From: Gordionus sp. m RMFG-2023
Lineage: Eukaryota; Nematomorpha; Gordioida; Chordodea; Parachordodidae
Length of the DNA: 64,000 nt
Direction: 5' to 3'
Assembly (NCBI RefSeq): GCF_954871325.1
Contig: NC_088776.1
Coordinates: 53,462,569-53,526,568 of the forward strand
Shown here one piece after another: positions 1 through 64,000 of this stretch; the first letter of the stretch is position 1; every line of letters begins with the position of its first letter. The notes under the pieces were generated by a model. It was not told the DNA's origin. It saw only the letters and a program-made list of their open reading frames with translations, and did no database searches. The translations under genes were made by a program, and so were the position numbers.

Positions 1-50
1 GGGTTCACTTCTCCGGGTTCGGGTTCGGTTCGAATCCCTGGATAAGAATA
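1..50 (+). repeat. Edge fragment of a tRNA-like repeat
   Basis: The first 50 bases contain GGTTCGAATCC, a perfect pol III B-box (T-arm) sequence, in an otherwise AT-rich setting. The rest of the element would lie before the window. It could be the end of a tRNA-derived SINE or of the tRNA-carrying MITE family seen at 4.3 and 26.0 kb, but no terminal inverted repeat is visible. Confidence 0.3.
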
Positions 51-340
51 TAAAAATAGATTATATTTAATAAAAATTTAGAAATTTAGAGGGAAATATT
101 TCATGAACTAAATACTTCGGGATGAATATAATTATGAAATTAAATGGTATATTTTGTAAAATTTCACTAAAAGTTAGATAGGATTTTATTAGACTTAAAT
201 GATAAAAGCTTCAAATTTTCTCTATCAAAGTTCAGTTTTTTAAAACTGAGCATGTTGGAATATATTTTAGTATAAGTAAAATAGATAATATATATACCCT
301 ATAAATTTAAAAAATTTTAATATAAACAATTGAACCATTT
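50..340 (+). repeat. Downstream flank of another micro-exon module
   Basis: This stretch aligns with the intron-like DNA that follows the micro-exon at 2229 (about 2355-2660). Shared strings include GGAAATATTTCATGAAC and GAGCATGTTGGAATATATTT. It implies that a further copy of the duplicated unit, with its own micro-exon, lies just left of the window. The region corresponding to the candidate terminal exon (2550-2617) is out of frame here, so this copy looks degenerate. Confidence 0.5.
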
Positions 341-479
341 TTAATTTAATTTTTTAAATTTTAAAATGACAGAAGTTCTTAAGATGAATAACTTAAATTT
401 ATATGGTAGATATGTATTTTATTTGCAAAAAAGGATATAATATTAGTATAAAACGAATAGGTATTATCTTTTTAATTAA

Positions 480-1620
480 AATTAAATATATAACAAGTCG
501 GTTAATTAATTTGAGCGCCGAGAAGCTGCGTTCTGAGGATGCCGTGGTAATTGGAATGGTTAAAATAATCCATAATACAATGGAAATATTTGTAAGGTTA
601 CATTTTACCTATTAGTGTTAATATAGCTTAAAATTTCCAATGGAGATTTTATATGCATATTTAATATAGTCACTAAAATTTTATTATTATCGCTTTTTAA
701 CGTATCCTGATCTGATAATAAAACAATTAATTGATAGCATTTTTTCTTTAACTCGCTTTCAGGCACATTCTTTAATTATGCTAACTTTAATTGCTTCAAA
801 TGAATTTCTTGCTTGATCTGGTAATACATTAAAAAATTTAATCTTATATTATTTTTTAGGAATTAATATAAGTGTGTCATTTTTGTGAGAAAATTGTTTT
901 TGATCCGTCAAGGATGTACAACTTTTCTATCCTCTATTCCAATTCGATGGCAAGCTCTTTCGCTGAGTCAAGGAAATACTGAAATGCGTTTTCCTTAAAG
1001 ATATTTAAAAAATCTTGCATACTTTCTATAAGTGTATAGCTCTTTCTAATTCAATAATGTCATTTTGCATGACCTTATTTACTAGATATACCTAGGCTAA
1101 TGTATCAAATTTGATGACAAAAGTTACGAAAAAAGGCAACTGTTTTAATTTTTTAGCCAATAAAATGGCTTCTGTTCAGCATTAGTTGTCATTAGTTTAT
1201 TTAGGATACGTCTATTAGTACATCATAAATATCCCCAACCTTAATAACCTTTACACTCTTCAACTTACACTCACATAGCGTTTCAGGTAGAGCTTTTATC
1301 GTAAAATTATTTATATTACCCTTCAAAATTTGCCATCGATGAGTCGATACAGAAAAGAGAATATGTATTTGATAACACCAAAAAATTATTTAGAACTAAT
1401 GATGCATGCCATGTCACTAAATACCAGATTTAAGCTGTGACAACCACAAGCTATAAAATGCGTTCCGCAATTAATTTGTAATTTTTGTGCTTGAACCCTT
1501 TTATTACATACTCTCATTCGATTCATTGTAACCTTGTCCACGACAATTTTTATCTTTTATCCTAATATTTTAGATAATGATAAAATTGCTTCTACCAAGA
1601 CTTAACGTTTTAGTGTTTTA
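480..1620 (-). pseudogene. Fossil hAT transposase, ZMYM1-like, unit 1
   Basis: The - strand reads as a broken hAT transposase of the ZMYM1-like group. From N to C it shows CRGQGY near 1530-1550, the core motif CGCHSLNLV near 1420-1460, a WQILK segment near 1340, LERAIHL near 1050, and the C-terminal dimerisation motif TTASSERSFS near 520-555. Numerous stops and frameshifts are present, and the residues just after the dimerisation motif are deleted. A homologous fossil at 5270-6240 shares many breaks, so the insertion predates the segmental duplication. No terminal repeats remain visible. Family assignment is from motifs. Confidence 0.7.
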
Positions 1621-1699
1621 AAAAAATATATATTTATAGATTTTATACTTGTAAAATTAAGAAACTATCAGAACAATTTTAATCTTCATTCTTATTAAG

Positions 1700-1717
1700 T
1701 AGTAGAAGAAGTTCCAG
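1700..1717 (+). CDS. Candidate 18-nt micro-exon (VEEVP)
   Basis: An 18-nt exon candidate between acceptor TTATTAAG and donor GTAGTG. Two bases complete a codon, five codons encode VEEVP, and a final G starts the next codon, so both flanking introns are phase 1. The peptide matches the 21-nt micro-exons at 53507 (IEEVAP) and 55849 (VEEIAP) with one residue fewer. The next candidate exon is at 2229, giving a 511-bp intron. Homologous intron sequence surrounds the equivalent exon at 6835. The function of the protein is unknown. Confidence 0.5.
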
Positions 1718-2228
1718 GTAGTGCATATTTTATTTATGTATTTTATTAATATTTATATTAAAAATTATATAAACTATTAAAGAATTTAAAAATTAAAATA
1801 ACACTTATTAAATGTGGTGTATGAATAATATAAAGATTTAAGAGAAAAGGCATGGGAAAATTATAAATAAAATGCACCTTCAATATTTCAATTTGTATTC
1901 CTTGAAGTGATAAATCTCATATAGAAGAGTCCAAATCATAGGAAAATGAGGAGGCTAAGGAAGCTAGCTATAAAACCAGTTATGATTTATCTGCTTTTTC
2001 AACTGATTTATTGTAGCATTATTGGGGCTTAAACGATCGAAGAGAAAGGTCAGATATCATACAGAAAATTGGGTAATCAGCTGAGCTGATCGATTTGAAA
2101 AGAATGATCTTCGCTGTTTTGTGATGTTACAGCAACGAGCGACCACTTAGCATTTAAATATTAATAATTATTTTTTATTTCAAATTTTGAAAATAGAATT
2201 AATTTAACAAATCTTTATAATGTTTAAG

Positions 2229-2249
2229 TTGCAGGAGAAGGTGCTGCAG
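2229..2249 (+). CDS. Candidate 21-nt micro-exon (AGEGAA)
   Basis: A 21-nt exon candidate between acceptor GTTTAAG and donor GTAAATAAT, phase 1 on both sides, encoding AGEGAA with junction codon GTT (Val) when joined to an upstream G. It is paralogous to the exons at 7411 (GEEAAA) and 59752 (AGEAGAAA), with conserved upstream intron for roughly 400 bp. The exon is clearly less AT-rich than its surroundings. Small, acidic and alanine/glycine-rich; no known domain. Confidence 0.55.
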
Positions 2250-2549
2250 GTAAATAATATTGGTTTCATAAATATATTTTATAGATATTAAATTTTAAAA
2301 AAAATATATAAAAAAGAAATATAGAAAGAAAAAGAAAAGAAAAGATGGAAGGATTGAAATATAAAAATAGATTAAAAGTTTTAATCTAATATTTAAAAAT
2401 CAGAAACTTAGAAGGAAATATTTCATGAACGAAACGCTTTGGGGTGAAATAATTATGGAATGAGAAATAATATATTTTAGAACCTTACGGAACTTCATTA
2501 TATTTTTTGGATTTAAATGATACAATATATTTTCTCCATCAAAGTTCAG

Positions 2550-2617
2550 ATTTTAGTATTGAGCATGTTGGAATATATTTTCGAATCTGTATGACAGATA
2601 ATATATATTCCCTATAA
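2550..2617 (+). CDS. Candidate terminal exon of unit 1
   Basis: After an AAAGTTCAG acceptor, the phase-1 frame is open for 21 residues starting FSIEHVGIYF and ends at TAA. Joined to the exon ending at 2249 it would give an intact short C-terminus. The same stretch is conserved in degenerate form at about 210-330 and 55440-55590. The open frame is short enough to occur by chance in AT-rich DNA, so this rests on phase agreement only. Confidence 0.28.
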
Positions 2618-2869
2618 ATTTAGAATTTTATTATAAACATTTGAACCATTTATAATTTACAATAGTTCATTAAGTTAAAAAAAATAACATATTGCAGTGA
2701 CGAAGCGTCAAGTTCACTATTAGGGAATCAATCAAAAAAAAAATTTATTTTTATTTTGGTCAAACTCAAACCATAAAAACATTAAGATTTATAAATAAAT
2801 GGTATATTCGTCTTATTTTTTGAGTAAAATGATAGTACTACATTATAAAAGTTATTGCTAGATTTTAAA

Positions 2870-3938
2870 TTTTTTTAATAATTTTTTCTCAATCGAAAAG
2901 ATAAATTCGATAATCGATTTTGGCTCATCCTGTTTCTGCAATAAGATTTGATTCTTTTTAAAAATAAAAACCTCCGTTCTGCACTTGCTGTTGTTGAAGC
3001 CAAAGTTAAGATGAATTAGCATAATTTAAAAAACTCTTTAAAACTTTTCTTCAAATCGGTGCATATTAAAATTCAAGTATTTCATTAACATTCTTTTTCT
3101 TTTAAATTCAACATCCCGAAACACTACCTTTAATTCGGTTTCCAGCTTGTGTAAGTCGAAAAATTGAGAATAATTGTCGTTTAAATTATCTCATAAATAT
3201 CTTGGTAAATTTTGATTATTTGGAATTTACTAATATCTAACAATTCGACGAATTTAATATTTTGTGTAAGACATATGAAATAGAATTAATAAAATCATTT
3301 TGAATATCGCTTGATAGTCCAATAAAATCTGCACTATTTCTAAATGATGCATCAATAGTAAATTATCTTCTGCGAGCAAATAAATTAATTCAATATTATT
3401 TCCTCTATTTACTGAATTAGAAGATTCATCATCACCACGGAATACGAGCTCCTGGATTCTAAGAAAACATATAGAATTGATCAATATTTTGAATATTTCT
3501 CTATTTAATTTTACTTTAGAATTATGCTGTTCTATTGATATTTTGCGCATCGAATCTATCATTTTTTCAATATGATTTTGGCCAAATGTTTTAAATTGAA
3601 TCATCGACTGCAAATGAGCGGTTGACATGCCATTTAACTGCTTTGAAAAATTAATCATATTAGAAAATCTTTTATCACACCAAACATATTTTTCCTTTGG
3701 GTATAATAGGCATGACCAACAATATTGATAATTAGAAAATTCACATCATGTGAGCCATTTATATTTTTCATATTTATCGATAGAAAAATTACGGATGCAA
3801 GTTTTGATTTCTTTTTTTAAGTTTTGGAAAATTGGTTTTGGTCTTCCATTTTCAGTAATCATTTTTTTAGCATCGAAATTTCTTGTAAATGATAATGTTA
3901 ACAAATTTTCAATAATACAATTACAATTATTAAACATT
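2870..3938 (-). pseudogene. hAT (ZMYM1-like) transposase, broken
   Basis: Reading down from 3938 there is a TTF-type zinc-finger region with GRPKP, a YEKYKWLT segment interrupted by one in-frame TGA, then WSCLLYPKE and VWCDKRFSN. The following 134-codon frame (3658-3254) has SEQHN-like and AFRGDDES-type hAT core motifs (here VFRGDDESSNSVNRG). After further breaks, ETELKVVFRD lies near 3130 and the C-terminal dimerisation motif TTASAERRF with LKRIKSYCRN near 2910-3000. Most of the catalytic core is deleted, so it cannot encode an active enzyme. It is a different lineage from the fossil at 480-1620. Confidence 0.8.
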
Positions 3939-4160
3939 TAAAAGGATTATAAAAAAGAAAAATTTTTTATTTTCAAAAAGTAAGGAAAAAAATATTTATA
4001 AAAAATTTCTTTCACTTTTATTTATTAAAAAAATAAGCATTTTTTTATTTGCTTCCCCAATGCTTATTTTTTAATGGTAAAATTACACAATACCATGGCA
4101 TGATTTTATCTTTATTTATTAAAAAAATAAGCAATATTAAATTTGCTTCCCTCATGTACA

Positions 4161-4281
4161 TTTTTTTAACGTAGTAAAAATAATAGTTAATTTTTTAACG
4201 TAGTAAAAATAATAGTTAATTTTTTAACGTAGTAAAAATAATAGTAACTTTTTTAACGTGGTAAAAATAATAGTATTTCTT
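4161..4281 (+). repeat. About 28-bp tandem repeat, four units
   Basis: Four near-identical units built on TTTTTTAACGTAGTAAAA ATAATAGTTAA (about 28 bp). A diverged remnant of the same repeat continues at about 4687-4730, on the far side of the MITE, showing the MITE inserted into the array. Confidence 0.75.
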
Positions 4282-4677
4282 GGTTAATGATGCTTACTAC
4301 CAAGTGAATGTATGGAAATATTCTAATTATCAACCTAATTTGCTAAATACCGACCAAAATTTATTAAAATGTAATAAGACCCTTATTATTTAATATATTA
4401 ATACGAAATCACGTGGTCGAGTCCGGCCTTCTATATATCATCCCCCCAAGGATGGAACCACCAAGTTAGAATAAGAAAAAAAACATGAACATTCCAGGGA
4501 TTCGAACCCGGGAGCATGGGATCAGTAAGTCAAGCTCTTCTAGGCCATAGAGGTTTTCAAAAAATCACGATTTTTCAAATATATATTATAAATATATTTG
4601 GTAGTGCCTATCCAAATGAAAATGAACAAAATTCAAATTTGATAGGTAGTACCTTAAGGTAGTAAGCATCATTAACC
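4282..4677. mobile_element. Mutator-type MITE carrying a tRNA-like sequence, copy 1
   Basis: Perfect 20-bp terminal inverted repeats (GGTTAATGATGCTTACTACC) with an exact 9-bp duplication gtatttctt on both sides (4273-4281 and 4678-4686). Nine-base duplications are characteristic of Mutator-like elements. Inside, on the - strand, is a tRNA-like segment with a GGTTCGAATCCC B box and an A-box-like CTATGGCCTAG. This copy has lost a few bases in the tRNA-like D-arm compared with the copy at 26015. No protein coding. Confidence 0.85.
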
Positions 4678-5269
4678 GTATTTCTTAATATAGTAAAATG
4701 ATATTAATTTTTTTAACGAAGTCAGTTTAGTTTATTTAGCATAGCAGAAGATTATATTAAGTTTATTTAAAATTTTGTAAAAAATTTTTCAAGGGAAGCA
4801 ATGCTTCCCTTGCTTCTATGGACGCTTCGTCACTGACACATTGTTAGGGAAAACCTGAACACTAACATAAATCGTTTTGGTTAGTTGAAAAAAGATTAAA
4901 AAAATATTATTTATACAAGATTTATTAACAAGAGGTAAAATAAATATCCTATGATAGGAATATGTTAGATAATATAACATTTTTATTATAATAGATAAAA
5001 TCATACAAAACATAAATAATTAATGAGCAGCACTGTGCCAAGATTTTTGGTTAAAAAGGGCAAAAAGTAATTTGGCGGCCCCTCAAAAAAACACAAATTA
5101 CCTATTATTTGATAAATTTTCGCATAGTTAATTTAAAACATCACTTTATTTAATTTTATTCATAAATGAATAATGCACATTAAAAAAAAATAAATATAAT
5201 TTTAAATTAATATATTGAAATTTTATTTATCTTCCTCGTCTTTTTATTTTCAAAAGAGGATATTATGTT

Positions 5270-6240
5270 AGTATAATCTAACGATTTAAAATTAAAGAGA
5301 GATTAACAAGTCGGTTCTGTGCCATATAGGATTGTAGATTTGTTTTAAATAATTTTAACTTTGAGAAGCTGCGTTCTGCTGATACCACGGTAATTGGAAC
5401 CTTAAAATAATCCTTGATACAATGATTATAATTGGTTTTATTTAAGCTATTAGTGTTAATTACGCCTAAAATTTCAATGGAGGTTTTATGGGATACTTGT
5501 CTAATATATTCACTAAAATTTTAGGAATAATATTGCTTTCTAACTATTCTGATTTTTTAATAAGCATTTAATTGACAGCATATTTCCTATAGCTCTCTTT
5601 CAGGCACATTTATTAATTCTGGTACATTGAATAAGAATTCAAAATGATCTTTTAAACTCTTTTAATGGCTAAAAAGGTTCCCCTAAGAATTTCTTGCTTG
5701 ATCTAGTAAAATTTAATTTTATATTATTTAAGAAGGTCATATATAGACGTGTCATCTACTTCATAAGAAAATTGTTTTTGAACCCTCCGTCTATCAATTG
5801 ATATTATTGAAGGAAAGAACTGCTCTTCTATACTGTGCAAGCTCTTTCCCTGAGTCAAGGAAATTCTGAAAGCTCTTTTCCTTAAAGTGATCTAAAAAAT
5901 CTTGAATACTTTTTATATATGTATAGCTCTTTCTAATTCAATATTGTCACTATGCATGACCTTACTTACTAAATTCACCTGGGCTAATACATCAAACCAG
6001 AATACAGGAGTTACCAGAAATGGGAACTGTTAATTATTTTCCAATGAAATGACTTCTGTGCACCATTTAAAGTCAATAGATTTTTTAATATGTCTATCAG
6101 TGCATCTTAAATATAAACAACCTGGAATCTAATTGCACAGACCTCACCTTACACTCATTGCGTTTTAGATAATGGTTTTATCGAACAATTTATATTATCC
6201 TTAAAAATTTGCTATCGCAGGGAATATATATTGGAAAATC
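5270..6240 (-). pseudogene. Fossil hAT transposase, ZMYM1-like, unit 2
   Basis: Homologue of the 480-1620 fossil within the second duplicated unit. The - strand shows FDVLAQVNLVSKVM near 5960-6000, LERAIHI and QDFLDHFKEK near 5870-5940, and the dimerisation motif VSAERSFSKLKL near 5340-5390 followed by MAQNRLVNLSL, which copy 1 has lost. Stops and frameshifts throughout. No recognisable ends. Confidence 0.7.
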
Positions 6241-6834
6241 ATAATATTTTGCCCCCAAGATCACCTGCCCACTAAGATGAAGATCAACATTGTAGTCATA
6301 AGATATTTTAATTTTCTTTAATTTCATACTCATATCATATTATATTATAAAATTTCCTACCCCCGACTCAATCGTCCTTCTACCAAGTTAATACTTAATA
6401 TCTACAAAACATATTTCGATTTTATTTATTTGATAGAGTATCCCCTCCCCTACTCCTAGACTTTTCTTTAAAGAGAGAAAGATTGACCTTTAATCGAAAA
6501 GATCATTTAATTAGTTTCGATTAATTCTCTTTATAGGACATACCTATTTTCGTAATGTCAGTAAAAGATATTTCATAAAATATATAAGTTAAAATAATAA
6601 GAACTTAATTTTTTTAAATAAGAAAATCTAGTATCATTTAAAATATAAGAATTTTGATCTCCTTAAAAAATATGACATATATAAAATAAATAAAAGAGAA
6701 GAAAGATAAAAATAATAAAAATAAAAAATGAAAAGGTATAAAATTATTAATGGTTAAATTTATAATATCATTATCGTTTTTATGTTACTTCCGATTTATA
6801 TAATATAATTAATTCTACAAATCTTCCTTTTAAG

Positions 6835-6855
6835 CCATAGAAGGACTAGCCCCAA
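6835..6855 (+). CDS. Candidate 21-nt micro-exon (IEGLAP)
   Basis: A 21-nt exon candidate between acceptor CTTTTAAG and donor GTAATAAAC, phase 1 on both sides, encoding IEGLAP. Intron sequence on both sides aligns with that around the exon at 1700. It ends in A rather than G, so the codon joined to the exon at 7411 would be ATT (Ile) instead of GTT (Val). The donor AA|GTAATA is weaker than at the other copies. Intron to the next micro-exon is 555 bp. Confidence 0.5.
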
Positions 6856-7410
6856 GTAATAAACATTTCATTTACAAATCATATTAACATTAAAAATAAA
6901 CAAATTGTTATATAAAAAACTATATAAAGTATTCACAAGGATTTGAAAATTATAATAACAAACTTGATTAAAAATAATGTAAGAATATAAAGATATAAGA
7001 GAAAAGATATGTGAAAATGACAAATGAATCTTAGATTCGGAATTTCAATTTGTATTCTTTGAACTGAAAAATATCAAGTATATTTTCTGTAAAGAGCTTA
7101 ATTTGTAGGGCTCTCGAACAAAGAAGAGGCCATGTCATTGGACAATGAAGCTAAGGTATCTAGCTATAAAAATTGGAATATTTATTGATTTTGCTGAACA
7201 TTAATACATGGTTGCTATTGATTGTTAGTGTAATAATATTTACTAAAGAAGAACCCTTACGATTTATCCGCTTTCCAACTAATTTATTGAAGCAATATAC
7301 GATCAAAAAGAAAGTTTAAGTTTCATATGAGTACTCAGTTGAGATGACCAAATTTAATTTTGTTTCAGCTTTATAGAATGAATTCAAAAAAAAAATGATA
7401 TAATATTAAG

Positions 7411-7431
7411 TTGGAGAAGAAGCTGCTGCAG
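7411..7431 (+). CDS. Candidate 21-nt micro-exon (GEEAAA)
   Basis: A 21-nt exon candidate between acceptor AATATTAAG and donor GTAAATAC, phase 1 on both sides, encoding GEEAAA. It is paralogous to exons at 2229 and 59752 and shares several hundred bases of upstream intron with them. No downstream terminal exon was found for this unit because the homology ends near 7640. Confidence 0.55.
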
Positions 7432-7639
7432 GTAAATACTATTTTCATAAAAATATTTTCTAGATATTATTTACAAAAATATATATAAAACAAGAGATAA
7501 GATGGATGTATAAGAATATGAAATTAGATTGAAAGGTTTAATCTAATATTTAAAAAACCAAAAATTTAGAAAGAATATTTATAAACGAAATGCCTGGGAG
7601 TATATTTATGGAATATAAGAAGTTTTAAACTTTCGAATA

Positions 7640-10173
7640 TTTCTTAAACAGTTTATTAGGATTCTATTCCAAATATATCTAAACAGTGCTATTAAATTTA
7701 ATGTTTTTAAAAATTATCTTTATCATCACTTATCACCAGTCAAAATTTCTCTTCTAGATAATAAGTTTTAAAAAAATAAAAAATCTTGTTAGTTATAAAA
7801 ATTAATTTCATAACAGAATATTCAATCAACTAACTATTATTTTATCTTATTATCACCATCTCTCACTTTGTTCATCCCCTATGCGTTTAAGGATTTTGAT
7901 ATTGCACCGCTTGAATGTTCGGTCTAATAATTCTTTCTTTTAAACCAATAACCTGAAGATGTCACCATATTTTAAACTCATAAACATAGATTGCGAATAG
8001 GAAATCGAAAGCTCCGGCAAAATCTTAACCTCATCTTTTAGTTGAACAACTGAAAGTATCTATCATGTTCAATGCTGATTAGAAAGTATCTGTCTGTATA
8101 TGCTCAACTTGTGTCACACTCAGGTTGAGAAAATGATGGCTACACTTTGAACATAAAATTCTCGTATGTAGACACTACCCAAGACACTGCACAATCAATA
8201 TTATCATATCCTAGGTCTTAAAAGGAGCCACATGCGATACTTTTCATAAAATTAAACTTTGCACAATGTCTCCTAGAAAATTTCTTCCATTTACCACATT
8301 TAACATTCCAAACTTATGCTCCTTGGTTAAACGTTAAATATGTTGTACCTATAGATTTAATTAAGGAAATGAATGGCTTATAAAATATAAATCATATTTT
8401 AAAAATATATATCATATTTTACAAATAAAAATCATATTTTATATAAAATAAATAAGAATCGTTTAAAATATTAAACCTTAATTCCAATCAGCTATCTCCA
8501 ACGTTTCTTAGCCACTCCATTATATTGAATATTTTAAGGTTTAAATCTAATAATCAATTTAATTAAGATATTTAGAAAATAAAATATGATATTACTTAAT
8601 CTGAGCAGAAACATATATTTATTTTAAACATTTTTCAATTAATTTTTTTCTTTTTCCATTTATGGAAAACTAGTAATTATCTCATTATTATTCTTATGCA
8701 TATATAAAAGTTGTATGATTTTTGGTAGGATGTTAACCATATATAAATATTTTTATTAAATACATTTCAAAATAATTTTACATAATTTTATTTAGAAATA
8801 CTGTTAATGAGTAATATTATTTATATAATAAAAAAAAATAACGTTAAGAATTTAAGTACTATATATATTTACTTATTAAAAAATTTAATAAATAATCAAA
8901 TATAATATTTTCCTACTCATTTTCCTTATCTATGAGTAAGAATAATTATATATTAGTTTTTTTTATATTGTCCTATTAAAAATTATTTGTATAAATTGAT
9001 CAACAACTTTTAGTTTATAACGAAATCATTTGAAAAAGGATTTTTATATTAAATTTGGATACAATTTTAGAAAGTTAACGCTAATAGTGCTTAATGTTTT
9101 TAAACAATTTGGTTTTTAGCTGGATAAAAAGTTCGGTAGTAGATGACTTTAATAAAATTTTTGAGAATAGTTTAAAATTGATAGTGCTAATTTTATTTAT
9201 CCACGAGGTAAAATATATTTTTTAAAAGAAATATTTATACTAGATAAAAATTTAAGGGTAAAAGGAAACTATTAAAAACTTTGGGGATATTTTGGCGTTA
9301 ATATTACAATTTTCTTTACTCCATGATGGAAATAAAAGTAAAATTAAGAGAATAATATTTATCTGTATTTGTAATACCCATAAATGGTGGGTTATTTGGT
9401 TATAAATAATGTTAAGTGTTAAGATGTTCATATATATTTCATAAATCTATGGGCAAACGATTCATATATTTACATTTATATATATATATATATTGCGCAA
9501 TTATGAAATATAACTAATTAAATATATCCCACACTTGCAATGATAATATTCATTCTTAATGTAAACATTTACAGAAATTTGATGTTTCTAATAGATTGAA
9601 ATTATAATTCCCTCAAATTAACTAACTTATATAGAATATTAGAGTAAAAACTTAAAAGATGCTGATAATATGCATATTCAACAATTTTGTTTTTAGCAAA
9701 TCTCTTTTTTTTCAATATCCGGTAAATCTAGAAAGTTTATTTCCATTTACAGTCAATAAACTGGACATTTGAAAGAATTTATTATATTTGGAAACTGTCA
9801 AAGGAATTATCTATTTACATATATTTTTAATCGGCTGAAAAGAAGTACATTACAAAATGGGAAATATACAAGTGGTGAATAATTAAAGGAATATATTTCA
9901 TTCCAATTGTTAATTTAATGTGAATATATATATGGTTGTCTGGAGAGTTAAGTCTGAACTATTGACAAATCAATTAATCTATTAAAGAAAAATGGCTTAG
10001 TTCTAGTTTTGCGGTCCTTCAGCATGAGCCTTCGTATATAAAATATCTTTTCTTGTAATTTGAGAAGCAGTCTCTATCTATTTACATGATCACTAAGCGA
10101 AATCGGGAGTGAATATTTCTCAAATAAATTTTATTCTTCTGGATAATGTTATAATTCATCTGTTGAATCAGGT
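7640..10173. other. AT-rich stretch, no gene recognised
   Basis: Mostly low-complexity AT sequence. About 7860-8340 is visibly less AT-rich and has short open frames on both strands (for example DFDIAPLECS after a pyrimidine-rich acceptor-like site near 7890), but I could not tie these to any family or to a consistent gene model. Confidence 0.5.
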
Positions 10174-10350
10174 TAGTGTTATTAAACGGGTCGATTTGAG
10201 GGGATTTTTAAAAACCGCTAACATGCCTCATCGCTAATAGATGTCCAAACTGTTGCGCCATCGTTGAGCAAAATCTTTAGCCCTGCATAATATTATTCTG
10301 GAAAAATATTGAGTTAGTCGGTTTTAAAAATTGGCTAAAATACAACACTA
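10174..10350. mobile_element. hAT-type hairpin MITE, copy 1
   Basis: Ends TAGTGTT...AACACTA, with long imperfect inverted arms that include AAATATTGAGTTAG-like and CCGTTTTTAAAAA sequences shared with the copy at 20287. Flanking octamers aatcaggt and gatcagtt match at 6 of 8 positions, consistent with an old 8-bp duplication. Confidence 0.65.
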
Positions 10351-12854
10351 GATCAGTTCTACTATTAAAACATATAAAGAAATTTAAATGAAAGTTATAA
10401 TTCAAAGATATCTAAAAATAAAGTGCATTTCGCAAAAAATATCTCTATTGTCCGATTTAATAGTAAATATTAAGCAGATTTTTCATTTAGAGGGGAGACT
10501 TTTTCTTTTTAGTTATAAATTTTACAAATCTAGTAAATATTTTAAAAATAACTAATAGGGTTGGGTTGAAAATCATCTTTTTTTCTCAATTTGAAACGAT
10601 AATAAATATGTATTTAATTATATCTACTCATGCCTTATTAAAATATATATAAAATGTCCTCTTTTTTAATGAGCATGATAGCATTTGATATTGAATTTTA
10701 CATGTTTAATATACTAAACCTATGGTGTTGAGTATATATTCAAATCTGTATATAAAAAATACACAGATCCAATTCAGAATTTAGCCCGTAAATTCTGTTA
10801 ATATGGTATGATTTAAAAAATCGGGCCCTAAAAATAAAAAAACCTAGAAATTAGAAATTTAAATTATATAAATTAACCAGTTAAAAAATTTTAAAAATTA
10901 ATATTTACAGATAATATATATAATATGGCCTGGCCATGAAATAATGAATCAAAAAAAATTTAATCAAGTTGAAAAAATAATTATATTGAAAATATTGGGG
11001 CAGGTTTGAAAAGAAAAAAATCTTCAAATCTGAACTTGATTCAAAAATTCTGAATTTACAAATCTCTGATATAAACTTTAAAAAAAATAATGTATATCAT
11101 CAACTTTTAACTAAAAATTATTTTCTAGTTCAAGAGGGTAATAAAATTAATATTTTATGATACTCAACCTAATGGAAATCATGTGATTCATACACAAGAT
11201 TTTTGAAAATTTGAAATTTTAATTTTCACATCAATATAAATATCTCAATTCCCTATTAACACTACAATTAAGTTGATGTTTAGATATGAGTGAATCTTAT
11301 TTTAGGAATGTTCATTTTAACTCCTGTCTTTATTATACCTGATATAATTATAGGTTTTTTTTATTATTTCCATCTAACTTATTTTTCATATTTAGCTGTA
11401 GAATGTAAGTTATTTGATTAAACGATTATAGAAGATATTAAAAATATATCTTCATATTAAAATCTAACATTTATAAAAAAATATGCTTATATTCTTGTAA
11501 AGACTTCTCCCGTAAGCATAAATAGAGCATGTATTTTTTTAAATAATATTTTAAAATTTTTCTATAATATATTATTTTTTTTTAGTTTTGTTTTGTAAGA
11601 CAATTTAAATATAATATATCATTGACTATTTCTTGTAGTCATTATAATACTATCATTCATATTGGAAAAATGAATATTAATTTAACATTTATATAAAATA
11701 TAAATATTTATTTTTTTATAAAATTATATGATTCATTATATATATTTGTTAAAATACTATGCTTTAAAATATTTTATAATTATAAAGTATAATGGAGGTA
11801 AATTCCATAATATTTTTAATATATCTTTATATAAAAAAATAAAAATTTCATAAATAATAATGTTTTTTGAGATATTTTGGTTTTAAGTTTTTAACTTTAA
11901 TCAATCATGTTATTAAAATATAAAATTTTTTATAATAAACAACTTTCTTTCTTCCTCCCATTTTATTGAATCAAGTTTCATAAGAGTGGAGAAATCCCCA
12001 TAAGACTTGAGAGAGCTATTTTTTGAATAAAGTCAGTGTGTTAATCAAATGAGGCCAATTTTATTAAATCAATCCAATTTAAGAGTTATACATAATTTCC
12101 TTGGTTCGTTAATTTATTAATAATCAAAAGTAAATAGTCAAAACATAGGCACATAACATATAGAGACAAACATTTTATCTGCTATTTTAAATTCAATTAA
12201 GGCCTAGAAGAACTTTCAAAGTTTAAGGGAATTTAAGTTTAAGGATGCTTTCATTATAAGGGTTATTAAAAATTATTTATTTAAATAGTACATTGACCAA
12301 GGTAGTGGTTTCTTCTAAATTTAGAAATTCTCCAGAAAAATCTAATATGTATTTTTGGTTATAACATGAATATTGATGTAAAATTTCTTTTAATTAATAT
12401 CTATAATATATTTGTTAAATAATTTTAAAATTTTATTTTACATATACTAGTAGAAATCAAAAAAATATTTTCAATTATGTTATCAATACCATATTTAATT
12501 ATTTTTATGATGGATTATTAAGTTTTTGGTTTATTATTCATTGATTTGTAAACATTTATTTCATATATCATTTTGTATTTTTTTTTAAATATCTGGCATC
12601 TATCATAATTATAATAATTACAATATATCTATAGTGTCAAATTTGTTATATATAGCAGATTTATTCATATTTACATCACCATGAAAAACATTTGTAACAT
12701 TTTTATATAATTTACAAAAAAACAGCATCTTCATATTGTGTTTTGTGACTTACTTTAGATAAACTAGTAGCTAATGGTTGTTCTCATAAATATCAATTTT
12801 TATTGTTAAAAATAAATTTCTGCTTTGCATTTAATTAAAGTTTAATTTTAATAA
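10351..12854. other. AT-rich stretch, no confident gene
   Basis: Intron-like DNA. About 10620-10780 weakly matches the downstream flank of the micro-exon modules (GTTGAGTATATATTCAAATCTGTAT). At 12202-12220 a sequence reading CTAGAAGAACTTTCA after TTAAG resembles a decayed EEVP-type micro-exon, but its donor is not convincing. Confidence 0.45.
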
Positions 12855-13217
12855 ATATCTCTCAAACTTAGGGATTATACAATTCCTTCGGATCATAATT
12901 TACAAAAAGGCCCTTTAGGTCCTCACATATTTAGCTTAGACATACATAACCTAGTTACTTCTTTAAAAATTTTTTTTAACTTAGGAACATCTGCGGATTA
13001 TCAAAAAATATTCAGCGATAGATTATACAGAGTTGAATTCTATAAACATAGGTCTACTCTAAATAAAACTAAATCCCAAATAAGCCATTTGAATACAAAG
13101 GCCCAGGGGTTTAAAATAATTAAAGAAAGTGAAATTAATTTTATTGGTTTATCTGCATTTGCGTCTAAAAACCATAAGATGGTCTTTAGTCATCTGTTTT
13201 TGCTCAATACTCAATAG
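12855..13217 (+). CDS. 120-codon open frame without ATG start, unknown
   Basis: This frame is open for 120 codons and ends at TAG. There is no usable ATG at its beginning, so if real it is an exon or a truncated coding relic. In DNA this AT-rich, random frames hit a stop about every ten codons, so the length is unusual. Recognisable stretches include DYTIPSDHNLQKG, FSDRLYRVEFYKHRS and LSAFASKNHKMVFSHL. A phase-1 acceptor, TTTTAACTTAG, lies within it at 12984, so the true exon may be about 12985-13217 (77 codons). I recognise no domain. It could be a terminal exon of a spliced gene or a relic of an unfamiliar transposon. Confidence 0.5.
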   Translation: MSLKLRDYTIPSDHNLQKGPLGPHIFSLDIHNLVTSLKIFFNLGTSADYQKIFSDRLYRVEFYKHRSTLNKTKSQISHLNTKAQGFKIIKESEINFIGLSAFASKNHKMVFSHLFLLNTQ

Positions 13218-15528
13218 CTTGATATCGAGGTTTAATTCAGCAATAGTATTTAAATAATCTGATATGTAAAAAATTTTAATAAAATATTATTATACCATTG
13301 AGAAATAAAAATCAAGTGAAAATTAAAAATAAATAAGAAAAATAATTATCAAAAATGAAAAATAAAGATTAAGAATGACTTAAAGAGATTTAAAAGGTTA
13401 GAAATGTATGATTGGTTTGTTATGTGTGATTGAAAAAGGAAAGAATTGTTAAAAAAATGGAGTAGAGAAATGAAGAAAATAATAGAAAAATTATAAATTA
13501 TTTTTATAAAGACAATTGAATTATTAAAAATGAGAAAAAAATAAATTAAGAAAAGATAGTAAGAAAAATAAAGAAGAAATCGCAAAAAGTTATTGCTGAA
13601 AAGTGTAGGTAGGCAGGGAGTTTAGGATAAGATAACAAAAAATAAAACGAAATATTCAAACAAAATTTATTTTTTAATTCATTTTGAATGCAACTATGTA
13701 TCTAAAAAATTAGATCTCTATATATACTTTTTTGAATTCAATTTAGTGATACAATCAATAAAACTATTTGTTATATTATAGGAATTAATAAATTAAAATA
13801 TTATATATTTTGGTTATTAAATAGTAATATGTTTAAATTTTATGTAACGCGCATTCATTTAATTAATAATTTTTATTTTAGTTTTACTTTTTGTTTTATA
13901 ACTTAACCTATTAATTATATAAACAATAAAAAAGTAATAAAGTGATTTAGAACAATTTTTTATTAGTTCCAAGCTCTCTTCTTCACTATTAATATTCTGT
14001 GAAGTGAAAGAAATGATATAATAGTGAGATATAAATTAAGTTAATATAATATAAAATATGTTTGTATTGAGTTAAATATTTAATATGTTAATATCGAACA
14101 CGAATGAATTAAACAAACAACAATTTATGCTACACAACACCTAGTATAAATAAAATAATTATATATTTAAATCTATATTTAACAGTTACAAATAAAATAA
14201 GAAGGAATAATAAAATTAAATAAAAATTTAAGAAAAAATAACAATTTTTGCTTTTTCGAATGGCAATCTTCTTTTTTTGATTGACATATATCCTTTCCTT
14301 TTGGGAATTTTCCTTATTAGATTGACACTTTTCCTTTTATGATTGAACCTTTTCCTTTTTTGATAGGACCTTTTCCTTTTATAATTGTAACTTTTCGTTT
14401 TTTGATTGAAACATTTTCTTTTTTGAAATCCTGTAAAAATAAAATAACTAATTTTTGATTTGATAATTAAAATATATTTAATAACTTATAATAAAAAGAT
14501 ATATTTGCAAAACATTGCCAATTTTGATTAATTTAAATTTACTGCAAAAAAAATCATAACCTTAATATTGTTTATAATAAAATATATTATTACAAAATAA
14601 TCACTTATTAAAATTGTTATAATACAAGAATAAAATATTTCTATTATATAGCATATTAAGAAATTATCCTTTAAAATTAAAATATTATTACTTGCACACA
14701 AAATAATTCTCAATATTTTACTTTCAATTCAAAATAATCAAATTATTTTCTATTACACATATTTATAAATTATCAATTAAATTAAAATAAAATATTATTA
14801 CCAAAATAATTCACTTTCAAAATAATCAATATATATTATATAGCATATTAATAAATATTTACATATTAAAATATTATCTACACTAGAAAATATTTATGAT
14901 ATTTTACTCTCTAAATAAAGTAGAAGTATATGGAGGAAATTGAAAGAAAAATGCGAAGATAAAAAAATAATTCCAAGAAAATAAGTTAATAAAATTTAAA
15001 AAAATTTATATTTTTAAAATTTTTTTATATTAATATTATTTAAAAAATTTTTTTGACACCTATAACCCTTGGACTAAACATAAAGGTCCTATTCCGATTC
15101 ACATCTCTGGTATTTTTTGTTTTAAAATTGGGAGTTCAATTTTTTTATAAGAAGATAAAGTCTGATTTATATAATTTGTATTATTGCTAAAAATAGAAGT
15201 AATTTATAATTTAAAGTTTAAAAAATAAAGTTAATTTTTTGGATATTTGAATCAAAAAGAAAGAAAGAAACAAAATATATGTTAAAATAATTTAATACCT
15301 CTAATTCAATGTTGTTTAGATCAATGATTTTGGACGAAGTATTAAACAAAAATTATCTAATTCTTGGATATAAGTGGATAAATTAGGCTTGATTAGCTGC
15401 AAAATTATACAAAAAATAAAACTTTTTAACATTCTTTTTAAAGTAAAAAATAATATCATTTTTTTTTCAATATTTATTAAATTTTACTTATTTTTCGTTT
15501 AAAGATTGTTGGTTGTAAACATTTTTAG
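13218..15528. other. AT-rich stretch, no gene
   Basis: Low-complexity purine- and AT-rich sequence apart from the pyrimidine-rich repeat at 14260-14430. Small ORFs here consist of AT-biased hydrophobic residues and look like composition artefacts. Confidence 0.55.
14260..14430 (+). repeat. CCTTTTNNTGATTGAAAC tandem repeat
   Basis: About six degenerate units of 22-28 bp built on TTTTCCTTTTTTGATTGA. The same motif recurs in fewer units at 36860-36970. Confidence 0.7.
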
Positions 15529-15546
15529 GGAGAGGTGCTTGTGTCG
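15529..15546 (+). CDS. Possible 18-nt micro-exon (RGACV)
   Basis: Acceptor AACATTTTTAG and donor GTATTAAT enclose 18 nt that are less AT-rich than their surroundings and read RGACV in the phase-1 frame used by the other micro-exons. There is no paralogue and no neighbour to join it to, so it is weak. Confidence 0.22.
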
Positions 15547-16399
15547 GTATTAATATTTTATTAGTTTAAAATGTCTTTTAATAAATGAATTTTTGATGAG
15601 AATTCCCTCACTCCCCCTTAAGCTAAGCCTTTGTCATTCTCTAAGAATTACTTATTTATTTTTATAACAAATAATATTTTATATTATTTAAAAATATATT
15701 AAGAAATTTTTTTATCTTTATATTTTAAAATATAATAGATTTGAATTCATTATATATTTTTTAAAGATTTTATTTAAAAATAAATTATATATAAAATTAT
15801 TTACAATTAAAAAAAAATTTATGATGAATATTATATTTGAACTTGATTACGCGAAGAGTTTCTATATGATTTAAGGACACATGGAGATATGGAGTAGAAA
15901 ATTGACACTGCACGAGTAAATAGTTTAAAAATACAAACATATTTTAATCGTAATTACATTTTTATCAAGTCTCCTATAATGAGAGAAACCGATTTTATAT
16001 AATTTAATTATACCATTTTTTAGCCTTCTAAATATAAAAAACATATATTTCCAGCAACTTCTTTATCAAGATACTACTACTTATAAAACTAACTAACCCG
16101 TTGGCATGCTTGTAACATATATATAATTTAAATCCCGATAAAAACATCAGAAAAACCCCCAGAAAAAATATCTTGAACTCCCAGAAATTTTTCTTTATGT
16201 TTATCAAATTTACTAAAGTCCTAATTATAAAGGCATCGTATTATTTACATTTTAATAAATACACTCATCTTTATAAGGTATAGACAAATTATATTTTTCA
16301 AAACCAGAATAAGACTCATTTTAAGTGACTGCTTAGACATCAAGTTTTTATACATAGCTTGGCATCAAGCAACACTTCCCTCCAAACATGAGGGTCTTT

Positions 16400-17240
16400 A
16401 AGATCCTCACTCTCGATTTTAATTTTTGCCATCATTGCTAGCCACCTACAAGCATGTAGATTAATTACCACATCTGTCAGTCCACCACCTTTTTGAATAC
16501 AGCTAGGACGGAGTGGTCAAAATCCATCATAACCACAACCATATTTTTGATCTCTGTAAATCAGAAGGATTGAGATCTACCACGGGAAAAACTCAGTTGA
16601 TTACTTTATTTTGAGTCTTTCACCTTTGGCTAGATCCACATTCATCAAACTTATCAAGGATCGGGGATATAAATTTTTAGATGTTATTCCATCTAGTAAT
16701 CACAAACTTGATTTGGACTGCCGCGAATTCAGCTATGTTCTATGTAACAGGTTATATTTTCCTTTCTCATTACTGTATAAATGCAGCAAATGTTATAATG
16801 ATGATGACAATTATGGCGCTGCACCCTTTACATTCCAATCGTAATCCCGATAGGCAAACCCGACACTCGAGATGCAATCAAATCATATCTCTTTCACTTA
16901 GGTCAGCTGGTTTACCTACCTCATTGGAGCCTTCTGTTCTTTTTTCCGATGGTAGTGCAGATGGAATAACACTAATTCCATGGTCACATTAAAAGTTTAT
17001 AATATGGGATTTTTCTTGTCTGTAAACGAACTCCCATTCTAATTTTAACAAAAACGATCTAAATAGAACGCAAAATTTTAAGATGGCTAAAAACATTGCT
17101 AATTCTTCTAATGTAACAATCATTTGCTCCACTTTATGATGATTTGGCTAGAAAAGAATTAAAGATGTCGTCGGCATAATCAGGAAAATTTCCGAAGAGC
17201 CTAGTGAAAGCTTTTATTTAAGGCAGAGGATCGCAGGCCA
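16400..17240 (+). pseudogene. Relic of a retrotransposon polyprotein C-terminal domain
   Basis: Several + frames, broken by shifts, read like the C-terminal domain found in large RT-associated polyproteins of many invertebrates. Seen here are FLDVIPSSNHKLD (16670-16710) before a cysteine motif KCSKC (16785-16800), then SLRSAGLPTSLEPSVLFSDG and DGITLIPWSH (16895-16990), then YLRQRIA-like sequence (17215-17240). The family normally has a LEPxGLxRxDGxRPDGxTLxPW core, which this matches with degeneration. Assignment to a particular retrotransposon clade is uncertain. A second fragment of the same domain lies at 40935-41110. Confidence 0.6.
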
Positions 17241-17495
17241 TTCCTAAGCCTAATTATGTTTGTTTTATTTCCTATCTTTCCTGATGATTAGGGCTTATTT
17301 TTGAATAAACTGGTTTATGTAACTATAATATTTTCTTAACAGTATTATATTCGCTTTTATTTATTTTGTATTTTCTATTAATTTATTATTTGTGTTCGAT
17401 ATTGCAATTTTGTTATCATAATTTGTTCTAACCATTATATTCTTATAATAAGGTGATTATATTTATATTCATACATTTTATAAAGTATAAATGTT

Positions 17496-17700
17496 GCCGG
17501 GGCGGCCCAGTGGTGTAACCGAAAGTTTTAGATTCAATCCTGGTAAGGAACTAAAAATTTTGGGTTTTTCTACGATGACGGATGTGTATAGATATATGAT
17601 ATGATAAATTTCTGAGTTGAGAAATGCCACCTCGGTCACCGGCAGTCTTTGACAGCCGGGTAAACCAAATAAGACAGCCAGCTTAACTCGTGGGTCATTA
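17496..17700 (+). mobile_element. tRNA-derived SINE
   Basis: The head has an A box (CGGCCCAGTGG, about 17503-17513) and a B box (AGATTCAATCC, about 17529-17539) spaced about as in a tRNA gene. It is followed by a non-tRNA body with GAGAAATGCCACCTCGGTCA. No poly(A) tail is obvious. The element runs directly into the minisatellite at 17740. Confidence 0.65.
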
Positions 17701-17739
17701 AAGGATGATAACGATTTCATGGCCAGCACCAGTTACCAA

Positions 17740-17960
17740 GCTACAATGGACTTGATAACAATACTCAGGTGGGAGATCCATCGGGTTGATACTCCGGTGG
17801 GAGAAATGGAATCGATAAGAATACTCCGGTGGTATATCTGCCGATTTAATACTTCGGTAGGATATCTGTCGATATTGATATTTCGGCATGAGATCAAGAT
17901 ACTTTGGCATTGATAGCGATACTACGGTGAGAGATCCAAATGGAATCGATCAGAAATATA
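17740..17960 (+). repeat. Minisatellite with GATACTCCGGTGGGAGA units
   Basis: Six or seven degenerate units of about 25-37 bp containing GATACTCCGGTGGGAGA-type cores, much more GC-rich than the flanks. ORFs crossing it on both strands are a product of the repeat. Confidence 0.75.
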
Positions 17961-20286
17961 AATTAGATAAAGATAGATAACATGAGTAATAAAGTGGAGA
18001 GAGATATTGAAGGAGCTTACCACCAGAAAAAGGGAAAGCTAAAAAGAAAAAAAATTTATAAAAAATCATAATATGTAAACCAAAAAAATATTATATAAAT
18101 ATACTTTATTAATAAGCTAATTTTTTTAATGGCCTATATCATTGAAGGTTACTAATATATCCTAAAATATGCCTAAACAAATTAAAATGGTGTTCAAAGT
18201 ATTATTGGGAAAAAAAACCCCGTAAAATTACCTTTGTAATTCTTATTTTGTGAAAAGTATTTGATATAATATAATAAATACAATATCCATCCACAATTAC
18301 GATATTAAGTAAACTAAATTTACTAAATTTTATAAGATACATTTATTTTATTGGTAAATCATCATTATTTATATAGAAATTTAATTTCTAATAATTAAAT
18401 AGATTGACATCGAATAATGAAAGAAATTGCTCTTATAAAATCTGAAGGCTTCGCACCTCATCTTGAAAAATATTACATAAATAGGAGAAGGAAATAAGAA
18501 AGAGTAAGTCTAGGGAAGGCACTTGAGAAGAGACTGCTGTTAAAGTGAATGATTTTTTTATTTTTAGAGAGTTTTAAATATGACAGATATTTTAAATAAA
18601 ATTATAAAAAAAAATATTAAATCACTAAATTTACAAAAATCTATCGAAGAAATAGAATTTTGAACATTAATAAATGTATAATTAATATTTAATATGTTTA
18701 ATGTAAAATATTTTATATATTTTATCCGAAAATTTATAATTTTTAATTATATGTAAATAGTTGTCTACAGAGTGCAAAGACCGAATAAATAATAAAATGT
18801 TATATATGAAATTTAAAATATAAATAAAATTTTTTCTAATTTTTTTTACATGTTAGCGTCAATATGTTTTACAAGCAATGTATTATTTTTTTCTAGTCTA
18901 AATCGTTTTTAGCTAGTCTTTTTAAATTTATAATGTTGATTTTACCAGAAATGTATTCCAGCATGTTTAGAATACCTATCTCATGAATTCTAGATAATTT
19001 TACCAATAACTTTAAATCATTTATAATTTATATATTCTGAAGATATAGTCATTTCTAATTAAACTGGTGCTATTGTTTAGAATAGTTATATTTTATTTTA
19101 TAAATTTTGTGTTTTGGATAAAATATCGTTGATAACATGCTTCCCTTGTTCAAAATCGCAAAATATGTCGAAAGATGGTTTTGCTAAATCAAATTAAAGA
19201 TTGCCTGATTAATTAGTGAAGTATAATTTAAGTTATTGTCTTGTTTTTTATCATTATTATCAATATAAACTTATTTAATTTCAAAATGATTTGATGGCTT
19301 AAAAGCCATTTTATATTCATAATTAAAATTAAAATATTTTCCAAATCATTTATTCAATCCAATTTCTTAGCAAATTATAGGGGAAAATGTAAATAGATTT
19401 GATGTATATCATGTATATCTACTTTATATAACTCTTCACAATAATAATAATTTTGGCTCCGCACATTATCAATAGCTGTTGCTAATGGATACATTACTTA
19501 AGTATCAAGATATTCTATGTCAATATCTTTATTTTATATTAATTTTTCACGCAGTTTTGTAAGATAAGATCTTAATTTTAATAAAAACACAACACTAACG
19601 TAAAGAGAATTTTTTAATAGTCTAGGATGTAAATTAAATATATGACATTAATTATATAAAATTTAATATATCATCAAATAACGAACAGATTTTCATTTAA
19701 AAGAGATATATAAGTACAGATGCAAGATACTTTTCAAAATGCATAAAATTTATCTTGTATTTAAGATGGATACTAGTTGCTATATGCCTAACCTTGTTAC
19801 GAACATACTTAATATTTACAATTGTACGGAATCAACCAAGGAATAGAAAATAATACTTTAATTTTTCATATTGCATTATTATTCAAATAAGAGTTATGAA
19901 GTATTACGACACATATAGATGATAATCAGAAATTTTATTAGTGATACTTAAATAAATTTAGATATATTGTTTTCGTGATACATTTGCATAAAAATCACCA
20001 AAAATAAAAATTTGGAAATATTTAAAAAAATATGTTAATTTATCCGAATTATTTTTCAAACAACATTTTATTATTTTTTTCAATATTTTTAATTCCATAT
20101 TTTAAATTTTATTATGTTGTATTTGGTTATAGAGGAACGATATGAAGTAAGTTTCAGCAGGGCTATAATATGATTCCTGACGGAACTAATACTTTAAACC
20201 AATGTCTTGAATGAGGTTAGGATAAACTCAAAATGTGAGGCATTTATGGATAGACTAGTTAATTTTTATATGATGACCCTAGGAAG
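17961..20286. other. AT-rich stretch, no confident gene
   Basis: A short ATG frame at 18418-18498 (MKEIALIKSEGF...) looks less AT-biased than average but is only 26 codons. Near 20124-20157 a frame ends at a consensus donor GAA|GTAAGTTT. Neither can be placed in a gene model. About 18890-19060 is a diverged repeat that recurs near 46480 and, inverted, near 48070. Confidence 0.4.
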
Positions 20287-20508
20287 TAGTGTTGTTAAAC
20301 GGCTCATTTTGAGCCGATTTTTTAAAACGGCGAACTCAATATTTTAGCCAGAAAAATATTGCCTAAGTCTCGAGATTTCGATAATATATGCTTGGACCTT
20401 TGTTCCTTCTGTGAGCAAAATCTTGAGGCTTGCGTAATATTTTTCTGGACGAAATATTGAGTTAGCCGTTTTTAAAAATCGGCTCAAAACGAGCCATTTA
20501 ACAACATA
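20287..20508. mobile_element. hAT-type hairpin MITE, copy 2
   Basis: Inverted arms of roughly 75 bp begin TAGTGTTGTTAAACGGCTC and end in the complementary sequence; the whole element can fold into a hairpin. The flanking octamers are ctaggaag (20279-20286) and ctaggagg (20509-20516), 7 of 8 identical. No coding capacity. Confidence 0.8.
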
Positions 20509-20970
20509 CTAGGAGGACTAAGAGGTCAATAGCATCCATAGACTTGTTTAATAGGAACTCCAAACATCCCTTTGCTACGATTCCTTCCGCAAATGATGTT
20601 TATTAAGTCTTTTAACTAATTCATATTTGGTAGGTCTACAATAAACGAATACGTATGAATCGAATAATTTACTATATGCGGGCATAATAAAATTTGCATA
20701 TTTGTAATTGATTCGAATTATTTCAAATAATTCGTTTTTTTGATATCAAAGTATCAAATATTTCACGTTTAATTTTTAAACAGAAAAAAATTATTAATTT
20801 AAACATGTGATCAATTTGCTTTGCCCCACTCTTTTTTTATCTCTGCATATAGACGTTTAAAGTACAATTATCGGACTGCTATGCATAAAAGTATGTGCGA
20901 CGTGTCCACAAACCTTTATAGGATTCCTCATTCTTAATTTTTTGACAAACTATATTCTTTTAGATGGTAA

Positions 20971-21090
20971 CCCTGAATTCACATTTAGCGCGAATACGCG
21001 TTGAAGTAAACAAAATTGATATAAATATTATAATTTTAAATACATTTTTGTATATTTAGCCGCGAATTCGCGCTAATTGTGAATTCAGTG
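20971..21090. mobile_element. Small palindromic MITE (GAATTCACATTTAGCGCG)
   Basis: Arms of about 30 bp, CCCTGAATTCACATTTAGCG and its near-complement GCGCTAATTGTGAATTCAG, enclose a short AT core. A degenerate relative is at about 51918-52012. No clear target duplication. Confidence 0.6.
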
Positions 21091-24000
21091 TATTGAGAAA
21101 TACCTAGTAATTCTGTTGAATCTTTAACCTTAGAGGTATTAATATTATAAACTACTTATTACGTAAATTCATATCAATTTAATGACAAGCTAGTTTTTAA
21201 GAAAAAGAGTTAAATCGTTCGTTATACATACTTTTACTTTAAAATTTTTTTTAAAAATGAGTTCATAAATAAATCAAAATTATTAAAAGATTTTATCAAC
21301 TTTTATTTAAATTTGAAAGCATTTTATTAAAGTTTATAATAGGAAAGAAGTGATTAATTTATCCTTTTCTTAAAAAGGAAATGATAAAACTTGTTCAGTT
21401 TTTAAACCTTCAAAATTTTACTTTAGTTGAAAATTTGATGAAATAAAATTTCAATTCCCATTTTTAATTAAACGATTAACTTATAATAGCCTTGAGTTTA
21501 GAACTAATTAATACATTAAGTTGTCAGCAATATTTTTTTATAAAAATCAAAAAATTCATACCATTATAATTTGTATTAGAAGGACTATTTTTGAAGAAAT
21601 ATTTTTGAAGGATTCTTTTTACCTAATAATTTTGAAAATTTATTGATTAAAATTCACTTGCTTTAAAATAATAAATCTAATTCGCAATTAATTATAATTA
21701 AAAAATTAAAACTATTTATATAGTTATCTAACTTTTAAATATCAAACTTTATATTTATATATGAGAATTAAATGGTTATAAGAAATTTTTTTTTTAATAT
21801 TGAGGGCTTAACTTTTTCAAAAGGAAGGTAAGAATTTATAAAAAAAACTCTCACCTAGTTAAAGATATCTTGATATTTTAAATAAATTTCGTTATAATAA
21901 CATTCAATTTATACTTTTGGGATTAAAGTAAAGAAGCTGCAATGATTAATAAATAATAATCATTTTTATAACTATACACAAATACTTTAAAATGACATTA
22001 TAATTTTTTCAGTATTGTGAGATATATTGATTCAATATATAAGATATTTATTTTTAATTAGATATGATAGGATACCTTAACCCACTAAGTTATTGACACG
22101 AAATGCTTCTCTCCAAACTCTAACCCCATATAACATTAAAATTTTAAAATTTCCTATCGATTTAAAATATTTTACCTTTGTTTCATGCCCTCCCCTCTTT
22201 TCTTTAAATGATAAACGAACCCCATAAAAGTCGACTCATTTTAAAATAACTGTAATCTTTTTTTACTTCCTAATATAGCTTTTATAAATATGCATTTAGG
22301 ACAAATGTATTTTAAAACAATTAGCTATTAAAAATATCATATAAAAAAAATTCTTGTGTTTGCATGACAGAATTTTTTATTAAGTCTTAATTAACATCAT
22401 TTATTCTGTCTAGATAATATTTTAAAATTAATAAAATTTAGAGTTAATGGTGCTTTTAAAACCACACAAGTCAACTAATTTAATTAATTTTTTTTGTCAT
22501 TATTACATTATATTCATTGGTAAGGCCACAGTTTTAGATGTGAGTTTTATTTTTTGTTACTTTTTCAACTCTAAATAAATTTATATCATTTTTGTATTTT
22601 AAAATCAATTTGCAAGAATTATATTTTAATTTGTGTAAAAAATATATAATAGTTGTCCTACAAATTTCAAATAATTTTATAATAAACTATTGAATAGATA
22701 ATAATTTATATTAATTTTTCTACAATTTTCTTAAATTTTAGTAATTATGAAAAATCCCATGACTCTGTGTTTGCGACAAAATGGATATGTTCCCTCTTCG
22801 ATAATTTACCTGTTTTTGTAATATCATTTTAACCTCTCCCTCACTTTCCTCTTTTATAAATTATTTATTATTGTCACTATAAATCATATTTTTAATAGAA
22901 AAATAAGGGAAAGATAAAATTTATTTAAAATATTTGTGACTCAAAATTATTTTTTAAAAAAATGTAAAACGGTCAAGGGCTTTAAAAACCGAAAACCGGC
23001 CAATAAAATTTAGTGTGAAAAAGGCAACCTAATAATTCTTCTCTCCCCCTACCGCTCATTTAGCAAAATGTTGACTTTCCTACGAGCCTAATAATGCAAC
23101 ATCGTAGTTGAGCCCGCACCTTTAGTGCTCTTCATAATAAAAATTTGTATTCATCACCAAATTTGAAATTTCATTAAAATAAAATCTGGAAGAAGTCTAA
23201 TTGCAGAAATTTTCTTTAGATTTATAAATAAAGCCTTAAATTTTTTCAATCTTAATTTAATTCAATTTAATTCATTTTATTTAATTATTGCTTATCAGAT
23301 ATTATCAATATATTTAAATTAATATCCTTTAAAGCCTCTAGTAATGTAACAAATTTTTTAAAAACGATTAATTTTATATTTAGACCTTCATTTTTTTATT
23401 GATAGACCAATAAACCTAAATTGGAATAAGGTTGTGCCATTGTTTCTATAAAATATTTATTAACTATTTAAAATAGTCTACACATTGAAGTTATAAGAAG
23501 TTTTATTTATTCAGATTAGTTTTATATTATTGAATTTATTCAGGCTTGAATAAAAGTATCCCAAACTTCCCAAGTCTCCAAAAATAATTGTGTTAAATGA
23601 TAATAAATTTAAGGAGAGAATTAAAATTTTGTTGTCTAAATTTTAGATAGGTCATTAAAAAAATTCAAAATGGAAGAGATTTTACAGCATTGCGCAAAAT
23701 CAACTAATTAAAATTTGAAATAATAAAATCAAATAAATTCCTATATCTTGTAATAATGTTTAAAATTGTAAAAAATAGTAAATTAATTGAATTGGTAGCA
23801 GAAGGGGGGGGGGGGTGTTAGTTAAAATGGTATGTTTTCTCTTCTAAAAATCAAAATTAATCATAATTAAAAATATTTGGTTTTGAAGGTCTTTAAAAGT
23901 ATAAAACAACCTTCTTACATATTTTTTTTTAAATTTATTTTTAAAATTGAAATTAAGATACAGCATTTTCTTTTATTTTTTAATACTTATTAAAGAAATA

Positions 24001-24843
24001 ACGAGAATATTTAAAATTTTTCTAAAAATTAATATAATTTATAACTGAAATTAGTATCATACAATAATTCTCATTAAAGAATTTGTTTTAATTAAAAAAT
24101 ATTTAATAAAAAAGATTTTATGCTAAGTATATTATTAAGGCTCTATAACACGAGGATATATGTTGTAGCGATAAATATCTATGTGATTTTATGGACTTGT
24201 TATGGAGATATGGATAACACTGCTATACTAGAAGGTTAAATAACACTACTATTAAATATAATCTTCTCTAAAACTTTCCAGGTCTTTTATATTGTTAAAT
24301 AATTAAAAAATCATTGATTAAAATGCAATTCCAAAGTAATTCTATTTATCGTTTATTTAAAGAAAAAAAGATTCTAATTTTATTTAATTATATATCTAAG
24401 AATTAACATGATGATAATATTTATTTTTGTTAACTAATAATTTTTGAAAAATCTAAGCACATTTTACTAAATGTTTACATTCGCGAAAACTATTTCAGAG
24501 TTGTGATTTCTTTGAAAAATCACTATTATAATTTTTTATTTATCCCTTAAAAATCCAACTTTTTTTAATGAATAATAAAATATTTTTTAAATATATTCCT
24601 TATTTATATCTCCTGATGAAAAATTTCTAGTTTAAATTTTATTTGAGAATGCATTTATTAAAAAATAATTTTTCCATATGATATGGGCCACTAAATACAA
24701 CTAACCTTATAATAAATATTTTCAGCTTCTATTTGTAATTCACTGATAATAGATGATACATCATAAAAGATTCTAGAAATATAAAGCTTATAATTTGGCC
24801 AAAATATAAAAATGAGAAAGTTAAAACTAAATACAAGCAAAAG
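21091..24843. other. AT-rich stretch, no gene recognised
   Basis: Intron-like or intergenic AT-rich DNA with homopolymer runs, including a G10 tract near 23807. I see no gene, RNA or mobile element that I can support. Confidence 0.55.
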
Positions 24844-24851
24844 CCTATATT

Positions 24852-25986
24852 CAGGGGCGTCGCTAGCCTTTACAATCTCAGGGGGCTCAACTAAAAAATT
24901 TTTATGGGAGGCGAAGCTCCCCATACCCCCAAATTTGCGGGCCTTCGGCCGGGTTTTATATTAATATATTAAACTTTTTTAAAATTTACTAACCCTAAAT
25001 AATTATTCTGAATGTCATTTATTATATTTTGCATACAAAATAAACTATAAATAATATTTTTAATAGAAAATCAATTTATTACAGTATAAAATATTTTCGA
25101 TTGTTGATGTGAAATGATTTTGCGTCTAAAGAATAATAAATGATAAAAAAGGTTAATTAATTCATATATGCCTCAATTGATAATAATTTGTGAAAACTAC
25201 ATAATATATTATAAATTTTAGCAATTTACTATGACAAAAGGTGAAACTAATATAACTCCCTATTACCATTTTAGACAATGTTTTATAGAATGGACTAATA
25301 AGAAAAAATTTATAGACCTTACCAAATCTACAATTCTTGAAAAAGAGAATATAAACGACCAATCCAAATCATAAAACTATATGGTGGTTAGAGCTTCCTC
25401 TTATGACATGATGGAAGCTAGACAAGTAATCGAGAAAATTATAGTATGATATTAAATTTCTAAAAGATTATCTTCCATTTTCAATGTTATATAAACGACT
25501 ACACAGTTGACCTATTGCTTATCTAAAATTTGCGATCATATGCTCTCACTCTCAGCAGCTGTAGTAATAATCTTAAATAACATAGCCACGCAAATAATGG
25601 GTTATATAATAATTTAAATAATAAAAGTCAATTAAGCTTCAACTGTTAAAGCTAAATTAATATTAAGTGAGTGATATTGTTATATTTTTAACACAGAATT
25701 TGTTTGCAAGCTGACATAGTATAATTTATATGTAATAATATAATCTAATAATTAAAATAGTATTCATTTAATAAAAATTAAGATAGTCTTATTAATTTTT
25801 TAATAAAATTAAATCTATATATTACTCAATAGAATTATAAAAGAAATTATTCAGAGGGCAATTAAAAATATTTTTTTAGCTCAAGGAGATATTAAGGAGT
25901 CATTAAAAATAATTTTTTTGCTTCAGGGGGCTATTCAAATTTTTCAGGGAGCTCGAGCCCCTGCGCCCCCCCTAGCGACGCCACTG
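24852..25986. mobile_element. Non-autonomous hAT element with perfect 8-bp TSD
   Basis: Ends CAGGGGCGTCGCTAG and CTAGCGACGCCACTG form inverted repeats, flanked by exact 8-bp duplications cctatatt (24844-24851 and 25987-25994). The subterminal regions have GGGGGCTC and GGAGCTCGAGCCCC sequences; the interior is AT-rich without transposase, so it depends on an enzyme elsewhere. Confidence 0.9.
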
Positions 25987-26014
25987 CCTATATTAGCTTA
26001 TAGCGTTAAATATT

Positions 26015-26416
26015 GGTTAATGATGCTTACTACCAAGTGAATGTATGGAAATATTCTAAATACCAACCTAATTTGCTAAATACCGACCAAAATTTATTAA
26101 AATGTAATAAGATCCTTATTATTTAATATATTAATACGGAATCACGTGGTCGAGTCCGGCCTCCTATATATTATCCTCCCAAGGATGGAACCACCAAGTT
26201 AGAATAAGAAAAAAAACATGATCATTCCCGGGATTCGAACCCGGGAGCATGGGATAAGTAAACCAAGCTCTTGCCTACTAGGCCATAGAGCCTTTCCAAA
26301 AATTACGATTTTTCAAATATATATTATAAATATGTTTGGTAGTGCCTATCCAAATGAAAAATGAACAAAATTCAAATTTGATAGATGGTACCTTAAGGTA
26401 CCAAGCATCATTAACC
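26015..26416. mobile_element. Mutator-type MITE carrying a tRNA-like sequence, copy 2
   Basis: Close relative of the 4282 element, with an exact 9-bp duplication ttaaatatt (26006-26014 and 26417-26425). The terminal repeat GGTTAATGATGCTT has a few changes at the right end. Inserted 28 bp from the end of the hAT element at 24852. Confidence 0.88.
26226..26292 (-). repeat. tRNA-like segment inside the MITE
   Basis: On the - strand this reads GGCTCTATGGCCTAGTAGGC (A-box region) and ends in CCCGGGTTCGAATCCCGGG, a perfect 6-bp T-stem with a canonical T-loop and B box. The 3' acceptor strand does not pair with the 5' end, so it is tRNA-like but not a functional tRNA by eye. Confidence 0.7.
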
Positions 26417-26639
26417 TTAAATATTTGTATGAGAGTTATTAAATTTAAAACACTCTAATTTATGGATTTTAACTTCTATTTTATATCAAAATTTCATTAA
26501 TAAGTCTAACTAATACATTATAAAATATGACCGATATCTGTCAATAATAATTAGGCCTTTGTTGAGATTGAATTTAAATTTTAAATAAAATCTAGTAATT
26601 ATTTTGACAAAATTAGGTTTAGATTTTTATAAAATGTTC

Positions 26640-26760
26640 TCTAAACTCTATTAAGCGGGCTGGGCATCTCTACTTTTTTCTAATCTCATTTTTTATTGCG
26701 AGGCCCGGCCCGTAAAAATTCTTCAAGGGACAGTGCAAGATATTGTAGACTGGTAAGAAT
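26640..26760. repeat. Decayed GGCCCGG-type element
   Basis: GCGGGCTGGGC and GCGAGGCCCGGCCCG lie close together in AT-rich DNA, as in the subterminal regions of the hAT at 57032. Ends and duplications are not visible. Confidence 0.45.
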
Positions 26761-27105
26761 TTACAAAATAATTAAACTTCCCTCTGTTAATGTAAAAAAC
26801 TTAATAATTTAACTGGCAAAAAATTTAAAATACCTACCAAAATAATCTTTAAACTTTTCATTTGATTTAAATACTGCCAAAGTTAAATTAAAAATAGAAA
26901 ATTAATTATTTACTAACCAAAAATTTAAAAAACCGACCAGATAATATTTCTACTATCCATTTAACTTGATTGCCAGAATAATTAAAATTTACAATTAACA
27001 AAAAACATTATGAAAATTAAATAAGAATAAACGAAATTTTAAAGATTGAAAGGAATCTTGACGAATTATATCAATATGATTAGAAAAAGGATAAATTTTT
27101 AGGAT

Positions 27106-27293
27106 TAGTGTTGTTAAATGGTTCTAAACGATTTAATTATAATTTAGCCAAATAATAAAAAGGTGTATAACCTTGGAAATTTTGTTCATAGATGGCAGAA
27201 AGCTTATGATCTCTATTTGGTAAATCTTGAGGTTTACATATATAATTATTCTTTTTTAAAAATCTATCCAAATCGAGCGGTTTAATAATATTA
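27106..27293. mobile_element. hAT-type hairpin MITE, copy 3
   Basis: Begins TAGTGTTGTTAAATGG and ends in a diverged complement, with exact 8-bp duplications tttaggat (27098-27105 and 27294-27301). Internally diverged from the copy at 20287. A partial relative ends near 38195 (AAATCGAGACGTTTAACAAT). Confidence 0.8.
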
Positions 27294-28012
27294 TTTAGGA
27301 TTATTAGCATTTATTGATAAATCCTTTATCAATTGTAATACGATTTGCTAACATGAAATATATAGAAAATACAGTTAATTAGTTTAAATCCACTGAATCA
27401 CTAGATTTTTTTAAAATTAATTATTTTAAATCATACAAAAATTTTAATACAATATTGTGCTGAAACAATTTATTTTAGTTAGACTTTAATTATTCCAAAG
27501 AATATAAGTCATATTATTTAGCTTCTAGTGGTTATAATATTAGCAGATCAAGTTTTTTATTTATGATTTTTTACAACATTGGGATAAGAGAATTTATCAA
27601 GGTTGAAGTTATAAGTTATCAAATCTCTTTATCAACTGTTCAATTATACGACAAGAGATTAAAGATATTATAATCAATATTTTATAAGGAGGTAAAAAGA
27701 CGTAGAATAAATATTTCAAATTCATAAATCACTTTTATATAATTTATTTTTTCTCTTTTATATGAAAACGTACAAATAGCCCATCTAGAATAAAAGGAAA
27801 TAAGAATACTTTTTGATGATAGATAAATCAAATATTAACTTATCTTATGGTGAATACCACCTTTATTGTGGATTATACTTAACATATTCATAACTTCAAG
27901 AATATTTGCAAATTTTTTTTATCCTCTCCCATAACAAATTTTTGCATAAGCTCAAGCTTTATGAAGAGTGTATTATAAGTGGAAATATATAATAATACAA
28001 TTTATTTTATAG

Positions 28013-28214
28013 CATAACCATAAAAATAAATTTTTTAAAAGGTGTAAAGGTAAAAGGTAGAGGACTTTCCAAAACTTTCGAGGTTAACGATTCAATAATC
28101 CAAAATTTGATTGGAGGAATGCCTTATACAATTTTGATGAATGTCGTTTCTAAACTTGGCAGTTTTGATTATAATAAAACAGTTAGAATTTTACGAAATT
28201 TGCACTATTATTAA
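28013..28214 (+). CDS. Unrecognised terminal exon candidate
   Basis: After the acceptor TTTATTTTATAG a frame stays open for 66 residues to TAA. The first base completes a codon, implying a phase-2 intron. Composition is protein-like, with segments such as KGRGLSKTFEVND, IIQNLIGGMPY and MNVVSKLGSFDYNKT. I do not recognise the family, and there is no transposon signature. The AAAG microsatellite follows 30 bp after the stop. An upstream exon was not identified. Confidence 0.42.
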
Positions 28215-28235
28215 TTAGACATAGATAAGCAGATA

Positions 28236-28400
<165 letters not shown>

Positions 28401-30789
28401 AATATAGAATATAGAATATAAAGAAATTAAAAGGGAATAAATTAAAAAAAAATTACATGAATTTTTATTTCAAGGTCAATAATATTAATACAATCGGACT
28501 TATATTTCCATGTGATTTCAACTCTTACAACATTTCGTTCTATTTGACGTGCTCCAACTTTATGAATTTGTCTCTAATAGCATTCGCCTATTTGAGATTC
28601 GGTAATTATTTAGAAATATATAATAATAAAAATTATTATACCATATTTTAAATTATAATAGTTTTTACCATTAATTAGTTCAAACAATTATTTATTTGGT
28701 AATTAGTTGAGCCTGTAGCTAAGCTATAAGCCCACTAATATCTACGATTTTCAAATTTAGTTTTTGATACTTTTTACGCCATTTTATAAATAAAATAACA
28801 TTCTATATTATTTTATTCATTGAGAAATTTAATGTATGCAAATTTTCTCAACTTTACAGGGGACCTTTTAAAATTTATATCAAATTTATGTTAAGTGAGA
28901 ATTTTAAAAATAAAGGCAGATTTTATCAGCCTAATACCTCGGTCTGATCTTATTGAAGACACATCTGTTTCAAAAAAGTCATTACAACTATAAGTCAAAG
29001 TATTTGAATTGCTCTTCATGGTTCTTTATAGCAATTCAACTTTTTTTTAAATTTAATATTTTTTATTTAGTAATATGCTTTAATTAAAATTTTTTATATA
29101 TTGCGCTATATTTTCTTATGATCGTTAATTGTTTTTTTAATAGGATTTTTGTTTTTTCTTTCATTATAATTATAAAATATTTAATATTTTTTGATATAAG
29201 TTGAGACCTAAAATAACTCCTATTTTAATCAATAAACAAATTAAATATTTTTTTATTATGTGAAAAATTAACATTTCTTCTATTTCCAATTTTTTTATTG
29301 AAATAATAGAATTAATCAAAAAACCCAAAATAATTATATCAGACCAAATAAAATGTATCGAAATTTAAAAAGTTTGTCGAATATAAATGGATATATAAAA
29401 AATATAAGGTTTATGCTTTAACAACTTTAAAAATTAGAGATACTCACAAAATTATAGTGCGTATTGTTATTTCTATAAAAAAAATCCTGTATTATCTCTT
29501 CGAAAAGTAAAAAGAAAGGAAGAACCTTAAGAATTATACCTATGTCTTAATAAATTTGGTTTATTGATAAAATTGTCTATTTTATAAATATATATTAATA
29601 AAAATAATATGTAAATATATTTTGTAAAAAAGATTGAAAATTAATAGATGAAAGTTAACTTTCCCATTATTATTTAAGAGAGCTCTATCTCATCATTATT
29701 TGGCTTTCTGATGTTTTCGAGATTCATCATTATTGGCAAATTGTTTCATTCATATTTATAAACATTTGAACTGTTATATACTGAAAAATAAAAAAACCCA
29801 TTCATTTTTTTAAAATTTCCTCTTATAACATGATAAAACAATTATATTTTTTATAGAAATTTGGATTTAAATTTTGTAATTTTTAATAACTTAATGTATT
29901 AGTATAATCCATATAATATTATAATTTTTTATTATATATTAATGAGGATACATTAATTATATTATATATATTAATATATATATCTATATACCTATATATT
30001 TTAGATTACAGAATATCTAAAATTGGTAATCTTTTATATTTACTTTATTTTTTATATTTGTTATTATTCATTTCTTTCCTACCATGATATTACAATTAAA
30101 AAAAACAGTGTAACCTCTAAATAACTTTACTGTCAGACTTATAGTTTACTTTATGAATGTTTTATTGCGATATAATTAATCCATTTTTTTCGTTTTTGTA
30201 AATAATTGGTTAATTTTTATCATAATTTATAAATTTAAATAATTAATGTGATATAAATTAATCAAAATTATTTAATAATATAATTTAAAAATGTAAAATT
30301 TCTTAAATTTGGCAAGAAAATTAGGGAAAAACGACAGAATTTAGAAATATTTTATAAAAATATATAGATTTTTTAATTTTCTTATTGCAAAATGGATAAT
30401 TAAAATTATAACTGTAAGTATTTGAATATATAAAATATATTAATTGAAATTATATATTCGAACAATATTGATAATTATAATAGTGATTACCTTTAAAAAA
30501 TTATTAGTTAGAGTTACAAGTGACAGCCTTAAAAAGTGTTTTCATAACTAACTTCTAAAAAATATCTATTTAAAGTTAAAAGTTACATCCAGGAGACTAT
30601 TACATTTTGCAAAAGTTACGTTTGATAACTAACTAGTTATCTAAAATAATTTTGCTATACAATATTCAAAGGAATTTAAAAAATACGAGCTACAATATAA
30701 TGTTTATTAAATACTATCTTGTAAATTAAAGATAAATATAGTTACACATATTTTAAAAGGTATTAATCATAAGATATTATATTATAATA
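28401..30789. other. AT-rich stretch, no confident gene
   Basis: One 64-codon ATG frame (28457-28651) is rich in Asn, Phe, Tyr and Leu and may be a composition artefact. Otherwise nothing recognisable. Confidence 0.5.
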
Positions 30790-31020
30790 AGAAAATAAAC
30801 ATTTCATAATAATAATATAAATAAATATATTATAATAATAATATATAAATATATTATAATAATAATATATAAATATATTATAATAATAATATATAAATAT
30901 ATTATAATAATAATATAAATAAATATATTATAATAATAATATAAATAATATATAATAGGTTTGAAAAATATATCATAATAATAATATAAATAATATATAA
31001 TAGGATTGAAAAATATATCA
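30790..31020 (+). repeat. TATAATAATAATATAAA tandem repeat
   Basis: About eight units of 25-28 bp based on TATTATAATAATAATATAAA, then two longer units ending GGTTTGAAAAATATATCA. The Tyr/Ile ORF on the - strand is produced by the repeat. Confidence 0.9.
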
Positions 31021-31040
31021 CACAATTTAATTATTAGCAT

Positions 31041-32793
31041 GAATAAATATTATTCACTCACATCGCGATTTAATTTAATAATTTTTTTAAAAAAAATCAT
31101 GAATTAAATTAATTTAATTTTAAAGTTATTACTAAAATTATTTTTTTTATAAATAAACTCCCATAAATATGTTTTCATCATTGTTTAAATTAATGAGATA
31201 TAATTAAAAATATAGCATACTAACCCTAACCCGTATATTAATACAGGATTGTGAGCCCATATTCTAAAAAGGGGTGTAAAAAATATATGGATTGGTTCGA
31301 GTTCAAGGGTTTGGAGTATTAGAGAAAAATAAGGAGTTATTTTGAGTTCAAGAGTTATGAGTATTAGAAAAAAATAAGAAGTTATTATAAAATTTATTTA
31401 AAAATAATATAAACATTATATATGGCATATTATTAATTTAATTTGAATTCCCAGAATATTTGAATGTTGGGGATAAAATTACTGTATGTTGGTTTTTTAA
31501 TAAATAAGTGCATTTAAAAATTATGGCCATGCATTACAAAAATCTTTGATCCACCAGCAAGCCACTTACTTTTTTTAAGTAAAAGATAATGTTGTTTAAG
31601 ATCAAGTATCTTATAAATTAAATGAATAATCCATAGATATCAAAATAAAAATATGGATCTTAGATGCCTAAAGCCCCTTTCAAGACATTAAAATAAAACG
31701 ATTTTACCTAATTGATCTTCTTTTGTTCTTTTATCCTACCTTTAATAAAATTGTTAAACAATAAAAATTTCCTATTACATTATTAATTTCTAAATATGAA
31801 AAAAAACTGATTCGACGTCGTTCAAATTCAACATGTATACAGCATCCACAATGTTAGATTTAGACAATTATTTTCTAGTAGTTTAAAATTATTTCTAATT
31901 TCAATTTATAAAAAAAAATACCTAAATGTTTATGAGCAAAAATTGTTCGAAATTTTAATTATGGCAGAATATATTCTAGACAGATGAATTACATTTTCCT
32001 ATTATATTTTTTAAATTTAACATTATTTCGTCAGTAAATGATGCAAAAGATTGGAGTTTGGAATCTCCAAATATCCACATCCAAATAGGACATATATATT
32101 ATTATTAAAATTTTAAAAAATAAGGGTGGTAAAAAAGTTAAAGATTTATACATAAAATATGATAAAATTTTACGTATTTCTAAAATAAAAATTATTTAAT
32201 AATCATATGTAGTAATCTTTTATTGGATTCTAGTCATGCCAAAAAATTTTTAATTAAAATAATTAAAAACATTTTATAGTTAAATAAAATAAAAATTATT
32301 CAAAATTTTAAAACCCCTAATTAACAATTCTCTTTTCAAAATTGGTGTTTAATTTTTTTTGGTTTATTCTCGAATAAATAAGTTTTTATAGATAAATATT
32401 TTATTGGACTCTAATGTAAATGGAACATTATTTATAACAGTAATTTTAAATTTAATAAATAGTAATTTTTAATTTGGAACATCATCTATATATAAATTTT
32501 TTTTATATATTTTAAAAAACTCCTTTAAAAATAACTAGTTACCTTTTTTGTTACAATTCAAAAAAAATAATTCTAATTAATAAATAAAATCAAGCTTAAG
32601 TAGGTGTTTCAATTATCTACTTATATTATGTATTAAATTCAAAAATAAAATATTGACCTGATATGTTATTTGTAATACCAGAAATTCCCACAAAATTTAA
32701 ATTTTCTAAAGAAATATTTAGTTAAAATTTAATGAGAATAGAGGTAAAATATTCTTTTTTTATAAAAACTCTATTCATGCCTAACTCACGTAG
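31041..32793. other. AT-rich stretch, no confident gene
   Basis: A good acceptor TATTTCGTCAG at 32034 opens a short phase-1 frame (NDAKDWSLESPNIH...) of 23 codons ending at 32108. This could be a terminal exon but is within chance expectation. Confidence 0.4.
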
Positions 32794-32939
32794 CAAGAAT
32801 TAGTTATCACAAAGAAACTGCATCTCTTGTACATTTCAATTTCTCGATACCTTTCGATCACATGGTCCAAACCTTCAGGATGAAGTTATTAGCAATTACA
32901 ACACACAACGAAACAAGGGATTTAGAAGAATCTAAAGAA
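32794..32939 (+). CDS. Unrecognised internal exon candidate
   Basis: From acceptor CACGTAG to the near-consensus donor GAA|GTAAGTTG a frame is open for 48 codons; the same frame is open further upstream to about 32755. Composition is protein-like: ISYHKETASLVHFNFS, PFDHMVQTFRMKLLAI, ETRDLEESKE. The exon would start in phase 1 and end in phase 0. Methionines inside could alternatively be the start of a first exon. No family recognised. The next candidate downstream (33234-33251, GATCTGCAATTAAAG) does not fit its phase. Confidence 0.42.
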
Positions 32940-33632
32940 GTAAGTTGAATAAAATAAATGACATAAAAGTCTTTTTATAAGGATAACTTAGAAATATTTT
33001 TAGCAATTGAATTAACTTATAAATTGTTACTTTGCTTTCTCATCATAAAAATTCACATTTATATGAAGATATTGAACTATTATTATTTTGATATGGGAAG
33101 TGAATATGTGATATTTTGTTCATATTGACAAAAATATTAAACCCCATTATAAATATATAATTTTAATTAGTTTCGATTTCAATTTTTTGAATAGAAAAAG
33201 TTTTATAAAAACAAATAATTTCAATTAAGGAGATCTGCAATTAAAGGGTAATCATATACTACAATTCAATTATTTTTTTAGATTAATATTATTAATTCTT
33301 ATATAGTGCTTAAATCATTGGCGTACGCAGCGGGGGGGGGGGGGCAGGAGGACAAATCCCCCCAAAGCCAAAAAATGCAGATGCCGGATTATATTTTTCA
33401 AAAATATTATTGTTAATATTAATTTATATTTGTTAATATTTATTCCTATCTCATATATATATATTTAATTACATTTATTTATCACATTCATCTACTAAGT
33501 TATTTTATCAATCAATTTCGATTTCAAGTTTTCCTTGGCGTAATTTACCTATTATTTTCAAATTTTAGTGGCGTAAAATTTTTCTAAATTTCTAATCAAA
33601 TAATAATTATCTCTGAAACTCCTTGTCCAACA

Positions 33633-34759
33633 GGGAGAAAGAAATTGCAAGCTTGTTCAACGAGATCGAGTCTACGCCACAGTAACAGCTATTATGGAGT
33701 TAGAAGAGCCGATTATTAATGCTATTACTGAAATATCAAATGGCTTGAAAGAAATATTTCCTCAGAAGCAAGAAAATTATTGGATTCAATACTTATTCCA
33801 AATTTTTTTCTCATTAGAATGTATTATTTAATTATACAACTATTTTATGTAATACTTTTCAAAAACATAACATTGACTTGATTAAGAAGATGAGAATAGC
33901 GGAGAGCATTTTATTAGAACTCAAGGAAATTAGGGCTAATGTTGTTGAAGAATTTCATATTTTATATGTTATTGTTGAGTCAAAAGCAGAGCTATACATG
34001 TTTAATATTTGTCCCCCTCGACTTGCAGCAAGCAAGCTCATCGTCAAAACATTAATATAGGATTAGTAGAAGAGTATTATAAAACAAATGTCCCCTCTCC
34101 CAACCTTTTTCATATGGTGATAGAAAAAAAATATAAATATTTGTTAGATTTTTATCATGAAGATGTTAAAATATCTTATGATACCTTATTAGCTGAATAA
34201 CTATGAAAAAGATTAACTATGGTTGATACAGTCCCAAAAAATGCTATGGATGCTTTTTATTTCAAACACATTTTAGATTATACTCCCAATGTATTAAAAT
34301 GGTTATATATATATATTAGCAGCTCTTTAGTAAACTAATGAGAGAACATTCACTTTTTTAAGAAGAATAACAGAGCCTTGCAGAAGTACCATTTGCAGGA
34401 CACGGCCCAGATTTTTTTTAAAAATTTTTTCCGGCCCGGGATTTTTTTAAAAAAATTTTCAGGCCCGGCCCGGTTTTTGATTTTTATAGCTAATAATGGC
34501 GATTTCAAATATTTGGTTTTAAAATATACAGCTCGGTCCGGATATTTTTTCTAAAAAATTTTCAGGCCCAGCCCGGGTGTTTTTTTTAAAAAAAATTACG
34601 GGCCCGGCCCGGGTATATTTAAAAAAATTAAAATACGGTCCGGCTCGGAGGACGGGCCTGCAAGTCTGTTAAAAACATACCTTTGAAATACAACATCTGA
34701 AAGTAGATTGAATGATTTGGATCTTTTGAATATTCATAGCAATTTAACGCCAAGCAAGG
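33633..34759 (+). pseudogene. hAT (ZMYM1-like) transposase split by a MITE
   Basis: Segments in order: YATVTAIMELEEPIINAI and NGLKEIFPQ (about 33680-33770), CSKQAHRQN with GLVEEYYKTNV (34015-34090) corresponding to the family's R-Q-x-x-R-x-N...EEYY motif, PKNAMDAFYF and NVLKWLYILAAL (34235-34330), two adjacent stops, then the dimerisation motif TNERTFTFLRRI ending at 34369. The reading resumes beyond the MITE as KTYL(stop)NTTSESRLNDLDLLNIHSNL to about 34742. Multiple stops and frameshifts; inactive. Confidence 0.8.
34371..34668. mobile_element. GGCCCGG-type MITE nested in hAT
   Basis: Left end CAGAGCCTTGCAGAAGTACC and right end GGGCCTGCAAGTCTG form imperfect inverted repeats related to those of the element at 57032. 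The interior is a series of GGCCCGG/CCGGGCC blocks separated by A/T runs. It interrupts the transposase codons between RRI and KTYL. A clean 8-bp duplication is not seen. Confidence 0.75.
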
Positions 34760-35152
34760 ATTGATAATTGAAAAATTAGCTCAAAACATACAAAATACAA
34801 TTATTCCTAAGAAACTTTTTGTGTATTAATTTATATTTCCAACATTTAAATTTTTTATACTTTATAAATTTTAAAAGCTCAAAAAATTTAAATTTCAATT
34901 TTGGGTCACTTAAGTGATTCATATCGTGGGTTATATTCACTTTATATTTTATAATTCACATTTATTTTATAGTTTTCAATGCCGGTTTATATATATAATT
35001 TTTTTAATTCACATTAGTTTAAAATTGTGTATTAGAAAAGTTATTAATCCTAACCTAACAAATTTATGCTTAGTATTTTTAATTAACAATATTATTTCTT
35101 AAAAAAATTTATTATCCCCCCCCCCCAGATCAAATTCCTGCGTACGCGCCTG

Positions 35153-36859
35153 GTAAATATCTACCTGATAATAAGATTCTATTTTTTATTAAAATTGCTA
35201 ATTTAGGTGACACATCATTTCCAATATTTTTTAAAGTTTTTCTCACAAACCTTTAATTTTAGATTTAATTCTACAGACAAACTGCATTTTAATATACATT
35301 GTCATTCAATATTTTAGTTATAAATATTTAAATAATATTTTATTGAATTTTTTTATTTTACATGTTAATAATAAAAATAAAATCCCATTATAAATAATAA
35401 GACCTTGAAGTAAAAATCTCATTTAGAGGGAGAAGAGATAAATAAAACAAATTTTATAGCAAAAACGGAAAATTAATGGCAAATGATTAAAATTAAGAAT
35501 AAATTAACAAATGCAATAACAAATGAACTAAATTTAGGAATTAATGAGAAATGTAAAAAATGATAAAATTTAATAATAAATGAATTAAGAAAAATGGGAA
35601 AATGTAATAGTTATGAGTATAAATTATTGAGTAAGAAAAATAAAATACATTAGAATTTTGATTTCGCTCAGATAGGCATAAAGATCAAAGGATTATAAAA
35701 ATAAAGTTTATTTGATGAGACAATTAATCGTATATCCTAGCAAAAAAATTGGCCTTAAAACCTTTGTTCCTAATGACTGTTTATTAATAATTTTCAAAGA
35801 ATAAACCATTTTATGAATTATTTTTTTCAAAAGCTCCATTTAAATTTTATCAATATGAATTTATTTATTCGAACTCAAAAATCTTAAAAATGTCAAGTGG
35901 ACAATTTAAATTCTGAACTATATTAAAAAGTACAAGAATTATGTTGCGACTGAAATGCAAAGTTTATATTGATTTATAGATTGGATTGCTTTATAACTAT
36001 TTTTCAAACTTTTTTAAATTTAGAGAATTAATATCAAATTTTCTCAAACAGTTAAATTTATTCACTTGCGATTTTTGCTCATTTTAATTAAATATTTATC
36101 CATTTGCAATTATCTGCTATGTAGAAATTAAATTTACTCATTTGCAATTAAATTTTCTCTTATTTCTTGCTAAAACTGGTGAAATTGAATTATAACAAAT
36201 ATAGATTCAGATAAAAATCAGCAGTTCATGACTCAAATGATATCGCTTTGGTTTGAATCTTTAATATCTGTTTAACTCTTAAACATACAAAATGAATAAT
36301 AGAAATATATTTATTATTTATAACTATATTGTTCGCGCTAGAGTATTAAATTTCACTTATTCTAAATCTCTTTAAAAATTTATAATATCGATTAGGTTTG
36401 TATTATAAAAAATGCTTGAAAATAATTTTAAATTAATAATAACTTAAAATAAAAATAATGAAATTTTTATTAATTAATCATATCTCCCTCTATTTTCACT
36501 ATTTAACAAAATTAAAAATAAAATATATAGATAATAAAAAAATTATAAATAAAAAAATTTCTAAAAATGAAAAAAAGATTAAAAGAATGGAGTAATAACA
36601 TAAAAATATAGAATTGAAGAAAAAATACGAAATTATTTTAAACATGAAAGAATAATAAAAAATGATAAGAAAAAAAAAATTAAAAAAAAATTATAATTAT
36701 AAATAAAAAATGACTTAGAGAGATCTCAAAAAGTTAGAAATAAAATAAGAAGGAAAATTTTAAATAACCAATAATTTAAGAAAAGAGATATTATAAAAAT
36801 AACAATTTTTTTTATAAGTATATAAAGAAACACGATTTTCTTCCTTTAATACAAATTTT
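35153..36859. other. AT-rich stretch, no confident gene
   Basis: A phase-1 frame after ACAAATATAG (36202-36274, SDKNQQFMTQMISLWF...) is open to TAA but is only 23 codons. Nothing else supported. Confidence 0.45.
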
Positions 36860-36975
36860 TATTTTTTGATAGAACCTATCCCGCTATTTTTCCTTATTGA
36901 TTGAAACTTTCCTTTTTTGCTCAATCTTTTTTCTTACAAGATTGGAGATTTTCCTTATAGGGAAACCTGTAAGGT
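36860..36975 (+). repeat. CCTTTTTTGATTGAAAC tandem repeat, short copy
   Basis: Three or four degenerate units of the same pyrimidine-rich motif as at 14260-14430. A 70-codon ATG frame (36917-37129) starts in it and contains GDFPYRETCKVLPHNLVG; I cannot say whether that is an exon. Confidence 0.55.
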
Positions 36976-37639
36976 TTTACCCCATAACTTAGTCGGAATA
37001 TTTTATAACAAAAAAAAATTACCTGCATCAGGATCTATTAATTATTTTATTTATATTTTTGGTTATAAACTAAATTATTTTTATTTTTCTCCTTATTATA
37101 AAGTTCACGAATTTACCGTTAAAATATAATTTCGAGTCAAACGGTATTTACAAGCTTAGCTTCCAGTTTAAGGTATGCGACATGTGGTTCGACACTATAG
37201 AAACTATTAAACACGTCAAAATAGGTATTAAAATTTTTTTTACATATTAAAAGGAGTTAGAATTTATTTTGATTAGGTCCTATTTTAATCATTATTTCTT
37301 CCTTTCAAGCTAAAAGAAAAGGATTTTAATATGGGATAAGTAGTTTCTTAGTATCGTAGGGTTTATAGAATAAATGGAAGAAAAATTTTTTTTTTAGAAA
37401 ACATAAATTAAATTTAAAAAAAACTAAGATAAAATATCATATATAATTTGATAATCTGTCTATTTATTTTGTTGGAAAAAATTAAATAATTCCTTTTTGA
37501 TTTTCTCATATCGATTCAAAAATTTTCAATTATAAAAAAAACTTGTATAGATAATAGACCTCTCAATAAATACTATGGTAAATTCTTCTTCTTTTTTCAA
37601 AATTTATTATTTTAGACCATGAACTTTGAATTATTTTTA

Positions 37640-37866
<227 letters not shown>

Positions 37867-38773
37867 ATTTATGATATAACATTGAGGTTAGTCATAAACC
37901 ATTTTGTCAAATTTTCTAAACCATTGGATTTATTAATTTATTTTAGTGAAACATGATATTTATAGGATAAATTTAGTAATTAATTTTTAAAATTATAATT
38001 TCAAACATTAAAAAATAATTTCTATTTAATAAACTATTAGGAGATATAAAATACTTAAATTTTAATATAAGTAATTCATAAAATAACCAAAAATTTTTAA
38101 AAATTGATTTATATTTAAATAATAGCTACATATTTTTTTGGAAATTGACATTTTTAAAAAATTATCCCAAATCGAGACGTTTAACAATGATAAGCAAGTC
38201 CCGCTATAACTAGATTTGTCCATCATATTAAAACAATATTAAACACCATTTGGTTTATTAAACGATAAAATTTATTATCTTATATAAGTAATTAATTATT
38301 TAAAAATATTTTTGTTTATAGATGCATTTTAGTAAAATCGATATTTATATATAATTGATATCCTAATGTCTTTAAATAAATAATAGTTATAAATAGTTTG
38401 ACATACTCAAGGATTTAACTAGCCCCAGTCTCCCCTACTGGTACAGAGATTATTTATAATATTTAAATGAGTTGACAAAATCAATACATAGTTTCCTAAA
38501 ACTTTAAACAACTTAACCTATCACGAAGAAACTTTAAATAAATTGAGCGATGATTAAACGTAAAAACGTAATATCAAATTTTTAATATATCCATATATCA
38601 AATGAAGACTAATAAATAATATTGTGATATTTTTTTAATCATTTTTCTAGGTTTTAGGTATGGATAATAGGAGTAAAGATGTGATAGATATCTTTTATAA
38701 AATAATATTTTGTATGTAATAAATGACAAACAATAAAAGATTGACGTTGTGAATGCATTTGCATCAATGAAGG
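37867..38773. other. AT-rich stretch with a MITE remnant
   Basis: Near 38100-38195 is the right part of a TAGTGTTGTT-type hairpin MITE. No gene seen. Confidence 0.5.
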
Positions 38774-39944
38774 CATAGGCGTAGCCAAGGGGGGGGGATG
38801 GGAAATTCCTCCCCCCCCTTCAGAAATTTATCACTTTTTGTGAATATCATTTTAAGCTAATAAAAAATATCTTCCTTAGTCCTCCCCCCACTCCCTGAGC
38901 CCCAACGGTGTATGCATATATCTTAAGCAATAATTTGAATGAAAGAATGTAAAAGTTGATATTTTTTTATAAAACTATTCATCATAATTTATACATTATG
39001 GAAAAAAGCATTTATATATAAAAAAAGTGAACAAAAAATGTTTTTCAAGAAATGGAATATAAGCCAAAGATAAGTCTTAAGACAAAAGTGAAATGTATTA
39101 TAATTATTAATAATAGATCCATAAAATTACTAAATAATATAATATATCAAATATAATTTTTTATAAAGTGAGAATTAATTTATCCTAATAAAAGTAAAAT
39201 ATAATTATAAAACTATTAATAATATTAAATCATAAATTAAATAAAAAAATTAAAGCATAATACAAACAGTGGAATATTATATGACTTAGATTTACAGTAT
39301 ATCTAATTTTATCAATTATCATATGACAATCAAATCATTTTTACCAATATATCGAATTATATATTTTGTAGAAAACATATTGATAAGGACATCAGAAAAT
39401 ATCTTTTAAAGACATTGTGGGATGAATAATATGAAGATAACTTTTTAATATCAATAATTATTTAAATAGATGGCGTTAAATAATTGAATGCAAATTGTTG
39501 CTATATATTAAGAGCATTGATTAGGAAAATTTGTTAAAATATTAACCGTAATATATTCTCTAACTGTCAAATATGTCTGTACAAGATAGGATTTTGTAAC
39601 CAATTCTATATAATAGAGGAATATAAACTAAATGTCTACTAACTTTTTATAAATATATTTCTTAAACTTGTTTCGAATAAATTATCACCATGATTTTATA
39701 TTAATGTATATATAAGTAATTTATTATATTTTATATAAATAAATAAAAATATATTTCATATTTGTTCCAGGCTTATTTTTTTTATTAAAATTAACGTCCT
39801 ATCTTGTAAAAATATTTTATAACTAAATATAGACTAAGGTAACCTGGCCGAAGACCCGCCAAAAGTGGGAAAATGTAGTCTGAGGGTGAAGCCCCCAGAA
39901 ATTTTTTAATTTCCCCCCTTAGGAAAATCCTGGCTACGCCTATG
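38774..39944. mobile_element. Non-autonomous hAT element, CATAGGCGTAGCC type
   Basis: Inverted ends CATAGGCGTAGCCA and TGGCTACGCCTATG; flanking octamers aatgaagg and aatgcaag match at 6 of 8 positions. GGGGGGG and CCCCCCC runs lie just inside the ends. Interior is AT-rich with no transposase. Confidence 0.85.
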
Positions 39945-40009
39945 AATGCAAGTGGAGGGCTATACCACCAGTGAATTAAGGATATTCCATCAGGGAGTTT
40001 TTCATCGGT

Positions 40010-40017
40010 TATAAATA
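40010..40017 (+). promoter_or_regulatory. TATA box of the small secreted-protein gene
   Basis: TATAAATA lies 53 bp upstream of the ATG at 40070, allowing a start site about 30 bp downstream and a short 5' leader. Confidence 0.45.
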
Positions 40018-40069
40018 AACCTGTTTGTTCAAATCTCGATGGAATGCCTGCAGATTTAGGTCAAACAAA

Positions 40070-40467
40070 ATGAAATCTCGACAAAAGCTGCAATGTCTAC
40101 CTTTACTAGCTAGTTTTACAGTGTTTACATACATACGGTAGAACAATTTCATAATTGAGTGGTGTTAGCGGAAAGCAGCAAATCGAGATTTTTGGAGGGT
40201 ATAGTTTCCAGAAACTGAAAAACTGTATGCTAGCCATCATAAAGACTCGATTTTAGATTACCGACCAAGCTTGCATTGAGTGAAATATCCCAATCTTTCT
40301 GTGAACACGAGGAAGATCGTGGAGTGTTTAAACAGCGAAATTGTCCCATATGGCATGGACCACGGTTAGCAAGAGTCAGAAAAGGGAGAAAAGCTGGCGA
40401 ATGTATGGATCAGATGAGAGACTGTGCTTGCATGGAAATGAGGTTTGTAACCACAAATTATGAATAA
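40070..40467 (+). CDS. Small secreted Cys-containing protein, two exons
   Basis: Exon 1 (40070-40137) starts at ATG and encodes a basic N-terminus followed by a hydrophobic run (MKSRQKLQCLPLLASFTVFT), a plausible signal peptide. It ends CG|GTAGAA after two bases of a codon. Exon 2 (40257-40467) follows acceptor CTCGATTTTAG and contributes one base, so the frame joins exactly over a 119-bp intron. Total 92 residues. The mature part is charged, with five cysteines in FCEHEE, NCPIWHGP, GECMDQM and RDCACME. AATAAA overlaps the stop and a TATA box precedes the ATG, so this is a compact complete gene model. The region is less AT-rich than its surroundings. No known family recognised; a secreted peptide or effector is an inference. 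Confidence 0.55.
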
Positions 40468-40468
40468 A
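40463..40468 (+). promoter_or_regulatory. Polyadenylation signal AATAAA
   Basis: AATAAA overlaps the TAA stop codon of the two-exon gene. Confidence 0.4.
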
Positions 40469-40934
40469 GCGTAGATTAAGGATCTCTACAGCAAGAGCTT
40501 TGTTTCAAATAATTTTTAATGTATCAAGAAATTTAAAATTGAGTATCGAAGAGCGTAAAGAATTTTAGAAATGTAATAATTGAGGAGAAAAGAGTTTGAT
40601 CATGAGTAAAATGCTTGGAGGTGTTTTTAAAATGGAGTAAGCTAGATGATGCGTTAGTGAAGTGATTTATGGATTCTAAACCACTAATTTGGGAGCCGAG
40701 ATGAGTGAGGAACTAGAGTTCGGTTGTATGGAAGTTATGGGGATGGAACAATATATCTTTTACAGATTCGAAAAATATAAAGATATATAATTATTTATAA
40801 ATTAAACATGCTTATTTTTGCTTATGACGATTTCTCAAAATATCTTCAAACTCTAAATAATAGAAAAATTCTTAATTATGATAATTACCTCTTTTTAATT
40901 GCATTATAATAAACTAACTAAGTTATCCTCCGGG
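40468..40934. other. Downstream region, nothing recognised
   Basis: Moderately complex sequence to about 40750, then AT-rich. No gene or repeat that I recognise. Confidence 0.4.
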
Positions 40935-41110
40935 ATACTACTCGGCTATTGAAAAGGCAGATGTTCTTAAAACAAATATACTGGCCTCACAAACACATAT
41001 TTATACCAATAGTTGCCAACACTTTAGGCATGATCGGAAATGAGGGCCTTAATTTTATTAAAACCATAGACAATAGAGGAAACAGATTACAAACGACTCC
41101 AATGAAGAAT
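40935..41110 (+). pseudogene. Second fragment of the retrotransposon C-terminal domain
   Basis: Reads HIFIPIVANTLGMIGNEGL then NFIKTID, matching the conserved FxPIAVETLGxxGxEAxxFIxxL segment of the same domain family as at 16400-17240. An upstream piece, EKADVLKTNI, is in another frame. Truncated at both ends. Confidence 0.6.
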
Positions 41111-43778
41111 AACTCTACTCTAGGGTGATATCTAACACCTTTTTTAAAGTTCTTTTCAATGTTTTTTGAATATATTTTTATGATTTTTATATATTCTTAT
41201 TTGTTTTTTAAATATATATTTCATTTTTGATATCATCTAAATTAAAATCGTTTTTAAAAAATCTATTCATAATTAAAAAATAGTCTAATGTGTATATATC
41301 TGAGCAATTAACACTATCTAAATCTGAGTATTCCAATATATCGCAACAATTGCTATTTTTTCTTAGAAATTTTTTTTTTATACCTGATCATTAAAAATTT
41401 AGAGAATTTATTATTTTTTTCTTAGCGTTCATTATTTATTTTGTGCATATATAAGCATACATTATCCATATCAAATTCATAACCTCAAAATTTACATTTT
41501 AATTCTATGGCAACACTTGAAATGAATTTGTATAATTAATAAAATATTAAAATAGTTTGTGTTTAAATAGTGAATGATAAGCGTGACTTAAAAATAGATA
41601 TGATATAGATATTTTTTTACTTCTTGTACAATTTATTTCTGGATATTTTTAATTTTCAAAATAATTTTAATAATAATATTTTAATTTATTATCTACATGA
41701 TGATAAGCCTTAATTCGTAATATTTTTAAATTAAATAAAGAAACAATTTAAAAAATAGCAAAGTTTCTACACAATTTAATTATTATTATTAGATTCCAAT
41801 TCTATAATATTCGCCAATATATCGACTTACAGAACTAAACCAAGCTTACTCATAATGGTCTTTCCAAGAAGTTTAAAGGGTATGATTTTAAATGTAATGG
41901 TTTATTTCAATAAAAAAATTAATTATTTTATGGGTAAAATATTAAATAATTATTTAATGTGCCACATGGCACCACATGGCATGTCAAATTTACCAGATTA
42001 AGTAATAGATGAGAAGTTATTTGTCATTTGATTATTTTATTAAATTTTCCTATATTAATATGTCTAAAAACTTATTATAAATAATAAAATAAATACAATA
42101 ATATATATTTATTATTGATAGCTATATTTTTTTATTCCATACCATTATAAATTTTTTGTTTACAAAACTTTATTTAAATGGCTGAAATCTTTATATTTAT
42201 TAGATTATGATTTTAGCTGAATAGCAGACACAAATGTCTAAATCTCTTTCATTTTTAGCGCTAATTGTTTCAGATTTTGTAAAAAGATATATTTCTCATA
42301 TATTGTACCTTATGTTTATTTAGTAACGGGATCCCCATATTTAAATATCGATCAAAAACAAATGAGACATTTCGCAATTACTAGACAATCTATTAAATTT
42401 GTTAGATGTTATTATTCATTCAGAAAATTTTCTAGGGTCTCAAATCATTATAAGAGCTAAACAGAAATGGTTTAAATGGCTAATAAAAGCTCATTAAATT
42501 GCATAGAAAAGAATTATTAAAATTTTATAAAAAAATATAAAAAATTTAAAATTAGATTGAAATTGTGTAATGTGCGTTGCGTACAAAGTTATAACTATAG
42601 TAAAAAAACGCATACACTAGATAAAGCATACCAAATGTTTCCTAATCGATATATTCAAGTTGTGCTAAGAATGGTCCATTTTATATGAGCACATATTGTG
42701 AAGATTAATTTTTATAAAAATTTACATTTGTAAATAATAAGTGTTCATCTTAACTTTAAAGATTAGTGTTTTGTATGTTAAATTTTATATTTATCTTCCT
42801 ACCCCAAGAGTCTTGCTATCTTCAGAGTCTCAGAAAATAAAAAAAGTACTATCTTAAATTATACCTTTATAGCGCCCATAGTTGCTTGGGGTTTTTTTTT
42901 ATTTTATAGTTTAATCATGTAAAAGATAGCATTAGGGTCTAAAGTTATTTAAAGAGTATAAGACTAAATTTCTTTTGCTATTTTAATATTTATTCATTAA
43001 GGTAATATGATATAGTAAATTAATTTTAAAAAATATATGGACTTTATTTTAAAATAAATAGAATATTTATTTTGTATACTTTATGTTTAGAATTATGGAA
43101 CAACAAATTTTTGAAATACATAAAATTTCAACATACAATATATTTACCAAAATAAGTGGTCTATCTATGTTGTTAATAAAAAATTTTATTTTAATTAGAA
43201 TCACTCAGAAATGGAAAAATGTCTAAACGGAATTGCAGTTTGACCTTAGTTGTGGTAGCTTATGATCAAAGATCTAACCAAACTGAAGGTTAGATAACAT
43301 ATTTTACCAAAAAGTGTTTTATACCATTTTGTGAATTTAACTTTAACTATCTGAAATAAAATCGTTTTAAAGCAGAGTAGGTATGGTTTAAAGTTTAAAT
43401 TTTGAAAAAATATTGCTCAAATTAGTAAGATGAGGTGTTTATACAAATTGAATTAATCGAAATATTATTCTTGCAATATGATTTCCTATTAAAATAATTT
43501 TTTTTTAAATTCTTTAATTTTGATATTTTCAAAATCATTTAGAACGAAATATAACTTATATTATCTCATATAAAACGCCTCAAATGAATAGACCTAACGG
43601 TAAATACATAATCCACCAGAAAACTAGATCTAAAAGTAATATTTAATATAACAACATCAGAATTTGTTTTTTCATAATTAGAGTATAATAATATTTTTAC
43701 AATTATTCAAATTAGTTTTATTTTCGAATTTATCCCAATAATCATTTTTATTTTATAATTCATATATAGCTTTTTTGA
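41111..43778. other. AT-rich stretch, no confident gene
   Basis: A 43-codon ATG frame (43095-43226, MEQQIFEIHKI...) and a short phase-1 frame after CCTACCCCAAG (42803) are visible, both within chance expectation. Upstream exons of the 44 kb gene should lie here or further left but were not identified. Confidence 0.4.
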
Positions 43779-44100
43779 GATAATGATATATGACGTTAGT
43801 CTAACTGCTAAATAACGATTAATATTTATATTTAATATATAATAACGGAATCACGTCGTCGAGTACTATCTACTAGATATCACCCACGAAAGCATCTAAT
43901 TAACCCAGAAGAATAATGATCAGTGCTAGATTCAAATCCAGAACAATCAAATTGTTATATATAGACTGAGCCGACTAGGCCACAAATTGTTCGAATGCAT
44001 CAAAATTTTTTGTATATTAGGATAAAATTACAACGCCATCTAATATTTTAATGAAACACATAAAAAAAATTAAGAACTATCAACGTCATACATCATTACC
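43779..44100. mobile_element. tRNA-carrying MITE, diverged copy 3
   Basis: Ends GATAATGATATATGACGTTA and a near-complement CAACGTCATACATCATTACC. The interior keeps AACGGAATCACG-CGTCGAGT and a tRNA-like segment on the - strand with GGATTTGAATC in place of the B box and TGGCCTAGTCGGC as A box. A target duplication is no longer clear. Clearly a distinct subfamily of the elements at 4282 and 26015. Confidence 0.7.
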
Positions 44101-44282
44101 CCCATTTTCATAATGACACATTGACTTTTCAAAGACAGAGTGATTTTTTTAAATTGTGTCCATTCGGATTTAAACCTATTCAATTTAAAAAAAAACATCA
44201 TGAAATTGCAAAAGGCCAAAATGTGTTTATAAATAAAGAAACTATACGATTAAAAAAAGATATATAATATAATATGTAATAG

Positions 44283-44830
44283 GGCCAAGGGACATTCCTA
44301 AAGCGAATTTCGGTAAAATTTGATTATATTATTTAATATTAAACATTTTTTATTATGTACTTATTGCAAAAAATATAGAAAATTTAGAGGAATTTTTGCA
44401 AGGAATAGAAGGTATAAATATATACACCTATTTTTTATAAATTTTTGCTTTGATAATCTAAAGCAATTTGTTACTTATTAAAAATAGAAATATATAATAG
44501 GTTTTAGAATATGGAGTATGCTTTGCATATTTGTGATATTGATTATTTTATAATATTAGAATTTTAAATTTGTTATTTATTCAAGGAGAGCCTAATCTTG
44601 TCCATTTTCCTCAAGGTATTATATTTATCGATTTTTACAATAACATCCTTTATATTTACATAATATTTTTTACCATTCCCTATTTATATATGCAGAGTTG
44701 AATCCTGCTGCCATTGAAGGTTTTAACATATAATATTTTAATTAAGATTTTATTTTATTTACCATAATTTATATTTGCTTAATATAATTTTAGATTTTTT
44801 GCAGCTTATTCAAGATATTGGGGCCAATGA
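44283..44830 (+). CDS. Micro-exon gene, 3' end (four micro-exons plus terminal exon)
   Basis: Five consecutive exon candidates join in one open frame, all introns phase 1: 44283-44312 (30 nt, PRDIPKANF), 44379-44411 (33 nt, NLEEFLQGIE; or 24 nt from 44388 using a second acceptor, also in frame), 44586-44615 (30 nt, EPNLVHFPQ), 44696-44719 (24 nt, LNPAAIE) and 44805-44830 (YSRYWGQ, stop TGA). Junction codons give Glu, Gly, Glu and Ala. Introns are 66, 174, 80 and 85 bp. Several acceptors are good (TATATATGCAG, GATTTTTTGCAG) and all donors are G|GT. Exons are visibly less AT-rich than introns. AATAAA occurs near 45017. Upstream exons are missing, perhaps left of the MITE at 43779. No known family. 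Confidence 0.6.
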
Positions 44831-45289
44831 TGCAGTAGGTTTATGGGCGATGTATTTTCTTTCATGAACATATTTCAAATCTCGTTTTAGATATGTTCTA
44901 TTATTCTATATTTTGATTATACAGTGAAAAATATATAATATATTAATTAAAAACAAAAAAATTTAGACAAAGCATATTTATTAATCGATTAAAGAATATA
45001 ATGAAAAATAAAAAGAATAAATAATGTTTAAAAATCAATTGTTTATTTATAAAATATATTTTAAGCAAAAATTAATTTTTAAAAAAATTTACAATTTATT
45101 AACTTTTTAAAACTCCAACTATTTTTTGTAAAACACTTATGGGATTTGTTATGAATAAAAAATCTTTCAAGAAATTTTAAATATTAATATTTGTTAGGAT
45201 TTATTTTCTTTAATTTAAATTCAATTTATTTCGATAAAAATATGTTTATATATTTCATTTTATTATAAAATCATAATATATAAAATCAT

Positions 45290-45790
45290 TCCATATGTTA
45301 TTTGAATTCGAAGATCGACTGTGATAACACAACCCAGAATAATGCACCATTATAAGCTCCTTTAATTTTATAATGAATTCCTTCTCTGATTCCAAAAGAA
45401 TACTAACAACATTTTTACTTTTCGAGGATGGGATCTTTATCCTCGGGAGACCCTATGCGTATTTCATCTGTCAGAATCTTTCCAGATCTTTTATTCGTCC
45501 AGTTAATATTTTTTATATATTCTTATTGTTGCCCAATTTTTAGGACTATCAAGTGGTAAATTTTTTACTAATGTCTTTTATCGTAAAAGTATTAGCCGTT
45601 AATAAGTCAATAATATTTCTTTCAATGATAGATGAATTTTTTTCCTTATTTCCTTTATTTTGAATAGTGCATTTACCGAAAATGTATATCGTCTTAATTT
45701 ATGAACTGGCGCTGTAAACATTCCAATATATTTAGCCATATCTTTAACTTTCATTTGTTGATTTTCCGGTTAAGAAAACATTTTACTAAC
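45290..45790 (-). pseudogene. Tc1/mariner-type transposase relic
   Basis: The - strand shows a helix-turn-helix-like segment (MKVKDMAKYIGMFTAP, about 45745), then SSIIERNIIDLLTANT and TIKDISKKF (about 45590-45650), DKDPIL (about 45435) followed by SKNVVSILLES, and GAYNGALFWVV (about 45325-45355). The order matches IS630/Tc1/mariner DDE transposases, whose core has ...QDPxL...SKGKNISL...GAYNGxLF. The first two catalytic acidic residues are deleted or out of frame. No terminal repeats seen. Confidence 0.55.
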
Positions 45791-48494
45791 TATGTTGATT
45801 TTTTCCTTATTCCAATATTAATATATTTTTCTGGGTCTTGAAATAGTAGATCAGGTTTGGTAGTTTGTATTTACGTTAGAATTGATGATAATAAATTATT
45901 TAATATTCAAAGAAATTTTTTAGAAATAATTGTTTTTACATAAAATATATTTGATAAATAAACAATTAATTATTGTAACATTATTTACCCCTTCTATTTT
46001 TCATTATATTCTTTATTCGAATATTAAGCTCTGTTTAAAATTTTTGTTTCTAATTAATATATTACATATTTTTCTCTAAAATATAGATTTGATATTTTTA
46101 AAACTGTAATTTTCATAGGATCCCATTAATTTTATTGTATCTAAGGTAAAGAATATCCTTCGTGATATCCAGATCCAATTTCACAAATCAATTTTTAGAC
46201 AATTTACAGAATATAGCAATTTATTATTTTAACCAAAAGCTTTGATACTTTTTGAAAAAAATTTATTAAGATAAACGAAAGAAATTTATTTATCTAGAAC
46301 TAGTTTTATAATATAGTCAAACTGTCTAATTTGGGCCTCGTTGTGACCAAGAAATTTAACTATTATCAAATTATTTTTTTACTTCTAATTCATCAAAATC
46401 TTGAATAAAATTAGTGATGTTAACATAAATGTCTTATTTTTTCAACTTTAAATCAATTTTTAGGTGCGTTTTTATATCTTAAGAATCAGATTTTAACGAA
46501 AATGTATTTCAGCATGTTAATAGTAGGAGAGAGGTGGTATGACTCATCATTATTTTGTTTTTTCAAGAAGAGAATTTGGGTTTAATTGAACAAAATGAAT
46601 ATCAATAATCCTTAGAATTTATAATAAAATTTGAATAATTCTATCCATAATAATTTTGAGTGGTTTTTCTGGTTAGTTAAATGGTTTGTGTTAACTTGCT
46701 ACATACTATGTATAACCATAAGCTATGTGTTAAATGACCATAATATATTATTTAAAAATTTTATTATAAAATATTAGAATATAAAATATTTGTAAAATAA
46801 CCTATGTTAATCTTCATTTTTAAGTTTTTATCATTTAACACTAACTTATTTAATATTATCATAACAACTTAACATCAGACTCATCCAATTAATATAATTT
46901 TATAAAATATTATCTTAATTTATGTTTATTTATTGATATATTTACTGATTTTATAAATTATTACCTTAATTATCTATAAAATTAAAATGCTTATTTCAAT
47001 AATTTATCCATTCATCAATTTATAAATTTGCGATGTATAATAACATAGAATTAATTTATTATATGTATATTATGAATACACAATAACAATGAAAACTATT
47101 TTATTAATTTTATAAATGAGAAACATATAATATATTTATTTACATAAATAAGCAACTAAATATATATTTATATAAGCCGATTCTTCATAATGCATGCATT
47201 TAATTCACTCTTACCTTTCCTTCCTTTTAAATATTCTTTTCTAATATAATGCACAGCCCCTCATTGTTCTTTTCTTTAGATTTAGGAAATTTTAACTCAT
47301 ATTTTCTTTCTAACAAATATTCTTATCTATAAATAATTTTTAGCATGAAATAAATAATCTTTATATAAATTTATTTAATTAAATTCCAACAGGTATTTAT
47401 AATATATAATTAAAATCATTTAAAAACATATTTATATAATTAATAATCTATTTATATAATTATCTAAGAATAATTCGATATATTAATTTAATATAATTAA
47501 AAAATATTTTAACATATGTTATTTTATACTAAACCCTGTTTATGATATGCTAACTTGTATTATATATAATCATATAAATTTCCTCCTGGGTTCATATGAG
47601 AATATTACAAAGTCTCTATGTTTTTGCTTTGCACTTTTTAAAGTTTTTCTAGGAACATTAAATTTAATTAATACTGAAGGTGTGATATTTTTATTAACGA
47701 TTTATATCATCAATTGCCATTGTAATTTATCATTTGCATTTTTATAAATGATATTTTACGCAAACTTTTCATTTCATAATAAATATATAAATATTGGCCA
47801 GTCAATACATCTTCATTATCATTAATTAAATTAAAAATGCTAGCTCTTATTTTTTTGTGAATAATAAATGCCTAAGGATAATATTTATCCAAAATATTAA
47901 TAATCTAAATTAGTAATTATTTAATCAAACAAAAAAAGTTATGAATTTCAGATAATTTTGCTATTTACTTTTAAGTTATTATAATTTCTGCAAAAACTCT
48001 AAGGACCAACGAATTATATTATATTAAGTTCAATTTTTTATAATAAAATTATCTGATATTTATAAGGTAGATACTCTAAACATCCTGGAATACATTTCCT
48101 ATAAAATCAAATTTTTTAAAATTATGCTTAAAATGGATTTAAAGTTAAAATATAACACATTGACCTAATATATACCTAAACTTTTACAAACAATTTATGA
48201 AATAGATGTATTTGTTTGCTTATTGGTTTTATTTATGGCGTATGAATATTGTGAACAGTTTCTTTTGAAATATTAGTCTTTTAGCACATTATATTTTAGG
48301 GTTATGATTTATAAATTTATTTACTATAATTTTTTTAATTATGGCTAACTTTTTATATGAATTTGTTATTTGAAAAAATAGTTTTAAAGAGATAAAAAAA
48401 ATTTATAATATAAATAAATTAGAGTTGTTAAAGTAACTAGGTATTTAGTTAAGTTATTATATTTTGGAGTCATTTTGGTGAGGATGACAGATGA
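45791..48494. other. AT-rich stretch, no confident gene
   Basis: A 66-codon ATG frame (47547-47747) is hydrophobic with several Cys (SLCFCFALFKVFLG) and could be a membrane-protein exon or a composition artefact. Nothing else supported. Confidence 0.45.
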
Positions 48495-48746
48495 CATTTA
48501 AAAATTCAGAAAGATGAAATAGAAATTGTACCATCTCTTCTACAACTATTACAAAACAAAGGGCCTAAATGTAAAAATAACTTGCTCAAGTTTCGAAAAA
48601 TATTTTTGATTTCACAAGAGAAGGTTGGTTGTACAGGAAATATTAGTCTTAAATGTCGTCTCCCATGCCTTCTAAGTCATCTTAGAATTCCTAAACAGCC
48701 AATCTATCGTAACACATCTCTAAGATTAACACATAACTTGTCTTAA
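48495..48746 (+). CDS. 83-codon open frame without ATG, unknown
   Basis: Open from 48495 to TAA at 48744-48746 with protein-like composition: DEIEIVPSLLQLLQNKGP, FLISQEKVGCTGN, LKCRLPCLLSHLRIPK. Possible acceptors at AAATTCAG (48509) and GAAATAG (48520) would make it a terminal exon. Four cysteines. No family recognised. It could be a coding relic or chance, though it is long for this base composition. Confidence 0.35.
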   Translation, partial: HLKIQKDEIEIVPSLLQLLQNKGPKCKNNLLKFRKIFLISQEKVGCTGNISLKCRLPCLLSHLRIPKQPIYRNTSLRLTHNLS

Positions 48747-49862
48747 ATAATTGTAGTAAGTTTTAGTTAAATGTATATGTAACATGATTATTTAAATTAA
48801 TATTATATTGGAGCCCAATTTTGTTTGCTCAACAGCTGCTTCTTCTGGTTTAATTTATTCTGATTTAAAATATAATGTTGTTCTTATATTAATTTTTTAA
48901 ATGGTTTGTTTATTATAGATAAATTTATTTATGGAGAGAAATGCGGATCTTTTAAAAAATTAATAAACCAATAATTAGGCCAAATTAGGCAGATTTGACT
49001 GAATATATAAAGTAGAATTCTTTATAAAAAATTTTGTTGACCTCAAAAAAGAAATTTAAAATGTTAAACAGCTTAATGACCAGTCCTAGAAATATTAAAG
49101 ATGTTTTATTTTTTCAGGACTAAAATTTAGTACAATTATATACTCAAATTTTTACATTCAAAATATAAAATTTTAAATACTGTGTTTTTTATAGTCCAAT
49201 ACGGTAATTTGTTTCAATTTTATAGAATTTTAAAAAAAATAAAAAACTTTACTTCAAGCGGCATATCTGATTGATCCCGTAGGAACAGGTTCCATAATCT
49301 ATAAAATTATATATATAGCCATACAATATTCATCACGACTTTTCATTATCTAAAAATTTATATAATTTGGATTTATCACAAGATTCGTCAAATTAATGGA
49401 TATTTTCTTATTAATTTCAAAGAGGTATAGAAAGAGTTACATCATGTTATAACAAGTTTAATCAGATATCCAATTTTTCATTAAAATTTGACATGGGACA
49501 ATTTACACTTACAAAGTGTAAACTTTGTATTACTTTTCTTTATTAGTGTAAAAAATGTATCAAATTGGAGCCAAGGTGAGCTTTACTCATCTTCATCTGA
49601 AGAATTTGTAGAATTGACATAATATTCTTTATAAAATAAATTAAAATATTAATAAAAATCAAAATTTACATTTCTTGATTAATTTAATATTAATTAGATT
49701 AACAAACTTGACTAACAAAGAAAATTTAAAATAAAAATAAATAAATTTGGAGGTTGTTGTGAATTAAAAACTCGGCTTAAATTATATGTAAAATTTAAAA
49801 AATAAATAAACATATATATAATACAATAAAATATGTTCTTTTCCATATTTTTTAGGCGTTAA

Positions 49863-50093
49863 AATATAAGGCTTTTTTTTCGTTAATTTACAGCACTAGT
49901 ATAAAATATTCTTAAATTTATTATAAATTTTTCAAACTTTATGCGCTACTCAAAAAAAGAAACGCGTTACCGTGCATCGTTACCCTTAGAGAATAACGAA
50001 GGCGTTCCTTTTCTTCAGAAATATAAGGCTTTTTTTTCGTTAATTTACAGCACTAGTATAAAATATTCTTAAATATATTATAAATTTTTCAAA
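49863..50093 (+). repeat. 75-bp direct repeat around a GC-richer spacer
   Basis: The sequence AATATAAGGCTTTTTTTTCG through ATAAATTTTTCAAA occurs at about 49863-49938 and again at about 50019-50093, nearly identical. The 80-bp spacer contains AACGCGTTACCGTGCATCGT and AATAACGAAGGCGTTCC, much less AT-rich than the flanks. Confidence 0.85.
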
Positions 50094-52645
50094 AGAATTC
50101 GGGAAGGCTTTCACTTATTTTTATTTCAAAATTTTTGTTGCATAATATTAACAATATTTTTCTTTGTATATTGAAACAGACGGAATTGAAAGTAAATCTA
50201 TATAAAATATATTTTGAGCTTTTCAAATTTAAATTGACTCGGTTTAACATTTCACATTTTAACGTTTAAAATTCCTGGTTTCATAAAATTTAAAATTTAA
50301 ATAATGTTATTTAAAAATCCCTTTAAAAAATTAATCAATCAAATTTCCTGATTTCACAGTTTTTTAATTTTTCAATATTATAACAATAGATTTGTACATT
50401 GTTAATTGAAAGATATATGGAGTAATCAAAAACTCACCTACGTTTATGAAACATACTTAATATTTATTAATGAATGCAACAAATGTCAAACTTATGATGA
50501 GGGTATGACATCATAGCACCCTTTATAATATTAACAAATATTGGCCGACAAACAGTTGATTAATACATTATCTACAAAATTTGAATAAAAAAATTATTAA
50601 AAGTAATAATAATCTAAACATGAACTTATTTGAAAAAGAGAATATTAATTTACCACTTTATTTCTAATTTAGTAAGAAGGATTTAGCAATTTCCTTTTAT
50701 TCTTGAAAGCTAGATAAGTCCAAAATTTATTTGTTAGCCCGAACTCCTTATATTTACATCCGAGCTCATCTCGATAAATGTATAATTAAAAAGCTATTTA
50801 AATAATAATCAAATATATTTATTATCCTTTTATTTTAAATTAAAAAAAAATAGAAAACATTATTTTCTAAATTGAAATTTTAAACCATACACCATCCCTT
50901 ATATATAAGTCCCGAGCTTTAGACCGATTTGCAGGATTCTAATCAATATTTTTAACAATATGTTAATTTTATTTCAGATGCTCAAAAAAATTTCTTTTTC
51001 AAAAATAATTTTATATTTTATTTTACTTATTTATATTATCAAAAAGTGGCCGAAGAAATTATTTCAAGTAAGATTATCTGTTTTATAAAGACTCCTATTT
51101 AGTCGCTGAGAAATTTTTTTTACTAAACGGTTTGAATTCTCTGCAAACATATTGAATGCTTGGATAAAAAACTAAATTGCCCGTAAAAGATAATAATTGA
51201 TAAAATATAAAACTTGAAACGATTAAATTTCTTCAGGTTCACCATAAACAAAAACTATTAGTTAATAATGCTTATTTTTATAAAGCAAAATCTTTATAAA
51301 TGTTCCTCCTCCCGGCATAATAACCCTAGTCTGTAACACACTAATACTATCTCATTGTGTTTTTTGTAGAAAATAATCCACAATAATGGTTAAAAATTCT
51401 ACTCTCATGAATGCCAAATACACCATAAAGGAATCAACTATATTATAAGCTTTCTAAAAAGCTAGCAACCCTTCCCTCGAACCAGATAGTTTCCTCAATG
51501 ATAATTTAAAAGAGGGGTGTTATTTTAATACCTTGTACTAATGGTGTTCCCTAGCCTAGCTCTTGAACTAAACTTATATTCATTTTCAACTATCAAATTT
51601 AAAAATTCCCAGTGGTATATCAGGCTAGCAAACAAACCTTAAATAAACAAATACTTGACCTTTCAAATTCAATTTTCATGCCCATCGGGAGAAAATTACC
51701 TTAGGGAACCTGAGATCTAAAAGAGAGATTTTATCTTCTATTTAGTTATCTTCACTCGTCCCTTCACATGCTTTTTTAATCAGAGAATTTTCTTTTAAAA
51801 ACAATTTTTTTTTTTGAAAATGCGACCTGTTAATTTATTTTTGTTAATTTGAATTATGTTGATTGTGAAATTTACAACCAATAAATAAATGTTGAATGAT
51901 TTATTATATTGTTTTAGACCCCTTATTTAGCATGAATTTGTTGCGAAGAAACAAAAATACTGTCTATGTTGTAAATTTTGCCGTGAATTCGCTCTAAATG
52001 TTAATGAGGGGGTGATTAATTTAAATGAAAATTATTCCAACGATTTATTTTAAAAAAATATTTTTTGTAAAATGGCCAATCCAGGATTTTTTATTTTTCT
52101 AAAAACCTGATACGAGTTTTTAAAATAGTACCATTTTTAACCCGTTTATGGGTCTACCCCTAGCTTTAATTTAAGACCCATGTGAATTTATTATATCGTA
52201 ACTCCCACCCCAGATTTCTGTTTATGTTTAAATATTGTGATACCCCCCTCCCCACTCTTTCTTCACAAATATCCAAATATTCAAAATGACTATTGACACT
52301 CCAATCGATATTATATTTTTTTCAGTTAAAATCTGACGCAAGATATTTTGTTTAAATATTTTTTTTATATTTAACTTTCCTCATAATTATAATTATGCGG
52401 ATGATTAACAAAACGCAAGATTTTTTAATTTTAAGATGTCGAAATATTATGTTGGAATTTTTATCCCCTTCTCACTTCCTTTTCCAGGCTTACCTTGATA
52501 ACTTAGAGTTGAGTAGCAATGTAAATGGAAGAATTTATTAGATATATTAAAAAATTTTAAACCCCGTATCCGCCCCACCAGCCACTCAGACTAACCACTT
52601 AATATATAGATGTTAACGATGAATTCAATATATTTGTTTATTCAG
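50094..52645. other. AT-rich stretch, no confident gene
   Basis: Includes a degenerate palindromic MITE at about 51918-52012. A pyrimidine-rich acceptor CTTCCTTTTCCAG at 52488 opens a short frame AYLDNLELSSN ending at TAG (about 52539). Not enough to call a gene. Confidence 0.4.
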
Positions 52646-52731
52646 TTAATACTATTGTCGAAATGATTTTTTATACAAAAATTTTAACATCTCTATTCCT
52701 GCAAATTTATGACTTAAACCCTAGAACCTAG
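52646..52731 (+). CDS. Possible terminal exon, upstream homologue
   Basis: After TTGTTTATTCAG a phase-1 frame (NTIVEMIFYTKILTSL...) is open 27 codons to TAG. Its first part (ATTGTCGAAA) is repeated at 53034 just upstream of the next candidate exon. Length is within chance expectation. Confidence 0.22.
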
Positions 52732-53065
52732 TTTTCAATTATTTAAAACTTTTTATTTCAAAAAAGATTAATCCCTTTTAAATCCATAAATACATTAATG
52801 TTTGTTTCATGATACACCGTCTTTAACAATCTTCTCATAAAAAAATAATTGTCTTTCTTTTTTCTATGATGAAATAAATAAAATACATAAGTAAAAGTCA
52901 GTAAAATTACAACATTAGCTTTACCATATCTATTTCGAAATACATTTATAAGATTTTAAACCCCCTTTCATATAATAGATCCAATGGCCTAGAGTGATGA
53001 ATTATTTTAATGATTCCTTAATTTTTCTATTAATGCCATTGTCGAAAAGAGATATTAGGTTTCAG

Positions 53066-53190
53066 TTGATACCAATCTCTGGATGTTTTTTGACGAAGCT
53101 TTTAATATTCCTCCCTTCATGGAACAATTAAAGAAAAAAAAATTTGGAGGATTTCAGTTTTTTTCCAATCGAAATAATATGTCTTTATAA
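53066..53190 (+). CDS. Possible terminal exon (NLWMFFDEAFNIPPF)
   Basis: After ATTAGGTTTCAG the phase-1 frame is open for 40 residues to TAA: DTNLWMFFDEAFNIPPFM, EQLKKKKFGG, FQFFSNRNN. Composition is protein-like and the phase is that of the micro-exon genes. It lies 245 bp before the first micro-exon of the next gene and could end a separate upstream gene. No family recognised. Confidence 0.35.
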
Positions 53191-53435
53191 AAATAAAAAC
53201 TCACTATTATATTTTAATTTAAAAAAAATATAAAATTAAAGGAAAAATAAGATAGAAATAAAGAAAAGAAACAAAATAAAAAAATGACAAAAAGAAAAGA
53301 AATTAAGAAAATATTAAATTATTTTCTATATATTACGAAAGTTTTAAGCAAAATGTTATATCAGAATTTAAAAAATAGAAAATTAGGGATAATTTTTTAT
53401 AATAAAATTAAATATATTTTATAATTATTTTAAAG

Positions 53436-56400
53436 TGTTACTAGAACCTGAGGCCGGTAAAAATATTTTTAATAAAATAAAATAGTTTAATAATATTTTT
53501 AACAAGAAATAGAAGAAGTTGCTCCAGGTAAAAATGTTTGCTAAAAACACATTTCATACTTGTTTTTAAAATCAACAAAAATATTGATTTCAATACATTT
53601 TAAAACTTATATGAAGTTTTGCAAAGTAGCCTATTCGGTAGGTTAAAGATTTTAGCCCAGATTTTTTGGCGGAGCGGGCTCAAATTCTTTTGTCAGACAT
53701 GTTATAGTTTTGAAAACAATTTGCCCCTTCTTAAAATTTTATAAAAAATTAGAGATTTGCCAGGCTTTGTCTACATTTTATGTTAAAATTGTTATTGCCC
53801 AGCCCTAAAGTTTATTATACACAAATGACCTGGCTGGCCCGTAAAATCTTTTAACCGGCAGGGCTTTTAGACTTCCGGAGGGGCCAAGCACGGGGTTCGC
53901 AGATCTCTAGCTTATATTATAAAGGTTTCCATATAATTAACATATTTAAAATTTTCCGTTTCTTGGAAAATTCTTGCATTTGTTACAAGTCTATGAACAT
54001 TCATTCATAACTTTTGAGATGGCTCAGCATCTACAAGTTGGGTTCCTGATCAGTAATGCCATATATTTGCTGCTTAATTTTAGTTGAAACCCAGCTGTAC
54101 TTCTATATCGTTAATGTAAATTATATTAAAATTTTCATCTTTCACTTTTAATAGTTTTGAAATGTGCCTCTTTAGACCCGGTTATATTTTAATATATTCC
54201 CGAAAAACTTCACATTTATTACAAAAAAAATTTAATAGTTTTGATAACTTTCTAATTTTTTTTACCCTTCAATTCAAGGAGATATTATTTATTTGATTGG
54301 TCAAAATATTTGCTCTCTAACAACAATTGGGAACCGGCTCAAACCGGGACCAGCCTAAGACAATGTTAAGTTTGAAGCGTGTAAATTAACCAACAATATT
54401 AGCAGAAATAAGAAGCTAGTGGACTTAAAAATGTATATAACAACTAGTAGCGAAAGAAAGATGATAAGATAGATAAAAAATGAAAAGAAATAAAATTTTA
54501 AAAATAATTAAATAATTAATATATTTGTTTTAAGTGCTAGCAGAAATTCTTCCAGGTAATAATATGTATTTATAAGATGTATGTTAAAAAAAAATATTTA
54601 ACACAAATAAATAAAAAGATTTTTATAATAGAAATAGGAAAAATGAAAGAAATAAAAGATAAGAAAGAAAAGAAATAGAACATAATAAATGAAAGAAATA
54701 AATAAATAAAACAGAATAAAAATATATAATATTAAACATTGGATTGCAAAAATTCTTTTCCAAAATCAAATAAGTTTTTTTATTAGCATTGTTTTATCAA
54801 AAATTTTATGCAGCAAAAATACTTATTCATAATTTTATATAAACCTTAAGGATTTTCCATCTTAAACTTATCATTCTTTTCTATAATTAATAATGTTGAT
54901 AAAATTAAAATAGAGATAACTTATAAAGGAACATTTACAACGAGTTTCATAAGTTATATATTAGTGCTGATTATTGTTATATATTCACGAATAAAAGCAA
55001 GCCTAGATTTGATATAAGACGACATTTTTATTTTTCAATCATATTAGTAGAGTAAATAGCAACTTTTATTATACCATTAGATAATGATTTGATGCATTTT
55101 ATGCACTCACCTAATCAATCATCTCCCTTTACTATCAAAGGAAGATTACAGATAATCCTGGAAAAAAAATTTTAATTCATTTTTCTTGTATTAATTCTTT
55201 TATTCTTTATTATATTATATCTGATTAGTAACTAAGGGTTTAGCTTTATTTTTCCTTGTCCACTTCAATTTTTTTGGAATAAGCAACCAATATTACAAAT
55301 GCCTCATTTCTAGTATAAAGATTTTTAATAAATTTATATTATTTTAATTATAATTTCTAATGTTTATTTCTGGGAGAGATGATGAATTATTGGTTTAAGC
55401 TTGACAAAAGTAAGTTATCAGCAAAGGGTTTAAATTATAGAAGCTTCAATGTATTTTTTCCAGCAAAGTTCACTTTTTTTAAAGTAATGATGAGCATGCT
55501 ATATATCTTAGAATTTGTAGAATACCAAATCTACTTTATAAATTCAGAAAATTTTGTTGTAAACATTTCAACCATTCTTAATTTACAATAATTTTTTCTC
55601 AAATTTAAAATAAATTAAAGGTTCTTAATGAGAATAACTAAATTTATAGGGTAGATATATATAACCTACACATGTTTGATTACATTTCCAGCAAAAATTT
55701 ACTTTTCAAATTTTAAAATAACATACACAGTTTTCAAAAATTATCACAGTGTTAGTGCTGAAAACAAACACATAATGTTTTGATCAGTGGAAATTAGATT
55801 ATCCAATATTAAATAAATTTATAATATATACAAGCTTTTATTAATAAGTGGTAGAGGAAATTGCACCAGGTAAGAATATGTTTCATAAAAATAATAATTA
55901 TAATTCATCAAAAGACATAACTCATTAATGCAGGCACAATTTACACACTGTATTTTTTTAAATTTTACATCTTTATTAATTAAAAAATCAAAAAAGAAAT
56001 ATAATCCTGATATTTAGCTAACAATATTTGGTTATTGGTGTAGGATGTAGGCAGTTAGTAAGACGTTATAATTATGTAAATTTTATACCTATCCTTTATG
56101 CCTTATTTTAAAATAAATGAATGTAATTTTTAATTTGCATGAACTGTTTTAAATTAACAGTTAATTTTAAAAAAATCCAAATGAGTTAATCAGTGTTCGC
56201 TCGATCCAGATCACCAACAATACTTGTAAGACACTGTTTAATAATGATATTGAAGATTAAACGAAAATAATAATATTATGATAAAGAGAAATTTATTTCA
56301 ATTTATTTATGCTAGGGATAATATATTAATAATTACCATAATTGCCGTCTTAACAAAAAGTTTATTGTTTTCAGAATTTAATTGGAAAAAAACCAGTATT

Positions 56401-59400
56401 TTTAATCATACCGTTTTGTCATTGCTACATGTAGCTAGTAACAAAGCATATCAATTTAATATGCCTTATTAGGATTGTAAAGCTTAGAAATTTATTTAAA
56501 AAGTTTAAATTTTTTGCAATAAGTATGTAATATTATTTTAACTTAAAGAATAAAAAAGCTATTTAAAAATATTTTTAATTATTAATCTACTAACAAAAAA
56601 ACAAAATTTTAAGACACCAAAAATATTTATGTGGTCGTTCAAAATTATTCTAGTCCTCTTCTTAGAGTATCCTCCTTTTAATTTTTCTTAATTCGCTTAT
56701 TCAGTCTATTCTGTAATATTATAATTTTAAAATCATTCATTCGATAATAATAATTTCCCTAATAATATATTTTAACATATTATATATTTTTTTAATCAAC
56801 CTTTTTCATTTTAAAATATTTTAACAATTATTACTATTTTTTGGTTATATTGTTTTAAAAAGATATTTTTTATAGATCTTATACTTGTAAAATTAAGAAA
56901 CTAATAAATTTTTTTGGAAAGTAATTAGTAATAATTATATTTTAATTTTAGGTAATTGAAATTGTAATAAATTTCTTTTTTAAATAACCAACCCTTTTTC
57001 AAAATTTAAAAAAATAAATAAGAATGAATATCAGAGACCTGCAGAGGTACCATTTGCACAGCCCGGCCCGGCCCGGTTTTAAATTTTTTAGGCCCGACCC
57101 GGCCCGGATATTTTTAAAAAAATTTTTTACGGCCCGGCCCGGATTTAAAAATTTAAGGCCCGGCCCGGATTTAAAAAATTAAGGGCCGGCCCGGATATTT
57201 TTTTAAAAAAAATTTCAGGCCCAGGAATTTTTTAAAATTATATTCGACCTGGTATATACAAAAATTCACCTATGAGGTATTTTACCATATTTTTCAGCGA
57301 GTTTTATCGCTTATTATTTAAAAAATACATGTAAAAAGCTAATATTTTGAGAATATTATATTGAATTTATAAAAATTATAAAACTGTTATTTATAAAAAT
57401 GGATATTTTGAGCATATACTATATTTTATATTGCATTTATAAAAATAAAACTAATATTCATAAAAATGGTAATAATATTTTTAGCATATACTATATTTTA
57501 TATTGCATTTAAAAAAAATAAAACTAATATTTAATTTATAAAAATGTATTATATTTTGAGAATATAATATATTGTATTTAATTTACTATTTAATTTATAA
57601 AATAAAAATAAATCGCTATTTAAAAAAATGCATGTATAATAAATAGTATTTTGAATATAATCTAATTGCACAATATTAATATAATTTATTTTATATTATA
57701 AATTTTTAACAAAAGAAGATAAAAAAGAATAATGAAAAATGTTGGATAAAAAGAATAATGAAAAATGTTGGATTAAAAACTTTCATGACTCAAGGTAAAT
57801 ATAATAAATGCAATAAATATTTGACAGTTTGCAAAGTAAAAAACCAGCATGATTGACGAAACCCTATACTCAAGAAAAATATTAAAAATTCACAAATTAT
57901 CATGAAGAAAGAGAAGCATAACTACCTTTTCAGGTTGAAGATTACTTCTTCTTTCTTCAAGAATTCTTCCAGTAGTGGAAAAATTCCGCTCACAGCTTGC
58001 ACTTGAAGCAGGAATGCTTTGATGAGCCGCCCACCACTCTAACAAATTATCCACCTTAAATGTTTCATCTATTTTTTTATTTATGTAATTATAATATTCA
58101 TCATCGGGTATTGACATATTGCCAGAATTACAACGCCCCATTTGTCATAAAACGATTCAGTTTGTTTAACAACAGTCGTAATTTGACTGGTGGATGGTAT
58201 TTCATTTACTTCCTGAGCCTCTTGTAATTTAATATAATCTTTTATATAGTTTTCCGTCATCTTGCGATCTGTCCTTGACTACATACATAATTGCTTAAAT
58301 TTGGGACAGAGAAAAAGAGAAATAAAATGATACTTGTGTAAAACAAATTTTTTAATTAAAAAATGCTTTATATTAAGTAAAATCAATTTTATTTCTCAAT
58401 TTTCGCTTTGAAAGGTATTACAAACTTCAAGAAGTGATATTCCTTTATTTGATTATTTCGGTAAAATATATTCTAAAAATTTAGATATGAATTATAAAAA
58501 AATATATTAATAATACTTGAATATTAGGGCTTATTTAAGATATTCCTTTATTTGATTGTTTTGGTAAAATATGTTGTAAAAATTTAGATATGAATTATAA
58601 AAAAATATATTAATACTTTGAATAAATTTGCAGGAAATTAATAATTAGATCGATCTGTGGGTGTTAGGTAGTATTAACCATCACCCAATATATTATTTTA
58701 ATCATAACTGTAATATAATATAATCTTATAACCCTTAACTCATAATGTAAAAATTTTTATAAAAAATATTAAGGCCCGTCCCGGGTTTAACAATCTTAGG
58801 CCCGGCCCGGATATATTTTAAAAAAAATTTTTTAGGCCAGGCCTGGATATGTTAAAAAAAATTTTTTTAGGCCCGGCCCTGCCTGGGTATATTTAAAAAA
58901 GGCCGGGCCTGCAGGTCTCTGATGAATATTAAGCAAAATTAATTTTAATTATTCTTTTATAACAAGTAATATGAGAAATAATTCCAGATAAGAATATTAA
59001 TTATAAAAAATAGTTTATATTTTAATAAAAATATGTGCCGTAAATTTAAAAGGTATTATCAGAACTATATTGAATAATATTGGGATTTTATATGTTTTAA
59101 AAAAAATAAGGATACAAAATTTTAAAAATATAGTAAAAATAGCCAGTAAAAATATACAAAAATGATTGTTTGTTTTTTGTATGGATGCCACCAATAATAA
59201 TAAAAATTGTAAAATAGACAAATTTTTCTTGTAGTTAAATAGATTAATTTTTTATCAAATGTTGTCATATTTTTTATTTTCAATTTGTACTCTTTGAAGT
59301 AGCAAATCATATATAGATTTATTGTAAAGATCTTAATAAGCATCTAGATCGAAGAAATGCTATAATCTTCGGACAAATGAGGCTATGAAAGCTTACAACT

Positions 59401-59989
59401 TGAGTAAAAAGATTATTATAAAATAGATCTGAATATTTATTGATTTTGCTAAACATTGTTAGAAGGTCACAATTGATTTAAGGTGTAACAATATTTTAGT
59501 AGGAATATAATTTATACGCTTTCCCACTAATTTGTGGTAGCATCATAGAGCATTTACGCAACGAGAAAAATTTAGATGTTACATCGAATATAAAATTCAG
59601 CTGAGATGATGGATTTAAAAAGATGGATCTTCCCTCTACTGCAGAGACTTTTAAGCAATTCATGATTAAACCTCAAAATATTATTGTAGCATTTTATTTT
59701 AGTTAAAATAGAAAGAATTATAATTATAAAATTTTTATTATATAATATTAGTTGCAGGAGAAGCTGGTGCTGCTGCAGGTAAAAAATATTTGGTTTATAA
59801 AAATATTTTATAGATTTTAATTGAGAATTTATATATTAAGAGTGGAGTAGACAAGATTTTCCAATAGGGGGTAACTCCATTTTATCAGGTCTGCTGGCTA
59901 GGTCCCTTCTATAAAAAATTATTATTTATTTTTCAGTGATCTTTTTATACTCTCCGTTTAAGTTCTCTGAGCAAGCCCTAATTCTATAA
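53436..59989 (+). CDS. Heptad micro-exon gene
   Basis: Candidate exons: 53436-53456 (LLEPEA), 53507-53527 (IEEVAP), 54535-54555 (LAEILP), 55849-55869 (VEEIAP), 59752-59778 (AGEAGAAA) and terminal 59937-59989 (IFLYSPFKFSEQALIL, stop TAA). Internal exons are 21, 21, 21, 21 and 27 nt; every intron is phase 1 and every donor is G|GTAA. Junction codons add Glu, Val, Val, Val, Val. Each 21-nt exon therefore encodes one seven-residue unit with Glu at a fixed position and usually a final Pro. The smallest intron is 50 bp; the largest (3.9 kb) contains a hAT element (57032-58921). The first exon and start codon were not found. A signal peptide, and thus secretion, is unknown. An alternative terminal exon is at 56375. 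No known family. Confidence 0.58.
53640..53910. repeat. Decayed GGCCCGG-type hAT MITE
   Basis: GC-rich blocks GCGGAGCGGGCTC, CTGGCTGGCCCG and CCGGAGGGGCCAAGC, ending GTTCGCAGATCTCTAG, which resembles the complement of the CAGAGACCTGCAG end of the element at 57032. It lies in the intron between the IEEVAP and LAEILP micro-exons. Confidence 0.5.
56375..56472 (+). CDS. Alternative terminal exon of the heptad gene
   Basis: After the strong acceptor TTATTGTTTTCAG the phase-1 frame is open for 32 residues to TAG (FNWKKTSIFNHTVLSLLHVA, then SNKAYQFNMPY). Joined to VEEIAP it gives Glu at the junction. The frame also continues open upstream to an ATG at 56278, so a short intronic ORF is another reading. 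Use of this exon would end the protein before the AGEAGAAA unit. Confidence 0.35.
56875..56985 (+). repeat. Remnant of the EEVP-exon flank, exon decayed
   Basis: AGATCTTATACTTGTAAAATT and AAGAAACTA match the sequence upstream of the micro-exon at 1700. At the exon position the sequence is TTTTAGGTAATTGAAATTGT, which lacks a proper phase-1 reading, so this micro-exon appears lost. It continues, after the hAT insertion, into the 59255-59830 homology. Confidence 0.45.
57032..58921 (-). mobile_element. hAT element with GGCCCGG subterminal repeats
   Basis: Inverted ends CAGAGACCTGCAG and CTGCAGGTCTCTG, with exact 8-bp duplications atgaatat (57024-57031 and 58922-58929). About 200 bp at each end consists of GGCCCGG blocks separated by A/T tracts. 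A transposase remnant lies on the - strand at 57890-58260. It is inserted in a large intron of the heptad micro-exon gene. Confidence 0.92.
57890..58260 (-). pseudogene. hAT transposase C-terminus, deleted
   Basis: The main frame (58141-57890) contains NLLEWWAAHQ then IPASSASCERNFSTTGRILE and LLFLHDNL, the hAT C-terminal dimerisation domain. The usual dozen or so residues (normally like YPxLSxLAxxxL) between WWxxH and IPASSAS are missing. A further frame starting at 58260 (MTENYIKDYIKLQEAQEVNE) joins by a frameshift near 58150. The catalytic core is absent, so the element is non-autonomous. Confidence 0.85.
59255..59830 (+). repeat. Third copy of the AGEGAA-exon cassette
   Basis: Aligns with about 1880-2300 and 7030-7460 through shared intron strings such as CAATTTGTA, ATTTATTGATTTTGCT and CAGCTGAGATGA, then the micro-exon at 59752 and its donor-side flank. 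Confidence 0.6.
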
Positions 59990-60675
59990 TATGACAATGT
60001 TTTATCCTTTATTAATATCTGACTTTAACCAGTATAATAGACAGTATAAGGGATAAAAATATTGATAACAAAAATTTGACAAAATAAAAATTACTGAAAG
60101 CATTTATTCTGTAAATTTTATCAATGTTTAGAGCTTAATTGTATATTTTTCAATAAATTTCCAATAAAATAAATCTAATATTAATTTGGTGAAAGATATT
60201 CATAATAAAAATATTTCTTCTAGGAGTCATAATATTTAGAATGTAAATTCCAATTTTATCTAACCAAAATATTCAACTTTTAAAAGACGCCTTTTAACCT
60301 GAATTTATATTATGGAGAACTGAAAATTAATTTTTTTAAATGTACAATCTTTTATAAATTCCTAAAATCAATAATATTAAAAGAAAAATATCCTAGCTAT
60401 GACTAGATCTGAAGCTTCATATTATTTTCAGAGGAAATTCAGTTTTTAATCTTATCTTGTTTATATCTGAACGATTATTGTATTTTCTGGAAAATTCAAT
60501 TTATATCTTATTAAAAAAAGATTCTTAATAATTAACAATTTTTCTGAGCATAAAGTATTTTACTATGTTGAAGGATATCCTTTTTTCTGAAAATTTCAAC
60601 TTTATTTCTAAACCACCATTAAATAGGAGCCAATAGAATTTTGAATAGAAGTAATGAGATAATGAAATTTCTTCT
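59990..60675. other. AT-rich stretch, no gene recognised
   Basis: No feature that I can support. Confidence 0.5.
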
Positions 60676-60765
60676 ACCAAAGGCCTGGTCCATAATCAGG
60701 CCTGTATAAGCTGATCGGAGTTAAACGGAAATCCTGTTATCTTAAATATCAGTATAACCTAGGTA
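60676..60765 (+). pseudogene. 5S rRNA-like sequence
   Basis: CATAATCAGGCCTG, then CTGATCGGAGTTAAAC, resembles the 5S rRNA stretch ending in the A box (CTGATCACCGAAGTTAAGC), and AACCTAGGTATT may match the C-box side. It is diverged and truncated, possibly the head of a 5S-derived SINE rather than a gene. Confidence 0.35.
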
Positions 60766-61086
60766 TTAAATTAAATAAAAATCTAGTCTTAAAATATTAC
60801 AAAATCTGGGCCAAGAGTCAGGAGTTTTTAAAAGTAAATTATTTTACATTCTAAAGTTTTCTCGGAGATTAAATATAACGAGTTTAATTTTTATTTTATT
60901 TTATTTTTAAGTTTTAAAACTAAAAATGTAATGCTTATATAGCATGTTACAAACAAAAAATCAATTTACGTATTAATATAATAATTTATATAAAAAAATC
61001 AATTTTGACAATTTATAAAAAAAAATCAATTTATATAAACACAAAAAAAACAATTTAAAGGTTAGTATTAATCGGTCATATCAACA

Positions 61087-61096
61087 TTCCACCCTT
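61087..61096 (-). promoter_or_regulatory. Polypurine tract
   Basis: AAGGGTGGAA on the - strand, directly followed by TGTTGATATG, is placed as expected for the plus-strand primer at the 3' LTR of a Ty3/gypsy element. Confidence 0.55.
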
Positions 61097-61239
61097 AAAA
61101 AAACGATCTCCATTCAGGTTTTTCTTACATGTGAATCTTATCGTGCAGGCAATGTTTCTTGATAGTTATATTGTCATCATTAGTATATTTCATTAACAAG
61201 TTTATTTAAAAGAAAAATATTTTATTATATATTTATATA

Positions 61240-62032
61240 CATATATGCATATTTTCATTGATCTTATCATTCGCTCACACTGACCATTGAACTTGTTGTA
61301 AGCTGTAAATCGACTCTATGTAATCGCCATTGGACTGTTGGTGGTGAGGCGTGGTGAAAATGTGTTCAATTACATGATCACTGCAAAATTTTTTGAACAA
61401 GTTACTTGTAAAATTAGTACCATTATCAGAGATTATTTTATTGGGTATACCAAATAAGCTGATTATTTTTAACAATTCTTTGATTGTTGACTCAGTAGTT
61501 ATATCTCTCATTCTTCTAATGATAGGAAACTTGCTAAATGCGTCAAGAAATACCATGAAATTGCTACCTTCAAATTGTGCAAAGTCAATGTGCACGCGTT
61601 CGAACACTTTTACAGCTGTTTCCATTGATTTTGTACAATATGAGGATTGTCCGCATATTTATTACACGTATCACAGTTTCTGACCTCCTGATCTATTTCA
61701 GCGTTTAGACCAGGCCACCATAAGTAATCTCTCGCCAACAATTTCGTTTTCCCAGCACCAAGATGCCCTTTGTGTAATTCCTGTAATATCTCCTTTCTCA
61801 TATTTTTCGATATAATGATCCTATTCTCTTTAAAAAGACAATCTTTAATTAAGCTCAGTTCCATTTCCATATTTTTATATATTTTATTCTTTATCTGTTT
61901 ATGATTCTTTATATTTTTAATTACCTCCATTAATTCGATATCAATACTAGTTTCTTGAACTATTCTTTTAAAATTTAATGGTAAGTCCCAAAATTTGTCA
62001 TCAATTATTTCATCATCTATCTCTTTTACCAT
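61240..62032 (-). pseudogene. Integrase (zinc-binding and catalytic domains), frameshifted
   Basis: The zinc-binding region has LHKGHLGAGKTK (H-x2-H) and RNCDTCNK (C-x2-C) with DYLWWPGL between. After a shift near 61620 the catalytic core shows HIDFA (first Asp), DAFSKFP, SDNGTNF (second Asp) and TPHHQQSNG. The third catalytic residue is in NGQCER, which occurs in another frame near 61275-61290 after a roughly 40-bp insertion, with SNG repeated on both sides. Role: insertion of retrotransposon DNA. Inactive as it stands. Confidence 0.85.
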
Positions 62033-62040
62033 TTCTGATT

Positions 62041-62580
62041 AAGTTTTTAAACCAAACGGCTGTCTCGTAAACCTATAATAGCCCTTATGTGTCGATATTG
62101 TAAGAAATTCTCTTCATTCTTTGTGTATAGATATTTGGAGAAACGCGTTTTTAAATATTATCTTGGTAAATTTCTTACCTTTAGATAACTTTGCGATTAA
62201 GTCATTAATGCGTGGTATAGGGTACTTGATATCTTGTAAAGCAGGGTTAATAGTATTTTTGAAGTCGGCACAGAGCCGAAGTGAGTCACGCTCTTATAAA
62301 AGGGAGTGAGAGGACCAGCCCATCTAACGTCTTCAACAGGTTCAATAATTTTATCGTTTATTCACTTTTGAAGCTCTTTTGTTATCAAATCAATTCTAGA
62401 ACATAGTATATGCCTTGGCGGTATGAATTTCGGTGTGACATCGTGTTTTAAACGTAATTTGACATAGCTGCGAAGCATTGGTTTTTTGTTAAGTTTAAAA
62501 TTGCATTGCTTAATTAATTCTTGTATAGTATTATCATAATCATCCTCCACCATATTCACAAATTTATCTAATATATTCCA
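62041..62580 (-). pseudogene. Reverse transcriptase, N-terminal part only
   Basis: Begins with KHDVTPKFIPPRHI, an E-P-V...WAGP segment in another frame, then LCADFKNTINPAL and YPIPRIND (fingers), KEFTKIIFKNAF at the position of the usual LDLxxAY, and THKGYYRFTRQPFGL. Directly after this the sequence jumps to the region before the integrase zinc-binding domain, so palm YxDD, thumb and RNase H are deleted. Contains stops and frameshifts. Confidence 0.85.
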
Positions 62581-62624
62581 AAAACTGTTATCCAGGTCCT
62601 TCCTAACAGTGCAATCTTATCACT

Positions 62625-62894
62625 CTAGACTACATAAGCAGTTAGGATTTGACTTTTGTCCTCAAATTTTGCCTTGACTTTGGTAGATCCTAATACATTT
62701 ATTGTGTTTCCATCATATCCAATTAATTTAATATCTGATTTATTTAAGATTTTTACTCCAATCTTTTTCTCGATATGAATTGGTAGGATACTATACCTTG
62801 AGCCGGTATCAATCTGCATCAAAATAGGCATGTCGTTCAAATATACCGTAACCTTATATGCATCGTTAGCTGTGTAATTATTATCGGTATCCAT
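62625..62894 (-). CDS. Retroviral-type aspartic protease domain
   Basis: An 89-codon frame with active-site motif MQIDTGSRYSILP (D-T-G) about residue 28 and a downstream IKLIGYDGNTINVLG strand. Corresponds to the monomer of a homodimeric aspartic protease that processes Gag-Pol. The domain is largely intact but belongs to a defective element. Confidence 0.85.
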   Translation of the reverse strand: MDTDNNYTANDAYKVTVYLNDMPILMQIDTGSRYSILPIHIEKKIGVKILNKSDIKLIGYDGNTINVLGSTKVKAKFEDKSQILTAYVV

Positions 62895-63400
62895 ATTGTT
62901 TACGTCTAAATTGTATAAATTATATACTTTTCTTTCTAGTTTGTCATTATCATCTTCTTTTATCTCTTCTATATTTACAGTGTTTACTTTATTTGTATAT
63001 CGTGATTGATTATTATCGTTGTTATGATATTTACAATTGCTTACTTGATTTCCAATATTATGATTATCGTTATGTCTTTGAATAAATCTTGAATCGTTAT
63101 AATTTCTGTTACACCTGTAATTATAATCATTATTAAACTTATAATTATTATAGTTATTGTTATTATAACTAGCTCTATTATAAAATCTCGAAGAATTATT
63201 GTACGATCCTGGATAGTTTGCCCTGACGTTGTAGTATTAATTCGCGTTATAATTCTGATATCTAGGGTTGTAATTATTTCCTTGATAATTATTTCTTTGA
63301 AAGTAATGGACTCTTGTTGTTTATCGTTGTCTGTTATCGTAATTAGATTGTAGATTTTATTGTTCGTCATTGTCTCCATATCTCACCAACTGTTTATTTA
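62895..63400 (-). pseudogene. Gag C-terminal Asn/Tyr-rich region
   Basis: In one frame (not the ATG frame at 63379) the - strand reads Asn/Tyr-rich sequence such as NNYQGNNYNPRYQNYN and SSRFYNRASYNNNNYN, with a stop near 63238. Isolated Cys codons (CNRNYND, NCKYHNND) may be remains of a zinc knuckle. The position between capsid and protease fits a nucleocapsid-like tail. Confidence 0.6.
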
Positions 63401-64000
63401 CTTCTGTTTTCCTGCCTCTTTGCCTTTCTACATGTTTCACGGTTGTATCATCTTCTGTTTTTTCGTTTAAATAAATATTTTCAACTTTAGCAATTATATT
63501 TTCTTTTAATTCTAACTCTTCAAAATCATCTCTTAAAGTAAGAACTTCTGCTAATGTAATGTTTTCTTTTAACGTAATTTTCTGCCTAATATTTTAGCTG
63601 ATTGATAAAATTTTTACTTTTTCAATAACTCTACTATCACTTAGCAAACATTCATTTTTTTAAATGAATTATCTACTTCAATTGATGCAACTTTCGTTTT
63701 TACCTTGTACAGCTGCGTTAAATAATAATAAGTTGGAACTTGTAGATTTCATCGGGTGTAATAACCTGAATTTTTCAATTAATATCGATGGATTGACGAA
63801 TCGGTAGGTGAACATATCGATTTGAGCTTGATATATACCTCATCTGGTAGTCTTCTTGTAAAGGAACCTACTTTTTCGATGTCCGAGATCTGGGTGTCCT
63901 TGAAGATGTCTTCGAATCTACTCAAAAAAAATCGCCATTGCCTGAGTATATTGGAAATTCAATATTTATATTAAGATTATTATTGGGAATCTGTTTCATA
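63401..64000 (-). pseudogene. Gag capsid relic, cut by window end
   Basis: In shifting frames: FPIYSGNGDF and SRFEDIFKDTQIS (about 63900-63965), which match the Gag F-x-G...DF...F motif, then VGSFTRRLPDEVYIKLKSI (about 63815-63870), and further down LKENITLAEVLTLRDDFEEL (about 63500-63570). Broken by stops; the N-terminus lies beyond the window. Confidence 0.65.

Follow-up and report, generated by a model that had tools for sequence, protein, structure and literature searches.

The window analysed here, 64,000 nucleotides of the Gordionus genome, raises the question of whether a handful of very short open segments between positions 53436 and 59778 are genuine exons and, if so, to what kind of gene they belong. 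The initial annotation had proposed five internal micro-exons of 21, 21, 21, 21 and 27 nt. All five were recovered exactly, each flanked by AG and GT, in phase 1 and free of stop codons. They are a fragment of a larger gene (gene E), in which they form exons 20–24. Our model of gene E, built from the sequence, comprises 30 exons over 50 kb, from window position 24120 to 10 kb beyond the window end. The 1440-nt coding sequence specifies 479 residues in a frame that stays open up to the stop, and all 28 internal exons are flanked by AG and GT. Random AG..GT chains with the same exon lengths contained a mean of 38 stops, and 0 of 20,000 were stop-free. The five exons are real, but the gene had been drawn too small: they belong to the C-terminal tail of a member of a tandem family, and 19 upstream exons had been overlooked. 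The features are listed below; P0001 marks exons present in a deposited Gordionus protein, and the letters A–E denote gene copies.

24120..24234, +, exon 1 with the start ATG and a likely signal peptide (MLSILLRLYNTRIYVVAINIYVILWTCYG); same peptide within P0001
28042..28181, +, exon 2; P0001
28475..28601, +, exon 3; P0001
30005..30025, +, exon 4, 21-nt micro-exon DYRISKI; P0001
32794..32939, +, exon 5 (ARISYHKE...)
37104..37224, +, exon 6; P0001
37551..37577, +, exon 7, 27-nt micro-exon DNRPLNKYY; omitted from the E half of P0001
41793..41879, +, exon 8, 87 nt, symmetric; P0001
43199..43288, +, exon 9; P0001
43543..43635, +, exon 10; P0001 continues beyond its donor and stops there
44283-44312, 44379-44411, 44586-44615, 44696-44719, 44794-44838, +, exons 11–15, micro-exons; aligned in copies B–E, missing from the E half of P0001
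49195..49203, +, exon 16, 9-nt micro-exon VQY; AG/GT kept in B, C, D and E
49259..49288, +, exon 17, AAYLIDPVGT
50180..50191, +, exon 18, 12-nt micro-exon DGIE; P0001 lacks the D counterpart
51047..51067, +, exon 19, VAEEIIS
53436..53456, +, exon 20, VLLEPEA, 21 nt (first reported exon)
53507..53527, +, exon 21, EIEEVAP, 21 nt (second)
54535..54555, +, exon 22, VLAEILP, 21 nt (third)
55849..55869, +, exon 23, VVEEIAP, 21 nt (fourth)
58967..58987, +, dead micro-exon VI-stop-EIIP, outside the model; in-frame TGA, donor AT
59752..59778, +, exon 24, VAGEAGAAA, 27 nt (fifth)
past the window end, exons 25–29 of 24, 21, 21, 15 and 15 nt
C2:53536605-53536636, outside the window, exon 30 (last), VEEGNEINIF-stop, 32 nt

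The search for exon 16 was prompted by the residues VQL in the D half of P0001. The ends of exons 9 and 17 are shifted. The dead micro-exon at 58967–58987 had likewise been overlooked. A terminal exon had been placed at 59937–59989; this candidate was rejected, since the gene continues to the five exons past the window end and the 32-nt last exon, and no D counterpart of it was seen. Exons 7–29 are, without exception, in phase 1 at both ends, so any subset of them would remain in frame; the earlier statement to this effect holds with exons 7–29 as its scope.

Gene D and a deposited fusion protein

Gene D lies in tandem with gene E. It has 31 exons and a coding sequence of 1422 nt, which is open to the stop and encodes 473 residues; in our model it ends at window position 11160. 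The following D exons lie in the window.

1700..1717, +, exon 26, VVEEVP; a 15-nt form, VEEVP, in P0001
2229..2249, +, exon 27, VAGEGAA; P0001
6835..6855, +, exon 28, AIEGLAP; P0001
7411..7431, +, exon 29, VGEEAAA (IGEEAAA when the preceding exon ends in A); P0001
8796..8810, +, exon 30, 15-nt EILLM; AG/GT kept in A, B, C and D; P0001
11129..11160, +, terminal exon with stop, VQEGNKINIL-stop; evidence from paralogs only

In P0001, D is fused to exons 1–10 of E, after which the protein ends; it lacks the terminal exon of D and runs on into E. A D model with 20 internal micro-exons had been built before P0001 was seen. Of these, 18 match the deposited protein exactly, one has its acceptor 3 nt later and one is absent. 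The start of D exon 5 was moved from 53439005 to 53439056 after comparison with P0001; across the stretch removed, E differs by 1 nt in length. Among the deposited products identified, none contains the five reported exons, and none contains the terminal exon of D or of E. The stop of A, B and E matches the position of that in D, and C stops four codons later.

The D half of P0001 begins at a methionine downstream of the predicted signal peptide, which is present in the E half and in P0002. Exon 7 is used in the D half and absent from the E half. In a related gene, LOC135924810, the annotated isoforms X2 and X4 are distinguished by 29 residues, which corresponds in size to a single symmetric exon of 87 nt. 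These differences, both in annotation, are hints of variable exon use.

Copies and evolution of the family

The tandem array containing D and E sits on one chromosome (C2); another copy and further exon arrays were found on two other chromosomes, all copy numbers being lower bounds. Several of the reported exons recur with their splice sites in other copies (VLQEPEA, EIEEVAP and VLAEILP in L003 at C2:53641778; VIIEPDA and EIEEVAP in L004 at C2:53712048). The proposal that the symmetric micro-exons code for a repeated unit is supported. The copy on C1 (L002) gave three matches to an exon profile, a position-weight model of the exon and 8 nt of each flank for which the training set was 31 exons, four of the reported five among them. 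On 264 kb this profile identified 52 separate sites on the + strand (31 training exons and 21 others), against one on the – strand and none in the reversed sequence, all at one threshold. The exons thus exceed what chance would give.

Splice sites of D's 22 micro-exons are kept together with the frame in 20/22 cases in B, 21/22 in C and, among those aligned, 11/15 in E and 9/11 in A, a comparison biased by the choice of several exons for being kept in paralogs. For open control pairs the figures were 26/123 (B), 30/112 (C), 11/51 (E) and 29/93 (A), or 45/123, 48/112, 15/51 and 44/93 when sites alone were counted and the frame was ignored. Defects occur in individual copies: B has one micro-exon with neither splice site and one with a GC donor, C has one without AG at the expected place, and A has two without a GT donor.

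Gene D holds diverged versions of one two-exon piece, introns included, and the array contains duplicated exon–intron pieces at several degrees of divergence. The exon arrays on C5 are embedded in self-similar DNA. Heptad exons also occur on a second chromosome, where no N-terminal part was detected in the 30 kb read. Exons 1–10 gave dN/dS values of 0.36–0.47 in six pairs. For exons 11–18, comparisons against E gave 0.99–1.49, on 6.5–8 synonymous changes; relaxed constraint would also give these values. Protein searches, whose reach is that of shared short words, gave 2, 5 and 8 rows. All nine different proteins in them come from Gordionus sp. m RMFG-2023, and no relative was detected in any other genus. 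Nuclear copies of COX1 carried no information on the species.

Predicted proteins and their interpretation

Both D and E begin with an N-terminal hydrophobic stretch that, judged by eye and by hydropathy, is a likely signal peptide, and their products are probably secreted. The N-terminal part is basic (pI 9.5) with 10–11 sequons, possible N-glycosylation sites (10 in E). The C-terminal tail is acidic (156 residues, pI 4.05, 2–3 K/R), repetitive and rich in A/E/I/V/L/G/P. Its coding length is 473 nt in both genes, and in E it is coded mostly by exons of 9–33 nt. One C..Y..C stretch (FPCDFNSYNISFYLTC) is visible in the N-terminal part. Pfam and NCBIfam yielded no domain above cut-off in the D protein, P0001, P0002 or P0004, PDB sequences gave two weak matches only (E = 0.56 and 0.73) and Rfam gave 0 matches in the window. 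An AlphaFold model of P0004 (5 sequences) had a mean pLDDT of 41.7; ten-residue means of 61–74 across residues 31–110, predicted mostly as strands, are suggestive of a beta domain there, and no more than suggestive.

The reading that we favour, and hold to be fairly likely, is a tandem family of hairworm genes for probably secreted proteins with a varied micro-exon tail and a putative role at the host interface. Directly demonstrated are the exon structure, the open frames, the paralogy, the duplicated exon–intron pieces, the kept splice sites and the agreement between D and a deposited protein; secretion, alternative splicing and the host-interface role are inferences. Each full gene would encode, after a signal peptide, an N-terminal part that is basic and rich in glycosylation sites, followed by an acidic tail. 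A run of about twenty tiny exons, each in phase 1 at both its ends, would supply the tail. Given this symmetry, the frame survives when exons and their introns are duplicated, lost or skipped, and tails consequently vary between copies and perhaps, by alternative splicing, between transcripts. The parasite would release these proteins, which may act at the host interface, with the varied tail as their faster-changing part.

The same architecture could instead serve a structural or protective secretion (cuticle, egg string or mucus), with the hydrophobic repeat, which contains proline and acidic residues, as a material property. The repetitive composition of the tail suits this possibility, which we regard as doubtful, as does the uniform split-codon phase named for elastin genes in the initial annotation; weak evidence against it is that the tail is short and that the N-terminal part next to it is non-repetitive and has some ten possible N-glycosylation sites. 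It is also conceivable, if unlikely, that gene E has decayed in part, with the N-terminal exons in use and the tail exons, the reported five included, left as relics. The end of the E half of P0001 after exon 10, the dead exon at 58967, the shifted ends of exons 9 and 17 and the raised dN/dS in exons 11–18 against E are in keeping with decay. Against it stand the intact AG and GT of all 28 internal exons, the joined frame open for 479 residues and the fact that each of three sister copies has kept two or three of these exons.

Shared ancestry or transfer would make this a true bicycle, KQY/KHI or schistosome micro-exon gene (MEG) in a hairworm; the common design, a long gene with a likely signal peptide and many tiny exons in which one phase dominates, speaks for it, but the searches by shared short words found Gordionus alone, and the classifier score and the coding share of short exons given below make it very improbable. 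Chance AG..GT pairs in AT-rich introns, where open-frame candidates are common (856 of 12–147 nt in the 54.6-kb D unit), can practically be dismissed for the family given the strand control of the profile and the presence of the same D exons in a deposited protein.

Horsehair worms are parasites that steer their arthropod hosts into water. The mechanism of this manipulation is described as largely unknown in the abstract of PMC12456768. We tentatively suggest that horsehair worms independently evolved secreted micro-exon proteins whose tail is reshuffled by duplication and splicing and which act in host interaction or manipulation. If true, the heptad exons on the second chromosome would indicate movement of the tail module between genes as well. 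For secreted proteins, micro-exon genes are known from schistosomes and from Hemiptera that feed on plants. A separate case in Nematomorpha would point to symmetric micro-exons as a route by which parasites repeatedly arrive at fast-changing secreted proteins, and the family would supply named loci with which to study what is released into the host by hairworms. In a full-text collection with few subscription papers and no bioRxiv preprints, the publications that mention micro-exons together with nematomorphs dealt with other subjects, judging by their titles and the opening of their abstracts.

Comparison with known micro-exon systems

The initial annotation had noted a design like that of micro-exon genes without a sequence match, and this agrees with the return of Gordionus proteins only from the protein searches by shared short words. 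The pea aphid gene KQY1a is reported to span 45.7 kb with 37 exons, 33 of them ≤15 bp, and the KQY/KHI loci to be mostly scattered (PMC7495047). Like these cassette effectors, the hairworm genes are long (42–50 kb, 30–31 exons) and encode small, probably secreted proteins. They differ in their tandem arrangement, their conserved N-terminal part and their exon sizes: 18 of the 22 D micro-exons measure 18–33 nt, and only 4/28 internal E exons are ≤15 nt, whereas KQY/KHI exons are mostly ≤15 bp.

Bicycle genes of aphids, phylloxerids and coccids are described as having numerous small internal exons, of which nearly all begin at codon position 2 (PMC9168663). The same codon split is found here (27/29 internal D exons), but the hairworm genes have a conserved long N-terminal part, and D scored 0.048, below the cut-off of 0.72, in a classifier using the gene-structure coefficients given in PMC9168663.

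Schistosome MEGs share with the hairworm family secreted products (here predicted) and runs of tiny symmetric exons. In the account of PMC5825161, about 80% of their coding region lies in short symmetric exons of 6–36 bp; here, exons ≤36 nt make up only 31% (444/1422 nt in D, 444/1440 nt in E), a share that reaches 84% in the tail alone (396/473 nt in each). No sequence match to MEGs was found in the protein searches by shared short words, and MEGs appear restricted to platyhelminths according to PMC4350168. The same source describes VAL-6, a VAL gene containing a MEG-like stretch, which is the nearest match in layout to the hairworm genes among the systems in the cited accounts.

Gene models of copies D and E

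The genome measures 287 Mb, and the window falls within its contig C2. An initial annotation had placed five micro-exons at window positions 53436–53456, 53507–53527, 54535–54555, 55849–55869 and 59752–59778; these positions are correct, and each exon is preceded by AG, followed by GT, in phase 1 on both sides and free of stops. The reported micro-exon gene is real, but whole-gene reconstruction revealed a larger and more coherent system than had been described. The five exons belong to gene E, one of five tandem copies (A–E), which were compared using 200 kb upstream and 20 kb downstream of the window. In B–E, the first exons are spaced 55 to 79 kb apart; A is covered only from part of its tail (the micro-exon-coded C-terminal part) onward.

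Paralog comparison initially gave a copy D of 482 residues and 29 exons; the later model has 473 residues and 31 exons. The predicted Gordionus protein P0001, a deposited sequence, prompted or supported three changes: exon 5 now starts later, and exons of 9 nt and 15 nt were added, the 15-nt one having already been among the paralog-comparison candidates. Copy E was modelled by the same approach, with some exon ends from P0001, and has 479 residues and 30 exons (C2:53486688–53536636, window position 24120 to beyond the end). Internal exons of ≤51 nt account for 22 of 29 in D and 21 of 28 in E, and in both genes each exon from exon 7 through the last internal one is phase 1 on both sides. The D and E tails (exons 11 to last) are both exactly 473 nt long despite different exon sets.

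Compared with the 20 micro-exons of the first D model, P0001 matched 18 exactly, had one acceptor shifted by 3 nt and lacked one exon (12 nt). This match is the strongest outside support for the gene model. The D half of P0001 begins at a Met downstream of the predicted signal peptide and lacks the terminal D exon of the model. Joined directly to it are the first ten exons of E, after which the protein ends; P0001 therefore does not contain the five exons initially annotated. The predicted signal peptide is present in the E half of P0001 and in P0002.

The intron between exons 23 and 24 of gene E holds a 1890-bp element (window 57032–58921). Its ends, CAGAGACCTGCAG/CTGCAGGTCTCTG, are inverted and its target site of 8 bp, ATGAATAT, is duplicated, features that fit the hAT type. 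The element ends 45 bp upstream of a dead exon (58967–58987). Retroelement integrase core and integrase zinc-binding matches occur at window 61275–62038 (− strand), and a weak match to DUF4371 that falls short of the curated cut-off occurs at 3254–3745 (− strand). Two introns of gene D share a 98% identical 2.7-kb stretch (C2:53432766–53435412 and 53459939–53462613, the latter reaching into the window start), probably a recent insertion. Genome-wide, there are 48 matches resembling COX1, spread over several contigs and in many cases interrupted by TAA or TAG, which points to numerous mitochondrial insertions.

Splice-site conservation and the exon profile

Random AG..GT chains matching the exon lengths of E, drawn from its region, were stop-free in 0 of 20,000 draws, a comparison that is not unbiased because real exons were retained where the region had no piece of that length and because the exons had been chosen with homology guidance. 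Among aligned cases, both splice sites and frame of D micro-exons were kept in 20 of 22 in B, 21 of 22 in C, 11 of 15 in E and 9 of 11 in A, a comparison that is biased because several of the 22 were selected for conservation in paralogs. For open control pairs, the corresponding counts were 26/123, 30/112, 11/51 and 29/93, or 45/123, 48/112, 15/51 and 44/93 with frame ignored.

Thirty-one sites served to train a position-weight model covering the exon plus 8 nt on either side. Allowing length variants, it found 52 sites on the + strand of 264 kb (the 31 training sites and 21 others), one on the − strand and none in the reversed sequence. The dead exon of gene E is among the 52, and several further sites lack a GT donor.

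Family copies and exon duplication

Searches of 5.77 billion proteins, the first scoring the best 7,999 candidates by shared words, returned 2, 5 and 8 rows with nine different proteins, all from Gordionus sp. m RMFG-2023; this does not establish that the family is restricted to Gordionus, a nematomorph genus. Compared with B–E one exon at a time, the deposited proteins P0002, P0003, P0004, P0007 and P0008 reach matches of up to 97%. None fits one copy throughout, and the N-terminal exons they derive from must therefore lie beyond the 284 kb covered; copy A could be the source of one. Further matches lie at:

C2:53197126, further family copy
C2:53641778, further family copy
C2:53712048, further family copy
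C1:91519082, further family copy
C5, near 7.74–7.84 Mb, exon matches

Three 10-kb pieces of C5 contained 16 profile sites on the + strand (6, 10 and 0 per piece) and none on the − strand; no N-terminal part was detected in them with P0001–P0006 as queries. The C5 exon arrays lie in self-matching DNA (64–83%), and some of their exons follow one another at intervals of about 300 or 600 nt. In D, a two-exon piece occurs at three positions (exons 24–25, 26–27 and 28–29), with introns 71–80% alike in parts. Exon–intron pieces thus probably duplicate as units, and with symmetric phase neither such duplication nor exon skipping would harm the frame.

Selection and comparison with known systems

A basic N-terminal part carrying 10 or 11 sequons is followed by an acidic tail. 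The function is a matter of inference: the protein may be secreted, be varied by splicing and have a role towards the host. dN/dS was 0.36 to 0.47 for exons 1–10 (six pairs), 0.30 to 0.87 for all micro-exons from exon 11 onward (ten pairs) and 0.33 to 0.91 for the heptad exons alone (ten pairs). For exons 11–18, pairs within B, C and D gave values of 0.28 to 0.55, whereas pairs involving E gave 0.99 to 1.49, with few synonymous changes. Introns diverged by 14 to 17% over aligned positions (11,775 to 21,358 of 41,047). These values suggest that the N-terminal part is under purifying selection and that the tail is less tightly constrained, a pattern that fits the proposed reading of the family but does not prove it.

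Family proteins had no significant match in Pfam, NCBIfam or PDB sequences, and a single structure model of one had low confidence. As MEGs, KQY genes and bicycle genes are defined in passages of PMC5825161, PMC4350168, PMC9168663 and PMC7495047, the family shares their design and not their membership. The nearest layout to the D and E genes is that of schistosome VAL-6, described in a passage of PMC4350168 as possibly combining a VAL gene with a MEG.
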